Positions 1-64,000 of a stretch of DNA of 64,000 bases are shown piece after piece (the stretch's first letter is position 1; every line of letters starts with the position of its first letter). The notes beneath the pieces are model-generated. The model was not told the origin of the DNA. It was given only the letters and a program-made list of their open reading frames with translations, and made no database searches. The DNA comes from Ornithinimicrobium flavum (lineage in GTDB: Bacteria > Actinomycetota > Actinomycetes > Actinomycetales > Dermatophilaceae). The DNA is taken from NCBI RefSeq assembly GCF_004526345.1, contig NZ_CP038213.1:1488001-1552000 (forward strand). Reading direction: 5' to 3'. The position numbers and the translations under genes are program-made.

Positions 1-2941
1 CCGTTGGGGGAAGGCTCCCCGGGCGATGCCGTCGACGAGCAGGGCGAGCGTCTCGGCATACCGCTGCATGACCGCCTCGGTGAGCGGCAGCTGGACCCGG
101 CCGCTGTCCTTGCCGGCGAACCAGTAGAGCGCCTCGACCGGGGTCTGCCCGTCCCCGTGCGCCGCCCGGGCGGCCAGGGCGTAGGCGGGCAGCTGGAGCT
201 TGCTGCCCCCGAGCACCGGGTCGTCCTCCATGCCCTTGAACGAGCCCTTCCTGCCGGTCTTGATGTCCGTCACGAGCAGACTCCCGTCGCGGCGCCGGTC
301 CACCTTGTCGGCGGACCCGCGCAGCAGGACCTCCCGGCCGTCCGGCAGCGTGACGTGCACGGGCTCCACGCCGTGCATGCCGAACCTCAGCTCGCTGGTG
401 ACCACCGCCGCGCCGTGCTCCGCACGCCAGGCGTCGTCCTCGGTCAGCATCCGGTCCAGGACGGTGCGGAGCCACTGGCGCTGCCGGGCCCACAGGCGGG
501 GGTGCCCGGTGCGCCCCTCCGCCTCGTAACGCTCGCCGAGCTCCTCCCCGAGCTCGAGCAGACGGGCGCGCTGGGCCAGGGTCCACGGCTGCCCGTGACC
601 GGGCAGCTGCCCTCGCGCCGCGGCCTCGGCGACCAGGCCGTCCATGGTCTCGTGGACGAGGGAGCCGAGGTCGGCGGCGCTGATGGTGATGATCTCCTCG
701 GGGGCCTCCACCGGCTCGACCCGCAGCAGCCTCTGCAGGAAGTAGGCGTGTGGGCACGTGGCGTAGCTCTCCAGGGCGGTGGGGGAGACGGCGGACGTGC
801 CCGCCCCGTGGTCGGGGAGCCCGGTGACGCCCGCGAGGTTGCCGTCGAAGCGGCTGAACGTCTCCCCGCGACGAGCACGGACCATCTCCTGGGTCGCGGC
901 CACGACCGGGTCGTGCGGGGCGACGCCGGCCAGGTGCGCCCGGACCCGCCACTCCTGCTCCGTGGCCGGGTGCCGAGTCGTGCGCAGGCTGCCGGCGAAC
1001 GAGGGGGAGCCGTCGATGGTGTCGCGGGCGCTGCTGGCCCCGCGCTCCCACTCGGTGGCGGGCAGGTCGGCGTCGCCGCTGAGGGTGCGCAGCGAGGGGA
1101 GCAGCCAGCGCGAGGGGAGCCGGTGGGAGTGCCGGCGCAGGTCGCCTCGGGGGAAGCTGGCGGTCACGTGCGGCGCGGCGTCGAACGCGGCGAGCAGGCT
1201 CCGGTGGGTCCTGTCGGCGCGGCGTCGGCTGCTGCGGAGGGCCCAGCCGGTGGCCTCCCGGGCGCGCTCGGGCAGGAGGGAGTCCTCGCGCAGCGTGCCG
1301 GGGCACAGGTCCTCGGCCAGGCCGACGACGTAGAGGGCGTCGAGGTCGAGCCCGACCGCCTGCTCGACGGGGGCGACGAGGACGCCCTGGCCGAAGGTGC
1401 CGACGCGGGGGAGCGCGCCGTCCAGCTCGAGGCCCAGGATCTCCTCCACGCCGGCGAGGGAGGGGCTGGTCGGCGTGCTGTCGAGCGCGCGCAGCTGTCC
1501 GAGTGCGCTGCGCACCGTCACGAGGGCGTGCTGCTCGGCGGGCGGCAGGTGCCGGTGGGTGGAGGGCGGCAGGAGGTCGTCGAGTATGCCGTGCAGCACC
1601 TCGGCAGCCCCGGTCCACGTGGGCGCCCGGTCCAGGTCGGCGAGCCGCCGGCGCAGGGTGGCCATGAAGTGCTGCATGGACGCGGTCGCGTCGCGGTGCC
1701 GGGTGAGCCGGTCGCGGGTGCTGTCGTGGAGGTCGTCGTCCTTGAGTTTCTGCTCGAGGGAGTGACGGTGGAAGTCCAGTCGCTCGTGCCAGTCGTTCCC
1801 GGAGACGACGCCGGCCTCCCGGGTGATGCGTTCCAGAGGGGGAGGGGCAGCGTCGTGGTCGCACGGTCGGGGTCCTCGAAGGTGGTGACCGGGAGCTCGC
1901 CGACGGCCCGGAGCACGTCGGCGCGGCGGTAGCCGGTGCGTGCGGTCTCCAGCAGGCCCAGGACGAGCCGGGCCACCGCCCGCTCGGCGACGGGGCGCAC
2001 CCCGGGGCCGTTGACCTCGATCCCGGCGGCAGCCAGGTGCTCGTGGAGCAGGCGTGCGTAGGGGTCGCGAGCGGCATACAGGACCGCGACGCGGTGCGCG
2101 GGAGTCGTCCGCAGGGTCTGCACGACGTCCCGGACGACGCAGCGCACCTCGTCGTCGGAGTCGGAGGCGTGCAGCACGCGCTGCACCGTGGGTGGGGTGC
2201 GAGGCGGCGGCGAGGCGTCCGACGCGATGGCGTTGACGGACTCGGTCACGGCGGCGTCGGCGCGAGGGTCGCCGGTGTGCCCGGCGATGACGTGGGTGTC
2301 GGTGAGCGTGGCGAGTGTCGCTGCCAGGGCGGTCTCGGCGTGGGTGAGGTCCTGGGGCAGGTAGATGACGATGCTGCCGAGCTCGGCGGCGCGTTCGGCC
2401 GTGAGTGTGGCGGCCGCGGTGTGGAGGAGGTCGGTCTCGTCGTAGTGGCTGTCTTTGACGCGCGCGCGGTGGCGCGGTGCACGCGGACGACGTCGGCGCA
2501 GAGGCTGCTGGTCCCTGCGACCTGGTCGCACGCGGAGTCGTCCACGTCGCGCAGGTCGTGGTGGGCGCGGGCGAGGGAGCGCGCCGTCGACGGGTGGTCG
2601 GCCACCTCGCCGAAGACGCCCGGGTCGTCCAGCAGCACACCCCGGACCGTGGCGCCGACGAACGCGCGGGTGGCCGGTCGGCGGCCGGTGCCGGTGAGCA
2701 GTGGTGCGGCGAGCTGCTCGGCCAGCCGGGGGAGTGTGGTGATCCAGAGGCCTGCGACGGCGGGGCGGCCGGGGTGGAAGCCGCGGGCGAGGTGCCGGCG
2801 GGCGACGATGCCTGCGATGTTGCTCGGGACGACGAGGGTGACGGGGTGGAGTGGGTCGTCCTGTTTCAGGTGGGCCACCACCTGGGTGAGGGCGTCCAGC
2901 GCCGAACGGCCGTAGGACGTCCACGTCACATCTACCGGCAC
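1..2941 (-). pseudogene. AddB-like PD-(D/E)XK nuclease/helicase-type protein, two frameshifts, C-terminus beyond window
   Basis: Related to the AddB/RecB-type nucleases that process DNA ends in recombinational repair. The ATG at 2941 opens with a helicase-like N-terminus (MPVDVTWTSYGRSALDAL). Reading moves to a second frame inside the CGCGCGCG run near 2458-2465 and to a third frame in the C-run near 1839-1843. The third frame carries TCPHAYFLQRLL near 740, the cysteine region of AddB-type nucleases, and VTDIKTGRKG near 265, the nuclease DxK motif. The final cysteines of the family would lie left of base 1. Both breaks fall in low-complexity runs, so sequencing error is possible. A 642-codon frame on the opposite strand is only the shadow of this gene. 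The family is clear; whether the gene works is not. Confidence 0.7.
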
Positions 2942-3016
2942 CGGCCCTCCTTCAGTGTCCTGATGACACCGTACACAGAAGGGTCGTGTCTCCTGCCACG
3001 CGGTCGGACTGCGGCG

Positions 3017-4099
3017 TCAGCTCGTCCGGTCGAGGTCGAAGTGCTCGGCGAGCTTCCTCAGGGTGAAGTCCTGTCGAAGCTTGCAGGCGCTGTGCTGGGA
3101 GGCGAACATGCCTGCCTCGCGGTAGGCCTGGTCCGCCGGCACGGCGACGTCCCACTCGACCGGGACGATGTACTCCGCCCGATCTGTCTCGTCCTCAGGC
3201 AACCCTCGTCGGTAGTCGGCCTCGAGGGGAAGGTCGAGCAACCGCTGCCACTGGCCCTGGTGGAGCACTTCCGCGACGTCGCTGCGCGTCGCCGGCCGAA
3301 GAGTCGTCCCGACCGCCACATACCCCTTCTGCGGCAGGTAGACGTTAACCCGCGCGCCGACGGGCAGGTTGCGCAGGGTGCGCGAGTACCACTCTCCGCC
3401 GCCTGCGGAGATAAAGCCGTACTCGAGGCCGTCCTCCCACGACCGGCTGTCGCCTTCGCCGAAGTTGACGTACCAGTCCTGCCCGTTCCAGCGGGCGATC
3501 TTGCCGCGCCGCGTTGCGCTGGGTGCGCCCTCGGAAGACTCGTCCGTGGCGAACCAGGATCGAGCCAGGTACTGCCGCCCGTCGTCCTGCAGGAACGAAA
3601 AGAAGACGGCGTTGATGGGCACGCCGAAGTCACGCAGATAGGTGACGATCCGCTCCGAGCTTGGGTCGAGCGAAGAGGCGACGACCGTGAGCTGGATGTC
3701 GTTGCTGAATTCGTCGGGCACAGGGGCATCGAAGGTTTCGGCGAAGACCGGCTCGAAGGCCTGCCCCAGGTGGTGGGAGGCGAGGTCGATGACGTCGTCT
3801 CGCTCAAGGGTGGAGACCCAGGAGCCGTAGTCCAGCACCTGGGCGATGACCTCGCGTGGGGTCTTGTCCCGCTTGAGCTCGAGAACGTGCAGCGTCCCCT
3901 CGGCGTCGATGGCGAGCAGGTCGATATAGGTGTTGTACGGCGTGCGGACCTGGCGACCGACGACCAGCAGCCGGTCGCCCAAGAGGGAGGGATCTCTGGC
4001 CAAGAAGTCTTCCAGCTGGGACTCGAGAGGCATCGCGCTGGGCTGGAGCCGGTGCGGCTGGTCTTGGTCGATCCGCCAGATTCCCATCTCGGTAGGCAT
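3017..4099 (-). CDS. NucS/DUF91-like restriction-endonuclease-fold protein
   Basis: A 360-residue soluble protein. Its N-terminal third contains the core of a NucS/DUF91-type PD-(D/E)XK nuclease: LESQLEDFLARDPSLLG (about residues 26-42), then YIDLLAIDAEG (about 57-67) with the metal-binding aspartate, and VLELKRDKTPREVIAQVLDY (about 71-90) with the ExK pair and a helix that often carries a conserved Gln. Related proteins cut mismatched or branched DNA, or belong to restriction and defence loci; the substrate here cannot be told. The remaining 250 residues are not recognised. It lies just upstream of the AddB-like gene on the same strand and downstream of another nuclease-fold gene, so three DNA-cutting folds sit in a row. 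Confidence 0.62.
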   Translation of the reverse strand: MPTEMGIWRIDQDQPHRLQPSAMPLESQLEDFLARDPSLLGDRLLVVGRQVRTPYNTYIDLLAIDAEGTLHVLELKRDKTPREVIAQVLDYGSWVSTLERDDVIDLASHHLGQAFEPVFAETFDAPVPDEFSNDIQLTVVASSLDPSSERIVTYLRDFGVPINAVFFSFLQDDGRQYLARSWFATDESSEGAPSATRRGKIARWNGQDWYVNFGEGDSRSWEDGLEYGFISAGGGEWYSRTLRNLPVGARVNVYLPQKGYVAVGTTLRPATRSDVAEVLHQGQWQRLLDLPLEADYRRGLPEDETDRAEYIVPVEWDVAVPADQAYREAGMFASQHSACKLRQDFTLRKLAEHFDLDRTS

Positions 4100-4129
4100 G
4101 GGGACAGTCTGCCTCGGCAGGTTGGGCCG

Positions 4130-5104
4130 TCAGGGACCGGCCGTCGCCGGAGCCTGGGCGACGGTCTGGGCACCCTGCGCGGTGAGAGCGGCTGCATACG
4201 CTTCCGCAACCGTGGTGCAGAAGGCCCAGAGCGGCTCGATCCTCTCTGGAGTCAGCCATCCAGGCTCGGTGCGAGCCTGTCGTTCCGTGCCGCCGAAGCC
4301 GAAGAGCGCGTCCGCCTGGGCGCGGAACTCGGCCGTCGTGAGTGCAGTGACAGGCACGCCGCTGTTCTGCCCAGCGTACGAACCGAACGGCACCATCACA
4401 CGGCCATCCGTGTAGAGGGCCACAACCGTGCGGATGCCGCTCACGGCCGGTCCGCCAGCCTCAAGGACCACATGGCTCGGGCCGAGCCGCCGTCGGTAGC
4501 CGGCAGCGCCCCACCGGTCGAGCATCGTGCGAACGGCTGTCGCGGTCTCGTCCGAGTCGAACTGCTCCCAGAACTGCGCCAGTGTGGCGGGCCGCTCGTC
4601 CTGCTTGGCTCGCTCGACGGTCGCAGTGAACTGGTTCGGCTGGACGACGGCGGTGAAGAGCGGCGCCCAAGGCCCGTCGTCGACCCGCACTGCGCGAGCC
4701 TCCACCAGCCACACGGCGATCCCTCGCGCAGGATCCAGTTCCCTCATGTCGTTGAGATACTGCGCGACGGCGCGGAACTCGTCGCGGTGTTCCTCCGCAA
4801 CGAGCACCAGCCCACGAGCGTCTCAGGCGACGGCATAGGCGAGCCCTCGCGTGAGGTGGTCGTGATCCGCACGGCCGTACTGGTTCTCGATGACAAACTC
4901 GCTGCCGTCTGACCCTTGGGCCACGATGTCGATCCGGCGACCACCGGTCGTCGTCACCTCTGACCGTCCCGCCGCTACGAGCTCGAGGTCCAGCGCCTCA
5001 CCGAGCTGGTCCAGTCGATCCACCAGGAGCGGCGTGAAGTCGGACGCCTCGCCCGCCCACGCCTGGGTCAGACGGCCGAAGGAGAGCCTGCCCATGTACG
5101 CCAT
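4130..5104 (-). pseudogene. DUF4268-like nuclease-fold protein interrupted by an in-frame TGA
   Basis: Two stretches in the same frame, 4823-5104 and 4130-4807, read as one protein of about 320 residues apart from a TGA at 4823-4825. The first part (MAYMGRLSFGRL start, RRIDIVAQGSDGSEFVIENQ in the middle) has the D...ExQ core of restriction-endonuclease-like DUF4268 proteins. The second resumes at once with GLVLVAEEHRDEFRAVAQYL, the usual continuation of the same domain. No base is gained or lost, so this is a nonsense change (for example GGA to TGA) rather than a frameshift. An internal start at 4807 could still give the C-terminal part. The molecular role of this family is uncertain. Confidence 0.6.
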
Positions 5105-5186
5105 GGTCTCTGTCTATCAGGACGGACCCCGCTGTCGCAGTGAGGCCTGAACGGACACTCTCCCAGGGGGTGTCGTGGGCGAGGAC

Positions 5187-5198
5187 TACGATCACGGC
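5187..5198 (+). promoter_or_regulatory. Leaderless -10 box TACGAT
   Basis: TACGAT at 5187-5192 is followed by six bases and then ATG at 5199. That places the transcription start on the initiation codon. No Shine-Dalgarno sequence precedes the codon. Confidence 0.45.
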
Positions 5199-6431
5199 AT
5201 GACAGAGGCAGGGGAAACGGTCGCGGTCTACGAGGCCGAGGACGGTGTGCTCGTCTTCGGCAGCGAGGCAGCGCTGGAACTACTCGACGACGATGCTGGC
5301 CTGGCTTCTAGGCCGCTGTCGGCCAAACACCTGGCGAGGGTAATCGGCTATGCGGGAACAGCTGGTGGGCAGCTCGTCGCCGAGAGCGGACGATGGGTCA
5401 AGCTCACGAGTGAGTCGGCCGCAACTGCCGAGGCCACGCTGGGTGGCGTTGACAAGCTCACGTCGGGCGTGATCCGGAACAAGGGCGGTGACATCGCCCA
5501 GCATGTCAACTTCGAGAACATCACCAAGGTCGGCGCCCTCACGCCGGCGGCCCCCGCGGTTCTGGGTGCGATGGCGACCCAGTACGCCATCGAGTCGGCG
5601 TTGGACGACATCACCGCCTACCTCGAGGAGATCGACCGCAAGCTGGACCAACTGCTCAAGCAACGCAAGACCGAGACCCTCGGGCAGATCGGTGGTGTCT
5701 CGCTCGCGATCGACGAAGCGGCCTCCATCTACGCGTCGACCGGGACCGTCTCGAGCACCACGTGGTCCAAGGTGCAGGGCACGTCCCTTGCCCTGCAGAC
5801 CATGCAGGCCGAATCGATCGAACAGCTGCACGCCCTCAGCGAGGACGTCAAGGCCGCGGCCGGAGACGCGGACAAGGCCGCGAAGGTGCTCACCCAGGTC
5901 AGCGACGACGTCCAGTTCTGGCTGGGTGTGCTGGCTCGGACGATCGCCCTGCAGGACAGGCAGTACGTGCTCGAGCTGGCCCGGGTCGCTGACGAGGACG
6001 AGCAGCAGCTGGACGCCCACCGCGAAGGAATCACGGTGGCGAGGTCAGATCGGGTCCGCCGCATCGTGGCCGGTCTGGAAGCCATCGTGGACTCGGTCAC
6101 CGCGTCGTCCACGCTGTCCAACGCCGCGAAGGTTGCCAACCCGATCTCGGCGCCGAAGGTCGCTCGACAGGCCAACTCCATCGCCGACAGCATCTCCGCC
6201 TTCGCGCAGCACGCCGGTCTGGAGCTCGGCGGCTCGGGGCCGGTCGACCTGACCCCTTGGGCCAGGGCGGCCCGAGGGCTTCTGGACGAAGCCTCCACGG
6301 TCGTGACCACCGCCGGCACAGGTGTGGCTGGCCGTGCCCGGTTGTTCGGTCGGGCGGTCGAGGAGCGGCGAGACGAGCGGGTCCTGCGAAGGGCGAAGAG
6401 GATCGAGGAGAAGCGCTCGGGCGATGCGTAG
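5199..6431 (+). CDS. Hypothetical helical protein
   Basis: About 410 residues starting MTEAGETVAVYEAEDGVLVF. The ATG at 5199 is preferred over a GTG at 5175 because a TACGAT -10 box (5187-5192) sits exactly six bases before it, the leaderless pattern seen repeatedly in this window. After a small N-terminal domain there is an apolar stretch (GALTPAAPAVLGAMATQY, about residues 113-130), then a charged coiled-coil-like helix (ALDDITAYLEEIDRKLDQLL) and long Ala/Asp/Glu-rich helices, ending in a basic tail (RRAKRIEEKRSGDA). A hydrophobic helix beside a coiled coil resembles some membrane-active helical proteins, but I cannot assign a family. It is divergent from the nuclease-fold gene. Confidence 0.7.
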   Translation: MTEAGETVAVYEAEDGVLVFGSEAALELLDDDAGLASRPLSAKHLARVIGYAGTAGGQLVAESGRWVKLTSESAATAEATLGGVDKLTSGVIRNKGGDIAQHVNFENITKVGALTPAAPAVLGAMATQYAIESALDDITAYLEEIDRKLDQLLKQRKTETLGQIGGVSLAIDEAASIYASTGTVSSTTWSKVQGTSLALQTMQAESIEQLHALSEDVKAAAGDADKAAKVLTQVSDDVQFWLGVLARTIALQDRQYVLELARVADEDEQQLDAHREGITVARSDRVRRIVAGLEAIVDSVTASSTLSNAAKVANPISAPKVARQANSIADSISAFAQHAGLELGGSGPVDLTPWARAARGLLDEASTVVTTAGTGVAGRARLFGRAVEERRDERVLRRAKRIEEKRSGDA

Positions 6432-6654
6432 CAGCACGTGATGCGCTCCTGGGTGCATCGGATTTCGCTTAACTGAGAGACATCTTCCATCTATGCGAAG
6501 TTCCGGAACACCCGGCGAGCCGACCGCTGGCTGAGCTCCTCGACCTGAGCTTCGGTCGCGGTAAACCGGGCCGCGCTGGGGCGCCTTGCGCGTCTGCACC
6601 AAGGAGAATGGCTGAACCCAGGACGGACCCGGGTGACAGGACGACGGAGGCGAG

Positions 6655-7159
6655 ATGCGGCATACCCCGCACTTTCTGATGACGGACCCCGACGAGGTCC
6701 GCCGGCTGATCCGGAACCACCCGTGGGCCACGATCGTGTCGCCGGGCACCACCGGTCTGGTCGCGTCGCACTACCCGGTCATCCTCGACGAGAGCGCCGA
6801 GGGCCCGGACATCACCGTCCTCAGTCACTTCGGCGTCCCGACGACCGGCTGCACGAGCTCGGGCGGCACGAGATCCTGGTCATCGTCCTGGGGCCGCACG
6901 ACTACATCTCGCCCAGCTGGTACGCCCCCGGCGAGCTCGTGCCGACGTGGAACCACGTGACGGCGCATCTCTACGGGACGCCCGAGATCCTCGACGAGGA
7001 GCAGAACTACGCGGCGCTCTCCCTCCTGACCGACCACTTCGAGCGGGGCCGGCCCGGCGGTCGCTCGCCGAGGACGAGCAAGCCACCCGGCGGGAGGCCA
7101 AGGGGGCGGTGAGCTTCCGGATGCGGGTCGACCGGTTCGACGCCCGCGGCAAGCTCAGC
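6655..7159 (+). pseudogene. PaiB-like FMN-binding regulator, copy 1 (decayed)
   Basis: First of three PaiB-family copies here (the others begin at 16000 and 38319). It starts after GGAGG as MRHTPHFLMTDPDEVRRLI and is close to copy 2. One base is missing near 6838, and a CTCG tandem is contracted by four bases near 7065. After KLS at 7159 the copy stops matching: the C-terminal 45 or so residues found in the intact copies are replaced by the reverse strand of a MazF-like gene. Copies 1 and 2 also share upstream sequence (GGAGAATGGCTGAA). The four-base slip and the lost C-terminus show a true pseudogene. PaiB proteins are FMN-binding split-barrel proteins linked to transcriptional repression. 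Confidence 0.8.
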
Positions 7160-7364
7160 TGCTCGACCATCACCCGCGTCTTCACTCCGTCGATCTCCAC
7201 CTCGGGGCGGAAGGGCGCCTCGCGTATGCCCGTCGACGTCGGCGCGACGAGCCAGGTCGACAGCGGAAGGTCGTCGGACTGCACGACCACGACATATCGC
7301 GGGCCGGACTGCTCGTGCCCTCGGGCATCCTGGGTGCCCGAAGGCGGTAGAGGTCATCACGCAC
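7160..7364 (-). pseudogene. MazF/PemK-type toxin remnant
   Basis: On the minus strand a GTG at 7364 begins VRDDLYRLRAPR. A missing base near 7329 shifts the frame, and the protein continues as DARGHEQSGPRYVVVVQSDD, WLVAPTST, FRPEVEIDGVKTRVMVEQLS. This is the usual core of actinobacterial MazF/PemK ribonuclease toxins (RGHEQ, VVVQSDD and VEQ motifs). It ends abruptly at 7160, where it meets the PaiB remnant tail to tail, so the last third of the toxin is missing. The start overlaps the end of the antitoxin reading frame, as is normal for such pairs. No active toxin is expected. Confidence 0.68.
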
Positions 7365-7591
7365 GCGCGTCGTCCATCTCGGCAGCCAGCTGGCGCGAGG
7401 CGGCGGCATCCTCAGGGTCGTCGCGCAGAGCCTCGGCCTCAGCCCTCAGCCCTCAGCCGGGCTCGTCGGTGCGCGCGCTCTGCCTCGAGGATCGCGGCAC
7501 GGGCGGTCTCCGAGCGTGAGAGGCCCCCACTGGTGAGCACGGCAAGAGCATGCTCCACCGCCTCGTCAGTGCGAATTGTCAGCGTCGACAT
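7357..7591 (-). pseudogene. Ribbon-helix-helix antitoxin remnant broken by a 7-bp repeat
   Basis: The ATG at 7591 gives MSTLTIRTDEAVEHALAVL followed by a typical SRSETARAAILEAE, a ribbon-helix-helix DNA-binding antitoxin start. The frame is then lost at a triplicated heptamer (CCTCAGC three times, 7437-7457 on the plus strand). With two copies the frame would continue through ALRDDPEDAAASRQLAAEMD to a stop overlapping the toxin start. The extra seven bases therefore kill or switch off the gene. It pairs with the MazF-like remnant downstream. Confidence 0.62.
7437..7457. repeat. Heptanucleotide tandem CCTCAGC x3
   Basis: Three exact 7-bp units lie inside the antitoxin coding frame. Because 7 is not a multiple of 3, each unit gained or lost changes the frame; two units restore the antitoxin. 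Confidence 0.85.
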
Positions 7592-7668
7592 ACGACAAAT
7601 TGTGCAACGCCGTCCGTGTGCGCGCTCGGCTGCGGCTTCCGTCCTAGCCTCTGCGGGAGGATGGGCCC

Positions 7669-9051
7669 GTGGATCAACACGACCTGCTCATCCGCCATGC
7701 CGTCGCCTGGGCCGCCAAGCGCAAGCAGCCGCTCGACCGCGACCTGCTCGAGACTGTCCTCAACCTGCGCGACTTCCACGACCTCAGCGCGCCCCAGGAG
7801 TGGCCGGCCGGCAGCGCCGAGCACCTGATGCTCGTCCGCTGGCCCTCGCACGGGCCCTCCGGTGTCCCTGACGTCGAGCGGCTGGTCGAGACGCTGGACA
7901 GCTTCTGGAGGTTCCTGCGTGGCACGGGCCGGATGGCGTCCTCCTCGGCCGACCCGCGCGAGCTCGCGAAGGAGGCGCGACGCGCGGCGCTGCACATGCC
8001 GGACGCCTGCGCCGATCCCACGAGGCGTGGTGCGGCGAAGTCGATGGTGGAGTTCGGCGAGAGCATCGGGTTGTCGCTGGACGGTGCCGGGTCGATGGAG
8101 GAGCTCAACGAGCGGCTGCAGCAGATCGTCGGGGCGTGGAACGCCCTGCCCGACGACCAGCGGATGGCCCTCGCACCCACGACGGCGCACCAGGGCAGCC
8201 TGCGCGGGATGGCGGCGACCGATCTCATGGCCTCTCTGATGGAGGATGACGAGGGCGAGGCGCACGACGTCTTCGGGCTGGGCGACGAGCACGGCAACAT
8301 CCCCTTCGCCGAGGTGACCGACGTCGCCGCCGACGTCCGTGACGCGCCGTTCGTGCAGCAGTGCCGGCGCCTGGTCCAGTGGGTGGGGGAGCGAGGCAGA
8401 GAGATCACGCCCAAGGAGGTGCTGCGTCTCGCCCCGGCCCGCGAGGCGTACGACGTGCTCGGGCTGGGTGAGTGGGAGCGCGAGGCGGACCGGTTGGCCT
8501 ACGGCGATCTCATCACCAAGCTGCCGCCGGAGTCGGAGGAGCTCCTGGTCGCAGCGGCGCGGGACTCTTTCCGCAGCGCGGCGGAGTGCAGACCGCTCGA
8601 CCGGTTGTGGACCGCCTGTGTGGAGGCCGGCCTGCTGGAGCTGAGCCGCACCCGTGCCTACGCGGCCTGGGACGAACCCTCGTCGGACGAGGAGTGGCGC
8701 CACCTCGGCACCGTCCTGGCCACGGCCGTCCTGATCCACGCTGACCACGGCCACGTCTCACCGCTGATGGGTGCGCTCCTGCACCTGATCGACCCTGCGA
8801 GGGAGTCGATGCCGCTCCGGGAGCTCGAGGACTGGTGGTGGCAGAGCCCGAGGAACTACGTCTCCCTGCTGCGCGAGCAGGACGAGTCGATGAGGAGCTG
8901 GAGCGACAACGCGCTCCACCGGGCGCTGCACGAGATGGAGGACCTGCGGGTATGGCGCCGGGACGGCGACGCACTCCTGCCCACAGCGTTCGGGCACGAC
9001 GTCGCGCTGCTGGCCGCGGCCCTCGCCGAGGAGGGCGTGATCGAGGCCTGA
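7669..9051 (+). CDS. Unknown protein, copy A of a duplicated family
   Basis: A 460-residue soluble protein starting with GTG at 7669, eight bases after a GGGAGGA ribosome-binding site. It is highly similar over its full length to the product at 40570-41955. Conserved landmarks are an N-terminal MDQH(D/E)LLIRHAVAWA and RKQPLDR, a central SMEELN region, LMASL followed by an acidic loop and VFGLGDE, then WVGERGREITPK, SRTRAYAAWDEPSSDEEWRHLG, and a C-terminal LE(D/E)WWW motif. No catalytic motif, signal peptide or membrane segment is visible. Parts of the C-terminal half could be winged-helix-like, but this is only an impression. A small reading frame follows three bases downstream. Function unknown. 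Confidence 0.85.
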   Translation: MDQHDLLIRHAVAWAAKRKQPLDRDLLETVLNLRDFHDLSAPQEWPAGSAEHLMLVRWPSHGPSGVPDVERLVETLDSFWRFLRGTGRMASSSADPRELAKEARRAALHMPDACADPTRRGAAKSMVEFGESIGLSLDGAGSMEELNERLQQIVGAWNALPDDQRMALAPTTAHQGSLRGMAATDLMASLMEDDEGEAHDVFGLGDEHGNIPFAEVTDVAADVRDAPFVQQCRRLVQWVGERGREITPKEVLRLAPAREAYDVLGLGEWEREADRLAYGDLITKLPPESEELLVAAARDSFRSAAECRPLDRLWTACVEAGLLELSRTRAYAAWDEPSSDEEWRHLGTVLATAVLIHADHGHVSPLMGALLHLIDPARESMPLRELEDWWWQSPRNYVSLLREQDESMRSWSDNALHRALHEMEDLRVWRRDGDALLPTAFGHDVALLAAALAEEGVIEA

Positions 9052-9053
9052 AG

Positions 9054-9416
9054 GTGAGCTCGTTGCAGAACACCTTCTTCGTCCCGTGGCGCTGCTGCTT
9101 CGGCACACCCCAGGAGAGCGTCGCCGACTTCGGGCTCTACGAGACGCGAGCGTGGATCGCCCCGGTGGAGGGCGGCGTCGTCAGGGAAGCCACCCAGGTG
9201 GAGCTGTCCACGACCCCGGTCAAGACCGCCGTCTTCACAAAGCCCGTCCCGGGCTGGGAGGAGTGCTTTCCCGGCACTGCGACGCAGGTTCACCACCAGA
9301 CGGCCAGCGCGAACGTCGACCTTGCACCGGGAGAGTATGTGGCGACGTGGGAGGACGTCTACGCCGGCGGGGAGCCCTACACCTCGACGTTGCGCATCAC
9401 GGTGCTGCCCGACTGA
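9054..9416 (+). CDS. Small hypothetical protein
   Basis: A 120-residue protein starting with GTG at 9054, only two bases after the preceding stop, so translation is probably coupled. It begins VSSLQNTFFVPWRCCFGTPQ and is rich in Thr/Val beta-type segments, ending EPYTSTLRITVLPD. This could form a small beta-sandwich, though no family is recognised. It has no counterpart next to the second copy of the upstream gene at 40570, so it is not part of the duplicated unit. Confidence 0.5.
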   Translation: MSSLQNTFFVPWRCCFGTPQESVADFGLYETRAWIAPVEGGVVREATQVELSTTPVKTAVFTKPVPGWEECFPGTATQVHHQTASANVDLAPGEYVATWEDVYAGGEPYTSTLRITVLPD

Positions 9417-9429
9417 GCGTCGCCGGGGC

Positions 9430-10941
9430 CTACGGCGCTAACCCGGGACGGGCCGAAGACCAGCCTCCGGGGTACGCCTCAGGAGGCGCAGCACCGGTCT
9501 CGTCATGGCCGGGCTCCCCGCCCAGGGCACGTCGCGTCATACGGTTGCGAGAGTCCAGCAGTTCATCCAGCCCCGCCTTCAGGTCCTCGTCCAAGATGGT
9601 GGGCGCCACCTGGTCGGGGTCGCGCTCGAGAGAGACGAGCGCCGCCCTGCGCAGGAGCTCCTTGGCGAAGGAGGCCGTCGTCCCCTCGGAGCGCTCGACC
9701 GCCGAGTCGAGCGCAGCGTCGCTCACCTCCCAGCCCAGCTCCGCCCGGTAGAGATGGAGCAGCGCGCGTCGTGCGCCCGCGTCGGGCAGCTCCATCTCGA
9801 CCGCCTGGTCGATGCGCCCGGGGCGGGTGGTGAGAGCCTGCTCGAGCAGGTCGGCGCGATTGGTCGTGAGCACGAAGACGACGTCGGCCTCGGCGGCGAG
9901 GCCATCCATCTGGTTCATCAGCTCGAACAGCATCGGCTGCGCCTCGTGCGCCAGGTGCCGGTCCATGGCGATCAGGTCGACGTCCTCGACCACGACCATC
10001 GCCGGCTGCAGGTTGCGGGCGATGGCGCACGCCTCGCCCACGAACCGGACAGCGGGTCCGCTGATCAGCAGCACGGTGGTGTCGGGCAGCAGGCCCATCA
10101 GGTGCCGGATCGTGTGGGTCTTGCCGGTGCCGGGCGGGCCGTAGAGCAGGATGCCCCGTCGCAGGTGCTGCCCGCCGGCCCGCAAGGCGTCCCGGTGCTC
10201 GGCGACCGTGAGCACCTGACGCCGGATCTGGGCGAGCACCTCCTCGGGCAGGACCAGGTGCTCGCGCGGCACGTGCGGCCGGGTCTGGAAGGTCAGCAGG
10301 CTCGCGCCACGCTCCTGCCCGAAGATGTCGTCACCGAAGCTCACCACCCGGCCGCGAAAGACGTTCCGCTCGATCACCAGCTCGCGCAAACGCCCGGCGA
10401 CGGCCTCGGCGCGCGTGGTGTCCGCGCACACGACCTGCACGTGGACGCGCCGGTCCATCATCTCGCCCGACCGCACGAGCATCGCCAGACGGGTCCCGTC
10501 AGGCTCGGTCACCAGCAGGACTCCCGTGTGGATGCACCGCAGAGTCTCCCCGTCCGGTCCGCTGGGCAGGTTCACGGTCGCCAGCCCACCCAGCCGCACG
10601 GGCATGAAGTCGGGCCCGAGGTGCAGAAGCTCGCTGAGCCCGAACTCCATGTGCTGGAAGCCCGCCAGCCCCATCACCTCGGCATGGCGTCCGGGCTCCG
10701 CCAGCCAGGCGTCCAGCGCCCGTTGCACGTTGACGTGGTCGTAGATGGGCCAGCTGTCGTCCACCACCGGCGCATCGTCGAGGCGGCCCAGGAACGACCG
10801 GAGCCGCCGCGCGACGTTGGGCTGCTCGTCCGCCCTGGCGGCCTTGACGGTGAGACGGACCGCCCGGTCGACGAGCCGGCGCAGGTCGCGAAGCTCAGGT
10901 GCCGGGTGCTCGTCGTCGGTCCGCTCGTCCGTGAGGGTCAT
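9430..10941 (-). CDS. AAA+ ATPase
   Basis: A 503-residue protein starting MTLTDERTDDEHPAPELRDL. The C-terminal half is an AAA+ module: Walker A GPPGTGKTH (about residue 268), Walker B VVVEDVDLI (about 325), sensor-1 region LTTNRADLLEQAL (about 362), arginine-finger type TRPGRIDQ (about 375), then the helical lid. The N-terminal 240 residues form a family-specific domain without recognisable motifs and no transmembrane segment, and there is no zinc protease domain, so it is not FtsH. Such ATPases remodel or unfold partner proteins; the partner is unknown. It is transcribed convergently with the small gene at 9054 and alone. Confidence 0.85.
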   Translation of the reverse strand: MTLTDERTDDEHPAPELRDLRRLVDRAVRLTVKAARADEQPNVARRLRSFLGRLDDAPVVDDSWPIYDHVNVQRALDAWLAEPGRHAEVMGLAGFQHMEFGLSELLHLGPDFMPVRLGGLATVNLPSGPDGETLRCIHTGVLLVTEPDGTRLAMLVRSGEMMDRRVHVQVVCADTTRAEAVAGRLRELVIERNVFRGRVVSFGDDIFGQERGASLLTFQTRPHVPREHLVLPEEVLAQIRRQVLTVAEHRDALRAGGQHLRRGILLYGPPGTGKTHTIRHLMGLLPDTTVLLISGPAVRFVGEACAIARNLQPAMVVVEDVDLIAMDRHLAHEAQPMLFELMNQMDGLAAEADVVFVLTTNRADLLEQALTTRPGRIDQAVEMELPDAGARRALLHLYRAELGWEVSDAALDSAVERSEGTTASFAKELLRRAALVSLERDPDQVAPTILDEDLKAGLDELLDSRNRMTRRALGGEPGHDETGAAPPEAYPGGWSSARPGLAP

Positions 10942-10964
10942 GCCCTGAGTGAACCAGAGGTGGG

Positions 10965-11503
10965 CCCGGTCGAGTATGCAGAGCGGGGGCATGGTGAGTC
11001 GATCCTCACCATCCACGGGTCGCAGGGCGGGTGGGACCAGGGTCTCGTGGCGGGTGAGTTCCTGCGCGTCAAGGGCGTCCGGATCATCGCTCCGAGCAGG
11101 CCGGGATATCTCGGCACACCGCTCTCGAGCCGGGCGGACGTTCGCGCAGCAGGGGTATGCGCTGGCGGCACGGGACTTCCCCGTCCAGGAGGTGCTCTGG
11201 CTGCTGCGGCACGCCACGAGGCCGACACTCACCGCGCTGTTGCTCGCCCGGCGGCGTCCGGGACTGAAGAACGACTTCACCGGTTCCGGCACTCCCGCAC
11301 CGCTGGAGCGCATCACGTGCCCGACTCTGATCGTCCACGGCCGCCGGGACAAGGTCGTGCCACCGGCCCACGCCGAGTATGCCCACGCGCACATCACCGG
11401 TTCCGAGCTCGACTGGATGGACGGCTCGCACCTCGCCTTTCCCCTTGAGGCTGCCGATACCGCACCGGCATACGTCGCCAACTGGCTGCGCGACACCGGG
11501 TGA
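10965..11503 (+). pseudogene. Alpha/beta hydrolase remnant lacking its catalytic core
   Basis: The N-terminal strand and oxyanion region (RGHGESILTIHGSQGGWDQG, then IIAPSRPGYLGTPLSS) read in one frame to about 11130. The sequence then jumps to another frame with the C-terminal cap and acid/histidine part (CPTLIVHGRRDKVVPPAHAE, DGSHLAF). The roughly 100 residues between, including the nucleophile elbow GxSxG, are absent. An internal deletion plus frame change explains this. It is a pseudogene of a lipase/esterase-type hydrolase. Confidence 0.65.
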
Positions 11504-11850
11504 CCCCGTGGGCGAGACCTGTGCGACATACCGGCGTCGCCTCAGGATGTCGCCGTCTCGTCGGCAGCGTTCCAGAACGCGGCGAGAGCCCACGTCTCTG
11601 GACGACACTCATGCGCCCACCGCCGTGACCCCTCGGGTGCTCGCATCGTCGAGCGCGGCGTTCACGCCAAGAGCGGCGATGCCGCGACCTGGAGCTTGCT
11701 CGCCGACCCGGGAACCGAGCGAGGTCACTCTCGTCGGTTGGTCGCACAGGAGGCTGACTTCAGGACGAAGCCTGGGTAGCACTGTCAGGCATGCCCGTGA
11801 GGACTCGTAGCGTCACGTTCTTCATAGAGGCTAGGCTCCCAACATCGCAG
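11504..11850. other. Intergenic region without a recognisable gene
   Basis: About 350 bp between the hydrolase remnant and the permease. Reading frames here show no family resemblance or good start signals. The right end carries a possible -10 box (TAGGCT, 11832-11837) for the downstream permease. Confidence 0.4.
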
Positions 11851-11865
11851 TTGACGCAAGGTCAA
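11851..11865. promoter_or_regulatory. Inverted repeat TTGAC-N5-GTCAA upstream of the permease
   Basis: A perfect 5-bp dyad with a 5-bp spacer lies 14 bases before the ATG at 11880. It sits at or just after the expected transcription start, where a repressor would block initiation. The binding protein is unknown. Confidence 0.4.
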
Positions 11866-11879
11866 GAGAAAGGGGTGCG

Positions 11880-13196
11880 ATGGCAACGACGCCGAAGGAC
11901 ACCGCCGAGCCCAGCGCTCCACTGGTTGCCCGGCACCTGCGTGTCCCGTTCATCCTGCTCATCCTCTGTTTCGCAGCGTGGGGTATGGCTGCCAACCTCA
12001 CCGACATCCTCGTCGGCGTGTTCCGCGGCATCTTCGACATGTCGAACTTCCAGGCCTCGCTGGTCCAGTTCGCCTACTACGGCGCCTATTTCCTGCTGGC
12101 GGTCCCGGCCGCGTTCATCAACGCCCGTTACGGCTTCAAGGCCGGTGTCCTGGTGGGGCTGGGGCTGGCGGCCGTGGGTGGTTTCCTCTTCATTCCGGCC
12201 AGCAACCTGCTCGCCTACGAGATGTTCCTGCTGGCGCTCTTCGTGCTCGCGGCGGGTCTGTCCATCCTGGAGACCTCCGCCAACCCCTTCGTCATCGGCA
12301 TGGGCGAGGAGGCCAGTGCCACCCAGCGGCTCAACCTCGCGCAGTCCTTCAACCCGGTCGGTGCCAACGTCGGTGTGCTGATGGGCGCGATCCTCATCCT
12401 GCCGAACCTGACGCCGGAGGAGAGCAAGACCATCATGGGCGAGGACGAGCTCCTGGCCGCCACGGAGTCCGACCTGGCGTTGGTGCTGCAGCCCTACCTG
12501 GTGATCGCCGGGATCCTGGTGCTCATCTGGCTGCTCATCGCCTTCCGCAAGATGGAGCTGCCCAGCGCGCCGGCGCCGGTCGACCTGACCTCGGGCCGCG
12601 GTGGCACACTGGCCCGGTTGTGGGCCAACCGGCACTACCGCTACGGCGTGGTGGCACAGTTCTTCAACGTCGCGGCCCAGACGTCCACCTGGACCTTCAC
12701 CATCCTGTATGCCCAGGACGTCGCCGGAACCTCCCCCGGCGAGGCCGGCTGGTGGCTGCAGGCGAGCCTGGTCCTGTTCCTGATCTCACGCTTCGTGATG
12801 ACCTACCTGCTGGGGATCTTCCGGCCGGCCCTGCTGCTGCTGATCATGGCGGTCTTCGGCGTGATCTGTTGCCTGACCTCCATCTTCGTCCTCAACGTCG
12901 TCGGGTTGATCGCGGTGGTGGCCATCTCGGCCTCGCTGTCGCTGATGTTCCCGACCATCTACGGCCTCTCGCTGCAGGGGCTGGGCCCGGACGCCAAGTT
13001 CGGCTCGGCCGGTCTGGTCATGGCCATCCTCGGCGGTGCGCTGGTGCCGATGGTGCACGCGGCCGTGATGGATGCGGCCGGATCGGCGCTGGGGTACATC
13101 GTGCCGGGCATCTGCCTGGCGGTGGTCGCGGCATACGCCCTGTTCGCGTTGAAGAACACCCGTCCGGCGGTCGGCGCCGCGACGGATCAGGCCTGA
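11880..13196 (+). CDS. fucP: FucP-type sugar:proton symporter (MFS)
   Basis: A 438-residue major-facilitator protein with about twelve hydrophobic segments. It has the features of the L-fucose:H+ symporter family: an N-terminal LRVPFILLILCFAAWGMAAN, FAYYGAYFLLAVPAAFINAR in TM2-TM3, and ILETSANPFVIGMG in TM4-TM5, where LETSANP with the following GMGEEA is typical of FucP-like transporters. It should import fucose or a related sugar with protons. An AGAAAGGGG site precedes the ATG. A sugar-binding lipoprotein gene follows 15 bases later on the same strand, and a LysR regulator lies downstream. The substrate is inferred from the family only. Confidence 0.85.
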   Translation: MATTPKDTAEPSAPLVARHLRVPFILLILCFAAWGMAANLTDILVGVFRGIFDMSNFQASLVQFAYYGAYFLLAVPAAFINARYGFKAGVLVGLGLAAVGGFLFIPASNLLAYEMFLLALFVLAAGLSILETSANPFVIGMGEEASATQRLNLAQSFNPVGANVGVLMGAILILPNLTPEESKTIMGEDELLAATESDLALVLQPYLVIAGILVLIWLLIAFRKMELPSAPAPVDLTSGRGGTLARLWANRHYRYGVVAQFFNVAAQTSTWTFTILYAQDVAGTSPGEAGWWLQASLVLFLISRFVMTYLLGIFRPALLLLIMAVFGVICCLTSIFVLNVVGLIAVVAISASLSLMFPTIYGLSLQGLGPDAKFGSAGLVMAILGGALVPMVHAAVMDAAGSALGYIVPGICLAVVAAYALFALKNTRPAVGAATDQA

Positions 13197-13211
13197 AGGG
13201 TGGCGATCGGT

Positions 13212-14204
13212 ATGCGCACACGCACGTGGATCACGCTGGGCGCAGTGCTCTGCGGCCTCACCCTGGCGGGTTGTGCCGGTGAGGAGCAGGAGTCCGTGTC
13301 GGTGGGGCTGATCACCAAGCAGGAGGAGAACCCCTACTGGGTCTCGATGAAGGACGTCGCCCAGGAGACGGCCGATGACCTGGACGTCGAGCTGACCACG
13401 GCCACCGGTGCCAGCGACACCGACGTCACGTCACAGGAGGCTGCTCTCGCGGACATGGTCGCCGAGGGGGTGGACGGCATCCTGATCGCGCCGACGGATC
13501 CGGTCGCCCTGCTGCCGGCGATCCAGGAGGCACGCGACGCCGGGGTGCTGGTGATCGCGCTGGACACCCCGGTCGATCCGCCGGAGGCGGTGGACGCCTT
13601 CTTCGCCACGGACAACGAGGCAGCAGGCCGTTCGATCGGGGAGTATGCCGCTGCGAAGGCCGACGACCTCGGGCTGGATCCGCAGGTGGCTCTGCTCAAC
13701 CTGGCCGGAGACATCAGCTCCGGGGAGCTGCGACGCACGGGGTTCCTCGAGGGCTTCGGACTGACCGAGGACGATCCCGCGATCGTGGCGTCAGTCGACA
13801 CCCAGGGTGACCGGGACAACGCCGCGGTTGCGATGACCCAGGTGCTTTCTGAGCATCCGGACATCAACGTGGTCTACACGGTGAACGAGCCAGCCGCGCT
13901 CGGGGCCCTGGCAGCGCTCGAAGCTGCCGAGCTCGACCTGGACGAGGTCGTCCTGGTCTCGGTGGACGGAGGGTGCCGTGCGATGCGTGAGGCCGTGCGG
14001 CCCGGAGACATCGACGCTACCGCGACGCAGTATCCGCAGAACATGGCGCGAGAAGGTGTCCGGGCGATCGCGGCGGCGGTGCGCGACGGTGTGACGCCCA
14101 GCGGATTCCGGGACACGGGCAGCGAACTCGTCAGCGACAACCCGGTGGACGGGGTGGAGTCGCGGCGGGTGGAGTTCGGGATACGGACCTGCTGGGGCAG
14201 CTGA
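13212..14204 (+). CDS. Sugar ABC transporter substrate-binding lipoprotein (RbsB/periplasmic-binding type)
   Basis: A 330-residue secreted lipoprotein. The signal peptide ends in the lipobox LAGC (MRTRTWITLGAVLCGLTLAG), and the mature part has the pentose/hexose-binding fold: GLITKQEENPYWVSMKDVAQ, ADMVAEGVDGILIAPTDP, DTPVDPPEAVDAFFATDNEA, VDGGCRAMREAV. This is the ribose/fructose/inositol-binding class that feeds ABC importers. ATG 13212 is chosen over GTG 13200, which has no room for a ribosome-binding site. No permease or ATPase gene follows, and it is probably cotranscribed with the fucP-like gene. It could serve a transporter elsewhere or act as a sugar sensor. Confidence 0.83.
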   Translation: MRTRTWITLGAVLCGLTLAGCAGEEQESVSVGLITKQEENPYWVSMKDVAQETADDLDVELTTATGASDTDVTSQEAALADMVAEGVDGILIAPTDPVALLPAIQEARDAGVLVIALDTPVDPPEAVDAFFATDNEAAGRSIGEYAAAKADDLGLDPQVALLNLAGDISSGELRRTGFLEGFGLTEDDPAIVASVDTQGDRDNAAVAMTQVLSEHPDINVVYTVNEPAALGALAALEAAELDLDEVVLVSVDGGCRAMREAVRPGDIDATATQYPQNMAREGVRAIAAAVRDGVTPSGFRDTGSELVSDNPVDGVESRRVEFGIRTCWGS

Positions 14205-14253
14205 CCCGGGGGCCGGCCGGTCAAGCGGTGTTCAGTGCCGGTCGGTGGGGCAC

Positions 14254-14391
14254 TCAGCGCTCAGTGAGGCGGGAGGGCCAGTCGACGATGGTGACACCGC
14301 GGGTCGCCGGGAAGGCCATGGTGTCGCGGGGGGAGCCGGTCAGGAGGCGGTACATGAATGTGGCCATGTATCCAGGGTCGCTGGACACCAT
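14254..14391 (-). CDS. Short reading frame, possibly the 3' end of a lost gene
   Basis: A 45-residue frame, MVSSDPGYMATFMYRLLTGS followed by PRDTMAFPATRGVTIVDWPS, reads like the last part of a longer protein. No family is recognised and the upstream sequence does not extend it. It is opposite in orientation to the flanking genes. It may be a gene remnant. Confidence 0.25.
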   Translation of the reverse strand: MVSSDPGYMATFMYRLLTGSPRDTMAFPATRGVTIVDWPSRLTER

Positions 14392-14443
14392 CGATACGTC
14401 CAATGTCTCTTAGACAGGCGACGTATGCGTTAACGTTATAGGT

Positions 14444-15361
14444 ATGGAGACGGAGAGTCTGCGTTGGTTTCAGCTCGTGGCGGACGGTGTGACGGTGACC
14501 GAGGTGAGCCAGATCGAGGGCATCTCTCAGCCTGCGGTCTCCCGGGCCCTGAGCCGGCTCGAGTTGGACGTGGGGACCCCACTGCTCCGGCGTAAGGGCC
14601 GGGTGCTGCGGCTGACTCACGCCGGGGCCGCGTTCAAGCAGCACATCGACCCGGTGCTGCACCACCTTGATGACGGGATCGCGGCGGTGCAACAGATCCT
14701 GGACCCTGAGCGGGGCACGGTCACCATCGCCTTCCAGCCCTCTTTCGGCAGCTGGCTCGTCCCAGACCTGGTGAGCAGTTTCCACGCGGAGCACCCGCAC
14801 GTTCACCTCGACCTGCGCACGACGGCCGACGAGACGGTGCCGGACGTCGATCCGCGCAGCGACGTGGATGTCGAGCTCTCTACCTTGCGACCCCCGCCGG
14901 GCCCCGAGCACCCACGCTGGAGGGTCCTGGCCGTGGAGCCCCTGCGCCTGCTGGTCGGACCCGGCCACCGCCTCGAAGGCACCCACGAGGTCGCGCTGAG
15001 CCAGGTCGCCGATGAGCCGTTCGTCATGATCAAGCCGACCTCGCTGCTTCGCCGGCAGTCCGAACGATTGTGCGCCGAAGCTCATTTCGAGCCCAACGTC
15101 GCCTTCGTGGCCGACGACCTCCCCACCCTGCGGGGGTATGTCGCTGCCGGCCTGGGTGTGGCCATCGCACCGGCCCTGTGGGGTGGATCAGTGGCCGCCC
15201 CGGTGGCGGGTCTGCACGTCCTGGCGCTGACCGACCCGGGCGCGACCCGGGAGGTGGGACTGAGTTGGTCCCCTCAGCGGCGCATGCTGCCAGCGGCCGA
15301 ACTGTTCCGTGAGCACGTGCTGGCCCGGGCACGCGCCGGGAAGCTGCCCCGACCCGTCTGA
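14444..15361 (+). CDS. LysR-family transcriptional regulator
   Basis: A 305-residue LysR-type regulator. The N-terminal winged helix-turn-helix is clear (METESLRWFQLVADGVTVTE, then GISQPAVSRALSRLELDVGT), followed by the effector domain (GTVTIAFQPSFGSWLVPDLV, FVMIKPTSLLRRQ, YVAAGLGVAIAPAL). Members bind DNA as tetramers and respond to a small molecule. It lies 239 bases downstream of the binding-protein gene on the same strand; whether it controls fucP is not shown. A TAACGT -10-like box (14431-14436), seven bases before the ATG, suggests a leaderless transcript. Confidence 0.88.
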   Translation: METESLRWFQLVADGVTVTEVSQIEGISQPAVSRALSRLELDVGTPLLRRKGRVLRLTHAGAAFKQHIDPVLHHLDDGIAAVQQILDPERGTVTIAFQPSFGSWLVPDLVSSFHAEHPHVHLDLRTTADETVPDVDPRSDVDVELSTLRPPPGPEHPRWRVLAVEPLRLLVGPGHRLEGTHEVALSQVADEPFVMIKPTSLLRRQSERLCAEAHFEPNVAFVADDLPTLRGYVAAGLGVAIAPALWGGSVAAPVAGLHVLALTDPGATREVGLSWSPQRRMLPAAELFREHVLARARAGKLPRPV

Positions 15362-15560
15362 GGCGGACGACCAGCCCCGTTCCATCGAGCTGCGGGTGCT
15401 GGACCTTCAGTCCGGTGGTGTCAACCCATTCTGCTAGGTCACGCAGCCAGATTCGTTCCCGGTCGACCTCAAGTGGCTCGTCGAAGAGCGCACTCCGCAA
15501 GACAGCACTGACATGGACCGTCTCGGTCGACTGCTCCAGGGACCGCCCGGCGTCCCTGCC
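15362..15560 (-). other. Unassigned coding-like fragment next to the IS remnant
   Basis: The minus strand reads an uninterrupted stretch (RIWLRDLAEWVDTTGLKVQH, then DGTGLVV) that looks protein-like but has no start or recognised family. It joins directly to the IS21 remnant, so it may be the residue of a gene disrupted by that element. Confidence 0.25.
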
Positions 15561-15796
15561 GGGCTGCGGCGACGCCCAGGTGCGTCTTGCCGGCGCACGA
15601 CCGGGGCTGCTGATAGGTGTGCCGTAAGGCCTCGGCCGCGGTGACGTGGGCGGGGTCGGTCACGGTCATGCTCCGGGCCCACCGGCGCGGGTGCTCGGCC
15701 ACCAGCTACCGACCGAGTAGTCATTGGTGTCGACGCGCACGTAGTAGCCCCGGCTCAGGCGCACGTCTTCGCGCCAGCCCAGGTGCGCCCGCCGCC
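15560..15796 (-). mobile_element. IS21-family transposase (IstA/IstB) remnant
   Basis: Minus-strand frames carry the IstA C-terminal signature: SRGYYVRVDTNDYSV (about 15719-15790), a frame change with missing sequence, then VAEHPRRWARSMTVTDPAHV and AAEALRHTYQQP (about 15606-15707). It continues directly into GKTHLGVA, the Walker A region of the IstB helper ATPase. Real IS21 elements have the complete istB start in between, so internal sequence has been lost. No inverted ends are recognised. It is a non-functional relic. Confidence 0.6.
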
Positions 15797-15999
15797 GGCG
15801 GCAAGGACAGCATCGCGTCGGTGTCCGCCGCGAGCAGGCCCACGGGGGGCGGGCCTTGGCCCACCTCTTGGGGAGCATGAAGGACTTCAAGCTAAGGCGG
15901 GCCTCCACCGGGTGGCGCGACACCTTCCTCGACACCGAGGAGAATGGCTGAAACCCAGGACGGGCCGGGGAGACGGCCGCGGACGACGACGGAGGCGAG

Positions 16000-16623
16000 A
16001 TGCGGCATACCCCGCACTATCTGATGACCGACCCCGACGAGGTCCGCCGACTGATCCGGAACCATCCGTGGGCCACGATCGTCTCGCCGGCCAGCACCGG
16101 TCTGGTCGCGTCGCACTACCCGGTGATCCTCGACGAGAGCGCCGACGGCCCGGACATCACGATCCTCAGCCACTTCGGGCGACCGGACGACCGGCTGCAC
16201 GAGCTCGGGCGGCACGAGATCCTGGTCATCGTCCAGGGGCCGCACGACTACATCTCGCCCAGCTGGTACGCCCCGGGCGACCTCGTCGCGACCTGGAACC
16301 ACGTCACCGCACACCTCTACGGGACGCCCGAGATCCTCGACGAGGAGGAGAACTACGCGGCGCTCTCCCTGCTGACCGACCACTTCGAGCGCGACCGGCC
16401 CGGCGGGCGCTCGCTCACGGAGGACGAGGCGGCCACTCGGCGGGAGGCCAGGGGTGCGGTGAGCTTCCGGATGCGGGTCGACCGGTTCGACGCCCGCGCC
16501 AAGCTCAGCCAGAACAAGACCCCGGAGGTCGTCGACAACGTCATCGTCCATGTGGGGGAGCACAACCCCGGTCTCGCCGAGGAGATGCGGCGCGTCCGGG
16601 AGGCTTCACGCGGGGGGCGCTGA
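16000..16623 (+). CDS. PaiB-like FMN-binding negative regulator, copy 2
   Basis: A 207-residue protein of the PaiB family, related to FMN-binding split-barrel proteins; Bacillus PaiB represses sporulation and protease genes. It starts MRHTPHYLMTDPDEVRRLIR six bases after GGAGG. Typical family segments are HPWATIVSP, LVASHYPVILDE, GPHDYISPSWYA, VPTWN/VATWNHVTAHLYG and FRMRVDRFDARAKLSQNK. It is intact, unlike copy 1 at 6655, and shares an upstream block with it. Copy 3 at 38319 has diverged slightly. No paiA acetyltransferase neighbour is present. A duplicated palindromic 20-mer follows the stop codon. Confidence 0.87.
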   Translation: MRHTPHYLMTDPDEVRRLIRNHPWATIVSPASTGLVASHYPVILDESADGPDITILSHFGRPDDRLHELGRHEILVIVQGPHDYISPSWYAPGDLVATWNHVTAHLYGTPEILDEEENYAALSLLTDHFERDRPGGRSLTEDEAATRREARGAVSFRMRVDRFDARAKLSQNKTPEVVDNVIVHVGEHNPGLAEEMRRVREASRGGR

Positions 16624-16628
16624 GCCCG

Positions 16629-16668
16629 CGCGAGCGACTCGAGTCGGTCGCGAGCGACTCGAGTCGGT
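16629..16668. repeat. Tandem 20-bp repeat, each unit palindromic
   Basis: Two exact copies of a 20-mer, 16629-16648 and 16649-16668. Each contains the perfect 12-bp palindrome CGACTCGAGTCG. It lies just after the PaiB copy 2 stop codon and may act in termination or as a binding site. Confidence 0.8.
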
Positions 16669-16703
16669 CCTGACGCGCTCGTCCTGACATGGAGAGGCGG
16701 GCG

Positions 16704-16745
16704 TCAGAGGCGGACGACGCGCGTCGCGCGGTCGCGGAGGGGTCC
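16704..16745 (-). pseudogene. Displaced 3' end of a nucleoside-kinase gene
   Basis: The minus strand encodes PLRDRATRVVRL and a stop. The intact kinase at 17065-17739 ends ALRDGATRVVRL and a stop. The nucleotide match is imperfect, so this is a diverged second copy of the gene's 3' end, separated from it by the hairpin repeat and a vapC stub. Confidence 0.5.
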
Positions 16746-16931
16746 AAGAGGAAATATCGCGGATCGTCGATCAACAAGCCTGATCGACGATCCGCGATAT
16801 TCGTCTGCTGACGGGTGTTCCCCTGCAGCCTCAGAGGAGGGACCCACCGGCGCACGGCAGCGTCCCGCAGATCTCGTCACGCGGAAGTCGCGCACGTCCC
16901 CGACTGTCGCGTGACGAGGATCACGGGACGC
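16739..16931. repeat. 193-bp two-hairpin repeat, copy A
   Basis: About 90% identical to copy B at 27131-27324 and in the same orientation. Hairpin 1 has two perfect 21-bp arms (16753-16773 and 16781-16801) around the loop ACAAGCC. Its arms are AT-rich at the outer end and contain GATCGTCGATC, itself a palindrome. Hairpin 2 (about 16859-16931) pairs GCGTCCCG with CGGGACGC and TCGTCACGCG with CGCGTGACGA around a short inner stem. Both structures are retained in copy B. It is not a simple terminator: there is no T tract and it is far too long. A mobile palindromic element or structured RNA is possible. Confidence 0.85.
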
Positions 16932-16940
16932 GCGGGGAGC

Positions 16941-17063
16941 GGGCATCGTGCGCGCCTGAACCTCGGCGACACGTTCGCCTACGCGCTGCACCGGGTCACC
17001 GGTGAGCCGATGCTCTTCACGGGCGGAGACTTCGCAGCGGCGGGTGTGGAACGGGCCAGGTGA
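16941..17063 (+). pseudogene. VapC-type PIN toxin, 3' fragment only
   Basis: A 40-residue fragment reads RARLNLGDTFAYALHRVTGE then PMLFTGGDFAAAG, the final catalytic part of VapC toxins (LGDxFAYALA...PLLFxGxDF), and ends with TGA. The first 90 or so residues and any antitoxin gene are absent; the hairpin repeat lies immediately upstream. It is a toxin-antitoxin relic. Confidence 0.65.
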
Positions 17064-17064
17064 C

Positions 17065-17739
17065 TCACAGCCGCACGACGCGCGTCGCTCCATCCCTGAG
17101 GGCCTCTATCGCGACCGCGTTGTCGTGGTCCGGCCCGGACGCCCGCTCGTGCGCCCGCGCAGGGTCCTCGCCGTGCCGGACGTGCCGCTCGACCAGCCGC
17201 GACTCACGCACCGCCGGGTCGAGGTCGAGGAACCACACCTCGTCCAGGGCAGCGCAGGCCCGCGGCCACGCGCCGGTGCGGGCGAGCAGGTAGTTGCCCT
17301 CGGTGACCACGAGCGGCACAGACGGAGAGATGGGCAGGGCTGAGCCGATCGAGGTCTCGAGGTCGCGGTCGTAGCGCGGGGCGTAGACGACCTCGTCCGC
17401 CGCCTGGGAGCGCAGGCGGGTGAGGAGAGCGGCATACCCGGCGTCGTCGAAGGTGTCGATGGCGCCCTTGCGGCCGCGGGCCCCGCGGGCGTGCAGGATC
17501 GCGTCGTCGAGGTGGAAGCCGTCCATCGGCGCCAGCGCGACCAGCTCGGGCCCCAGCTCGTCGGCCAGGGCCGCGGCGACCGTCGACTTGCCGGCGCCGG
17601 GCGCCCCGGTCAGCCCGAGGATGGTGCGTCCGGGGCGCGCTGCGAGGCGGCGGGCGTCCTCGACCAGCGTGGCGAGCGTGTCCGGAGGTGGCTCGAGGGC
17701 TGCGGCGGGACCGGCAGCGTCCTCAGGAGGAGACGTCAC
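17065..17739 (-). CDS. Nucleoside/sugar kinase of the uridine-kinase-like P-loop family
   Basis: A 224-residue P-loop kinase. Walker A is GLTGAPGAGKSTVAAAL (about residues 41-57), followed by LAPMDGFHLDD (substrate side) and VVTEGNYLL, then a lid with ERHVRHGEDPARAHER. This matches the family that includes uridine kinase, pantothenate kinase and YggC/FrcK-like sugar kinases. The GTG start overlaps the xylulokinase stop (GTGA), so it is the last gene of the polyol operon, and a sugar substrate is more likely than uridine. A diverged copy of its last 12 codons lies at 16704-16745. Confidence 0.8.
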   Translation of the reverse strand: MTSPPEDAAGPAAALEPPPDTLATLVEDARRLAARPGRTILGLTGAPGAGKSTVAAALADELGPELVALAPMDGFHLDDAILHARGARGRKGAIDTFDDAGYAALLTRLRSQAADEVVYAPRYDRDLETSIGSALPISPSVPLVVTEGNYLLARTGAWPRACAALDEVWFLDLDPAVRESRLVERHVRHGEDPARAHERASGPDHDNAVAIEALRDGATRVVRL

Positions 17740-19178
17740 TGCCGCACGCCGTGCACGGTGGCGAGGAGCTCGGCATACCGGCCCTTGATCTCCTCCACCG
17801 ACGGGTCGAGGACCGGCTCCGCGCCGACGACGGTGTCCACCGCCGCCCACTGCGGGCAGGTCTCCTCGCCGGAGAGCACCCAGGCGGCCTGGAGCGCGGC
17901 GCCGCGGGCGACGTACTCGCCGGGACGGGGCACGACGAGCGGGACGCCGATGAAGGTCGCGGCGATCTCCCGGACGGCTGCCGACCCCGTCGCGCCGCCG
18001 ATGAGGAGGACCCGGTCGACGTCCACCCCCTCGCGGCGGAGGGCGTCGACGCCGGCGGCGACGTTGAGCAGCATGCCCTCGACGAAGGCCCGGGCCACGT
18101 TGGCGGGGGTGAGGTTGTCGCGGGTCATGCCGGACAGGGTGCCGCTCGCCGTCGGCAGGTTGGGGGTCCGCTCGCCGTCGAGGTAGGGGAGCAGGGTGAG
18201 CCCGCCCGCGCCGGGCTGCGCCTCGAGCGCCAGCCGCTCGAGCCCGGCCAGGTCCGTGCCGAGCGCCGTGGCCCCGGCGCCCAGCACGCGGGCGGCGTTG
18301 AGCGTGCACATGAGCGGCAGATGACCCCCGGCGGCGTCGGCGAAGCCGGCGACCTCGCCCGTGGGGTCCGAGGTGGGCCGTGGGTGCGAGGCGAAGGCGG
18401 TGCCGCTCGTGCCCAGCGAGACGGCCACGTCCCCGCCGCCCAGGCCGAGCCCCAGCGCCGCCGCCGCGTTGTCGCCGGCGCCGGGTCCGACCACCAGACC
18501 CCCGGGGCCGACCAGGCCTCCCGGGCTCCGGCCGGCAGCGGTGGCGGGGCCGAGCACCTCCGGCAGCTCGAGGTCGCCGCGGCCGGTCGCCAGGCGCAGG
18601 AGGTCTTCGTGGTAGGCGTCGGTGGAGGCGGAGAAATAGCCGGTGCCGGACGCGTCGGACCGGTCGGTGACCCACCTGCTCACCGGTGCGTCGCCGGCGA
18701 GCAGCCGGCTCGTCAGCCAGTCGTGCGGCAGCACGACGGTGCGCGTGCGCGCCAGGGAGTCCGGCTCGTTGCGGGCCAGCCAGCGCAGCTTGGTGACGGT
18801 GATCGCGGCGACCGGCACGACGCCGATCGCCTCCGCCCACGCCTGCGGTCCGCCGAGCTCGTCGATGAGGTCGAGCGCGTCCGGGGCCGACCGGGTGTCG
18901 TTCCAGAGCAGCGCCGGGCGGACCACCTGCTGGTCCTCGTCGAGGCACACCATGCCGTGCTGCTGACCGGCGACGGAGATCGCCGACACTCCCTCCAGCA
19001 ACCCACCGGAGGTCGCCTCGTGCAGGGCGCTCCACCAGTGGTCAGGGTGCACCTCGGTGCCGTCGGGATGGGACGCGCGGCCGGTGCGCACCACCTCGCC
19101 GGTGCGGGCTTCGCAGACCATCACCTTGCACGACTGCGTGGAGCTGTCGACCCCGGCGACCAGGGTGGGGGCGTTCAT
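17736..19178 (-). CDS. xylB: Xylulokinase
   Basis: A 480-residue FGGY-family kinase that phosphorylates D-xylulose to xylulose 5-phosphate for the pentose-phosphate pathway. It starts MNAPTLVAGVDSSTQSCKVM with the N-terminal DxxTxxxK-type phosphate motif, then ISVAGQQHGMVCLD, the xylulokinase GQQHG motif, WNDTRS, GAGDNAAAALGLG and LLIGGATGSAAVREIAA near the C-terminus. Length is normal for XylB. ATG 19178 is chosen because GAGG precedes it and the extra upstream residues do not fit the family. It lies in the polyol operon between the dehydrogenase genes and the small kinase, so it receives the ketose they produce. Confidence 0.92.
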   Translation of the reverse strand: MNAPTLVAGVDSSTQSCKVMVCEARTGEVVRTGRASHPDGTEVHPDHWWSALHEATSGGLLEGVSAISVAGQQHGMVCLDEDQQVVRPALLWNDTRSAPDALDLIDELGGPQAWAEAIGVVPVAAITVTKLRWLARNEPDSLARTRTVVLPHDWLTSRLLAGDAPVSRWVTDRSDASGTGYFSASTDAYHEDLLRLATGRGDLELPEVLGPATAAGRSPGGLVGPGGLVVGPGAGDNAAAALGLGLGGGDVAVSLGTSGTAFASHPRPTSDPTGEVAGFADAAGGHLPLMCTLNAARVLGAGATALGTDLAGLERLALEAQPGAGGLTLLPYLDGERTPNLPTASGTLSGMTRDNLTPANVARAFVEGMLLNVAAGVDALRREGVDVDRVLLIGGATGSAAVREIAATFIGVPLVVPRPGEYVARGAALQAAWVLSGEETCPQWAAVDTVVGAEPVLDPSVEEIKGRYAELLATVHGVRQ

Positions 19179-19185
19179 CAGTGCC

Positions 19186-20250
19186 TCAGTCCTCCCAGAC
19201 GATGCAGACCTTGCCCGCCTGCCCACCGTCGGCGACCTCGTAGGCCGCGCCGGCCTCGCTCAGCGGGTAGCGATGGGTCACGATCCTCTCAGGATGCTCG
19301 CCCCACCGCACGAGCATCTCGAGCAGCTCGGCCATGTGCTGCACCGACGACACCCACGACCCGTGCACGCTGATCTGCGGGTGGATGAGCAGCGGCGAGA
19401 CGTCCATCGTCATCGTGCCGCCCTCGCCCACCAGGACGCACCGACCCCAGTGCCGGGTATGCCGCAGCGCGGCCAGTCGGGCGTCGGGGTGGCCGGAGCA
19501 GTCGATCGCCACCTCGCAGCCCCGGCCGTCGGTGGCCGAGCCGACCGCCTCCGCCAGGTCGGCCGGGTCGGTCACCGCCACGTCGAGCAGGTCCAGGCGC
19601 TGGGCCAGCTCCACCCGGCTGGCGACGGGGTCCATACCGATGACCCGGCGGGCGCCGAGGTGACGGCCCAGCAACGCCGCCGCCAGCCCGACCGGCCCGA
19701 GGCCGGTGACCAGGAGCGTGTCGCGGCCGCTGACCTGGCCTCTGAGCAGGCCCTCGTAGGCGGTGCCGAAGCCGCAGGAGACCAGCGCCCCGTCGACGAA
19801 GGTCAGCGGCTCGGGCAGCAGCAGGCAGCTGACCTCCTCGGCCAGCAGGTAGTCGGCGTGCCCGCCGTCGCGCTGCCAGCCGTGCGCCGCCCGGTGCTCG
19901 GAGGAGCACCCGACGGGGTAGCCGCGGCGGCACTCCTCGCACTGGCCGCACCCGCTGATGTGGTAGACGACGACCCGGTCGCCGGGGGAGAGCCGACGGG
20001 CTCTCGGCCCCACGGCGACGACCTCCCCGCACGGCTCGTGTCCGGCGACGACACCCTGGTAGGCCTCGGCGCCGACGCCGAGGTGCTCGCGGTAGATCGC
20101 CCGGATGTCCGACCCGCAGATGCTCGAGGCGCGCATCTTGAGCAGCACCTGGCCCGGCCCCGGCTCGGGCACGTCGACGGTGACGTGCTCGACGGTGGAG
20201 TCGCCCGGGAGCCGGACGCCGCGCATGGTGGAGGGCAGGGTCGTCGGCAC
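19186..20250 (-). CDS. Zinc-dependent medium-chain dehydrogenase (polyol dehydrogenase-like)
   Basis: A 354-residue MDR enzyme. The catalytic zinc ligands are present ([18 protein letters not shown]), as is the structural zinc loop with four cysteines ([17 protein letters not shown]). The Rossmann motif [13 protein letters not shown] is followed by IGMDPVASR, where an acidic residue at the end of the second strand favours NAD. It should oxidise a secondary alcohol of a sugar or polyol. It sits seven bases upstream of xylB and just after a second zinc dehydrogenase, so a polyol or sugar derivative is the likely substrate; the exact one cannot be read from sequence. Confidence 0.88.
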
Positions 20251-20257
20251 GTGTTCC

Positions 20258-21306
20258 TCAGCTCTGGGGGTGGATCATCGACTTGATGGCCCGCGGGTCG
20301 TCCGTCGCCGCGGTGAGCGCCTCGGCGGTCTGGTCGAGCCGGAAGTGCCCGGTGACGAGGTCGTCCAGCCGCACCTGCCCGCAGCGAGCAGAGCGATGGC
20401 CGTGGGCCAGGTGTTGGCGTAGCGGAAGACCCCGGTCACCAGGAGCTCGCGCTCCTGGACGAGCGAGAGCGGCAGGGCGAGGGTGTCGCCGCCCATGCCG
20501 ACCAGCACGGCCCGCCCGGCCGGGGACAGCGACCGCAGACCGGCCAGCGTCGAGCCGGCGTGGCCGCTGCACTCCAGCAGCACGTGGGGGTCGGGGCGCT
20601 CGCCGTACCAGTCGGGCAGCGACACCTCGCTGGCGTCCACCGTGTCCGTGGCACCGTGCGCGGCCGCGACCGCGAGCCGGTGCGGGTTGACGTCGACGAC
20701 CACGACCTCGGCCGCACCCGCCACGCGCGCCACCTGGGCGCAGAGCAGCCCGACCGGCCCGGCCCCGGTGACGAGCACGCGGTCGCCGGTGCCGACGGCG
20801 GCCTTGCGGCAGGCCCACAGCGCGACCGAGAGCGGCTCGACCATCGCGGCGGCGTCGTCCCCCACCTCGTCCGGCACGGGGTGGGCGAAGGCGGAGTGGT
20901 GCACGATGAGCTCGCTGAGCGAGCCGTCGACCGGCGGGGTGGCGTGGAAGACCATGGCCGGGCACAGGTTGTAGCGACCGGACAGGCACTGCTCGCACTG
21001 CCGGCACGGCACGCCGGGCTCGATCGAGACCCGCTGCCCGACGCGGGCGGGGTCCACGTCCGCGCCGACGCCGACGATGACCCCGGCCGACTCGTGACCG
21101 AGGACCAGCGGCGCCGTCACGGCATACGAGCCGATCCGTCCGTGCGTGTAGTAGTGCGTGTCGGACCCGCACACCCCGACCGAGGTGACCTGGATGAGGA
21201 CCTCGTCGTGCCCGGGCTGCGGGCGCGGGCGCTCCTGGACCTGGATCGTGCCGGGCTCGAGCAGGACGGCGGTCCGCGTCGTCCCGCGGTCGTCAGCCGT
21301 TGACAT
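20258..21306 (-). CDS. Sorbitol/L-iditol dehydrogenase-like zinc dehydrogenase, one-base frameshift
   Basis: An MDR enzyme of about 348 residues starting [20 protein letters not shown]. It has [11 protein letters not shown] and GHESAGVIV (zinc site), four cysteines in [17 protein letters not shown] (structural zinc), and [14 protein letters not shown] (NAD fold), as in sorbitol and xylitol dehydrogenases. The frame breaks near 20384, where GCGGGCAGGTG lacks a C expected in LLAAGQVRLDD. The correct C-terminus ([19 protein letters not shown]) continues in another frame to 20258. The rest is well conserved, so this may be a sequencing slip. Its start overlaps the mannitol-type dehydrogenase gene by 14 bases. 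Confidence 0.78.
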
Positions 21307-22789
21307 GGTCCTCCAGGGTCGCGCGGGCACCCTTGTCGTGCAACGACCGGAGGAACCCGAGGTATGCGGTGGTGAACCGCTCGTCGTGCCGCAGGTCGCC
21401 GAAGAAGGACTCGTCCTCGAGGAAGGCGAGCGGCTCCTCGCGCTGCCGCGCGGCCGCCGCCATCACCGTGTCCCTGAACCGGTCGACCACCTCGATCGGC
21501 TCGCCCTGCTCGTCCACCCCCTCGGCATACCGGGCCCAGGAGGCGACGACGAGCGCGGAGGAGTCGATCCGGCCGCCGCGCTCGAGGTTGTGCCGGATCA
21601 CCGGCACCAACCACTTCGGTATGCGGTCGCTGGACTCCGCGCACAGGCGCGCCAGGGTGTCGCGCACCTCGGGGTTGGCGAAGCGGTCGATGAGCTCGCG
21701 GCGGTAGGCGTCGAGGTCGACGCCCGGGACCTCGGGCAGGGTGGGCGTGCCCTCGTGCTCCATGTAGCCGAGCAGGAACGTGACGAAGAGCGGGTCCTGG
21801 CAGACCTCGTGGGCGTAGCGGTAGCCGGCGAGGTAGCCGAGGTAGCACAGCGCCTGGTGGCTGGCGTTGAGCAGGCGGAGCTTCATCAGCTCGTAGGGGA
21901 CGACGTCGTCGACGACCTGGGCGCCGGCTGCCTCGAAGGCGGGGCGTCCGGTGGGGAAGGAGTCCTCAAGCACCCACTGGGTGAACGGCTCGCAGACCAC
22001 CGGCCACGCGTCCTCCACCCCGAACTGCTCGGCCAGCGCCGTGATGTCCTCCTGGCTGGTCACCGGGGTGATGCGGTCGACCATCGAGCTGGGGAACGCG
22101 ACGTGCTCGGCGAGCCAGGGGGCCAGCGGCTCGCTGCCCGGCGAGCGGTCGTCCTGCAGAGCTGCGAAGGCGCCGATCATCGCCCGGGCGACGTCGCCGT
22201 TGCCAGGCAGGTTGTCGCAGGAGAGCACGGTGAACGGCTCGGTCCCGGCCGCCCGGCGCCGGCGCAGCGCCTCGCAGATGAAGCCGAATGCGCTGCGCGG
22301 GGTGCCGGGGGAGTCGAGGTCGGCCTGCAGGGCCGGGTCGTCGGGGTCGAAGCGGCCGGTCACCTGGTTGACGTGGTAGCCGCCCTCGGTGATGGTCAGG
22401 GAGACGATCCGGACCCGGGGGTCGACCATGGCGGCCAGCACCGCCTCGGGGTCGTCCGGGGCGAAGAGGTAGTCGACCATGGAGCCGATGACCCGCGGCT
22501 CCAGCCTCCCGTCAGGATGCTTGAGCACCAGCGTGTAGAGGCAGTCCTGCCCCTTGAGGGCGTCGCGCATGCGGACGTCGCCGGGCATCGTGCCGACCCC
22601 CACGATCGCCCAGTCGGAGTCGCGGCCGTCCTCCATGAGACGGTCGAGGTACATCGCCTCGTGCGCCCGGTGGAAGCCGCCGACGCCGAGGTGGACGATG
22701 CCGGGGGTCAGGGTCGAGCGGTCGTAGGTGGGCCGGGCCACCGTGTGGGGCAGCTCGTCCAGGGTCTCGTCGCTGAGGGGGACCGGCAT
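21293..22789 (-). CDS. Mannitol/polyol dehydrogenase (long-chain family)
   Basis: A 498-residue member of the mannitol 2-dehydrogenase/fructuronate reductase family, which oxidises mannitol, arabinitol or sorbitol to the ketose with NAD. Visible are GIVHLGVGGFHRAHEAMYLD (nucleotide-binding loop), SLTITEGGYHVN, SCDNLPGNGDVA and KLRLLNASHQALCYLG, the KxxxLNxxH catalytic motif. Length is as expected. ATG 22789 overlaps the stop of the upstream permease (TGATG), so translation is coupled. With xylB downstream, D-arabinitol or a similar pentitol giving xylulose is plausible, but mannitol is not excluded. Confidence 0.9.
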   Translation of the reverse strand: MPVPLSDETLDELPHTVARPTYDRSTLTPGIVHLGVGGFHRAHEAMYLDRLMEDGRDSDWAIVGVGTMPGDVRMRDALKGQDCLYTLVLKHPDGRLEPRVIGSMVDYLFAPDDPEAVLAAMVDPRVRIVSLTITEGGYHVNQVTGRFDPDDPALQADLDSPGTPRSAFGFICEALRRRRAAGTEPFTVLSCDNLPGNGDVARAMIGAFAALQDDRSPGSEPLAPWLAEHVAFPSSMVDRITPVTSQEDITALAEQFGVEDAWPVVCEPFTQWVLEDSFPTGRPAFEAAGAQVVDDVVPYELMKLRLLNASHQALCYLGYLAGYRYAHEVCQDPLFVTFLLGYMEHEGTPTLPEVPGVDLDAYRRELIDRFANPEVRDTLARLCAESSDRIPKWLVPVIRHNLERGGRIDSSALVVASWARYAEGVDEQGEPIEVVDRFRDTVMAAAARQREEPLAFLEDESFFGDLRHDERFTTAYLGFLRSLHDKGARATLEDHVNG

Positions 22790-23652
22790 CACCGCACGGC
22801 GCCCATGGACAGGCCTGTGACCAGCTTGTCCTGCGCGGCGAAGCCGGCGGCCAGGACCGGGACCGAGACGACCAGGCTGGCCGCGCAGACCTGCGCCAGG
22901 AACAGGCCCTGGCTGGTGACGAAGCCGGTGAGGTAGACGGGCGCGGTCTGGGCGACGGTGCTGGTCAGGACGCGGGCGAGGAGCAGCTCGTTCCAGCTGA
23001 AGATGAAGCAGATGAGCGCCGCCGCGGCGATGCCGGGCATCACGACCGGGGCGATCACCTGGCGCAGGGTGGTCGTCAGGTTCGCCCCGTCGATCTGCGC
23101 CGCCTCGATCATCTCCACCGGAACCTCCGCGAGGAACGAGCGCAGCATCCAGATGGCGATCGGCAGGTTCATCGACGTGTAGAAGATGGTGAGCAGCACG
23201 ATGTTGTCCAGCAGCCCGGAGAACTGCGCGAACAGGTAGATCGGCAGGATCGCGGCGACGATCGGCAGCATCTTGGTGGAGAGCATGAAGAACAGCACGT
23301 CCTGCCACTTCTTCACCGGTCGGATCGACAGCGCGTAGGCCGCCGGGAAGGCCAGGAGGATGACCAGCGCCGTCGACAGCACGCTGGCGGTCAGGGAGTT
23401 GAGCAGCGGCCCCCACGGGTCCGCCCCGAAGAAGTTGCGGTAGCCCTCCACGCTGAAGGGGGCGAACAGCTGCGGCGGGTTGGTCGCCGCATCCGTCTCG
23501 CTCCGGAAGGACACCAGCACCATCCACAGGAACGGGATGAAGAAGAGCAGGCCGATCGCCCAGGCCAGGATCGCCAGGCCGAGGCCCTGGCGACCGGCCT
23601 TGTCGCGGAACGGCGACCGACGCTGGCTCGGGGGCTTCAGGGCGATGGTCAT
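22789..23652 (-). CDS. Sugar/polyol ABC transporter permease (MalG type)
   Basis: A 287-residue inner permease with six predicted membrane segments. It has the ABC permease EAA loop (EMIEAAQIDGANLTTTLRQV), which docks the ATPase, and a MalG-like start with LFFIPFLWMVLVSFRSETDA. Start and stop overlap both neighbours by four bases. It should form the membrane channel with the next gene. No ATPase gene is found in the operon, so a shared MsiK-type ATPase encoded elsewhere is likely, as in other actinomycetes. Confidence 0.92.
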   Translation of the reverse strand: MTIALKPPSQRRSPFRDKAGRQGLGLAILAWAIGLLFFIPFLWMVLVSFRSETDAATNPPQLFAPFSVEGYRNFFGADPWGPLLNSLTASVLSTALVILLAFPAAYALSIRPVKKWQDVLFFMLSTKMLPIVAAILPIYLFAQFSGLLDNIVLLTIFYTSMNLPIAIWMLRSFLAEVPVEMIEAAQIDGANLTTTLRQVIAPVVMPGIAAAALICFIFSWNELLLARVLTSTVAQTAPVYLTGFVTSQGLFLAQVCAASLVVSVPVLAAGFAAQDKLVTGLSMGAVR

Positions 23653-24596
23653 CGTGACTCCTCCTGGAAGACGGTGAAGACGGTCCGGAGGGCGAGCATC
23701 GACACGATGAGGGTGCCCGCCACCGTGACCACGCCGGCTGCCGAGGCGCGGCCGTAGTCCTGTGCGGTGTAGAAGGTCTGGTAGACGAAGTAGGGCAGGT
23801 TGGCGCTGCCGGTGGCGCCGGCCGTGATGGTGAAGACGTGGTCGAAGTTCTGCACCACGTAGATGGTGCCGAGCAGCACGCTGAGCTCGATGTAGGGGCG
23901 CAGGTGCGGCAGCGTCATGTGCCGGAAGATCTGCCAGCTGCTCGCGCCGTCGATGCGCGCCGCCTCGACGACGTCCATCGGCCGGCTCTGCAGCCCGGCC
24001 AGCAGGATGAGCATCATGAACGGCGTCCACTGCCAGGAGATCGCCGCGATCAGGGCCGGCAGCGGCATGCTGCCGACCCAGTCGGGCTGGGGGGCGTCGT
24101 CGCCGAGGAAGATGGTGAGCAGGCCGTTGAACAGGCCGTACTCGGGGTTGTAGAGCGCGTGCTTCCACAGCAGGGCCGCCGCGATCGGCACCAGCAGGAA
24201 CGGCGTGATCATCATCGTGCGCACCACGCCGCGGCCGGGGAACTTCCGGTCCAGCAGGAGCGCGATGACCAGACCCAGGATGAGGCAGATGAGCACCACG
24301 CTCACGGTCAGGACGACGGTGACGACCACCGCCGAGCGGGCGTTGACGTCCGTGAAGACCCGTGCGTAGTTGCTGAACCCGGCGAACCCGCGGTCGTCCG
24401 GGTAGTAGGAGTTCCAGTCCATGAACGAGACGATCAGCGTGCCTATGAACGGCAGCTGGGTCAGCACGATCACGAAGATCAGGGCGGGCAGCAGCGGCAG
24501 CCGGCGGCGCCACGTCTCCGACATCCCGCTCTGCCGTCGCTCGGCGGGCGGTGGTGCCCCCGTCCGGACGGCGTCGGCGGCCACTTCGGTGCTCAT
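23649..24596 (-). CDS. Sugar/polyol ABC transporter permease (MalF type)
   Basis: A 315-residue permease with a cytoplasmic N-terminus followed by six hydrophobic segments (LLPALIFVIVLTQLPFIGTL first). The EAA loop is DVVEAARIDGASSWQIFRHM. It has the usual partner pattern of a MalF-type subunit beside a MalG-type one. ATG 24596 overlaps the stop of the binding-protein gene (ATGA). It serves the polyol import system of this operon. Confidence 0.92.
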   Translation of the reverse strand: MSTEVAADAVRTGAPPPAERRQSGMSETWRRRLPLLPALIFVIVLTQLPFIGTLIVSFMDWNSYYPDDRGFAGFSNYARVFTDVNARSAVVVTVVLTVSVVLICLILGLVIALLLDRKFPGRGVVRTMMITPFLLVPIAAALLWKHALYNPEYGLFNGLLTIFLGDDAPQPDWVGSMPLPALIAAISWQWTPFMMLILLAGLQSRPMDVVEAARIDGASSWQIFRHMTLPHLRPYIELSVLLGTIYVVQNFDHVFTITAGATGSANLPYFVYQTFYTAQDYGRASAAGVVTVAGTLIVSMLALRTVFTVFQEESR

Positions 24597-25990
24597 CGGT
24601 CGCGCTCCTCTCGTGCCTCGTAGCGTTCGGCGATGTCCTCGGCCAGCTGCTGGCCCTGGGCGAGGGCGTCCTCGACGCTCATCCGTCCCGCGATCGCGGC
24701 GCTGATGTCCTGGCTGACCTGGGTGCCGAGCTCGGGGAACTCGGGCAGGCCGATGAACTGGATGCCCATCGCGGGCCGGGGCTGCAGGCCGGGGTTCTCC
24801 GGGTCGGCGGCCTCGATCGCCTGCCTGGTCGGCTCGGCGAACGCTCCCGCGACCTCGAGGTAGTCGGGGTTCTCGTAGGTGGAGGCCCGCTTGCCGGACG
24901 GCACCTGGGCCCACCCGACCTGCTCGCCGACCAGCTCCTCGTACTCCTTGCTCGAGGCCCAGGAGATGAACTCCCACGCGTCGTCCTTGTTCTCCGAGGC
25001 TTCCTGGACCGCGAACGACCAGGCGTAGAGCCACCCGGAGCTGTCCGTCTCGACCACCGGTGCGGGCGCGTAGCCGAGCAGGCCCTGCACGGGGGAGCCG
25101 TCGGCCTCGAGCGAGCCGGCGGCCGAGGTCGCGTCGTACCACATCGCCGAGTTGCCCTGCGTCAGGTTGTTGAGGCACTCGACGAAGCCGGAGTTGGGCG
25201 CGCCGCGCTGACCGTGCTCACGCACCAGGTCGACGTAGAAGGTGACGGCCTCGGTGAACTCCGGCGAGTTGACCATCGGTGTCATCCCGCTCGTGGAGTT
25301 CTGCTCGTCGGACTCGAACCAGGTGCCGCCGAAGGTGTTGACCACGGTGGTCAGAGGGGCGAAGATCTGGCCCCAGCCGGGCTGCCCGCGCAGACAGATG
25401 CCGGACATGCCGGGCTCGGCCCCGTCCACCTGGGCGGCGATGTCGGCGACCTCCTGCCAGGTGGGCTGCTCAGGCATCGCGATGCCCTCACGGTCCAGGA
25501 TGTCCTTGCGGTACATCAGGAACGACGACTCGCCGTAGAACGGCTCCCCGTAGACGCTGCCGTCGACCGTCAGCGACGTCGTCATCGGCGCGAGGATGTC
25601 GTCCTGGTCGAAGTCCGGGTCGCCGGCGATGTAGTCGTCGAGGTTGGCGACCCACCCGGCCCGCGCGTAGATCGGGATCTCGAAGTTGGAGAGGGTGGCC
25701 ACGTCATACTGCCCCGACTGGCTGGTGAACTCCTGGCTGACCCGGTCGCGGAGGTCGTTCTCCGGCAGGATCGTGTAGTTGACCGTGATCCCCGTCTCGG
25801 CGGTGAAGTGCTCCTCGGTCAGCCGCTGGAGATCGGCCATCTGCGGGTTGTTCACCATGATCACGTTCAGTGACCCCTCCGCCCCCGAGCCGCCACCCGC
25901 CCAGCCCAGGGTGCAGGCGCTGAGCGAGAGCGAGGCGGCGAGGGACAGGGCCAGCGCCGTCGTGGTCCGTGCCCGTCTGCGTCGTTGCAC
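24593..25990 (-). CDS. Polyol/sugar ABC transporter substrate-binding lipoprotein
   Basis: A 465-residue family 1 extracellular binding protein. The twin-arginine-rich start MQRRRRARTTTALALSLAAS leads to the lipobox LSAC, so the mature protein is anchored to the membrane. The body has the MalE/SmoE-like fold: VIMVNNPQMADLQRLTEEHF, VDGSVYGEPFYGESSFLMYR, AMWYDATSAAGSL and AWEFISWASSKEY. The best resemblance is to sorbitol/mannitol-binding proteins, which fits the dehydrogenases downstream. It is the first gene of the eight-gene operon and diverges from the SorC-type regulator, with an operator-like dyad between them. Confidence 0.9.
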   Translation of the reverse strand: MQRRRRARTTTALALSLAASLSLSACTLGWAGGGSGAEGSLNVIMVNNPQMADLQRLTEEHFTAETGITVNYTILPENDLRDRVSQEFTSQSGQYDVATLSNFEIPIYARAGWVANLDDYIAGDPDFDQDDILAPMTTSLTVDGSVYGEPFYGESSFLMYRKDILDREGIAMPEQPTWQEVADIAAQVDGAEPGMSGICLRGQPGWGQIFAPLTTVVNTFGGTWFESDEQNSTSGMTPMVNSPEFTEAVTFYVDLVREHGQRGAPNSGFVECLNNLTQGNSAMWYDATSAAGSLEADGSPVQGLLGYAPAPVVETDSSGWLYAWSFAVQEASENKDDAWEFISWASSKEYEELVGEQVGWAQVPSGKRASTYENPDYLEVAGAFAEPTRQAIEAADPENPGLQPRPAMGIQFIGLPEFPELGTQVSQDISAAIAGRMSVEDALAQGQQLAEDIAERYEAREERDR

Positions 25991-26009
25991 TGTCTCTCCC
26001 CTTCGTCGG

Positions 26010-26042
26010 GCTCAAACGAGCAACTGTCGTGCACGCTTGAGC
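26010..26042. promoter_or_regulatory. Operator-like inverted repeat between the polyol operon and its regulator
   Basis: GCTCAAACGAGCA (26010-26022) and TGCACGCTTGAGC (26030-26042) are inverted copies matching at 11 of 13 positions around seven bases. The dyad lies 20 bases upstream of the binding-protein start in the divergent promoter region. It is the likely binding site of the SorC-type regulator. Confidence 0.6.
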
Positions 26043-26132
26043 GCAGGTGATCGAGTCAACTATCTTTCTGCTGGGGTGTCAAGGCCTTCCCGACGCCGTG
26101 GGTCGGGATCCCGGACGGAGAGGCGGCAGGCG

Positions 26133-27077
26133 ATGGGGCGAGGAGACGTCTTGGGCTCGGGTGAGCGGCGTGCTGCTGCCGCCGTGGCGCGTCGGTACTA
26201 CCTGGACGGCGAGTCCAAGGTCGACATCGCGGCCGAGCTCGGCCTGAGCCGCTTCAAGGTCGCCCGCCTGCTGGACCTGGCCAAGGAGGCCGGGATGGTG
26301 CGGATCGAGATCGTCGAGCCGGTCGAGGAGCAGATGCTCGAGCTCGCGGCACGGGTCAGCAGCAGGTGGGGCCTGCGCGAGTGCTGGGTCGTGCCCGGCT
26401 CGGCCACGGCGCAGCTGGACGTCGCGCGGGCAGCGGCCGAGCTGCTGGGCAGGCTGCTCGGCCCGCAGGACGTGCTGGGTATGCCGTGGAGCCGGTCGGT
26501 GCACGCCATGGTCGACTCCCTGGTCACGCTGCCGCGGGTGCCGATCGTGCAGCTCAGCGGCGCGGCGGCGACAACCTCTGTGGACAGCAGCACGGTCGAC
26601 ATCGTGCGTCGCGCGTCCCGGATCGCCGGTGGTGGGCGGCAGGTCTTCTTCGCACCTCTGGTCATGCCCGACGAGCAGGCGGCCGAGGCGGTGCGCCGTG
26701 ATCCCGCGGTGCGCGACACCCTGGCCGCCGCGAGCACCGTGACGGTGGCGATGGTGGGCATCGGGGCCTGGGCTCCGGGGGAGTCGACCATCTACGACCT
26801 CGTCGACGAGGCGGCCCGTGACGAGGTGGTCGCCGTCAACACCGTCGGCGAGATCGCCGGGGTCTTCTTCGACGAGCAGGGGCGTCTCGTCGAGCCTCCC
26901 CTCTCCCGGAGGGTGATCGCGCTGAGCGGGGAGCAGCTCGTCGGGATTCCCACGGTGCTCGCCAGCTGTCACCAGCTGTCGCGGATGCCGGCGCTGGTTC
27001 CTGCGTTGCGAGGGGGACTCGTCAACGCGCTCGTCGTCACGGCAGAGATCGCGGACGCGCTGCTGGACGTCCCCTGA
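26133..27077 (+). CDS. SorC/DeoR-type sugar-binding transcriptional regulator
   Basis: A 314-residue regulator. The N-terminal helix-turn-helix reads ARRYYLDGESKVDIAAELGL then SRFKVARLLDLAKEAGMVRI, the hallmark of SorC-family proteins. The C-terminal sugar-phosphate-binding domain includes LLGPQDVLGMPWSRSVHAMV, QLSGAAATTSVDSSTVDIVR, TVAMVGIGAW, VNTVGEIAGVFFDEQG, and IALSGEQLVGIPTVLAS. Such proteins are released from or recruited to DNA by phosphorylated sugars. It is divergent from the polyol operon and separated from it by the dyad at 26010-26042, so local control is expected. Confidence 0.9.
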   Translation: MGRGDVLGSGERRAAAAVARRYYLDGESKVDIAAELGLSRFKVARLLDLAKEAGMVRIEIVEPVEEQMLELAARVSSRWGLRECWVVPGSATAQLDVARAAAELLGRLLGPQDVLGMPWSRSVHAMVDSLVTLPRVPIVQLSGAAATTSVDSSTVDIVRRASRIAGGGRQVFFAPLVMPDEQAAEAVRRDPAVRDTLAAASTVTVAMVGIGAWAPGESTIYDLVDEAARDEVVAVNTVGEIAGVFFDEQGRLVEPPLSRRVIALSGEQLVGIPTVLASCHQLSRMPALVPALRGGLVNALVVTAEIADALLDVP

Positions 27078-27130
27078 CACGGCTCGGCGAGCGTCCCCGG
27101 CAACGGCGCGTGCTCGAGCGAGGAGGCACA

Positions 27131-27324
27131 GGGGTCCGTGAGGAAATATCGCGGATCGTCGATCAACGAGCCTGACCGACGATCCGCGATATTCGTCCGC
27201 TGACGGGTGTCCCCTGCCGCCTCAGGGAGGAGGGACCCACCGGCGCACGGCGGCGTCCCGCAGATCTCGGCACGCGGAAGTCGGACACGTCCCCGACTGT
27301 CGCGTGACGAGGATCGCGGGACGC
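27131..27324. repeat. 193-bp two-hairpin repeat, copy B
   Basis: Direct copy of the element at 16739-16931, with a few substitutions and small indels. Hairpin 1 arms are 27145-27165 and 27173-27193, with one A-C mismatch and a 7-base loop. Hairpin 2 occupies about 27252-27324, also with about one mismatch. It lies 53 bases after the SorC-type regulator and 43 bases from the end of jetD. The polyol module therefore sits exactly between the two copies. Confidence 0.85.
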
Positions 27325-27367
27325 ACTTCAGCGTCGAGCAGGGGGTCCGGAGGGGGACGGCCCGAAT

Positions 27368-28594
27368 CTACGGGCTGCCGAGCGCGTCGAGCAGGGCGCC
27401 CAGGACCGTCTCCTCGTGCACGGCCCGCCCGTGCCGGCGCATCGCCGCACCCAGCTCCGGGTCCCAGGAGGGCTCGACCGGCGCCCCCACCAGCTCCGGG
27501 CCGCCCATGGTCAGCCCGGCCAGGTAGTCGTCCACGCTCATCCGCCACGGCCGCACCCCGTGCCGGGCGACCGCCCGCTCGGCCAGCGCGACGCCGGGCC
27601 AGTCGAAGTCGCCGTGGTAGCGCAGGTCCGCCCCGGCCGCGGCGAGCAGGCCGAGCACCTCGTCCACGACCAGGTTGGGCTCGCCCGCGGTGCACACGAC
27701 CGCCCAGCCGTCGATCGAGCTCTCGGCGACGGCCTCCAGCACGCGCGGGTTCTCGCACACCAGGACCGGCCGGTCGACGACCGGGACCACGGCATCGGCG
27801 CGGCGCAGGTCCCACGCGGTCACGTGCACCGGATCGCCGGCCGCAGCCGCGCTGGCCAGCCGCCGGGCGAGCGGGTCGTCGCCCACGAGACGCAGACGCC
27901 ACAGCAGGCAGGTGCGCGAGACCAGGTCGGGAGCCACCCCGACCGCCGCCCACAGCTCCTCCCGCCCCCGGGCGGACGCCGGGACGGCCACACCGGCCGC
28001 GGCGGCCAGGCCGCGGAGCACCACGTGGTGGACGACATTGTCCCGGTCCAGGGCGTGGGCGTCCCCGAGCAGCCGCGCACCCAGCTCGACCCGGGAGACG
28101 GTATGCCGTGCCGACCCCGGTGCGGGCAGCGCGCCGAGGACGGCCGCCGCCCCGCGCACGACCTGCTCCGCGTCGGGCCGAGACGTCAGCACGCCCGTGC
28201 GCCGCAGGCCGGCCACCCACTCCTGCGCCCACGGCGTGCGGACCAGCTCGGCGGCCAGGGCCAGCGGCGTCTCCCGGGCGGTGTCCCGGGCCGCGCGGGA
28301 GGCCGGGCGGTCCCGCGGGGCGCTCCCGGTGACGAGGGTGAGCACCTCCAGGAGGCCGCCGACCCCGGACCGCTCGCGCAACCGGGCGTCCAGCGCGTCC
28401 AGGGCGACCCGCTGCCGGTCCCGGACGGTGGTGCGGCCGAGCAGGGCGGCGAGCGCCTGCCGCTCCACGCGCGTGGCGGGAGCGAGCACGACATACCCCT
28501 GCGGCTCGAGCCCGGCCTGCTCGAACCGGTCCCGGATGCGCGCCCACGTGGGGCCGAGCGCGGCGTCGGCCAGCCACGGGGGCAGGTCGCTCAC
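27368..28594 (-). CDS. jetD: Wadjet type II nuclease subunit JetD (TIGR02679, DUF2399)
   Basis: A 408-residue protein with a DUF3323-like N-terminal part and a C-terminal DUF2399 domain of Toprim type. The expected acidic residues are visible: VLVCENPRVLEAVAES (Toprim glutamate, about residue 280) and YHGDFDWPGVALAERAV (DxD pair, about 330). In Wadjet systems JetD cuts DNA of circular plasmids after extrusion by the JetABC motor. The GTG start overlaps the jetC stop. Copy B of the hairpin repeat lies 43 bases downstream. The call rests on the complete four-gene arrangement as well as on the motifs. Confidence 0.85.
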   Translation of the reverse strand: MSDLPPWLADAALGPTWARIRDRFEQAGLEPQGYVVLAPATRVERQALAALLGRTTVRDRQRVALDALDARLRERSGVGGLLEVLTLVTGSAPRDRPASRAARDTARETPLALAAELVRTPWAQEWVAGLRRTGVLTSRPDAEQVVRGAAAVLGALPAPGSARHTVSRVELGARLLGDAHALDRDNVVHHVVLRGLAAAAGVAVPASARGREELWAAVGVAPDLVSRTCLLWRLRLVGDDPLARRLASAAAAGDPVHVTAWDLRRADAVVPVVDRPVLVCENPRVLEAVAESSIDGWAVVCTAGEPNLVVDEVLGLLAAAGADLRYHGDFDWPGVALAERAVARHGVRPWRMSVDDYLAGLTMGGPELVGAPVEPSWDPELGAAMRRHGRAVHEETVLGALLDALGSP

Positions 28595-31500
28595 CCCACG
28601 CTCTCCAGGGTCCGGCCGTCCCAGCGGTACTCGTACTGGGCGATGCCCCGCTGCGCCGGGTCGCGCAGCGCCTCGTAGATCGCCAGCGACGGCACGGTCG
28701 GGTGGTCGCCCCACAGCCGCTCGCTGGTGATGACGAAGTCCAGGTCGAGCTGGACGAGGAGACCGAAGAGCAGCGGGTGGGTGCGCACGTCGATCTTGGG
28801 GAAGGCGTCGTCGAGGAGGACGAGACGCGGGGCGTGGGGCGCGGCGCCGGCCAGCGAGGTGAAGTGCGCGGCGGCGGCGGCGAAGAGTGGCAGGTAGCAG
28901 AGCACCTTCTGCTCCCCCTGGGACAGCGGCGAGCGGCGGTGCAGCCGCTCCCACCGGCCCAGGGCCTCGGGGCGGGTGTAGCGGATGGTGAACGCGAACC
29001 ACGTGCGGTAGTCCAGCGCGGCGGCCAGGTGCTCGGAGTAGGACAGCTCGGGGTGCTCGGCGCGGGAGGCCTCGATGAGGCGGTGCAGCGCGTCGTGGAG
29101 CTTGGCCCGCTCCTCGGGCAGCAGCGCGCCGACCGGCTGGGTGAGCAGGTCGACGGCCTCGCGCGCCTCGGCGGCGACGTCGTCGCGCAGCTTCCAGTCC
29201 AGCCGTACCCGGATGCCCTGGGACGTGGTCACGTGCCCGAGCTGGGCGTTCATCGCCTCGACCAGCTCCTGGGCGTCGCGCCGGCAGCGCCGCAGGGTCT
29301 CGCCGAGCTCGCCGAGGACGTGCCGCTCGAACTGCTGGCGCTCCCGCCTCGTCAGCAGCTCCCGGTCGCGCTCCACCCCCGCCGCCACCCGACGGGCCAG
29401 GGCCGTCACCGCGGCCTCGCCCGCCTCGTCGCGGCCGGAGACGGTATGCAGCTCGCCCAGGGTCGCCAGCGCGGGCTGGTGCTCGGCCGCGGGCCCGCTG
29501 GTGGCGCTGCTGTGGCGCTCGTAGAGGCGGGTGGTCACGGAGGGCACCTCGGCCTCGCTGAGCCCGGTGAGGGCGCGGGCGGCGGTCACGGAGGCGCGGG
29601 GGACGGGCGCCGTGGGGTCCAGCGCGGCGAGGGCCAGCAGCGCGTCGGTGGACTCCGGGGCTACCTCGGCCGCCTCGCCCAGCCCGTCCACCCGCAGCGC
29701 CTCGACGAGGGCGGCGAGGGTGGCTGCGCGGGTGTCGGCGTGGTCGGCGAGGCGCTGCCGGGCCGCGTCGACGCCGGTGCGACCCTGACCGAGCTCCACC
29801 AGCAGGTCCTCGAGCGACCGGCGGGAGGCGACGACCGTGCGGCGGTGCTCCTCGAGGGTCGTCCGGGTGGCCGTGATCCGGCGGTCGAGCTCGGCGACGG
29901 AGTCGCCGACGCTGGAGCGCAGCTCCTCGTGCGCGGCGGCGGCGACGTCCGCCCGCCGGCGTGCCTGGTCGGCCGCCGCCTCGTCGGCCTCCTGGGTCTG
30001 CACGGAGAGGGCGTGGTCGTCGGCGGCGCGGGACCAGGTGGCCAGCAGCCCCCGGACGTGCGGGACCTGGCGGTCGAGGTCGCGCAGGTCCACGGCCAGG
30101 GCTCGCAGCGCCTCCTCGACCGCGTCGAGGGCGGTGCGCTCGGGCGGCAGGTCGTGCTCCGTGGCGATGCGCCGCAGCTCCTCGGCGAGGCGGGCGGTCT
30201 CTGCCCGCGCGGCCTGGGCGGCCGACTGCGCCCGCTGGTTGTGGCCCTCCTCGCGCTGCTCGGTCTCCAGCAGCAGCTCGGCGCGCTGCCAGGCGGAGAG
30301 CAGGTCCCGCCCGCTGGGCACCGCGGCCACCCACGCCTCCAGGGCGGTGACGCCGGCACCGGCCTCGGCCCGCTCCCGCTCGCTGCGCTCCAGCTGCTGC
30401 TGCTGCGCGGCGATCTCGGCGTCCAGGGCGGCCAGTCTCCGGGCGCGCTCCGCGGCCCGGGCGGGGGCGCCGACGTACTGCGCCAGGTCCTTGCCGGCGT
30501 GGCCGTGGGCCGGCCCGAGGCGCCAGGAGCCGTCCGTGCCGATGCGAGGACCCGGACCGTCGCTGCCCAGCCCGATGCCGCCCAGCACCGCCGCGACGTC
30601 GGACTCGGCGACGTCGCTGCCCTCGGGCAGGTCGACGACGAGGGTCTGCGCCAGGGACGGCGAGACCGGCGGACCCGCGACCAGCACGATGTCGCGCAGC
30701 CCCGCGTCCAGCAGCCGTCCGCCGGGTCGGACCCAGGCGTCGAGCAGCCCCGAGGCCTGCAGCGCCGCCTCCAGGCCGGCACGTTCCTCCCGCGAGAGGT
30801 GGTCGGCGAAGTCGACGACCTGCCACAGGGCCGACCCGTCCGGCCGGGCGGCGCGGGGGAGGGGAGGCGGTGGGGGTGCCGGGTCGCGCTCGGACTCGAC
30901 GGTCGCGCGTTGGGTGTGCAGCAGCCCGAGCTGCTCCTGGGCGGTCCGGGCGGCGGCCCCGGCGCGCGCGCCCGTCTCGCGCAGCTCGGCCAGCCGTGGT
31001 CCGGCGGCTCCGGCCGCGAGCCGACCGAGGTCGCCGACGGCCTGAGGGGTCAGCTCGGCCGGCAGGGCCACCTCCGGCGTGCCCTCCGCACCCGCCCAGC
31101 CGGTGAGTGCGTCGAGCAGCAGGTCGACCTGCCGGTCGGCCTCGACCTCGGCCTCCGTCCGCAGGGACCGGGCCTCCTCCCAGCGGGCCTCCGCCTGCTC
31201 CGCCTCCCGCTCGGCCCCCGACTGGCGGACCTCGGCGTCGGCGAGAGTCTCGGCCGCCCCACGCACGACGCCCACGCCGGCCCGCCGTCGGGTGACCGCC
31301 GAGGTGGCGTCGGAGAGCGCGTCGGCGAGCTGGTCCAGGCCCGCGGCGACCGGGCCCCCGGCGACCACGTCGGCGGCGGTCCCGGGCTCGTCGGTGAGCG
31401 ACTGCGCGGTGAGGGTGGTCGTGAGGGAGACGTCGTGCACGGTGCGCCGCAGCCCGTCGGCGGTGGTCCGCACCGCGGCGGACAGCTGGTCGAGCGTCGC

Positions 31501-32670
31501 CCCGAGCTCGTCGCGGGCCCGCTCCAGCGCGCCCGCGGTTCGCCCCGACGCGCCGCGGGCACGCTCGGCGCGCGCGTCGGCGTCCCGGGCGAGGTCGGCG
31601 TCGCGCCGTGCCTGCTGGGCGAGCTCGCCCAGCCGCCGCTGGTCGCGGAACTCCGGGCTGTCCCGCAGCGTGGCCAGCCGCGCCTCGTCCGCGGCCACCC
31701 CGGCCTCCGCGGCGGTCAGCGCCGAGCGCGCCCCGGCCTGCCGCTGCTCGACCTCCGCCAGGGTCTCCTCCGCCCGGTGCACCGCGGTCCGCAGCCGCCC
31801 TTCCTCCTGGACCACGGCGACGACGGTCCGGCTCCGGGCGGCCAGGACGGCCCGCGCGTAGTCGGCATACGCCTGCGCGAGCGCGGTCAGCGCGGCGGCC
31901 GCGGCGGCGCGCCGGTCGATCTGCTCGCCGAAGGCGGTGAGCTCATCGAAGGTGTCGGCCGCCGCACGGACCGACTGCTCGTCGAGCTGGGGCAGCGCCT
32001 GGGACAGCTGCTGGGTGAGCCGGGCGGGCTCGATGTCCTCCCCGACCTGCGGCTGGCGCAGCCAGTAGAGCAGGCGCAGCACCTCGTCGTAGCTCCTCGG
32101 GTCGAGGCCGAAGAGGGCCCGCCCGACGTGCGCCTTGTAGTCGGCCGCGCGGTCGAAGACGTGGTCGGCGCCCAGCACTTCGCGCAGCCGGGCGTGGGGG
32201 AGCGGTCCCGCCGCGTCCTCGAGCTCGAAGTCGTCACCCAGGCGCTGGTCGGTCGCGAAGTGCCACGCCGTCGCGGACCGGGCGCTGGAGGAGGCGCGGA
32301 TGCCGACGCCGCAGGTGAGGCGCTCCTCGTCGCCGTCAGCGGTCGTGCGGGCGAACTCGACCCACACGTAGCCCACCCGGTTGCCGGCCTCGACGCCGTC
32401 GGTCATCAGCCACAGCAGGCTCGTGTGGTGCTTGGCCGACGCGGTGAGCCGAGCCTTGTCGCCGTCCAGCGCGAAGGGCAGGAGCATCTCCAGCGTCTTG
32501 GACTTGCCGGCGCCGTTGGCGCCGCGCAGCAGCAGGCGGCCGTCGGCGAAGGTGAAGACCTGTTCGTCGTACTGCCAGACGTTGAGGACCCCCGCGCGGG
32601 ACAGCCGGAAGCGGGACGCGCCGTCGCCGGCGGCGGCGGCCGGGCCGCGGCCGGGCAGGGGCAGGGTCAT
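28591..32670 (-). CDS. jetC: Wadjet type II SMC-like ATPase JetC (TIGR02680)
   Basis: A 1359-residue SMC/SbcC-type ATPase. Walker A is RGANGAGKSKTLEMLLPF (about residues 49-66). Two very long Ala/Arg/Glu-rich coiled-coil arms flank a central hinge-like section (about residues 610-720, ALWQVVDFADHL to AGKDLAQYVG). The C-terminal head holds the signature LSQGEQKVLCYLPLF and Walker B LVLLDDAFPKID. It is the loop-extruding motor of the plasmid-defence complex. Start and stop overlap both neighbours by four bases. A 1346-codon frame on the opposite strand is an artefact of GC-rich codons. Confidence 0.9.
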   Translation of the reverse strand: MTLPLPGRGPAAAAGDGASRFRLSRAGVLNVWQYDEQVFTFADGRLLLRGANGAGKSKTLEMLLPFALDGDKARLTASAKHHTSLLWLMTDGVEAGNRVGYVWVEFARTTADGDEERLTCGVGIRASSSARSATAWHFATDQRLGDDFELEDAAGPLPHARLREVLGADHVFDRAADYKAHVGRALFGLDPRSYDEVLRLLYWLRQPQVGEDIEPARLTQQLSQALPQLDEQSVRAAADTFDELTAFGEQIDRRAAAAAALTALAQAYADYARAVLAARSRTVVAVVQEEGRLRTAVHRAEETLAEVEQRQAGARSALTAAEAGVAADEARLATLRDSPEFRDQRRLGELAQQARRDADLARDADARAERARGASGRTAGALERARDELGATLDQLSAAVRTTADGLRRTVHDVSLTTTLTAQSLTDEPGTAADVVAGGPVAAGLDQLADALSDATSAVTRRRAGVGVVRGAAETLADAEVRQSGAEREAEQAEARWEEARSLRTEAEVEADRQVDLLLDALTGWAGAEGTPEVALPAELTPQAVGDLGRLAAGAAGPRLAELRETGARAGAAARTAQEQLGLLHTQRATVESERDPAPPPPPLPRAARPDGSALWQVVDFADHLSREERAGLEAALQASGLLDAWVRPGGRLLDAGLRDIVLVAGPPVSPSLAQTLVVDLPEGSDVAESDVAAVLGGIGLGSDGPGPRIGTDGSWRLGPAHGHAGKDLAQYVGAPARAAERARRLAALDAEIAAQQQQLERSERERAEAGAGVTALEAWVAAVPSGRDLLSAWQRAELLLETEQREEGHNQRAQSAAQAARAETARLAEELRRIATEHDLPPERTALDAVEEALRALAVDLRDLDRQVPHVRGLLATWSRAADDHALSVQTQEADEAAADQARRRADVAAAAHEELRSSVGDSVAELDRRITATRTTLEEHRRTVVASRRSLEDLLVELGQGRTGVDAARQRLADHADTRAATLAALVEALRVDGLGEAAEVAPESTDALLALAALDPTAPVPRASVTAARALTGLSEAEVPSVTTRLYERHSSATSGPAAEHQPALATLGELHTVSGRDEAGEAAVTALARRVAAGVERDRELLTRRERQQFERHVLGELGETLRRCRRDAQELVEAMNAQLGHVTTSQGIRVRLDWKLRDDVAAEAREAVDLLTQPVGALLPEERAKLHDALHRLIEASRAEHPELSYSEHLAAALDYRTWFAFTIRYTRPEALGRWERLHRRSPLSQGEQKVLCYLPLFAAAAAHFTSLAGAAPHAPRLVLLDDAFPKIDVRTHPLLFGLLVQLDLDFVITSERLWGDHPTVPSLAIYEALRDPAQRGIAQYEYRWDGRTLESVG

Positions 32671-33875
32671 ACGTCCTCCTCGAAGAGCGACCGCTCCCCG
32701 GCGGGGCCGGCGGTGGTGACGAGCTCGGGCCGGGGTGCGTAGCGGGCGGCGGCGGCGTGCACGAGCAGCGTCGAGCCCTCGTCGCGCACCAGACCGGTCG
32801 CCGCGAGGATCGCCAGCGCCTCCGCCCACAGCGCGTCGGGGTCGGCCTGGTGGGCCTTGCGCAGGCCGCGGCGCCAGGTGCGGAACACGCGGTCGGCGGC
32901 CGACCTGGCCGTGGAGGTGGCGACGGGCGTCCACGCGCCGCTCGCCCCGTCGTGGTCCTGCCCCCGCGCCGCCTCGGTCAGCTCGCCGAGGAGCAGGAGG
33001 GCGAAGTGCCGGGCCGACCCCGCTCCCGGGAAGGTCAGGTCGGTCAGCTCCCCGTCCCGGTCCAGCGCCAGTGCACCCTCGGCACGGATCTCCAGCTCCA
33101 GGCCGAACCAGCGGGCGAACCACTCCCGCTCCCGCTCGCGGTTGCGTCGCCACCAGCCGGCCTGCTCCTCGCTCAGCTCCTCGGTCGAGAGGACGGGGCG
33201 CTCCAGCAGGTGACGGCGGACCGCGATCCGGGCGCCCCCGGCCGCGGAGGGCACCTCCATGACGGTGAGGACGTCCTCGGGCGTGCGGCAGGTGGACAGA
33301 GGCGCGGCCACCAGGACCGCGAGCCGGTCGCGGTGCACGTCGAGCAGGGACTCGGTATGCCGTTCCGCCCAGTGCTCGAGGTCGCCGTCGCGCTCGGTGA
33401 GCACGCCGAGGTCGACGAGGGCGGTGAGCGCCGAGTGCAGGGCGCGCCGGTCGGTGATCCCGTCGAGGTCGATCTCGACGCCCGCGTCGGCGGCGGCCGA
33501 CCGCACGCCGGCCACGAGCTCGTCGACCATGACCTGACGGCGGGCCCGGGTCAGCGCGGCCAGGGTCAGGGCCAGGAGCGCGTAGCGCCGGGGGGTGAAG
33601 GGGGTGCCGTTGCGACGGCGCAGCCCCCGGGTGGCGTCGGGGTGCAGGCCGGTCTTGACCAGGCGGGCCAGGGTCGGCTCCACGACGAGGCGGTAGCCGA
33701 GGCCGTCGGCGAACATCGGCACGAGCTCGCGCTGGTGGCGCCGGACCAGGGCGAGGTCGTCGGCGTGCCCGTCGGCGTGCAGCAGCGGGGTGCGCACGAG
33801 CGCGCGGGCGGCCCGGCGGCGCTCGGCCTCCGCGTAGGGGTCGGTGGGTGGAGCCGGTCGCTCGTCCAGGCTCAT
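32667..33875 (-). CDS. jetB: Wadjet type II subunit JetB (TIGR02678, DUF2398)
   Basis: A 402-residue protein of the DUF2398 family, equivalent to the small kleisin-associated subunit (MukE-like) of the SMC complex. Recognisable stretches are ARALVRTPLLHADGHADDLA near the N-terminus, VEPTLARLVKTG, FTPRRYALLALTLAALTR and a C-terminal RHFALLLLGELTEAAR. It is probably a winged-helix protein that bridges JetA and JetC. It overlaps jetA by four bases upstream and jetC by four bases downstream. Confidence 0.87.
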   Translation of the reverse strand: MSLDERPAPPTDPYAEAERRRAARALVRTPLLHADGHADDLALVRRHQRELVPMFADGLGYRLVVEPTLARLVKTGLHPDATRGLRRRNGTPFTPRRYALLALTLAALTRARRQVMVDELVAGVRSAAADAGVEIDLDGITDRRALHSALTALVDLGVLTERDGDLEHWAERHTESLLDVHRDRLAVLVAAPLSTCRTPEDVLTVMEVPSAAGGARIAVRRHLLERPVLSTEELSEEQAGWWRRNREREREWFARWFGLELEIRAEGALALDRDGELTDLTFPGAGSARHFALLLLGELTEAARGQDHDGASGAWTPVATSTARSAADRVFRTWRRGLRKAHQADPDALWAEALAILAATGLVRDEGSTLLVHAAAARYAPRPELVTTAGPAGERSLFEEDV

Positions 33876-35428
33876 GCCTCGATTCTCCTGACCTGTTCCT
33901 CGGCCGGCTCGGTGGTGCGCAGCTCGACCGCCAGGTCACGCAGCACCAGCGTCCCGGCGGGGCTGCGCAGCCGGACGGCGGCGCCCGGTTCGCGGCGCAC
34001 GTCGAGGAACAGCGAGGTGTTGCTGGTGCGCAGCTGGGCCCGTGCGGTGTCCGTGGGCCCGAGCGGGCGGCCCGCCCGGGTGAGCGCGGCGGCATACAGG
34101 TCCAGGAAGGCCGAGCGGGCCTCGTCGCTGACGCGCAGGTCGTAGAGGGGACCGGCGTGCGCGGCCAGCTCCGCCGCGGCGGCGCGCAGACGGGCCTCCT
34201 GCTGGGCGCGCTCGGCGAGGCGCGCCTGCTTGGCCGCGGTGTAGTCGGCCCGTGCCGCCGCCCGGCCACCCGCCTGCCGGTCGCCGCGCAGCCGCAGCCC
34301 GACCGGCACCTCGGCGGCCGGGGCGTCCCACCAGCTGCGCGTCGAGGGGACGGGGTCGCCCTCGGTCTCGGCGGCGAAGGCGAGGTGTCGGCTGCCGTAG
34401 AGGCCGAACGCCGCGGCCCACAGCTCGTGCGCCCGGTCGTCGGGAGCGTCGTCGAACCACCCGGCCAGCCGCACCAGGTCGCCGTACCGGCTCTGGTGAC
34501 GGTCCGCGCCCGCGGCGATGCGCCGCAGGTTGGTGAGCAGCGCCCGCAGCGCGTCGGTGGCCAGCCGGCGGACGTTGTCCGCGTCGGCGCGGCGGCCGGG
34601 GGAGCCGAGGAACCACGCGTGCAGGCTCCGCCAGTCGTCCGGGTCCAGGCCGGGCGCCCGCTGCGCCTGGCTCCCGTCGAGGGCGACCAGGCGCCCGCCC
34701 GATGCGGCCCGGTCGCACAGCGGGACCACGTGCGGCTCGAGGGCGACCAGCTGGTCGGCCATCTGCGGCAGGTGTCGCGAGATCTCGTCGACGAAGCGCT
34801 GGAGGTAGTCGATGAGCGCGCCCTTGAACAGGACGAACTCGTCACGGCCCAGGTCGAAGCGGGTCAGCACCTGGGCCAGGTAGGAGTAGAACTGGCGGGT
34901 CGAGGTGACCAGCACCTCGAACTGCGCGAAGAGGGTGGAGGCCTGGGTGGCGACGTCGGTCGGGTCGGCGCGGTCCAGGCCCTGCCCGCACAGCCGGTCG
35001 AGCCTCGAGAGCCCGGCCAGCATGCCCGGCAGCATCTCGCTGGACACCTCACGGGCGCCGTCGGACCGGGTGAGCAGCTCCTCGACCTGGCGCTGCACGA
35101 GCTCGCCGCGAGGCGTCAGCTGGTAGCGGGAGCGGTTGCGCAGGTACTCGCGGACGCTGCGGGCCTCGGTCTCCCTGGGACTGCGGGCCAGGTTGCCGTG
35201 CTCGACGAGGTAGGACAGGCGCTGGTCCACCGTGTCCCGGTCGAGCTCGACGCCCTGCTCGCGGAGCCGGTCGGTGATCTCGTCGGCCGACTGGTCGGAG
35301 AGGAAGCCGCTGATCCCGGCGGTGAACAGCCGCATGATCGCCAGGTACGTGCCCGCCTCGTCGTTGACGGCATACCGCAGCGCGCCGAGCGTGAGCCGCT
35401 CGGCCGGCTGGAGCACCCCGTCGGACAT
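33872..35428 (-). CDS. jetA: Wadjet type II kleisin-like subunit JetA (TIGR02677, DUF2397)
   Basis: A 518-residue DUF2397 protein starting MSDGVLQPAERLTLGALRYA. Typical segments are TYLAIMRLFTAGISGFLSDQ, LSYLVEHGNLARSPRETEAR (a winged-helix-like N-terminus) and a helical middle region with RQFYSYLAQVLTRFDLGRDE and ALIDYLQRFVDEI. It acts as the kleisin that closes the JetC ring. ATG 35428 is preferred over GTG 35434 because TAGGCT (35435-35440 read on the minus strand) sits exactly six bases upstream, which suggests a leaderless mRNA. It is the first gene of the operon. Confidence 0.88.
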   Translation of the reverse strand: MSDGVLQPAERLTLGALRYAVNDEAGTYLAIMRLFTAGISGFLSDQSADEITDRLREQGVELDRDTVDQRLSYLVEHGNLARSPRETEARSVREYLRNRSRYQLTPRGELVQRQVEELLTRSDGAREVSSEMLPGMLAGLSRLDRLCGQGLDRADPTDVATQASTLFAQFEVLVTSTRQFYSYLAQVLTRFDLGRDEFVLFKGALIDYLQRFVDEISRHLPQMADQLVALEPHVVPLCDRAASGGRLVALDGSQAQRAPGLDPDDWRSLHAWFLGSPGRRADADNVRRLATDALRALLTNLRRIAAGADRHQSRYGDLVRLAGWFDDAPDDRAHELWAAAFGLYGSRHLAFAAETEGDPVPSTRSWWDAPAAEVPVGLRLRGDRQAGGRAAARADYTAAKQARLAERAQQEARLRAAAAELAAHAGPLYDLRVSDEARSAFLDLYAAALTRAGRPLGPTDTARAQLRTSNTSLFLDVRREPGAAVRLRSPAGTLVLRDLAVELRTTEPAEEQVRRIEA

Positions 35429-35469
35429 GGGCACAGCCTACGAAGTCCCGCCCGGTCTTCAGCCCCTGC

Positions 35470-36767
35470 TCACCCCAGGAGGTCCGCGACGGCGCCCCAC
35501 AGCTGATTGACGCCCAGCACGAGGAAGATCAGCGTCGTGAGGCCGAGCGTCGCGTTGAGGTACCACTTGTTGGCCCACTCCTTCGGGATCCGGCTCCCGT
35601 TGAGCAGGCCCAGCAGCGTGAGCGCCAGGAACGGCATGAAGAGGGCGCCGAGCACGCCGTAGGCCAGGATCAGTCCGATCGGGCGACCGAGGAAGAGCAG
35701 CAGCATCGGCGGGAAGGTCAGCCACAGTAGGTAGAACTTGAAGTATTTCCCGCCGACCCGGGTGTCGGGGTGGCCCGACTCGACGCCCCGCATGTTGCCT
35801 AAGAAGTCGGCGAACATCAGGGACGCCGTTCCACACGCCGATGATCGAGGAGAACGCGGCCGCCCAGAACCCGACCAGGAACCAGGTGCCGATCACGTCG
35901 CCGTAGCGCTCCTTCAGCACCTCATACAGGTCGAGCAGCCCCTCGTCCCCCGCACTGATCGCGGCGCCGGCGGCGCGCACGACCTCCGCGCCGACGATGA
36001 GCATCGCGGTGACGAAGATGCCGGTGAGCACGTAGGCCATCGAGTTGTCGATGCGCATGACCTTCATCCACTTGGGTGTGTACCACCCCTTCTCCCGCAG
36101 CCAGTAGCCGTAGGCGGCCAGGGTGATCGTGCCGCCGACGCCGCCGGCCAGGGCAAGGGTGTAGACGAGGCCACCCTCGGGGATGCGCGGCACCAGGCCG
36201 GTGAGCATCTCCGGCACGTTGGGCAGGGCGATGATGGCCAGACCCACGACGCTGACGAACATGATGCCGACCAGCCCGGCGGTGATCTTCTCGAAGACGG
36301 CGTAGCGGTTGAACCACACGATCGCGAAGCCGAGCAGGCCCATGAGGATCGCCCAGACAGTCAACGGCACCTGCGGGAAGAGGGCCGCGAGGGGCAGCGC
36401 CGTCGAGGACATCGCGGAGGCGCCGTAGACGAAGCCCCAGATCATGATGTAGGGCCCCGAAGTACCAGGTGGTCCACCGGCCGAGACTGCGCCACCCCTC
36501 GAAGATCGTGTATCCGGTGGCCAGGGTGTAGCGCCCGGCGCCCTCGACGAGCACGATCTTGAGGAGCACGCCGACGATGACCGCCCAGAGCAGCGTGTAG
36601 CCGTAGCGCGACCCGGCCGCCAGGGTGGCCACCATGTCGGCCGCGCCGACACCGGTGGCCGCCACGACCAGACCCGGGCCGATGACCTTCCAGCGAGCCT
36701 TCTTGCCCTGGTCGTCGTCGACCGTCTCGAGATGGCCGACCTTGCGTCCTGAGTCCTCGGTGCTCAT
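35470..36767 (-). CDS. Nramp-family divalent-metal transporter, two one-base frameshifts
   Basis: Starts MSTEDSGRKVGHLETVDDDQ after GGGAGGGACC, then KVIGPGLVVAATGVGAADMV, the TM1 signature of Nramp-like transporters. The frame changes near 36455, where a GGGG run has one G too many (YFG then PYIMIWGFVYGASAM). It changes again near 35822, where a C is missing (GVWNG, then MFADFLGN). All membrane segments and the C-terminus (LWGAVADLLG) remain. Because both breaks are in homopolymers the gene may be intact in reality. It would import Mn, Fe or another cation with protons. It is divergent from the small basic gene. Confidence 0.72.
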
Positions 36768-36993
36768 GGTCCCTCCCAGGTATGCCGTGCCCAGCGCGGG
36801 GGCAGTCGACGGGTGCGGGACAGGCTACGACAGCCCCTTCCCGATGTCCTGTCCGTCCCGACCCGTCCCCGGTCCCCGCGACGGCCGGTGGCGGGGAGGC
36901 CACACTGACGTCCACGACGGCGGCTCATTCACAGGGCAGGGGCGTAGGCTCCGGGGAGCGAGACCGTTCAGGTCTTCTTTCTAAGGGTTTCCC

Positions 36994-37131
36994 ATGGCCG
37001 ACAAGTCCCCGCGCAACTCCATGTCCAAGAAGTCCGGCAAGTCGATCAAGGAGAAGCGGGCCGACAAGCGCGCCCAGGGAGAGTCGTCGTCGTCGCAGGT
37101 CGAGAAGGCGATCCACCCCAAGAAGCACTGA
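36994..37131 (+). CDS. Small basic conserved protein
   Basis: A 45-residue, highly charged protein, MADKSPRNSMSKKSGKSIKE followed by KRADKRAQGESS, ending EKAIHPKKH. Similar short Lys/Ser-rich proteins are found in many actinomycetes; their role is unknown. The ATG at 36994 is convincing because the frame is strongly codon-biased. Its stop is one base before the GTG of the next gene, so the two are probably cotranslated. Confidence 0.65.
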   Translation: MADKSPRNSMSKKSGKSIKEKRADKRAQGESSSSQVEKAIHPKKH

Positions 37132-37132
37132 C

Positions 37133-38287
37133 GTGGCGCTGCTCACGGTCGGCGTCATGGCCCGCTCCCGCAAGGAGAACGAGCACCGGCTGCCGATCCA
37201 CCCCGAGCACCTGCACGCGGTCGACGAGGACCTCCGCTCCCAGCTCTTCCTCGAGCAGGGGTATGGCGTGCCCTTCGGCATGTCCGACGATGCTCTGGCG
37301 GGCCTGGTCGGGGGAGTGCGGACGCGCGAGGAGCTGATCGCGGAGTGCGACGTCATCCTGCTGCCGAAGGTGCAGGCCGAGGACCTGGCGGAACTGCGGG
37401 ACGGGCAGGTGGTCTGGGGCTGGCCGCACTGCGTCCAGGACGCCGGGATCACCCAGGAGGCGGTCGACCGGCGTCAGACGCTCATCGCGTTCGAGGCGAT
37501 GAACCACTGGTCGCGCGGCGGCAACCACCTGCTGCACGTCTTCCACAAGAACAACGAGCTGGCCGGTTACTGCTCGGTGCTGCACGCCCTGCAGCTCATC
37601 GGGTCGACCGGCAGCTACGGCCGCAAGCGGCGCGCGGTCGTCATCGGCTTCGGGGCCACGGCCCGCGGTGCCGTGACCGCGCTGAGCGCCCTCGGGGTCG
37701 CAGACGTCCGGGTGCTGACCCAGCGCAAGGTGGCTGCGGTCGCCTCACCGATCCACTCCGTCGACATCGTCCACGTCGACCAGGACGAGGACCCGGCGCT
37801 GACGACCGTCGTGACCACCGAGGGCCGGGTGCCGCTGGCGCCCTACCTCGCCGACAACGACATCGTCGTCAACTGCGTGCTGCAGGACACGGCTGCGCCG
37901 TGGACCTTCCTCACCGAGGACGACCTGAGGCTGTTCCGGTCGGGGAGCCTGGTGGTGGACGTCTCGTGCGACGAGGGGATGGGCTTCTCCTGGGCCCGGC
38001 CGACGACGTTCGAGGACCCGACCTTCGTCGTGGGCGACAACGTCACCTACTACGCCGTCGACCACAGCCCGTCCTACCTGTGGGGCTCGGCGACGTGGGA
38101 GATCAGCCTGGCGCTGCTGCCGCACCTGCGCACGGTCCTGTCCGGCCCGGGCGCATGGGAGGCCGAGCCGACGGTCGGCCGCGCGGTCGAGATCCAGGAC
38201 GGGCAGATCCGCAACCCGGCGATCCTGGCGTTCCAGGGCCGCGAAGCCACCTACCCGCACCGACGCCAGGCCGACAGCACCAGCTAG
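37133..38287 (+). CDS. N5-(carboxyethyl)ornithine synthase-like alanine-dehydrogenase-fold enzyme
   Basis: A 384-residue enzyme of the alanine dehydrogenase/PNT fold. The N-terminal domain has the family start LLTVGVMARSRKENEHRLPI and then HPEHL. The NAD-binding domain has AVVIGFGATARGAVTALSAL, followed by VNCVLQD and VDVSCDEGMGFSWARPTTFE. Homologs are named N5-(carboxyethyl)ornithine synthases, which reductively join pyruvate to ornithine or lysine with NADPH. The product here is inferred from that similarity. GTG 37133 is used because it includes the first beta strand. A PaiB-like gene follows after 31 bases. Confidence 0.75.
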   Translation: MALLTVGVMARSRKENEHRLPIHPEHLHAVDEDLRSQLFLEQGYGVPFGMSDDALAGLVGGVRTREELIAECDVILLPKVQAEDLAELRDGQVVWGWPHCVQDAGITQEAVDRRQTLIAFEAMNHWSRGGNHLLHVFHKNNELAGYCSVLHALQLIGSTGSYGRKRRAVVIGFGATARGAVTALSALGVADVRVLTQRKVAAVASPIHSVDIVHVDQDEDPALTTVVTTEGRVPLAPYLADNDIVVNCVLQDTAAPWTFLTEDDLRLFRSGSLVVDVSCDEGMGFSWARPTTFEDPTFVVGDNVTYYAVDHSPSYLWGSATWEISLALLPHLRTVLSGPGAWEAEPTVGRAVEIQDGQIRNPAILAFQGREATYPHRRQADSTS

Positions 38288-38318
38288 TGGTGCCCGAGGA
38301 CGACGACGGAGGCCCGGG

Positions 38319-38939
38319 ATGCGGCATACCCCGCACTATCTGATGACCGACCCCGAGGAGGTCCGGCGGCTGATCCGGGCCCACCCGTGGGCGACGATCG
38401 TCTCGCCGGTGAGCACCGGGCTGGTCGCCTCGCACTACCCGGTCATCCTCGACGAGAGTGCCGACGGCCCGGGCATCACGATCCTCAGTCACGTCGGGCG
38501 CCCGGACGACCGGCTGCACGAGCTGGGGCGGCACGAGATCCTGGTCATCGTGCAGGGGCCGCACGACTACGTCTCGCCCAGCTGGTATGCCCCCGGCGAC
38601 CTCGTGCCGACCTGGAACCACGTGACGGCGCACCTTTACGGGAGGCCCGAGGTCCTCGACGAGGAGGAGAACTACGCGGCGCTCTCTCTCCTGACCGACC
38701 ACTTCGAGAAGGGCCGATCTGGTGGTCGCTCGCTCGCCGAGGACGAGCCGGCCACCCGGCGGGAGGCCAGGGGAGCGGTGAGCTTCCGGATGCGGGTCGA
38801 CCGGTTCGACGCCCGCGCCAAGCTCAGCCAGAACAAGGCGCCTGAGGTCGTGGACCACGTCATCGAGCATGTGGGGGAGGACAACCCCAACCTGGCGGAC
38901 GAGATGCGGCGTGTCCGTGAGACTTCCCGCGGGGAGTGA
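38319..38939 (+). CDS. PaiB-like FMN-binding negative regulator, copy 3
   Basis: A 206-residue intact PaiB-family protein, MRHTPHYLMTDPEEVRRLIR to a C-terminal VRETSRGE. It differs from copy 2 by scattered substitutions (for example RAHPWATIVSPVSTG and GPHDYVSPSWYAPGD) and shares only the immediate ribosome-binding region (ACGACGACGGAGG) upstream. It is probably cotranscribed with the carboxyethylornithine-synthase-like gene. Three copies of one PaiB lineage within 32 kb is unusual. Confidence 0.87.
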   Translation: MRHTPHYLMTDPEEVRRLIRAHPWATIVSPVSTGLVASHYPVILDESADGPGITILSHVGRPDDRLHELGRHEILVIVQGPHDYVSPSWYAPGDLVPTWNHVTAHLYGRPEVLDEEENYAALSLLTDHFEKGRSGGRSLAEDEPATRREARGAVSFRMRVDRFDARAKLSQNKAPEVVDHVIEHVGEDNPNLADEMRRVRETSRGE

Positions 38940-39118
38940 CTTCGCCACGTGACGGTCGGCAGGTGACTCGCCGCTGCCCAAGAGAATGCCTATGGAGGGG
39001 TAGCGCCCGGGAGTTGCCGGAGCGACGTCGAGGCCCGCCAGGTCGCGTTGCGGGCTGATCACCCGCGCCTCAGCCACGTCGCGCGCTCACCCTCAGGGGG
39101 TCTGTCAGTGGCGAGTCA

Positions 39119-39130
39119 TACATTTGTCCT
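39119..39130 (+). promoter_or_regulatory. Leaderless -10 box of DUF222 gene 1
   Basis: TACATT at 39119-39124, then TGTCCT, then ATG at 39131. The same 15-base arrangement (TACATTTGTCCTATG) precedes the second DUF222 gene at 62027-62041. Confidence 0.55.
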
Positions 39131-40465
39131 ATGGGGGAGAGATGGAACGGGGAGGTGCTCCGGACCACCGCGGGGGCGGTGCTGGAGGGTCGGCCCCCGG
39201 TGCCCCGGATGCCGGGGGAGCGGGTGGTGGGGTGCCTGCGGGAGGCCGGTCGGGAGGCGACGTTCGCGGACCTGGCGGCCCAGGAGGTCGGGCTCGTCCA
39301 GGACGCCGACCTGGCGTCCGGGCTGGAGCTGGTCGCGACGGTGGCATCCGCGCTGGAGCGGGCCCGGGTGCGGATGGCCTGCGAGGCCGCGGCGCGAGGG
39401 CTGCACACCGAGCAGGGCATGAGCCTGGCCGACTGGCTGGCGCTTCGATGCCCCGACCTGGCCCGTCCGGTGCTGCACGACCTGGTCCGGGTCGCCCAGG
39501 CGGGGCAGGAGGCGGTGCACGAGCCCCTCATCGACGGTCTGCTGACGAGAGGTATGCCGCTGGCGCGGGCGGCGAGGCTGCACCGGGCACTGACCCGGGT
39601 GCGGGGGGCGCTGGGGCCCGAGGGCTACGGGAGCGCGGTGGAGCTGCTGGCCGACGCGGGGTGCAACCCGGTCTTCGAGGACGCCGACGTCGGGAAGATC
39701 GTGACCCAGCTGGTGCGGGTGTGCCTGCCGGAGAAGGACCACGAGGAGCGGGCACGGGCGAAGCGCGAGCTGCGGGACGTGCACGAGTCGTCCCTGGCCG
39801 ACGGGTCGGTGCGGCGGATCATCTGGACCTTCGGCGACGACGCTGACTACGAGGCGGTCCGGGCGATCCTGCGATCACCGCTGGCGGCGCCCGCGTCGCG
39901 GGAGGAAGTCGAGGCCACCGGCGAGGAGGACCGGCGGACCCCGGGCCAGCGGCGCTACGACGCCCTGCTGACGGTGGTGCGCCGCGGGGTGGCCGGCACC
40001 GAGGGTCAGCCCACGACGGCGAAGGCGACGCTGCTGGTGACGATGGACCTGCAGACCCTGCAGCGCAGCCTGGCAGAGGCCGGTGGCGAGCTGCCCGGCT
40101 GCGGCGCGACCGTCGAGGGGGCATCGGTCAGCGCGGAGTCGATCCGCCGGCTGGCGTGCGAGGCCGACATCATCCCGATGGTCCTGGGTGGGGCCTCCGA
40201 GGTGCTCGACCAGGGGCGTAGCAAGAGACTGGTCACCCCGGGGCAACGGATCCGGTTGGCAGTCCGGGACGGCGGGTGCACGATCCCCGGGTGCACGGTG
40301 CCCGCGACCTGGTGCGACGCCCACCACATCGTGGCCTGGGCCAACGGTGGCCGGTCCGACCTCGACAACTACGCCCTGCTCTGCGAGCGGCACCACACCT
40401 GGGTCCACCAGCGGGGGTTGACTGCGACGGTGCTCGAGGACTGCGTCATGTGGCACCTCAGATGA
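39131..40465 (+). CDS. DUF222/13E12-repeat family HNH endonuclease, copy 1
   Basis: A 444-residue protein of the mycobacterial REP13E12 type. The N-terminal helical DUF222 domain (GREATFADLAAQEVGLVQDA, ARVRMACEAAARGLHTEQGM) is followed by a C-terminal HNH zinc nuclease: CTIPGCTVPATWCDAHHIVA (about residues 377-396), then GRSDLDNYALLCERHHTWVH, with the CxxC, DAHH, and CxxHH residues. Related genes are widely scattered as repeats, and in Mycobacterium tuberculosis they are integration sites for the phiRv1 prophage. The copy at 62039 is very similar and in the same orientation. The physiological target is unknown. Confidence 0.9.
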   Translation: MGERWNGEVLRTTAGAVLEGRPPVPRMPGERVVGCLREAGREATFADLAAQEVGLVQDADLASGLELVATVASALERARVRMACEAAARGLHTEQGMSLADWLALRCPDLARPVLHDLVRVAQAGQEAVHEPLIDGLLTRGMPLARAARLHRALTRVRGALGPEGYGSAVELLADAGCNPVFEDADVGKIVTQLVRVCLPEKDHEERARAKRELRDVHESSLADGSVRRIIWTFGDDADYEAVRAILRSPLAAPASREEVEATGEEDRRTPGQRRYDALLTVVRRGVAGTEGQPTTAKATLLVTMDLQTLQRSLAEAGGELPGCGATVEGASVSAESIRRLACEADIIPMVLGGASEVLDQGRSKRLVTPGQRIRLAVRDGGCTIPGCTVPATWCDAHHIVAWANGGRSDLDNYALLCERHHTWVHQRGLTATVLEDCVMWHLR

Positions 40466-40477
40466 CCCTGCTCCGCA

Positions 40478-40496
40478 CCGGCCCCAGCGGGGCCGG
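40478..40496. terminator. Terminator-like hairpin after DUF222 gene 1
   Basis: An 8-bp GC stem (CCGGCCCC / GGGGCCGG) around AGC, 13 bases after the stop, without a T tract. An equivalent stem follows the second DUF222 gene at 63395-63415. Confidence 0.5.
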
Positions 40497-40569
40497 CGCA
40501 GCAGCATGCCCGGCCGCGTGAACGGGGACAGGTAGTTGCTGATCCCGACGTGTGCACGAAGATAGGCCC

Positions 40570-41955
40570 GTGGATCAGCACGAGCTTCTCATCCGTCACG
40601 CCGTCGCCTGGGCCGACAAGCGCAAGCAGCCGCTCGACCGTGAACTCCTCGAGACGGTCCTCAACCTGCGCGACTTCCACGACGCGACCGCGCCGCAGGA
40701 GTGGCCGGCGGGCAGCGCCGAGCACCTCATGCTCGTCCGCTGGCCCTCCCACGGGCCCTCCGGCGTGCCCGACGTCGACCGGCTCGCCGAGACGCTGGAC
40801 AGCTTCTGGCGGTTCCTGCGCGGCACCGGCCGGATGGCGTCCTCCTCGGCCGATCCCCGCGAGCTGGCGAAGGAGGCGCGGCGTGCGGCGCCGCGCATGC
40901 CGGACGCCTGCGCCGACCCGACGCGGCACGGTGCGGCGAAGTCACTGGTGGAGTTCGGCGAGAGCATCGGGCTGTCGCTCGACGGCGCCGGGTCGATGGA
41001 GGAGCTCAACCAGCGGATGCAGCAGATCATGGAGGCGTGGAACGCGCTGCCCGACGACCAGCGGATGGCCATGTCCCCCTCCTCAGCGCACCAGGGGAGC
41101 CTGCGCGGGATGGCGGCCACCGACCTCATGGCCTCTCTCCTGGCGGGCGACGACGATGTCGACGACGTCTTCGGCCTCGGGGACGAGGACGGCAACATCC
41201 CCTTCGCCGACGTCCCGGAGGTCGCCGCCGACGTGCGGGCGGCGCCGTTCGTGCAGCAGTGCCGGCGCCTGGTCGAGTGGGTGGGGGAGCGGGGCCGGGA
41301 GATCACGCCCAAGCAGGTGCTGCGCCTGGCCCCCGCCCGCGAGGCGTACGACCGGCTCGGGCTCGGCGAGTGGGAGCGCGAGGGTGCGCGGCTGGCCTAC
41401 GGCGACCTGGTGGCCGAGTTGCCGCCGGAGGCGCAGGAACGCTGGACGGCGACGGCGACGACGCGAGAGTCCTTCCGCAGCGCGGCGGACTGCCGCCCCC
41501 TGGACCGGCTGTGGACGGCCTGCCTCGAGGCGGGCGTGATCGAGCTGAGCCGCACCCGGGCCTACGCCGCCTGGGACGAGCCCAGCTCCGACGAGGAGTG
41601 GCGCCATCTCGGCGTCGTCCTGGCCAGCGCCGTGATGATCCATGCCGCCCCGGTCCGCCTGCCACCGCTGATGGGGGCGTTGCTGCACCTGCTCGACCCC
41701 CAGCGACGCTCGCTGCCGCTCGCGGAGCTCGAGGAGTGGTGGTGGGACAGCCCGAAGAACTACCTGACCGAGCTCGGCTACCGCGACGAGAGGGCTCGCC
41801 TGCACAGCGACAGCGCCCTGCACCGGGCGCTGCACGAGATGGACGACCTGGGGGTATGGCGCAGGGATGGGGAGGCGCTGCTGCCCACCGCGCTCGGGCA
41901 CGACGTTGCCTTGATGGCTTCGACCCTCGTCGAGGAGGGCGTCATCGACTACTGA
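40570..41955 (+). CDS. Unknown protein, copy B of a duplicated family
   Basis: Full-length paralog of the protein at 7669-9051, about 461 residues. GTG 40570 is chosen because homology between the copies begins at GGCCCGTGGATCA just there, though an upstream GTG at 40552 is possible. The same landmarks are kept: IRHAVAWADKRKQPLDREL, SMEELNQRMQQIMEAWNALP, WVGERGREITPKQVLRLAPA, LSRTRAYAAWDEPSSDEEWR, and the WWW motif in LEEWWWDSPKNYL. The acidic loop (AGDDDVDDVFG) and one internal insertion differ. No enzyme motif is seen. The neighbours differ from those of copy A, so only the gene itself was duplicated. Confidence 0.85.
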   Translation: MDQHELLIRHAVAWADKRKQPLDRELLETVLNLRDFHDATAPQEWPAGSAEHLMLVRWPSHGPSGVPDVDRLAETLDSFWRFLRGTGRMASSSADPRELAKEARRAAPRMPDACADPTRHGAAKSLVEFGESIGLSLDGAGSMEELNQRMQQIMEAWNALPDDQRMAMSPSSAHQGSLRGMAATDLMASLLAGDDDVDDVFGLGDEDGNIPFADVPEVAADVRAAPFVQQCRRLVEWVGERGREITPKQVLRLAPAREAYDRLGLGEWEREGARLAYGDLVAELPPEAQERWTATATTRESFRSAADCRPLDRLWTACLEAGVIELSRTRAYAAWDEPSSDEEWRHLGVVLASAVMIHAAPVRLPPLMGALLHLLDPQRRSLPLAELEEWWWDSPKNYLTELGYRDERARLHSDSALHRALHEMDDLGVWRRDGEALLPTALGHDVALMASTLVEEGVIDY

Positions 41956-42029
41956 ACGTCAGGTCGTCGGATCGGCAGGTCGGCAGGTCGTCTGGTCGGC
42001 AGGGCCGGAGGCATCCCCGGTCCCGCGCG

Positions 42030-43094
42030 TCACCGACGGACGTCGTCACCTCGCAGCGCAGACCGCAGGAGCGTCGCCACCTGCTCCTCGCTCACCGGCT
42101 CAGGGTTGGACCCCGGGATCGCCACCGTCGCCAGCTCGGCGGCCAGATCCACGTCGTCCTCGGTGAGGCCGAGCTCGCCGAGCGACCCGGGCGCACCCAC
42201 CTCCCGGGCGAGATCCCACAACCCGGCGGCAGCGTCGGGGGTGCCGAGGGCCTCGGCGATGCGGGACGCGGAGTCCGGGTCCGCGGGCGCGTTGTAGGCC
42301 ACGACGTACGGCAGCACCACGGCGTGGGTCTGGGCGTGGGGCAGGTTGAAGGTCCCGCCGAGGACGTGGCAGATCTTGTGGTGCATCCCGGCCCCCGCCG
42401 AGGCCAGGGCCACCCCGGAGAGGTAGGTGCCGTAGAGCACCTGCTCGTGTGCGCGCAGGTCCTCGGCATCGGCGCGGAGGCCGCGCAGCCCCGGGACCAG
42501 CGCGCGCATCCCCTCGCCGGCCAGGGCTCCGTTGATGGGGTCGGCGCGCGGGGCCCACAGGCTGTCCACGGCGTGGGCCAGGGCGTTCAGCCCGGAGTGG
42601 GCCGCGAGGTCGGGCGGCAGGCCCTGGGTCAGCGTCGCGTCGTAGACCACCACCCGCGGCAGCACACGGGGGTCGGTCCCGGTGGTCTTGCGCTCGTCCT
42701 GCGTCATCCCCCAGATGTCGGTCGCCTCCGACCCGGAGAAGGTGGTAGGCACCGCGACGACGGGCAGCCCGGTGTCCCGGGCGACGATCTTGGCCAGCCC
42801 GGTGGCCGAGCCGCCGCCGATGGCGACGACCGCGTCCGCGTCCACCTCCCGGGCGAGCGCGACCGCCGCGCGGGCCCGCTCCGCCGGCACGTGCTGGACG
42901 ACCTCGCCGATGTGGCCCGCGACGTCGAGCTCCGTGGAGATCTCGTCCACGACCTGGTCCGCGTGACTGCCGCCGACGAGCAGTGGCCGTGAGGCCCCCA
43001 GGTCCCGCAGCGCGGCGGCGATGTTCGTCGCGGCCGCCCCGGCGCCGAAGAGCACCCGCTGCCCCAGGGTGGTGTGGTCGAACCTGATCTCCAT
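42030..43094 (-). CDS. Maleylacetate reductase (iron-containing alcohol dehydrogenase family)
   Basis: A 354-residue enzyme that reduces maleylacetate to 3-oxoadipate, joining hydroquinone or hydroxyquinol routes to the 3-oxoadipate pathway. Motifs are VVAIGGGSATGLAKIVA (nucleotide binding), VVAVPTTFSGSEATDIWGMT, HSGLNALAHAVDSLW and GMHHKICHVLGGTFNLPHAQ, which contains the metal/substrate histidines. ATG 43094 has GGGAGAGGATCGT before it and matches the family start; ATG 43133 overlaps the upstream stop and is an alternative. It is the last gene of a three-gene cluster with an alpha/beta hydrolase and a VOC dioxygenase. Confidence 0.88.
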   Translation of the reverse strand: MEIRFDHTTLGQRVLFGAGAAATNIAAALRDLGASRPLLVGGSHADQVVDEISTELDVAGHIGEVVQHVPAERARAAVALAREVDADAVVAIGGGSATGLAKIVARDTGLPVVAVPTTFSGSEATDIWGMTQDERKTTGTDPRVLPRVVVYDATLTQGLPPDLAAHSGLNALAHAVDSLWAPRADPINGALAGEGMRALVPGLRGLRADAEDLRAHEQVLYGTYLSGVALASAGAGMHHKICHVLGGTFNLPHAQTHAVVLPYVVAYNAPADPDSASRIAEALGTPDAAAGLWDLAREVGAPGSLGELGLTEDDVDLAAELATVAIPGSNPEPVSEEQVATLLRSALRGDDVRR

Positions 43095-43129
43095 ACGATC
43101 CTCTCCCTCGTGCCGCACCGGCGGTGCGG

Positions 43130-43813
43130 TCATCGGCCGGCCGTGGCACTGACGGTATGCCGCAGCAGCCGGGCGGTGAGCTCGGCCGCCGTGGCGGTGA
43201 CCTCGTGCTCGCTGCCCGGTTCGATCAGCGAGGTGAGCCGGGCGTCCAGGCTGCGCAGCCAGGCCTCGGTCTGAGCCATCCGGGTGCGGGGCACCCAGGG
43301 GTCAGCCTCGCACCCGGCCAGCAGGGCCGGCATACCGCCGAAGCTCCCGGAGAAGGAGACCGTCTCGTCCTCGGTCCCGACGTACCCCCCGGTGAGGAGC
43401 ACCAACCCGGCATACCTGGCGGGGTGCAGCAGCGCCCAGTGCGCCAGCAGGCACGCCCCCTGGGAGAAGCCGAGCAGCACCACCTTCTCCGGCGGGTATC
43501 CCGCGGCGGCGAGCCGGCCGAGGTGCGCGTCGACCGCCTCCAGCGACCAGGCGAGCCATGGGTCGTCATGAGGCCGTTCCTCCATGAAGCCGTACGGGTA
43601 CCACGTCCGCCCGGCCGCGGCCGGGGCGTGCCACCGCAGACCCTCCACGTCGAGGCGCTCGGCGAGGGCGTGCATGTCGGCGGGCGACTGGGTGCGGCCG
43701 TGCACCGCGAGCACGGCGACGGGTGCATCCTGCTCGCCCCAGCACTCCGCACCGGGGGCCAGGTGAGGGTTGTCGCCGGCCGGCGGTCGTGCCGCTGCCG
43801 CGGAGCTGGTCAC
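43130..43813 (-). CDS. Alpha/beta hydrolase (phospholipase/carboxylesterase type)
   Basis: A 227-residue hydrolase. The strand/oxyanion region AVLAVHGRTQSPADMHALAE, the nucleophile elbow LLGFSQGACLLAHWALLHPA (Ser in GFSQG, about residue 116), an Asp near ADPWVPRT and a His near GSEHEVT form the triad. This is the short family that accompanies MhqO-type ring-cleaving dioxygenases. It may hydrolyse a ring-opened product or a lactone. GTG 43813 overlaps the dioxygenase stop (GTGA), and its stop overlaps a possible maleylacetate reductase start. Confidence 0.83.
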   Translation of the reverse strand: MTSSAAAARPPAGDNPHLAPGAECWGEQDAPVAVLAVHGRTQSPADMHALAERLDVEGLRWHAPAAAGRTWYPYGFMEERPHDDPWLAWSLEAVDAHLGRLAAAGYPPEKVVLLGFSQGACLLAHWALLHPARYAGLVLLTGGYVGTEDETVSFSGSFGGMPALLAGCEADPWVPRTRMAQTEAWLRSLDARLTSLIEPGSEHEVTATAAELTARLLRHTVSATAGR

Positions 43814-44736
43814 ACCTGGATCGGCTCGAGCTGGGACATGATCTGGCTGCGCTCGGACTCGAACTGGGGCGGCAGCATGAAGGCTTGGCCGAGCTCCTCG
43901 GGCGACTCGTCGCAGTCCCAGCCGCCCTCGCTGTGGGTCACGGCCAGCTCGAAGAGGGCACCGCCGGGCATCCGGACGTAGTGGGACTTGAAGTAGGTGC
44001 GGTCCTTGAGCTCGGAGATGTCGGTGTAGCCCGCACCCTCGATGTCGAACTTGACCTGCTCCTGGTTCTCCAGGTCCCCGAGGTTCCACGCGAAGTGGTG
44101 GTAGGTGCCCGCACCGAAGCGCCAGGTGCCCTGGTCGTCGGTGCGGTTGCCGCGCAGCTCGACCCAGTTGCCGTGCTTGGCGTCGCCGACCCGGAACCGG
44201 GCCAGGTCACCGTCCTCCTCGACGTCGCCGGCGAGGAAGAACGCCTCCTGGCCGAAGTCGACCGACCGGTCCTGGTCGTAGACGTGGATGCCGATGCCGT
44301 GGATGCCGTGGACCGCGTGCTCGCGGGTCACGCCCGCGGCCTCGTGGCCGACGCGGGGGTCGTCGTCGCTCTCGACGAACTGGTACTCGATCCCAGACGG
44401 GTGGGCGAAGGCGAGCCGGCGGGCGCCGAAGACCTCGATCGAGGAGCTGTCCACCTCGTGGTCGGCGAGCCGCTTGGCCCACCAGTCGAGCGAGCCGTGG
44501 GGGACGGCCAGGAGCACCTCGCGGGCCTGGTTGGTGCCGCGGCTGCCGTAGAGGTTGGCCTGCGCCCACGGGAACGTGGTGATGACCGAGGACGGGTCAC
44601 CCGCCGCGTTGGAGTAGTAGAGGTGGTAGACCGGCTTCGAGCCGTCGTAGAGCACCGTCTTCTTGATGAAGCGCATGCCCAGCACCTGCGTGTGGAAGTC
44701 GACGTCCTCCTGGGCGCCGGCGACCGAGAGCGTGAC
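43810..44736 (-). pseudogene. VOC-type ring-cleaving dioxygenase, 5' end deleted
   Basis: About 308 residues of a vicinal-oxygen-chelate dioxygenase (MhqO/LinE-like, hydroquinone cleavage). It has two glyoxalase modules, VTLSVAGAQEDVDFHTQVLG then MRFIKKTVLYDG, and HGIGIHVYDQDRSVDFGQEA, with late ligands in GTYHHFAWN and PGGALFELAVTH. The usual first 8-10 residues (ending in HH before VTLS) and a start codon are absent: at about 44736 the sequence becomes that of a GntR regulator on the opposite strand. One metal-ligand histidine is probably lost too. Downstream genes are intact, so the operon has lost its promoter as well. Confidence 0.75.
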
Positions 44737-44988
44737 TACGAGGCGCTCTTCGCCGGGGCGGCGAGCTCGGTGCTGCGCGAGGAGCTCGGGGTCGTCCAGG
44801 CGCGGGTGCGGGTGCTGTGCGCCTCCAGCCTGTCCGAGACCGGTCGCGGCGCGACGGCGATCCGCGAGCTCCGGGCCGTGGTCCAGGCGATCGTCGAGTG
44901 CGACGGACCCCGCGCCGCGGCTCTCATGCGCGAGCACATCGCCTTCGCCGCCGCCGCCACGCTGCGCACCCTCCCGCGTCCGGACTGA
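44731..44988 (+). pseudogene. GntR-family FCD-domain regulator, C-terminal fragment
   Basis: Encodes 85 residues, RDYEALFAGAASSVLREELG ... RVRVLCASSLSE ... ELRAVVQAIVECDGPRAAAL, MREHI and a stop. This is the last part of an FCD-type effector domain (the R...H...AI..GD...A...M..H pattern). The DNA-binding half and about 130 residues are missing. The fragment points away from the truncated dioxygenase, so a deletion of their shared promoter region removed both 5' ends. Confidence 0.65.
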
Positions 44989-45072
44989 GATCCGTGCAGG
45001 CTCACGCCCGCCGATCGGCATCGATACGCGCAGGGCATCAATCCGTACTCACTTTGTCTTGCGGCTGTCCTG

Positions 45073-45095
45073 ATTGATCTCTACCGTCGATCAAT
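45073..45095. promoter_or_regulatory. LysR-type operator ATTGATC-N9-GATCAAT
   Basis: A perfect 7-bp inverted repeat with a 9-bp spacer, 38 bases before the CatR-like start. It matches the T-N11-A layout of LysR boxes and probably binds that regulator to control itself and the cat operon. Confidence 0.6.
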
Positions 45096-45132
45096 GAAGC
45101 CGGATCGACCGGCCCCGGGACGGAGAGCGACG

Positions 45133-48202
<3,070 letters not shown>

Positions 48203-48231
48203 CGACGACCGACGTCGACGAAGGAGCCCGG

Positions 48232-48513
48232 ATGCTGTTCATGGTGCGTATGCAGGTCACCCTCCCGCCGGACCTCGACCCGGTCCGGCGGGAGGACCTG
48301 GTGGCCGCCGAGAGGAAGTACTCCCAGGGGCTGCAGGAGTCCGGCAAGATCGCCGCGATCTGGCGCGTCTCCGGACAGTTCGCCAACTACTGCCTCTTCG
48401 ACGTGGCCTCTCACGAGGAGCTCCACGAGTGCGTCTCCGGGCTGCCGATGTTCGCCTTCATCACCACCCAGGTGGAGGCGCTCAGCCGGCACCCGAACGC
48501 GATCGAGCGCTGA
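48232..48513 (+). CDS. catC: Muconolactone isomerase
   Basis: A 93-residue enzyme, normal for CatC, moving the double bond of muconolactone to give 3-oxoadipate enol-lactone. It starts MLFMVRMQVTLPPDLDPVRR with AAGGAGCCCGG upstream. Conserved segments are EKYSQG-like ERKYSQGLQESGKIAAIWRV and LFDVASHEELHECVSGLPMF. Next in line with catB-catA. Confidence 0.92.
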   Translation: MLFMVRMQVTLPPDLDPVRREDLVAAERKYSQGLQESGKIAAIWRVSGQFANYCLFDVASHEELHECVSGLPMFAFITTQVEALSRHPNAIER

Positions 48514-48529
48514 GGACGGAGACCGGGTG

Positions 48530-49363
48530 ATGACCGAGCTCACCCTCCACGGCACCTGGCTGACCCCGGACCGGGGACGACCCCTGCTCGTCGTCGGCCC
48601 GTCCCTGGGCACCGGCGTCGCGGCGCTCTGGGACCGGTGCGCCCGCACCCTGGCCGCCGCGGCCGACGTGGACGTCCTGGGCTGGGACCTGCCGGGCCAC
48701 GGTGACGGCCCGCCGCATGACGCAGAGTTCACGGTGGAGGACCTGGCCGGCGCGGTCGTCAACCTCGTCGAGACCGCCCGGCCGGGGGCCGCCTTCCGGT
48801 ATGCCGGGGTGAGCGTCGGCGGGGTCGTCGGGCTCGCGCTCGCGCAGGGCGAGGCTCTCGCGGCGCGGGGACACGACCCGGCCCGCGTGCGGGGGAGCGC
48901 GGTCATCTGCTCGGCCGCCAGGCCGGGCACGCCGCAGGCCTGGCAGGAGCGGGCCGACCTGGTCCGCCGTGAGGGGATGTCGGTCATGGTCGAGGGGTCG
49001 AGACAGCGGTGGTTCGCACCGCGCTTCGTGGAGCGGGAGCCGGAGGCGGCGGGCGCTCTCCTGGACACGCTCGAGCACGCCGACCCGGCCTCCTACGCCC
49101 GGGTGTGCGAGGCCCTCGGCCAGGCCGACCTGCGCGCGAGGCTCGGGTCGATCGCCATACCCGTGCTCGTCCTCGGCGGCCGGCACGACCCCGTCTTCCC
49201 GCCCGAGCAGCAGCAGGAGCTGGCCGCGGCCGTGCCGGGCGCCCGCCTGGTCATCGTCCAGGACGCCGCCCACCTGGCCCCCGCCGAGGCGCCCGAGGAG
49301 GTGGCCTCGCTGCTGGCCGGGTGGGTGGGCGACGGCACTGATGAGGCATCTCCACAGCGGTAG
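48530..49363 (+). CDS. catD: 3-Oxoadipate enol-lactonase
   Basis: A 277-residue alpha/beta hydrolase that opens the enol-lactone to 3-oxoadipate. Typical are LLVVGPSLGTGVAALWDRCA (oxyanion hole), GWDLPGHGDG, YAGVSVGGVVGLAL (nucleophile Ser in GVSVGG, about residue 101), VLVLGGRHDPVFPPEQ (Asp) and DAAHLAPAEAPEEV (His). ATG 48530 is used over GTG 48527. It completes catechol degradation in this operon. The 3-oxoadipate CoA-transferase and thiolase genes are not in the window. Confidence 0.9.
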   Translation: MTELTLHGTWLTPDRGRPLLVVGPSLGTGVAALWDRCARTLAAAADVDVLGWDLPGHGDGPPHDAEFTVEDLAGAVVNLVETARPGAAFRYAGVSVGGVVGLALAQGEALAARGHDPARVRGSAVICSAARPGTPQAWQERADLVRREGMSVMVEGSRQRWFAPRFVEREPEAAGALLDTLEHADPASYARVCEALGQADLRARLGSIAIPVLVLGGRHDPVFPPEQQQELAAAVPGARLVIVQDAAHLAPAEAPEEVASLLAGWVGDGTDEASPQR

Positions 49364-49385
49364 TACGGGAGTACGGGTGATCCAG

Positions 49386-49398
49386 TACAGTCGTCCGT
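49386..49398 (+). promoter_or_regulatory. Promoter of the VapBC pair
   Basis: TACAGT (49386-49391) lies seven bases before the vapB ATG, suggesting a leaderless start. Two direct AGTACGGG units just upstream (about 49362-49377) may be VapB binding sites. Confidence 0.45.
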
Positions 49399-49632
49399 AT
49401 GAAGACGACGATCGACATCCCTGACGCGCTGGCTGCGGAGGCGAAAGATGCTGCCCGGCGGTCGGGCGCGACCCTCCGGGAGCTCGTCCTGTCAGGCCTG
49501 AGGGCGGAGGTGGCCCGACGCCAGCGCACGGGTGTGGTCGACTTCCACTTCCCGACGGTGGCCGGAGACGGGCTCAGCGCGGACGTGGCGCCGGAGGAGG
49601 CTGTGGCGAGGTCCTACGAGTTGCCCTCGTGA
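49399..49632 (+). CDS. VapB-type antitoxin
   Basis: A 77-residue antitoxin: MKTTIDIPDALAAEAKDAAR is the ribbon-helix-helix DNA-binding part, then SGATLRELVLSGLRAEVARR, and a flexible C-terminal tail (AVARSYELPS) that would thread into the toxin. It should neutralise VapC and repress its own promoter. Its stop overlaps the toxin start by four bases (GTGA), a normal arrangement. Confidence 0.85.
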   Translation: MKTTIDIPDALAAEAKDAARRSGATLRELVLSGLRAEVARRQRTGVVDFHFPTVAGDGLSADVAPEEAVARSYELPS

Positions 49633-50063
49633 TCGCGGTCGACACCAACCTTCTCGTCTACGCGCACCGTGAGGACACTCCCCACCACGCCAGGGCCTCC
49701 GAGGTCCTGAGTGCCCTGGCTGTCGGCCGGGCCATCTGGGCCATCCCGTGGCCGTGCCTGCACGAGTTCCTCGCGGTGGTCACCCATCCACGGATCTACC
49801 GCCCCCCGACCTCTACCGCGGTCGCGCTGCAGGCCGTCGACGCCCTCGTCGCTCTCCCCACCGTTCATCTCCTCTCCGAGACGTCGGACCACCACGCCAT
49901 CCTGACGAGGCTGGTGAGTGTGCCCGCCGTGGTCGGCCCGAAGGTCCACGACGCCCGGGTCGCCGCGATCTGTCTGGGTCACGGGGTGGACACGCTCTGG
50001 TCCGCGGACCGGGACTTCTCGTGGTTTCCCGACCTTCGTGTCGTCAACCCCCTGACGCGGTAG
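49629..50063 (+). CDS. VapC-type PIN ribonuclease toxin
   Basis: A 144-residue PIN-domain toxin, starting with GTG. Acidic active-site residues are seen in MIAVDTNLLVYAHRED (Asp at about 4), ALHEFLAV-like WPCLHEFLAVVTHPRIY (Glu at about 46), VHDARVAAICLGHGVD (Asp, about 108) and LWSADRDFSWFPDL (Asp). Intact, so the pair is probably functional. VapC toxins cut tRNA or rRNA; the target is unknown. Confidence 0.87.
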   Translation: MIAVDTNLLVYAHREDTPHHARASEVLSALAVGRAIWAIPWPCLHEFLAVVTHPRIYRPPTSTAVALQAVDALVALPTVHLLSETSDHHAILTRLVSVPAVVGPKVHDARVAAICLGHGVDTLWSADRDFSWFPDLRVVNPLTR

Positions 50064-50169
50064 GGCATCGAGGGAGTGGCCGCAGACCTGGACCTCCACG
50101 GGCCGCGTTCCATGGTGTCCAGCGGCCGGGGGATCACAATCTCCTCGTGCACCCTCGGTTCACCTCGGG
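50064..50169. other. Intergenic, nothing recognised
   Basis: A short region between convergent genes. No clear stem with a T tract and no small reading frame of note. Confidence 0.4.
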
Positions 50170-52227
50170 TCATGAGGCGCCCGGGTCGCGGAACACGCGG
50201 GCCAGCGACCGGGCGGCCAGCACGAAGGCGAAGAGGAAGAGCGTCCCGCCGAGCAGCGGGTTGAGGTCGATCGTCGGTGTGAGGGCGGGGCCGCCCCCGG
50301 CGACCAGCAGGATGACGCCGCTGAGCGTCAGCACCGAGGCCAGGACGGTGATGACGAGGTGGTTGACCACGCTGGTGATGTAGGAGCGGTCGGAGGGGTC
50401 GGCCAGCCAGCGGACCCGCAGCTGCGCCTCACCGCTCTGGACGGCGGCTGCGATCGCGTCGACCCGGCGGGGGAGCCGCTGCAGGACCGGTAGCGCGTGG
50501 ACCAGGTGCTCCTCGAGGGCGGCGCGCACCTCGGGCGGGCTGAGCCGGCGCCCCAGGTAGTCCTCACCGGCCGACCGGGACGCGGTCACGAGGTCCAGAT
50601 CGGGGTCCAGGGCGCGCAGGGTCCCCTCGAGGGCGCCGAGTGCCCGGAAGGCGGCCGCGATCTGGGGCGGGACGGTGAAGCCGTGCCGCACGACGAGCAC
50701 GAAGAGGTCGCCGAAGACGCTGGAGGTGGGCCCGGCGCTGCCGCTCTGCACCCGGGAGATAACCGCGCCGACCTCGCGCTCCAGGGCCCGGTCGTCCAGG
50801 CCGGCCGGGGCGTCGATGACGTCGCAGAGGGCGTCGACCGCACCCAGGGAGTCGCCGCGGTCCACCGCGAAGAGCAGCCGTCCGACGGCGTCACGTGCGG
50901 TGCGGTCGAGCCGTCCGACCGACCCGTAGTCGAGCAGGGCCAGCCGTGCGGCTGCCGGGTCACGGCCGGGCGATTTCCCGGCGGAGGTCTCGCCCCCGCC
51001 CCCGCCGCGCTCGACGAGCACGTTGCCCGCGTGCAGGTCGGCGTGGAAGACGCCCGTCTGCAGCACCTGGTTGAGCACGCTCGCCAGCAGCGCCCGGGCG
51101 AGCCGCTCTCGCGTCGACGGGTCCAGGCCGGACGTCGCGTCCGGGCGGGAGAGGGGGACACCGGCGGCGCGCTCCATCACCAGCACCCGGGCCGTGGTGA
51201 GCGAGGGGTAGGTGGCGGGCACGCGCACGGCAGGCGGGCCGCCGTCCTGCTCCGCCGCGGCCTTCACCCCCGCCGCCACCGCCTCGGCGTTCGCCGCCTC
51301 GACGCGGTAGTCCAGCTCCTCGCGCAGGCTCTCCGCGAAGCCCTCCGCCAGCGAGCGGATCCCCAGGGCCCGCCCCCACGGGGTGGTGCGCTCCAGCCAC
51401 GCCGACATCCGCAGGACGATGTCGAGATCCGCGCGCACCTGGGCGTCGGCCCCGGGTCGCTGGACCTTGACGACGACGGGTGATCCGTCAGCCAGCCGGG
51501 CGCGGTGGACCTGCCCCACGGAGGCGGCCGCGAGGGGCGCCTCGTCGAGCTCGGCGAAGGCCTCGCGCCAGTCCTCGCCCAGCTCCGCGCGCAGCACCTG
51601 CTCGATCCTCGCCCACGGCTCCGGCGGGGAGTCCGCCTGCAACCGGCCGAGCTCGGCCGCGAGCTCCAAACCCACGACGTCGGGGCGGGTGCCCAGCATC
51701 TGGCCCAGCTTGACGAAGGTGACCCCTCCGTCGGCGAAGGCCCGGCGCAGCTGCCGGCCCAGGAAGGCCCGGTCCTGGTGCTCGGGCAGGCGCGACCCCG
51801 CGCGCAGAAAGCTGCCCAGCCCGTGCCGGACGGCGACCGCGACGATCTGGCCGTACCTCCTGCTGCGGCGCCGCCGGGCGGGCAGGTCGCGCAGGAACGC
51901 GACCGGCGACGGGAGGCTTCCCGTCGGGGCGACAGCCTCAAGCAGGACCAGGCCACCCACACCCAGGGCGACACCCCACGCCACCAGCAGCAGGAGCACC
52001 AGGCCGACGACCGTGATGTCGGGTGACTGCTCCAGCTGGTCGGTGCCGGTGGGCAGGCCCAGCCGCTCGCTGGTGAGCTCCAGGAAGCCGCTCATCCCGC
52101 CGGTGACGACGATCGCCACCACGAGCGTCCGGAGCCAGCCGACGGGGACCCCCAGGAGCCGGCGGGTGAGCACGAAGAGCAGGGCGGTGTTGACGACGAA
52201 GCCGATGGCCGTGAGGACGGGCGTCAC
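50170..52227 (-). CDS. ABC1/UbiB (AarF) family atypical kinase, membrane anchored
   Basis: A 685-residue protein starting with GTG after GGGAGACCA. Two or three hydrophobic segments at the N-terminus (for example VVGLVLLLLVAWGVALGVGG) and two at the C-terminus flank an ABC1 kinase core. Core features are GVTFVKLGQMLGTRPD (the KxGQ motif), APLAAASVGQVHRARLADGS (Ala-rich loop), VVKVQRPGADAQVRADLDI, TGVFHADLHAGNVLVERG (catalytic loop) and LLDYGSVGRLD (metal-binding). In other organisms such proteins act in quinone biosynthesis or lipid handling. No ubi or men gene is near. It stands alone on its strand between two toxin-antitoxin pairs. Confidence 0.9.
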   Translation of the reverse strand: MTPVLTAIGFVVNTALLFVLTRRLLGVPVGWLRTLVVAIVVTGGMSGFLELTSERLGLPTGTDQLEQSPDITVVGLVLLLLVAWGVALGVGGLVLLEAVAPTGSLPSPVAFLRDLPARRRRSRRYGQIVAVAVRHGLGSFLRAGSRLPEHQDRAFLGRQLRRAFADGGVTFVKLGQMLGTRPDVVGLELAAELGRLQADSPPEPWARIEQVLRAELGEDWREAFAELDEAPLAAASVGQVHRARLADGSPVVVKVQRPGADAQVRADLDIVLRMSAWLERTTPWGRALGIRSLAEGFAESLREELDYRVEAANAEAVAAGVKAAAEQDGGPPAVRVPATYPSLTTARVLVMERAAGVPLSRPDATSGLDPSTRERLARALLASVLNQVLQTGVFHADLHAGNVLVERGGGGGETSAGKSPGRDPAAARLALLDYGSVGRLDRTARDAVGRLLFAVDRGDSLGAVDALCDVIDAPAGLDDRALEREVGAVISRVQSGSAGPTSSVFGDLFVLVVRHGFTVPPQIAAAFRALGALEGTLRALDPDLDLVTASRSAGEDYLGRRLSPPEVRAALEEHLVHALPVLQRLPRRVDAIAAAVQSGEAQLRVRWLADPSDRSYITSVVNHLVITVLASVLTLSGVILLVAGGGPALTPTIDLNPLLGGTLFLFAFVLAARSLARVFRDPGAS

Positions 52228-52309
52228 TGGTCTCCCTCTCGTTCTGCTTCACCGATCCTAGAGCCGGCGCCAGGTGACCAGGCCAGGTGTCGAGCAGTCG
52301 GATGAGACG

Positions 52310-52705
52310 TCAGCGCCCCGGCGCCAGGACGAGGAACCCGACCAGCCGCGTGGCCTCCGCGAGACGTTCGTCATACGTCACCACGCCCTGGAGGTCGTCC
52401 TCGAGCATGAGCGCGGCGGCCAGGTGCAGGGCGTCGAGGGAGCGTAGCCCGGGTGGGTCCAGGCGGGCCGCCTCCTCGAAGACGCCGGTGTCCATCCGCA
52501 ACACCGTGAGCGTGTCCATCACCTGCCGCGCCAACGGCGCCTGATCCGGCCTCACCCGGCGTACGGCTCGGAAGAGCTCGGTCCGGGCGAGATCGGAGGT
52601 CACCAACGCGTCCGACCGTGCCTCGATCCATCGGCGGAGCTCGTCTGACCCCGGCTCAGGTGCGACCAGTTTCACCAGGGCGGACGTGTCCAGGTAGTAG
52701 CCCAT
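52310..52705 (-). CDS. VapC-type PIN toxin
   Basis: A 131-residue PIN toxin. MGYYLDTSALVKLVAPEPGS carries the first Asp, SDLARTELFRAVRR the Glu, LRSLDALHLAAALML the second Asp, and VVTYDERLAEAT the last acidic residue. It is coupled to the Phd-type antitoxin (TGATG overlap). Intact and transcribed away from the hypothetical gene at 53091. Confidence 0.87.
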   Translation of the reverse strand: MGYYLDTSALVKLVAPEPGSDELRRWIEARSDALVTSDLARTELFRAVRRVRPDQAPLARQVMDTLTVLRMDTGVFEEAARLDPPGLRSLDALHLAAALMLEDDLQGVVTYDERLAEATRLVGFLVLAPGR

Positions 52706-52980
52706 CAGTAGCGCTGGTCCTCGCGGTCCTGGCCAAGAGCCTCTGACAGTGCGGTGCTCGGTGCGCCCTGGGGCCGGGGGAGGTCGGCCAGGGGGAGTCG
52801 GGGTGGTCGGGCTCGCCCGGCGATGACGAGAGCGGACGTGCGGCTGACACCGAGGGGGACCAGTCGTGCGACCGGACGGCCGTGATCGGTGACCACCAAT
52901 GCCTCACCGGCTGCGGCCCGGGCCACCGCCGCCGAGGCGTTCTGCTTCAGCTCACGAATGCCGATCGTGCGTTCTGCCAT
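52705..52980 (-). CDS. Phd/YefM-type antitoxin
   Basis: A 91-residue antitoxin, MAERTIGIRELKQNASAAVA then GEALVVTDHGRPVARLVPLG, the usual Phd/YefM DNA-binding half, followed by a variable C-terminal tail. ATG 52980 follows GGAGG; a GTG six bases upstream is less likely. It probably represses the operon through the palindrome at 52998-53014. Confidence 0.87.
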   Translation of the reverse strand: MAERTIGIRELKQNASAAVARAAAGEALVVTDHGRPVARLVPLGVSRTSALVIAGRARPPRLPLADLPRPQGAPSTALSEALGQDREDQRY

Positions 52981-52997
52981 GCCCACCTCCAGTGAAT

Positions 52998-53014
52998 GTG
53001 CTACAGCGTAGCAC
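52998..53014. promoter_or_regulatory. Operator palindrome GTGCTAC-AGC-GTAGCAC
   Basis: A perfect 7-bp inverted repeat with a 3-bp centre, 17 bases upstream of the antitoxin ATG. Its position fits autoregulation by the Phd/YefM-type protein. Confidence 0.65.
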
Positions 53015-53090
53015 TTTGGACGTGCGCGTCGTCACGGCTGGGTCACGGCCTGAAGCGCGGTCCGTGGGTGCAGGGCGTTACCGTCGCGCC

Positions 53091-53717
53091 ATGCAGAGCG
53101 GAGGAGCATGGCAGGACCGCCCCGTCGTGCGCTGGGGCGTCCTCGCTGCCGAGTCACTCTTCTGCACTGTCGGTGTCGTCCTCACCTTCACCGGCCGCCC
53201 GGTGAGCGGCACGCTGATCGTCGTGGGTGCCATCCTCCTCACGGCTCTCCACGTCGGATATCGACAAGTGACCAGCGATGAGCGAGAAGACATCGAGGGA
53301 GCCACGCTGATCCACCTGACCCGAGTAAGGCCGGTCGTGGACGAGCGAGCCGAGGTCTTTCTCGATCCTCAGCGATGCAAGATCTGGTCGCGCGCGCTGT
53401 GTGGGTCCTGGCCCTTCCTACGCCGTGCCGCCTACGGCTTCCGGGGCACGCCGACCAAGGGTGATCAGGGGTTCAACGTCGGGCGGGACGTGCGGTGGGC
53501 CATCCACTTCACGCCACCCCCGGGGGCCAGAATGCTGGTTCGCGGTCAAGCGGTGGCCCTGCTGGACGGTTACCGAGGTCCCGCGGTCGTCGAGCAGCTT
53601 CAGCCGTCCACCGACGGGCGCCGCAAACGACGAGGCCCACGAGTCGACGAGGACCACTCTCACGCCGTGACGCGATCTCCGCCGACGCTCCTGGACCGGT
53701 CGTCCCGCGGTCAGTGA
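53091..53717 (+). CDS. Hypothetical membrane protein
   Basis: A 208-residue protein with two hydrophobic segments near the N-terminus (VLAAESLFCTVGVVLTF and TLIVVGAILLTALHVGY), then a soluble part with RAAYGFRGTPTKGDQGFNVG and RDVRWAIHFTPPPGARMLVR. TACCGT (53079-53084) six bases before ATG suggests a leaderless message. The last residues overlap the end of the convergent TPP-enzyme gene. No family is recognised. Confidence 0.6.
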   Translation: MQSGGAWQDRPVVRWGVLAAESLFCTVGVVLTFTGRPVSGTLIVVGAILLTALHVGYRQVTSDEREDIEGATLIHLTRVRPVVDERAEVFLDPQRCKIWSRALCGSWPFLRRAAYGFRGTPTKGDQGFNVGRDVRWAIHFTPPPGARMLVRGQAVALLDGYRGPAVVEQLQPSTDGRRKRRGPRVDEDHSHAVTRSPPTLLDRSSRGQ

Positions 53718-55351
53718 CCCCGGAACGCCTCCCCCAGCCACCAGGACGCCTCGCCCCGGGTGACCTTGGCGTGGACAAGCATCGGACCGGTCCCGCCGCC
53801 GGCCACCCAGTCGCGCACCGGGCCGAGGTCATCGACCGCGGTGACGGTGACCGCCTGCATCCCGTAGCCGCGCCCGATCGCCGCGATGTCGGTCGCGGGG
53901 AACTGCACGGTGGCCAGGTCGTGGCCGTCCGGTCCGAAGTGGTGCACCTCGGCGCCGTACGCCTCGTCGTCGTAGACCACCACCAGCATGGGCAGGCCGA
54001 GGCGCGCCACCGTCTCCAGCTCGGCCGCGCCCATCAGCGCACCCCCGTCACCGAGCGCCGCCACCGGCAGCCGGTCCGGCCGCGCGAGGGCTGCGCCGAT
54101 CGCGGTGGCCAGGCCCAGCCCGACCGACTGGAAGGCCTGTGTGAAGCAGAATCCTTCCTCGTCCGGGACCGACAGGAACATGCTGGGGTAGCCCATGAAG
54201 TTGCCCGAGTCGACCGCCACCACGCGCTCGGCGGGCAGTACGTCGTCGAGCGCGATCGTCAGGGTGCGCGGGTCGATCCGCCCGTCTCCGGTCCGGTCGT
54301 CGAAGGGCACGTCGCGCCACCGCAGCTGCGTGGCAAGGCGCTCGCGCACCTCGGACGCCCGGTATGCCGTGCGTCTCACCCCGAGCGCCTCAGCCACCGC
54401 CTCGGCCGTGCGCGCCACGTCGCCGACCACGCCGAAGGTCAGGTCACGGTGGGCACCGATCGCCTCCGGGGTGTCGTCGACCTGCACCACGGTCGCGCCG
54501 TCGGCGATGAGGCGCCCGTGGCGCATCGTCCACATGTTGAGGGCGCACCCCCAGCCGACGATGAGGTCGGCGTCACCGACCAGCTCGGCCGTCAACGGCG
54601 AGGAGAACCCTCCCGAGACGTCGAGCTGCCAGGGGTCGTCGGCGAAGAGACCCTTGGCGACGGCCGATGTCGCCAGCAGGGCCCCCGCCTTGTCAGCCAG
54701 TGCCCGCAGCGCGTCACGCGCCCCGGCCGACCGGCCGCCGCGCCCGGCGACGAAGACCGGCCGCTGCGCCGTGGCCAGCGCGGCCGCCAGCCGCCGCACA
54801 TCCTCCGCCGACGGCGCGACCGGCTCCGGCGCTGACGGCAGGCCGACCCCGTCGAGCGCGCCGTCCGGCGCCTCCTGGCCCTGCACCGGCAGCGGCAGGT
54901 TGAGCACCACCGTCCGGCGGCCGTGCGCCGCCTCGGCCACCGCGGCCACGGTCTGAGCGACCGCCTCCTGCGCCGAGGTCACGCGGTGCGGCACCGCGCC
55001 GACCGCCCGTGCGATCGCCTCCTGGTCGACGAAGAAGTTGGACCGCCGCTCCGTCACCTCGGCCGCGACCACCACCAGCGGGGTGCGCGACTTGGCCGCC
55101 TCGGCGATGCCGGTCATCGCGTTGGTGAAGCCGCACCCCTGGTGGACGGTGAGCGCCGCAGGCCGGCCCGAGACGCGGGCATACCCGTCGGACGCGGTGG
55201 CACCACCGCCCTCGTGGCGCGTCGCGACATACCGTGCCCCGGCGGCGACCATCGCGTTGGTGACGTGGAAGTTGCCGGAGCCGACCACCCCGAAGACGTG
55301 GTCGACCCCGCAGGCGACCAGGGCCCGCCCGACCGCCTCTGAGACGAGCAT
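53711..55351 (-). CDS. Thiamine-diphosphate-dependent decarboxylase/synthase-like enzyme
   Basis: A 546-residue enzyme of the acetolactate-synthase/benzoylformate-decarboxylase family. The PYR domain has HVFGVVGSGNFHVTNAMVAA and ATRHEGGGATASDGYARVSG (Glu for cofactor activation). The PP domain has ALGDGGALMGAAELETVARL then VVVYDDEAYGAE, the GDG...N-type metal motif in which the usual Asn is replaced by Asp-Asp-Glu. The central domain ends ERVVAVDSGNFMGYPSMF. It lies 14 bases after a cyclase-family gene. The substrate is unknown; decarboxylation of a 2-keto acid is the most likely role. Confidence 0.82.
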   Translation of the reverse strand: MLVSEAVGRALVACGVDHVFGVVGSGNFHVTNAMVAAGARYVATRHEGGGATASDGYARVSGRPAALTVHQGCGFTNAMTGIAEAAKSRTPLVVVAAEVTERRSNFFVDQEAIARAVGAVPHRVTSAQEAVAQTVAAVAEAAHGRRTVVLNLPLPVQGQEAPDGALDGVGLPSAPEPVAPSAEDVRRLAAALATAQRPVFVAGRGGRSAGARDALRALADKAGALLATSAVAKGLFADDPWQLDVSGGFSSPLTAELVGDADLIVGWGCALNMWTMRHGRLIADGATVVQVDDTPEAIGAHRDLTFGVVGDVARTAEAVAEALGVRRTAYRASEVRERLATQLRWRDVPFDDRTGDGRIDPRTLTIALDDVLPAERVVAVDSGNFMGYPSMFLSVPDEEGFCFTQAFQSVGLGLATAIGAALARPDRLPVAALGDGGALMGAAELETVARLGLPMLVVVYDDEAYGAEVHHFGPDGHDLATVQFPATDIAAIGRGYGMQAVTVTAVDDLGPVRDWVAGGGTGPMLVHAKVTRGEASWWLGEAFRGH

Positions 55352-55365
55352 GGGACGGGCCCGTC

Positions 55366-56136
55366 CTAGTGCTCGACGAGGGCGAGCACGCGCACGGGCG
55401 AGCCCGAGCCGTCCACGATCTTCAGCGGCGAGGCCATGACCATCGCGCCGGTCGGCGGCAGCTTGTCGAGGTTCTGCAGCTGGGCCAGGCCGTACTTGCC
55501 GGCGCCGAGGAGCAGCGCGTGGCAGGGGAACGGCGGGTCGAAGGAGTGCGCGGCGCCCGCGTCGGTCCCCACCGTCTCCACGCCGATGCCGACGAGGTCG
55601 GTCTCCTCGGCGACCCAGCGGGCGCAGTCGACCGACATGCCCGGGCTGGTCGGGCCGGTCTCGGTGTTGTTGATCATGTCCTGCTGCGTGGTGCGGCTCG
55701 ACCAGCCGGTGCGGCAGAGCAACCAGCCGCCGGCCGGCAGCGGGCCGTGCTCGGCGACCCAGGCCTCGACGTGCTCGCGCTCGATGAGGAAGTCGGGGTC
55801 GGCCTCGACCCGGTCGACGACGTCGAGGACCGCGGCCGGGCGCAGGAACACCCCGACGGGCACGCTGGAGATGTCGTCCAGGTCCTGGCCGGTCACCCAG
55901 TGCTTCGGGGCGTCGAAGTGGGTGCCGGTGTGCTCGCCGGTGCGGAAGTTGTTCCAGTACCACGCCGGGCCGCGGTCGTCGTAGCGGCTGATCTCCTCGA
56001 GCTGGAAGGGCCAGGTCTGGCCGAACTGCGGCGGCAGCTCCAGGATCGGGGTGTCGGAGGACAACGGCGCGGTGAGGTCGACGACCTCGACGCTGCCCTC
56101 CCTCAGGGCGTCGGCGAGCTGGGCGAGGACGGACAT
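55366..56136 (-). CDS. Cyclase-family metal-dependent hydrolase (kynurenine formamidase/isatin hydrolase-like)
   Basis: A 256-residue enzyme with the family metal motif GEHTGTHFDAPKHW (H-x-G-T-H-x-D-x-P-x-H). Other stretches are VVDLTAPLSSDTPILELPPQ near the start, WLLCRTGWSSRT, and VGIGVETVGTDAGAAHSFDP. These enzymes open amide or lactam rings (N-formylkynurenine, isatin) with Mn or Zn. ATG 56136 follows GGAGGTGCCC. It is cotranscribed with the TPP enzyme, so ring opening followed by keto-acid decarboxylation is an attractive but unproven pathway. Confidence 0.82.
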   Translation of the reverse strand: MSVLAQLADALREGSVEVVDLTAPLSSDTPILELPPQFGQTWPFQLEEISRYDDRGPAWYWNNFRTGEHTGTHFDAPKHWVTGQDLDDISSVPVGVFLRPAAVLDVVDRVEADPDFLIEREHVEAWVAEHGPLPAGGWLLCRTGWSSRTTQQDMINNTETGPTSPGMSVDCARWVAEETDLVGIGVETVGTDAGAAHSFDPPFPCHALLLGAGKYGLAQLQNLDKLPPTGAMVMASPLKIVDGSGSPVRVLALVEH

Positions 56137-56219
56137 GGGCACCTCCGGCGCGGGGCTGATGAGCGGGTGTGCACACCCTAGGCCGGTCGTGCGTCGGCGG
56201 TGGGACCTAGGCTCGATCC

Positions 56220-57698
<1,479 letters not shown>

Positions 57699-57785
57699 GG
57701 GGTATGCCGTGCCGCCCGGCACGGACGACCGGCACCTGAGTCCCCGGCGGCTCCCGGTTGACGCCGGGGCCGGCTCCTGGGAAGC

Positions 57786-58115
57786 ATGCGGGTCATGTAC
57801 CTCATCGTCGTGAAGTTCCCCGTCCGGCCCGAGTCCGCCGACCGGTGGATGGACATCGTGGCCGACTACACCGCCGCCTGCCGCGCGGAGGAGGGCAATC
57901 TCTTCTTCGAGTGGTCGCGCAGCGTGGAGGACCCGTACGAGTTCGTCCTCGTCGAGGCCTTCACCGACGAGGGCGCCGCCGCCCACGTGCAGAGCCCCCA
58001 CTTCCAGCAGGGCATCGACGCGATGCGCCCCCACATCACCCGCACCCCCCGGATCGTCTCCCGGCAGGTCGACGGCGACGGCTGGGACGAGATGGGCGAG
58101 CTGAAGGTGGAGTGA
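57786..58115 (+). CDS. ABM-domain putative quinol monooxygenase (YgiN-like)
   Basis: A 109-residue antibiotic-biosynthesis-monooxygenase fold protein: VMYLIVVKFPVRPESADRWM, ACRAEEGNLFFEWSRSVEDP and YEFVLVEAFTDEGAAAHVQS-PHF are typical of YgiN-like proteins, which act on quinols. Alternative starts are nine bases apart. Its stop overlaps the GTG of the tail-sheath fusion gene, though this coupling may be fortuitous. Confidence 0.83.
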   Translation: MRVMYLIVVKFPVRPESADRWMDIVADYTAACRAEEGNLFFEWSRSVEDPYEFVLVEAFTDEGAAAHVQSPHFQQGIDAMRPHITRTPRIVSRQVDGDGWDEMGELKVE

Positions 58116-59581
58116 GCCCCGACCCCAGCACCGCGGGCGCCCCGATCCGGTCGCTGCCCACCTCCGTCACCGGTTTCGTGGGCGCCGCCAACACCGGGCC
58201 GTTCGGCACCCCTGTCGTGGTGACGAGTGCCGCCGAGTACCACGCCACCTTCGGCCCCAGCCTCGACGCAGACCGCCCGCTCGGTCACGCGGTGGACCTC
58301 TTCTTCGCGAACGGGGGCGCGCACGCCGTGGTGGTGCGGGCCGCCGGGTCGGCCCCGGAGGAGCTGGTGCCGGCGCAGGGTCCTGGCGGCGTCCACGCCT
58401 TGGACGGCAGGGGGGTCACGGTGCTCGCGGTGCCGGGGCTGACCGCGGCCCACCCCGACCAGGTGCGGGTCGCGTTGTCCTGGTGCGCCTCATACCGGGC
58501 CGTCCTGCTCCTCGACCTGCCGCCCGGTCCGTGGACCCCGGCGACCGAGGCGGCGATCGCCCAGGTGGGGGACCACCGAGAGCGGGCGGCGACGTACCAC
58601 CCCTGGGTCGTCGTGGGCGGCGCGAGCGTCCCGCCGTCGGGAGCGGTCGCCGGCGTCATCGCCCGCACCGACGCGGCGCGGGGGGTGTGGAAGGCGCCGG
58701 CGGGCGTGGAGGTGCGGGGGATCGAGAGCCTCGCCGAGGCGGTGGATGCCCGGGAGGGTGACCGGCTCACCCAGCTCGGCGTCAACCCGTTGCGCGAGTT
58801 CTCCGGGCGGGGGCGGCAGGTATGGGGTGCCCGCACCCTGGCCGCGGCGCAGACGAACGACCCGGCCAGGCGCTACCTCAACGTGAGACGGCTCACCGAC
58901 CATGTCCTGGCCTCGCTGGAGGCTGGGCTGCTCTTCGTGCACGACGAGCCGAGCGAGCCGGGGCTGTGGATGCGGGTCCGGCAGCTGGCCGAGGACTTCC
59001 TGCACGGGCTGTGGCGGCAGGGGGCGTTGCGGGGGGCCAAGCCGGAGGAGGCGTTCGGCGTCCGGTGCGGGCCGGGGGAGACGATGACGAACGCTGACCT
59101 GCAGGCTGAGGTGGTCGTGCTCCAGGTGTTCTTCGCGTCGATGCGGCCGGCGGAGTTCGACGTCCACACCCTGCGGCTGGAGGCGGCTATGCCGTCGGGT
59201 GGGTCGGCCCCGACGCCGCAGGTCGTGGTCGCGGGAGAGGTTGCGTTCGCCGCGGAGGGTGCGGTCACCGGGGAGGTCGACGAGCTCGCTGTGGACCTCG
59301 ACCGGGTGGTCTCGCGCTACATCGGCGAGACGGAGAAGAACCTGGCCCGGCTCTTCGACCGGGCCGAGCGGTCGGGGGAGGTGCTGGTGTTCGACGAGGC
59401 GGACGCGCTCTTCGGCAAGCGGACGGAGGTGCGGGACGCGCACGACAAGTACGCGAACGATGAGGTCAGCCGCCTCGTGCAGAAGATGGCGCGGGAGCGT
59501 GGGGTACCGGTGCGGTGCGTCGGAGGCGGCCCGGTCCTCCCCGGTGACCGTGGGTCGAGGGGTGCTTGCGGGGCTTGGTGA
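58112..59581 (+). pseudogene. Contractile tail-sheath protein fused to the middle of an AAA+ ATPase (injection-system scar)
   Basis: A 489-codon frame. Residues 1-355 are a near-complete contractile tail sheath: TSVTGFVGAANTGPFGTPVV, HAVDLFFANGGAHAVVVRAA, GDRLTQLGVNPLREFSGRGR then VWGARTL, RRYLNVRRLTDHVLASLEAG, and the final METMTN...RPAEFDVHTLRLE strand region. After about 59230 it becomes the centre of the AAA+ ATPase typical of extracellular contractile injection systems: DLDRVVSRYIGETEKNLARL, VLVFDEADALFGKRTEVRDA-HDKYAN. That ATPase has lost its Walker A and its C-terminal part. In such loci these genes lie at opposite ends, so a large internal deletion most likely joined them. Confidence 0.75.
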
Positions 59582-59654
59582 CAGGTCGATCCAGCGAGCC
59601 ACCTGGCCCTTGTCGCGGCAAACTCTGGCAACACCGCGGCCATGTGGTTGACGC

Positions 59655-60155
59655 GGGGCCGGCGAGCTGATCACGACGACGACGCTCGGCGCACGGGCGG
59701 GCTTCATCCTGCTGTGGCTCGTCTTCTTCTCCACCCTGGTCAAGGTGGCCGTGCAGGTTGAGATGGCCCGCTACGCCATCGTGACCGGCGAGGGCGGGAT
59801 GGAGGGCTATGCCAAGGTGCCCCCGCGGATCGGGGGCCAGGGCTGGCCCTTCTGGGCCTGGGCGGTCATGGCGATCGCCAAGCTCAGCTAGACCGGAGGG
59901 TTGATCGGGGGGATGGCGGCTGTGCTGTCCATCCTCATGCCGGTCCTGGGTGAGCCGCTCAGCGTCGGGTCCCTCACCCTGTGGGCGATCGTCGTCACCC
60001 TGGTCGCGATCGTGACCCTCTACTCGAACAACTACGGACTCATCGCGGATCCCCGGCTGCGCGGCGGCCGGTTCGCCTCCGTGGCCCTGTGGGTGAGCGC
60101 CATCGCGATCATGGCGCTCGGGGTCTACTCGATCGTCCAGGTCTTCAGCGACTGA
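59655..60155 (+). pseudogene. Second Nramp-family transporter remnant (nonsense and internal deletion)
   Basis: Begins without a start codon inside TM1-TM2 (GELITTTTLGARAGFILLWL), continues through FFSTLVKVAVQVEMARYAIV, then meets an in-frame TAG at 59889-59891 (KLS, stop, TGGLIGGMAAVLS), where relatives have Gln; CAG to TAG fits. It resumes to VTLYSNNYGLI and then jumps to a C-terminal helix (FASVALWVSAIAIMALGVYS), so most of the middle is missing. A clear pseudogene, of a different lineage from the gene at 35470. Confidence 0.65.
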
Positions 60156-60329
60156 GCCTCGCCGGGCCGACCGGGGGCGACCTCAGGCGACAGGGAGGCT
60201 CGGGCGTCGCAGGCCCGGCACAGGCGCAGGGCGTCCACCGGCAGGGTCTGTCGGTGGCCGCTGTCAGGCTCTGTCCTGCAGGGCCCGACCACGACGACGA
60301 CGTCGCGGCGGTGACGTGAAGGAGCAGGG
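60156..60329. other. Intergenic region, no gene recognised
   Basis: About 170 bp of GC-rich sequence before the lipoprotein gene. A GAAGGAG ribosome-binding site lies at its right end. Confidence 0.4.
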
Positions 60330-61034
60330 ATGAAGAGCATGGGGAAGGTGGGCGCGCTCGCGAGCAGCGCGCTCGCACTGGTGATGGTGACCGGCTGCGG
60401 TGGGTCGGACGCGCCGGAGGCGGCCGCGCCGGCCACCGTGACGGTGACGGCGGACGACAGTGGTCTCGCCGCGCAGGTGCAGCGGGCCGAGGCGGCTGAG
60501 GCCGACGCCACCGAGCAGGCGGAGAAGGCGACGCAGGCCGAGCAGCGTGCTGCTGAGGCCGAGTCGGAGCTCGAGGCCGTCAAGACTGAGCTCGCGGCCG
60601 TGGAGGAGGAGCTGGCGGCGGCGCAGGAGGCGCTGGCGGTCTCCGAGGCTCAGGCGGCCGAGGAGATCGCGGCCGCACCGGATGAGGAGCCGGCGCAGGA
60701 CGACGCCGGCGAGGACGCGACGGACGGCGGGTCGAGCGGGGCGATGACCCTGGCCCAGGAGAACGCCGTGCGCTCCGCGCGGTCCTACCTGGACTTCACC
60801 GCCTTCTCGCGCAGCGGCCTGATCGACCAGCTGGAGTTCGAGGGCTACTCGACGCAGGACGCCACCGTGGCCGTCGACAGCCTGGACGTCGACTACAACG
60901 AGCAGGCGGCCAAGGCGGCGCAGAGCTATCTGGACTTCACCGGGTTCTCGCGCACGGGCCTCATCGACCAGCTGGTCTTCGAGGGGTACACGCTGGAGCA
61001 GGCGACCTACGGGGTCGACCAGGTCGGTCTCTGA
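60330..61034 (+). CDS. Ltp-family surface lipoprotein with coiled coil
   Basis: A 234-residue lipoprotein. The signal peptide ends at the lipobox VTGC (MKSMGKVGALASSALALVMV). A long Ala/Glu coiled-coil stalk (about residues 40-115, QRAEAAEADATEQAEKATQA) follows, then an acidic linker, and two C-terminal Ltp repeats: AVRSARSYLDFTAFSRSGLI and KAAQSYLDFTGFSRTGLIDQ, each ending in a QLxFEGY(S/T) turn. The Ltp domain is known from the phage TP-J34 lipoprotein that blocks superinfection, but most chromosomal Ltp proteins have unknown roles. It is anchored on the outer face of the cell membrane. Confidence 0.85.
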   Translation: MKSMGKVGALASSALALVMVTGCGGSDAPEAAAPATVTVTADDSGLAAQVQRAEAAEADATEQAEKATQAEQRAAEAESELEAVKTELAAVEEELAAAQEALAVSEAQAAEEIAAAPDEEPAQDDAGEDATDGGSSGAMTLAQENAVRSARSYLDFTAFSRSGLIDQLEFEGYSTQDATVAVDSLDVDYNEQAAKAAQSYLDFTGFSRTGLIDQLVFEGYTLEQATYGVDQVGL

Positions 61035-61072
61035 CGGGCCTCGTCGGCAGGTCGTGGGCGTGCTTCCGAGGG

Positions 61073-61564
61073 TCAGGCGGTCCTGAGCGCCGACTCGATC
61101 GCCTCGATGACCGTCGGGTCCGTCGGCTCCGTGCGGGGGCGGAAGCGGGCGAGGGGCGTGCCGTCGGCGTCGACCACCCACTTCTCGAAGTTCCACTGCA
61201 CGTCTCCGGCCTCACCGTCGGCGTCGGGCACCTGGGTCAGCTCGGCGAAGACGGGGTGACGGCCCTCGCCGTTGACGTCGACCTTGTCCATCATCGGGAA
61301 GCTCACGCCGTAGGTGGCCGAGCAGAACTGGGCGATCTCCTCGTTGGTGCCCGGCTCCTGCCCGCCGAACTGGTTGCAGGGGAAGCCGACCACGGTCAGG
61401 CCGCGCTCGGCATACTCCTCCTGCAACTGCTCCAGCCCGGCGTACTGAGGGGTGAGCCCGCAGCGGGAGGCGACGTTGGCGATGAGCAGGACCCGACCGA
61501 CGTGCTCGCCGAGCGTCGTCGGGCGACCGTCGAGGGTGGTCAGAGGGATGTCATGGAGAGTCAC
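61073..61564 (-). CDS. Glutathione-peroxidase-family thiol peroxidase
   Basis: A 163-residue GPX-fold enzyme. The peroxidatic Cys is in NVASRCGLTPQYAGLEQLQE (about residue 35), with GFPCNQFGGQEPGTNEEIAQ (second Cys) and WNFEKWVVDADG, the Trp-Asn-Phe-x-Lys active-site motif. Actinomycete versions are expected to use thioredoxin or mycothiol rather than glutathione. Convergent with the lipoprotein gene and divergent from the next small gene. Confidence 0.92.
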   Translation of the reverse strand: MTLHDIPLTTLDGRPTTLGEHVGRVLLIANVASRCGLTPQYAGLEQLQEEYAERGLTVVGFPCNQFGGQEPGTNEEIAQFCSATYGVSFPMMDKVDVNGEGRHPVFAELTQVPDADGEAGDVQWNFEKWVVDADGTPLARFRPRTEPTDPTVIEAIESALRTA

Positions 61565-61605
61565 CCGCTCACTTTAGGCACGTGACCGGGCGGCACGCGG
61601 CGGCA

Positions 61606-61617
61606 TACAGTCACCTC
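61606..61617 (+). promoter_or_regulatory. Leaderless -10 box TACAGT
   Basis: TACAGT at 61606-61611, six bases, then ATG at 61618. The same arrangement occurs before several genes of this window. Confidence 0.45.
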
Positions 61618-61968
61618 ATGAGCGCCCCCCAGCCCGCGGCCCGCATCATCCTCCTCACGCCGGCCGGGATGGACGACGTCACGTGGCTCGCCTCGGACGT
61701 ATACCGCGAGCACGTGCAGGTGGTCTACGTCTCGGACGACGTGCCGAACACCGGGCCGGTCGAGACGCTCGCCGAGGACCTCGGGGTGCCCTGCCGCAGC
61801 GGTCACGGGCTGCTCTCCGACGGGTCGGACGCGCTGGCGGGCATCGCGGACCGGCACCGGGGCGAGACGGTGGTCGTCGTGCGCGGCGGGTCGGCCGCGG
61901 AGCCGCTGCTGATGCAGGTCGACGGAGACGGCTCGAGCGTGCGGCCGCTGCTGGACGAGGACGGCTGA
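61618..61968 (+). CDS. Small hypothetical protein
   Basis: A 116-residue soluble protein, MSAPQPAARIILLTPAGMDD ... VYVSDDVPNTGPVETLAEDL ... RHRGETVVVVRGGSAAEPLL. The pattern of alternating beta and alpha elements resembles a small Rossmann-like or phosphatase-like fold, but no catalytic motif can be confirmed. It lies between glutathione peroxidase and the second DUF222 gene. Confidence 0.6.
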   Translation: MSAPQPAARIILLTPAGMDDVTWLASDVYREHVQVVYVSDDVPNTGPVETLAEDLGVPCRSGHGLLSDGSDALAGIADRHRGETVVVVRGGSAAEPLLMQVDGDGSSVRPLLDEDG

Positions 61969-62026
61969 GTCAGGCCGTCTGGCGCGTCCACGGCGCGCCC
62001 GGTGGGGGTGTGTCGGTGGTGTCTCG

Positions 62027-62038
62027 TACATTTGTCCT
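62027..62038 (+). promoter_or_regulatory. Leaderless -10 box of DUF222 gene 2
   Basis: TACATT (62027-62032), TGTCCT, then ATG at 62039, identical to the signal before the first DUF222 gene. Confidence 0.55.
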
Positions 62039-63382
62039 ATGGGGGAGAGATGGGACGGGGAGGTGGCGCGGCTGACCGCGGCGCAAGTCGCTTCGGGCCG
62101 GTTCGCTGAGGCGCTGGGCTCGCGGTTGCCGGGGGAGCGGGTGGTGGGGTGCCTGCGGCAGGCGGGCCGGGAGGCGACGATCGCCGACCTGGCGGCGCGG
62201 GAGGTTGCGCTGGTGCAGGACACCGAGCTGCGCTCGGGTCTGGAGGCTGTGGCCACGGTGGCGTCGGCGTTGGAGCGGGCGCGGGTGCGGTTGGCGTGCG
62301 AGGCCGCGGCGCGGGGGTTGCACACGGCTGAGGGCATGACCCTGGCCGACTGGTTGAGCTTGCGCTGCCCCGACCTGGGCCGGCCGGTGCTGCACGACCT
62401 GGTGCGGGTGGCGCAGGCGGGGCAGGATGGTGTGCACGCGCCGCTGCTGGAGGGGGTGCTGACGGGGGGTATGCCGTTGGCGCGGGCAGCCACGCTGCAC
62501 CGGGCGCTGGCCCGGGTCCGCACCGCGTTGTCCCCGACCGACTACGTATCCGCGGTGGAGCTGCTGACCGACGCGGGGTGCAACCCGGTCTTCGATGACC
62601 GGGACATCAGGAAGGTCGTGGACCAGCTGGTGCGGGTGTGCCTTCCGGAGAAGCACCACGAGGAGCGGGCACGGGCGCAGCGGCAGCTGCGGGACGTGCA
62701 CGAGTCGTCGTTGGCGGACGGGTCGGTGAAGCGGATCATCTGGACCTTCGGGGACGACGCGGACTACGAGGCGGTGCGGGCGGTCCTGACCTCTCCGCTG
62801 GCCGCACCCGCGACCCAGGAAGAGGTCGAAGCCACCGGTGAGCAGGACCGGCGCACGCCGGGCCAGCGCCGGTATGACGCGTTGCTGACGGTGGTCCGTC
62901 GTGGGGTGGCCGGGTCGCAGGGTCAGCCGACGACGGCGAAGGCGACGTTGTTGGTGACGATGGACCTGGAGACGTTGCAGCGGTCGCTGGCGGAGTCCGG
63001 TGGGGTGCTGCCGGGGTGCGGGGCCACCGTCGAGGGCGGGACGGTGTCCGCGGAGGCGATCCGGAGGCTGGCCTGCGAGGCTGATCTGATCCCGGTGGTG
63101 CTGGGCGGGCCGAGCGAGATCGTGGACCAGGGGCGGCGCAAGCGGTTAGTGACCCCTGGGCAGCGGGTGAGGTTGGCGGTGCGGGACGGTGGGTGCACGA
63201 TCCCGGGGTGCACTGTGCCCGCGACGTGGTGCGACGCGCACCACATCGTGCCCTGGGCCAACGGTGGCCGCTCGGACCTGGACAACTACGCGTTGTTGTG
63301 CGAGCGGCACCACACCTGGGTGCACGAGCGCAACCTCACCGCGGTCGTCACCGCCCACGGTGTCCTCTGGTTCCTGCGATGA
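62039..63382 (+). CDS. DUF222/13E12-repeat family HNH endonuclease, copy 2
   Basis: A 447-residue protein closely similar along its whole length to the one at 39131. The DUF222 domain (GERVVGCLRQAGREATIADL, GMTLADWLSLRCPDLGRPVL) and HNH zinc nuclease (CTIPGCTVPATWCDAHHIVP, GRSDLDNYALLCERHHTWVH) are intact. Nucleotide identity is highest in the middle and 3' parts, suggesting gene conversion or recent duplication. Same orientation as copy 1, 23 kb away, so recombination between them could delete the intervening region. Confidence 0.9.
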   Translation: MGERWDGEVARLTAAQVASGRFAEALGSRLPGERVVGCLRQAGREATIADLAAREVALVQDTELRSGLEAVATVASALERARVRLACEAAARGLHTAEGMTLADWLSLRCPDLGRPVLHDLVRVAQAGQDGVHAPLLEGVLTGGMPLARAATLHRALARVRTALSPTDYVSAVELLTDAGCNPVFDDRDIRKVVDQLVRVCLPEKHHEERARAQRQLRDVHESSLADGSVKRIIWTFGDDADYEAVRAVLTSPLAAPATQEEVEATGEQDRRTPGQRRYDALLTVVRRGVAGSQGQPTTAKATLLVTMDLETLQRSLAESGGVLPGCGATVEGGTVSAEAIRRLACEADLIPVVLGGPSEIVDQGRRKRLVTPGQRVRLAVRDGGCTIPGCTVPATWCDAHHIVPWANGGRSDLDNYALLCERHHTWVHERNLTAVVTAHGVLWFLR

Positions 63383-63394
63383 CCCCGCCCCGCA

Positions 63395-63415
63395 CCCGGC
63401 CCACCACGGGCCGGG
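63395..63415. terminator. Terminator-like hairpin after DUF222 gene 2
   Basis: An 8-bp GC stem (CCCGGCCC / GGGCCGGG) with a 5-base loop just after the stop. It corresponds to the stem at 40478-40496 after the first copy. Confidence 0.5.
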
Positions 63416-63558
63416 CCACCGGCATGCCCGCGAGCAGCGTCGATGCCTCTGCGCGGGCCGGCGTTGTTAGAGCGGCCAGTTCCCCATCCGGAGGTGTGCC
63501 GCACGTCACAGGGACATTCCTTCGCCGGGGTCTGTCGCGCGGGAGGACACTGGAGTCA

Positions 63559-63571
63559 GGACCTCAGGTCC
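63559..63571. promoter_or_regulatory. Palindrome GGACCT-C-AGGTCC before a membrane-protein gene
   Basis: A perfect 6-bp dyad with a single central base, 28 bases upstream of the ATG at 63600. A possible regulator site. Confidence 0.35.
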
Positions 63572-63599
63572 GGGGTCCTACCGCACGATGAGGTGCGTC

Positions 63600-63974
63600 A
63601 TGACGACCACATCCACCACCCGCCGTCCGGTCGACCACGCCGGCCACGACGTGCGCAACGCCTGGCTGAGCGTGCTCCTGCTCCCGATCGCCTTCGTCCT
63701 GGCCTTCCTCATCGGGGAGGGCCTCATCGGCGTCCTCGGTTATCCCGTCGGCGACACGGCCGGCACCCCGCCGTTGTGGGCCATCCTCGTGGCGACCATC
63801 CCGGCGCTGCTGGTCTTCTGCGTGCCCGCCTTCGTCTCGACCTGGTTCGCACGTCGAGCTGCCTCCCACGGCGACCGCCGCGGGTGGGTCCCGGCGATCC
63901 TGCTGGCTGTCGTCGCGCTGGGCTTCATCGCGACGAACCTGCTCGCCGGACTGGCCCAGTCTCAGATCGCGTGA
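63600..63974 (+). CDS. Small multi-spanning membrane protein
   Basis: A 124-residue protein with a short hydrophilic N-terminus (MTTTSTTRRPVDHAGHDVRN) and three hydrophobic segments (VLLLPIAFVLAFLIGEGLIG, WAILVATIPALLVFCVPAFV, WVPAILLAVVALGFIATNLL). GAGGTGCGTC precedes the ATG. No family is recognised. Confidence 0.65.
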   Translation: MTTTSTTRRPVDHAGHDVRNAWLSVLLLPIAFVLAFLIGEGLIGVLGYPVGDTAGTPPLWAILVATIPALLVFCVPAFVSTWFARRAASHGDRRGWVPAILLAVVALGFIATNLLAGLAQSQIA

Positions 63975-64000
63975 AGGCTTGCTGCAGCCTGTTCCGCGGC

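Follow-up and report, generated by a model that had tools for sequence, protein, structure and literature searches.

Direct palindromic repeats at both ends of a polyol module in Ornithinimicrobium flavum and their relation to a palindrome family bracketing AbiEi/DUF559-like nuclease genes

The window, that is, the whole stretch of 64,000 nucleotides of Ornithinimicrobium flavum DNA analysed here, contains a polyol module with a direct repeat at each end. Each repeat carries two palindromes, A and B, and the module is neighboured by an FMN_bind_2 gene and by the genes of a Wadjet system:

16000..16623, plus strand: FMN_bind_2 gene, left neighbour, converging on repeat copy 1
16739..16931, plus strand: repeat copy 1, a composite of palindromes A and B (sequence alignment, BLAST)
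16753..16801, no strand: hairpin A of copy 1, arms of 21 bp without mismatch, loop of 7 nt (model R2, 80.7 bits)
16860..16931, no strand: hairpin B of copy 1, 72 nt, ends GCGTCCCG/CGGGACGC (covariance model)
17065..27077, mixed strands: bracketed DNA of the polyol module, with kinase, zinc and mannitol dehydrogenases, ABC permeases and binding protein on the minus strand; the gene at 17736-19178 was left unscanned
26133-27077, plus strand: SorC-type regulator of the polyol module, converging with jetD at copy 2
27131..27324, plus strand: repeat copy 2, direct relative to copy 1 (sequence alignment, BLAST)
27145..27193, no strand: hairpin A of copy 2, arms of 21 bp broken by one mismatch, loop of 7 nt
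27253..27324, no strand: hairpin B of copy 2, 72 nt, ends GCGTCCCG/CGGGACGC (covariance model)
27368..35428, minus strand: Wadjet type II jetD-jetC-jetB-jetA, right neighbour, converging on repeat copy 2

Both copies sit in convergent gaps, one per end of the module: copy 1 between the ends of the FMN_bind_2 gene (16623, plus strand) and the kinase gene (17065, minus strand), and copy 2 between the ends of the SorC-type gene (27077, plus strand) and jetD (27368, minus strand). These gene coordinates confirmed the original prediction that the repeats lie just outside the last kinase gene and the SorC regulator, with the module between them. The right neighbour was assigned to Wadjet type II from its matches to PADLOC JetA2, JetB2, JetC2 and JetD2, which are contiguous on the minus strand.

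The repeats are real and have the same orientation. Their lengths are 193 and 194 bp, and their alignment shows 11 substitutions and 3 indel positions; at 93% identity in BLAST they are slightly closer than the 'about 90%' initially given. The similarity between the copies is confined to the repeat, and the flanking DNA is without homology. Two tandem hairpins had been described in each copy, and the 21-bp arms and 7-nt loop of A and the paired ends of B are indeed there, except that one pair of A is broken in copy 2 and that B measures 72 nt, not 73. The folding z-scores of the repeats were -8.4 and -6.2, with none of 200 shuffles equally stable. The retained pairing had also been taken as a sign of selection. 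Since we saw no double compensatory changes between the copies and several single stem changes, this pairing is no proof of selection; it is only in the comparison across the genus that covariation is seen. BLAST found no third copy of the repeat in the 3.71-Mb genome (all 33 candidates scored), and the covariance model found no further hairpin B when the top 150 of some 6500-6700 initial candidates were scored. Beyond its two copies, the hairpin A model gave two chance-level matches (E 0.06 and 0.53; best 150 of about 6500-6700 candidates).

Homologous DNA of the polyol module is present in three relatives (G001, G025 and G002), where the similarity stops at or just within the terminal genes and flanking repeats are absent (best Smith-Waterman (SW) score 13-14.5 vs 159.5 in the window). 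Since the operon exists without repeats in these relatives, the repeats are not part of it, and we ruled them out as an operon component. The same finding argues against the repeats being the ends of a composite transposon or insertion sequence that brought the module as one unit. The exact bracketing by direct repeats fits such an element, but no obvious target-site duplication was seen by eye around either copy, and the transposase search, which covered the Y1_Tnp family only (PF01797, tyrosine transposase), gave no match in the window's genome, with 5 of 14 control genomes positive. We consider a transposon very unlikely.

Palindrome B is a member of a dispersed, covarying and genome-specific palindrome family of the genus Ornithinimicrobium. 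Across the genus, 63 B sites were found at E <= 1e-3, 57 of them intergenic and six inside called genes, with up to 14 recognised per genome; at most 150 candidates were scored per genome in the RNA-model searches, so that the site counts for B and A are lower bounds. The exact 40-nt core is kept in 49 of the 63 sites (47 distinct). One site, L137 in G019, resembles a different palindrome, and weak B sites may be chance matches. Palindromes of the family are about 40-76 nt long, and a CGTC at the stem start, within the stem, occurs in one lineage only. Both-side-changed cells numbered 34 vs 15.2 in shuffles. The proposed search with structure-aware models therefore revealed a covarying family for B across the genus, but no third copy in the window's own genome.

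Covariation of this kind is also compatible with an RNA hairpin, and B might be a bidirectional transcription terminator (a REP-like insulator) at convergent gene ends, the window pair having arisen by local duplication or gene conversion. The position of both window copies in convergent gaps agrees with this, as does the avoidance of divergent gaps: B lies in tandem, convergent and few divergent gaps, the last being 5 of the 57 intergenic sites vs 98 of 334 gaps (P 0.0006). However, those five divergent sites are themselves difficult for a terminator, no T-run follows hairpin B in either copy on either strand (by eye), as an intrinsic terminator would need, and among the window hairpins scored this strength was reached only in the two repeat-bearing convergent gaps. 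In addition, at one orthologous gene end B is present in only 3 of the 28 genomes read (G003, G016 and G001); in G016 and G001 a short hairpin stands apart from it, and in G000 and G013 such a short hairpin occurs without B. This patchiness alongside a separate hairpin weakened the terminator-only reading, which we regard as unlikely. A structured RNA, also suggested originally, is unsupported, because Rfam 15 gave no match at gathering threshold in the window and B sites are spread over tandem and convergent gaps and, in a few cases, divergent ones. The original prediction had set against itself the joint finding of a repeat that is only an ordinary terminator without covariation and of a polyol module without flanking repeats; we found the second in G001, G025 and G002, but not the first.

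Relatives carry B on both sides of a gene for a nuclease with an AbiEi-like N-terminal region and a DUF559-like domain. We examined 96 such loci, from the genus and beyond, which were unique and had long enough flanks. They were drawn from 119 fetched loci, 117 of which gave an HMM match; the fetched loci are a subset of the database matches. A repeat common to both flanks (SW >= 18) was detected in 74 of the 96 loci, vs 1 of 81 in-locus control genes (Fisher P 2e-28) and 2 of 68 immediate neighbours, and was below threshold in the other 22. Strong hairpins on both sides were found at 39 of the 96 loci, vs 0 of the 81 controls (Fisher P 8e-13) and 4 of the 68 neighbours. An earlier locus set had given a shared flank repeat in 45 of 59 vs 5 of 193. 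The palindrome sequence is lineage-specific, and palindrome similarity drops as the nucleases diverge (Spearman 0.16 over the 74 positive loci; a value this high in 1 of 999 permutations). From the 63 B sites, 47 lie away from nuclease loci, and 40 of these are in genomes with one of 12 reference nucleases; for 23 of the 40 dispersed copies the best match was the nuclease flank of their own host (against a mean of 3.2 and a maximum of 22 over 2000 permutations, P 0.0005). Among the same 12 references, hairpin B of window copy 1 best matched the flank of the G016 nuclease.

In a second genus (10% sample), one palindrome family occurs on both sides of the nuclease relative at 914663 in G392 and has two further copies elsewhere; for another of the family members in this genome (at least three, with five candidates scored), the half-site search gave 0 in 400 kb. 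A half-site search of 400 kb of G248 (10% sample) likewise detected no copy of the palindrome of either of its nucleases. The nuclease is present in 16 of 17 B-positive genomes (15 without the weak match of G003) vs 9 of 14 B-negative ones, which is no clear separation. We found none in the window's genome, which has A and B, or in G013, which has A. For hairpin A, no partner gene turned up around A sites, nor in a scan of 97 nuclease loci with model R2 (its best match, E 0.0019, is a different palindrome by eye).

AbiEi/DUF559-type fusion proteins are common in Actinomycetota and are not known to have a defined function. The residues E211, D213, D242, E253, H259 and D268 are invariant in all 24 chosen members, and by their sequence motif the acidic ones probably form a PD-(D/E)XK-type active site. 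The core LD...vEiDgagH aligned to PvuRts1I (E 0.001), and in 3 of the 6 scanned members DUF559 was matched at a score under its cut-off. PADLOC AbiEi models matched the N-terminal region in 5 of 5 members (best 2.6e-17), and Pfam AbiEi_4 reached 6e-12 at best (L116), with 5 of 9 members from the genus scoring under the cut-off. No members were found in IMG/VR viral contigs or on plasmids, and one unannotated record was found in phages. Among the matches listed in the open-licence PMC literature (CC0, CC BY or CC BY-SA), nothing tied these nucleases to palindromic repeats.

AbiEi-type repressors bind inverted repeats and autoregulate, and direct repeats of about 50-190 bp are able to recombine. 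The palindromes could accordingly be unrelated MITE remnants between which RecA moves cargo, with the nuclease link reflecting autoregulation and not mobility, and the AbiEi-like N-terminal domain agrees with this. Autoregulation, however, predicts neither the second cognate copy downstream of the nuclease gene (cognate palindromes were found upstream and downstream, which also argues against terminators) nor genome-wide copies that match the nuclease flank of the host. We regard this account as rather doubtful. What the original prediction called a palindromic mobile element is supported in kind, since B is discrete, dispersed, genome-specific, variably present and tied to a nuclease gene.

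Two orthologous loci differ between genomes: some carry only one palindrome there, and another carries a pair that encloses cargo (P1-cargo-P2). In comparison with the single-palindrome genome G021, the outer flanks match at locus 1 (P1 left 133/147, P2 right 128/146) and at locus 2 (124/137 on the left, 287/342 on the right side), and the inner flanks, on the cargo side of P1 and P2, have no match. The single palindrome of G030 has a P1-type left end and a P2-type loop and right flank, and looks like the crossover product of the flanking palindromes. G017 does not fit simply into single or paired states at locus 2, and the PaaN tree leaves the locus unrooted as to gain or loss of the cargo. 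The repeat-polyol-repeat arrangement of the window is alike in anatomy to these palindrome-cargo-palindrome loci. The earlier idea of a recombination site that moves cassettes thus finds support at these two loci in relatives. For the polyol module, we only infer a role of the repeats in moving it, because the fetched loci included no empty site.

In our judgement, the repeats are probably two copies of one composite palindromic element, with a REP-like, nuclease-paired B half, and arose when an orphan palindrome captured the polyol module. Each lineage's palindrome is paired with a gene for a nuclease with an AbiEi-like N-terminal region and a DUF559/PvuRts1I-like domain, of PD-(D/E)XK type by motif reading; the gene lies between two copies of its own palindrome, with more copies scattered mostly downstream of genes. 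Pairing, lineage specificity, dispersal, presence or absence at a gene end, and single vs palindrome-cargo-palindrome states at two loci were observed. The nuclease may bind and cut its own palindrome or a hairpin formed by it, and breaks repaired from other copies would let palindromes spread and become sites of foreign DNA capture or loss. Crossover between flanking palindromes would remove the cargo, as the one apparent chimera (G030) suggests. In the window, an orphan palindrome beside the FMN_bind gene would have captured the 10-kb polyol module, with one direct copy at each end, and this direct repeat pair should still permit excision of the module through homologous recombination. Deletion between direct repeats can also be passive RecA work without a nuclease, which counts against this explanation.

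In a broader and more tentative form, which we consider possible but less than probable, this would be a widespread actinobacterial selfish system convergent with REP/RAYT, whose nuclease recognises a fast-evolving palindrome, multiplies it and cuts it, leading to capture or excision of cassettes, here the 10-kb polyol module, between direct copies. With 74 of 96 examined AbiEi/DUF559 fusions bracketed and dispersed copies in two genera, a palindrome-directed nuclease and its substrate become a testable hypothesis, and catabolic modules may have a route of gain or loss at defined sites.

Among known systems, homing endonucleases offer a parallel, with a nuclease gene enclosed by two copies of a sequence that is also found by itself at other sites; here, however, the site is intact on both sides of the gene, and cutting and homing are hypothetical. 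Vsr-like, PvuRts1I and DUF559 nucleases share the catalytic core and the sub-threshold DUF559 similarity, but here the nuclease shares one protein with an AbiEi-like N-terminal domain, and cognate palindromes flank its gene. Conversely, AbiEi of type IV toxin-antitoxin systems matches the N-terminal region, whereas the proteins here have a C-terminal nuclease domain. The CGTC-tagged REPs of Di Nocera et al. 2013 are, in that paper's account (PMC3733652), palindromic, found mainly in alpha-Proteobacteria, tagged by an unpaired CGTC and missing a dedicated transposase. The palindromes here are similar in their CGTC at the stem start, but differ in that CGTC is inside the stem and in one lineage only; there is no sign of a common origin. 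A possible second enzyme class for palindromic repeats would bear on such REPs.

The closest likeness is to REP/RAYT systems (REPtrons, REPINs). As described in PMC3733652, PMC8266576 and PMC3116915, these systems have short palindromes that are dispersed, for the most part behind genes. The enzyme gene has its cognate palindrome at its flanks, in repeat-specific pairs, further copies occur elsewhere in the genome, and some species are believed to have deleted the enzyme gene. Here too, the enzyme gene is flanked on both sides by cognate palindromes (74/96 loci), which are dispersed in intergenic DNA in the genus and, for one of three members, in G392. In contrast to REP/RAYT, the palindromes have a greater length of about 40-76 nt and occur in low number, the largest count of recognised sites in one genome being at least 14; the GTAG tag was not seen and the hosts are Actinomycetota. 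RAYT is an HUH Y1 tyrosine enzyme, whereas the bracketed gene family matches AbiEi/DUF559 and not Y1. By analogy, palindrome and nuclease would act as REP and RAYT do, but with an enzyme unrelated to RAYT and with putative cleavage of the palindrome.

The original prediction of two same-orientation repeats around the polyol genes was confirmed by BLAST and alignment, and the gene positions agree with its placement of the copies just outside the kinase and SorC genes: both lie in convergent gaps, one at the outer end of the kinase gene and the other at the outer end of the SorC-type gene.

Repeats of the window and the adjoining operon
16739-16931: repeat copy 1, direct to copy 2
27131-27324: repeat copy 2, direct to copy 1
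27368-35428: Wadjet type II operon (JetD, JetC, JetB, JetA), adjoining repeat copy 2

In the alignment the two copies differ by 11 substitutions and 3 indel positions. Their likeness ends at both edges, the right edge being the end of hairpin B, and the repeat is therefore a discrete unit. Each copy consists of hairpin A with arms ATATCGCGGATCGTCGATCA and hairpin B with ends GCGTCCCG...CGGGACGC. No further convincing copy was found in the 3.71-Mb genome by BLAST or among the best 150 first-look candidates scored with two covariance models; the model of A gave two extra matches (E 0.06 and 0.53).

The polyol module is also present in the genomes G001, G025 and G002, with DNA homology to window positions of about 27064-17065, 27080-17063 and 17072-26874, respectively; the first zinc dehydrogenase is absent from the module of G001 and G025. 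Smith-Waterman comparison of both outer flanks revealed no flanking repeat around the module in these genomes: the best scores were 14.5, 13.0 and 14.5, against 159.5 in the window and a maximum of 20.5 in a background of up to 300 random pairs. We thus rejected the repeat as a component of the polyol operon. An operon without flanking repeats, which had been named as evidence against the original prediction, does exist in these three genomes, whereas hairpin B of the repeat proved to belong to a covarying family.

The right neighbour of the window's module is a Wadjet type II system with all four subunits. Its fragmented counterpart in G003 (94.6% identity) lies ~2 kb away from an FMN_bind gene, with neither polyol module nor repeat in between. 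Window positions 2081-7159 match positions 1-5087 of the G003 locus L117 with 97.8% identity across 5 kb, compared with only 83% for a conserved gene elsewhere in the two genomes; the stretch reflects either recent transfer or a chimeric bin. The window also holds three copies or remnants of an FMN_bind_2 gene (6651-7159, 15996-16623 and 38315-38939), about 88-93% similar to one another along most of the sequence, and a second duplicated gene (7669-9051 and 40570-41955). In G001, a short jetD-like stretch (L112 18988-19050, 84% over 64 bases) is located ~3 kb past the polyol kinase end, so the module and a possible Wadjet remnant are neighbours there too.

BLAST of the repeat against 58 genomes, including its own, detected B in G016 and A in G013, G027 and G004, where the two stand separately and not together, as well as a 29-base match in G049. 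Among the 31 genomes of the presumed genus Ornithinimicrobium, the covariance models R1 (for B) and R2 (for A) matched at least 17 and at least 10, respectively (E <= 0.001, best 150 candidates per genome); several of the weaker matches may be other palindromes. The 63 compiled B sites, the window's included, comprise 31 in tandem, 21 in convergent and 5 in divergent gaps and 6 within a called gene (gene calls by a codon-usage script), divergent gaps being rarer than in the background of the same fetched regions. Covariation, which the original prediction had proposed looking for, was seen for hairpin B: in a set of 47 different 40-nt cores, standard pairs fill 92.7% of the pair cells, and 34 cells have changes on both sides, where shuffling gave 15.2 and none of 500 shuffles reached the observed number; the cells count relatives and not independent events. 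Double change affected 8 pairs versus 5.7 in shuffles (30 of 500 as high).

B copies vary in presence at one gene end. The gene adjoining the G003 copy is present in 30 of the 31 genomes, and its 3' region was read in 28 of the 30 fetched loci. Three of these carry a B-type palindrome (G003, G016 and G001), the latter two with a separate short hairpin beyond it; G000 and G013 have the short hairpin alone, G004 has palindrome fragments that could be a decayed B copy, and the remaining loci have no hairpin or other hairpins.

Nine B loci from nine genomes adjoin one protein family of 297-402 aa, a putative nuclease. With PADLOC, the N-terminal region scored against AbiEi models in 5/5 members, and Pfam AbiEi_4 was found below threshold in five of the nine; among six other members, sub-threshold DUF559 occurred in three and AbiEi_4 in two, the latter far over the cut-off in the L116 member. 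A broad alignment matched PvuRts1I (E 0.001) through LD...EiDgagH, and all 24 chosen members have E211, D213, D242, E253, H259 and D268. The family is present in 25 of the 31 genus genomes (E <= 1e-6): 16 of the 17 matched by the B model (15 without a weak G003 hit) and 9 of the other 14. Across the order, with five candidates scored per genome, it was detected at E <= 1e-20 in at least 41 of 396 genomes and at least 22 of 109 genera. The L116 member (G015, 223-1305; HMM E 3e-33, AbiEi_4 6e-12) directly adjoins jetA of a Wadjet operon, and an unannotated 7.6-kb 'Bacteriophage sp.' record (MT837139.1, 3688-4542) encodes a 46.5% identical relative.

Of the 96 unique nuclease loci for which both flanks were available, 74 have a repeat common to the 5' and 3' flanks (Smith-Waterman score >=18), compared with 1/81 in-locus control genes and 2/68 nuclease neighbours; strong hairpins stood on both sides in 39/96, 0/81 and 4/68, respectively. 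The first nuclease set had given 45/59 versus 5/193 for the shared repeat, 26/59 versus 1/193 for hairpins on both sides, and 47/59 versus 77/193 for hairpins on one or both sides, the controls coming from palindrome-selected loci. The palindrome sequence depends on the lineage.

Palindromes flanking the nuclease gene
Genus main lineage: GTCCCGTGGGAGTCGG
G026 and G028: GTTCTGGACATAGG
G002: CGGTCCTGCG
G280: GCTTTGGGTGCCCAG
G199: TTCGATGTAAAC
G179: ACGTCCGCACTCCG

For 23 of 40 dispersed copies (12/12 in G016), the best match was the flank of the host's own nuclease (permutation mean 3.2, maximum 22, P 0.0005; G021/G006 ties were settled by list order, and the statistic still contains genome relatedness). 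The window's two B copies best match the G016 nuclease flanks. L213 (G028) and L214 (G026) hold a separate nuclease lineage with a separate palindrome. Since this nuclease sits in G026 between genes sized like the MerR-type and PaaN neighbours of the main lineage, replacement of gene and palindromes as one unit is suggested.

Relatives also carry cargo between palindromes. At locus 1, from a MerR-type gene to the nuclease, G030, G011, G010 and G017 have a single palindrome (upstream in the last three), and two are spaced by 1620 nt in G021, 1119 nt in G006 and 73 nt in G029. The cargo contains an AraC-type regulator in G006 (Pfam HTH_18) and is read as also including a hydrolase. The outer flanks of G021, G006 and G029 match those of G030 (left of P1, the left palindrome: 133/147, 135/146 and 146/150; right of P2, the right one: 128/146, 128/146 and 141/149). 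In G029 the two palindromes are so near each other that a 150-nt flank of one extends into the other. The inner flanks show no match in G021 and G006. The G030 palindrome has a P1-type left edge and a P2-type loop and right flank, a pattern that a crossover removing the cargo would predict. The G029 spacer weakly resembles the G021 cargo (19.0 versus a shuffle maximum of 15.0). At locus 2, G011 and G028 have one palindrome each and G021 has two, enclosing about 1.8 kb with an M48 peptidase gene; its flanks match the single-palindrome state (left 124/137, right 287/342). G017, with a related M48 gene, one recognised palindrome and poorly matching flanks, does not fit this scheme simply. The PaaN tree leaves the locus unrooted and is compatible with gain as well as loss of cargo.

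In G392, from a second genus, a distant member of the nuclease family (914663-915451) lies between palindromes at L344 14519 and 15545. Two further copies (L347 and L358) occur in the sample of this genome (10%, evenly spaced, one step skipped), and 0 of 179 hairpins of the G248 sample match. The L340 10631 hairpin of G392 is similar to the palindrome that flanks a nuclease of the same genus. Half-site search of the 10% G392 sample gave no copy of the palindrome of another nuclease of this genome (L294), and the 10% G248 sample held no copy of the palindromes of that genome's own two nucleases. Both samples (L320-L359) contain several CGTATGCCG...CGGCATACG palindromes, which may be terminators, alongside further small families of palindromes that have no known partner.

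The repeat-polyol-repeat arrangement of the window has the same anatomy as palindrome-cargo-palindrome in the relatives. The polyol module may have arrived at a palindrome, and the nuclease may drive such palindrome and cargo events. No partner gene was found for hairpin A, and no literature tying AbiEi/DUF559 nucleases to flanking palindromes was found among the matches listed from openly licensed PMC articles. A profile search of the window's genome (E <= 1e-6) found no nuclease family member, so its palindromes would be orphans. REPs persisting after REPtron deletion have been described (PMC3733652), and the window's palindromes without a nuclease would resemble such REPs with a deleted REPtron.
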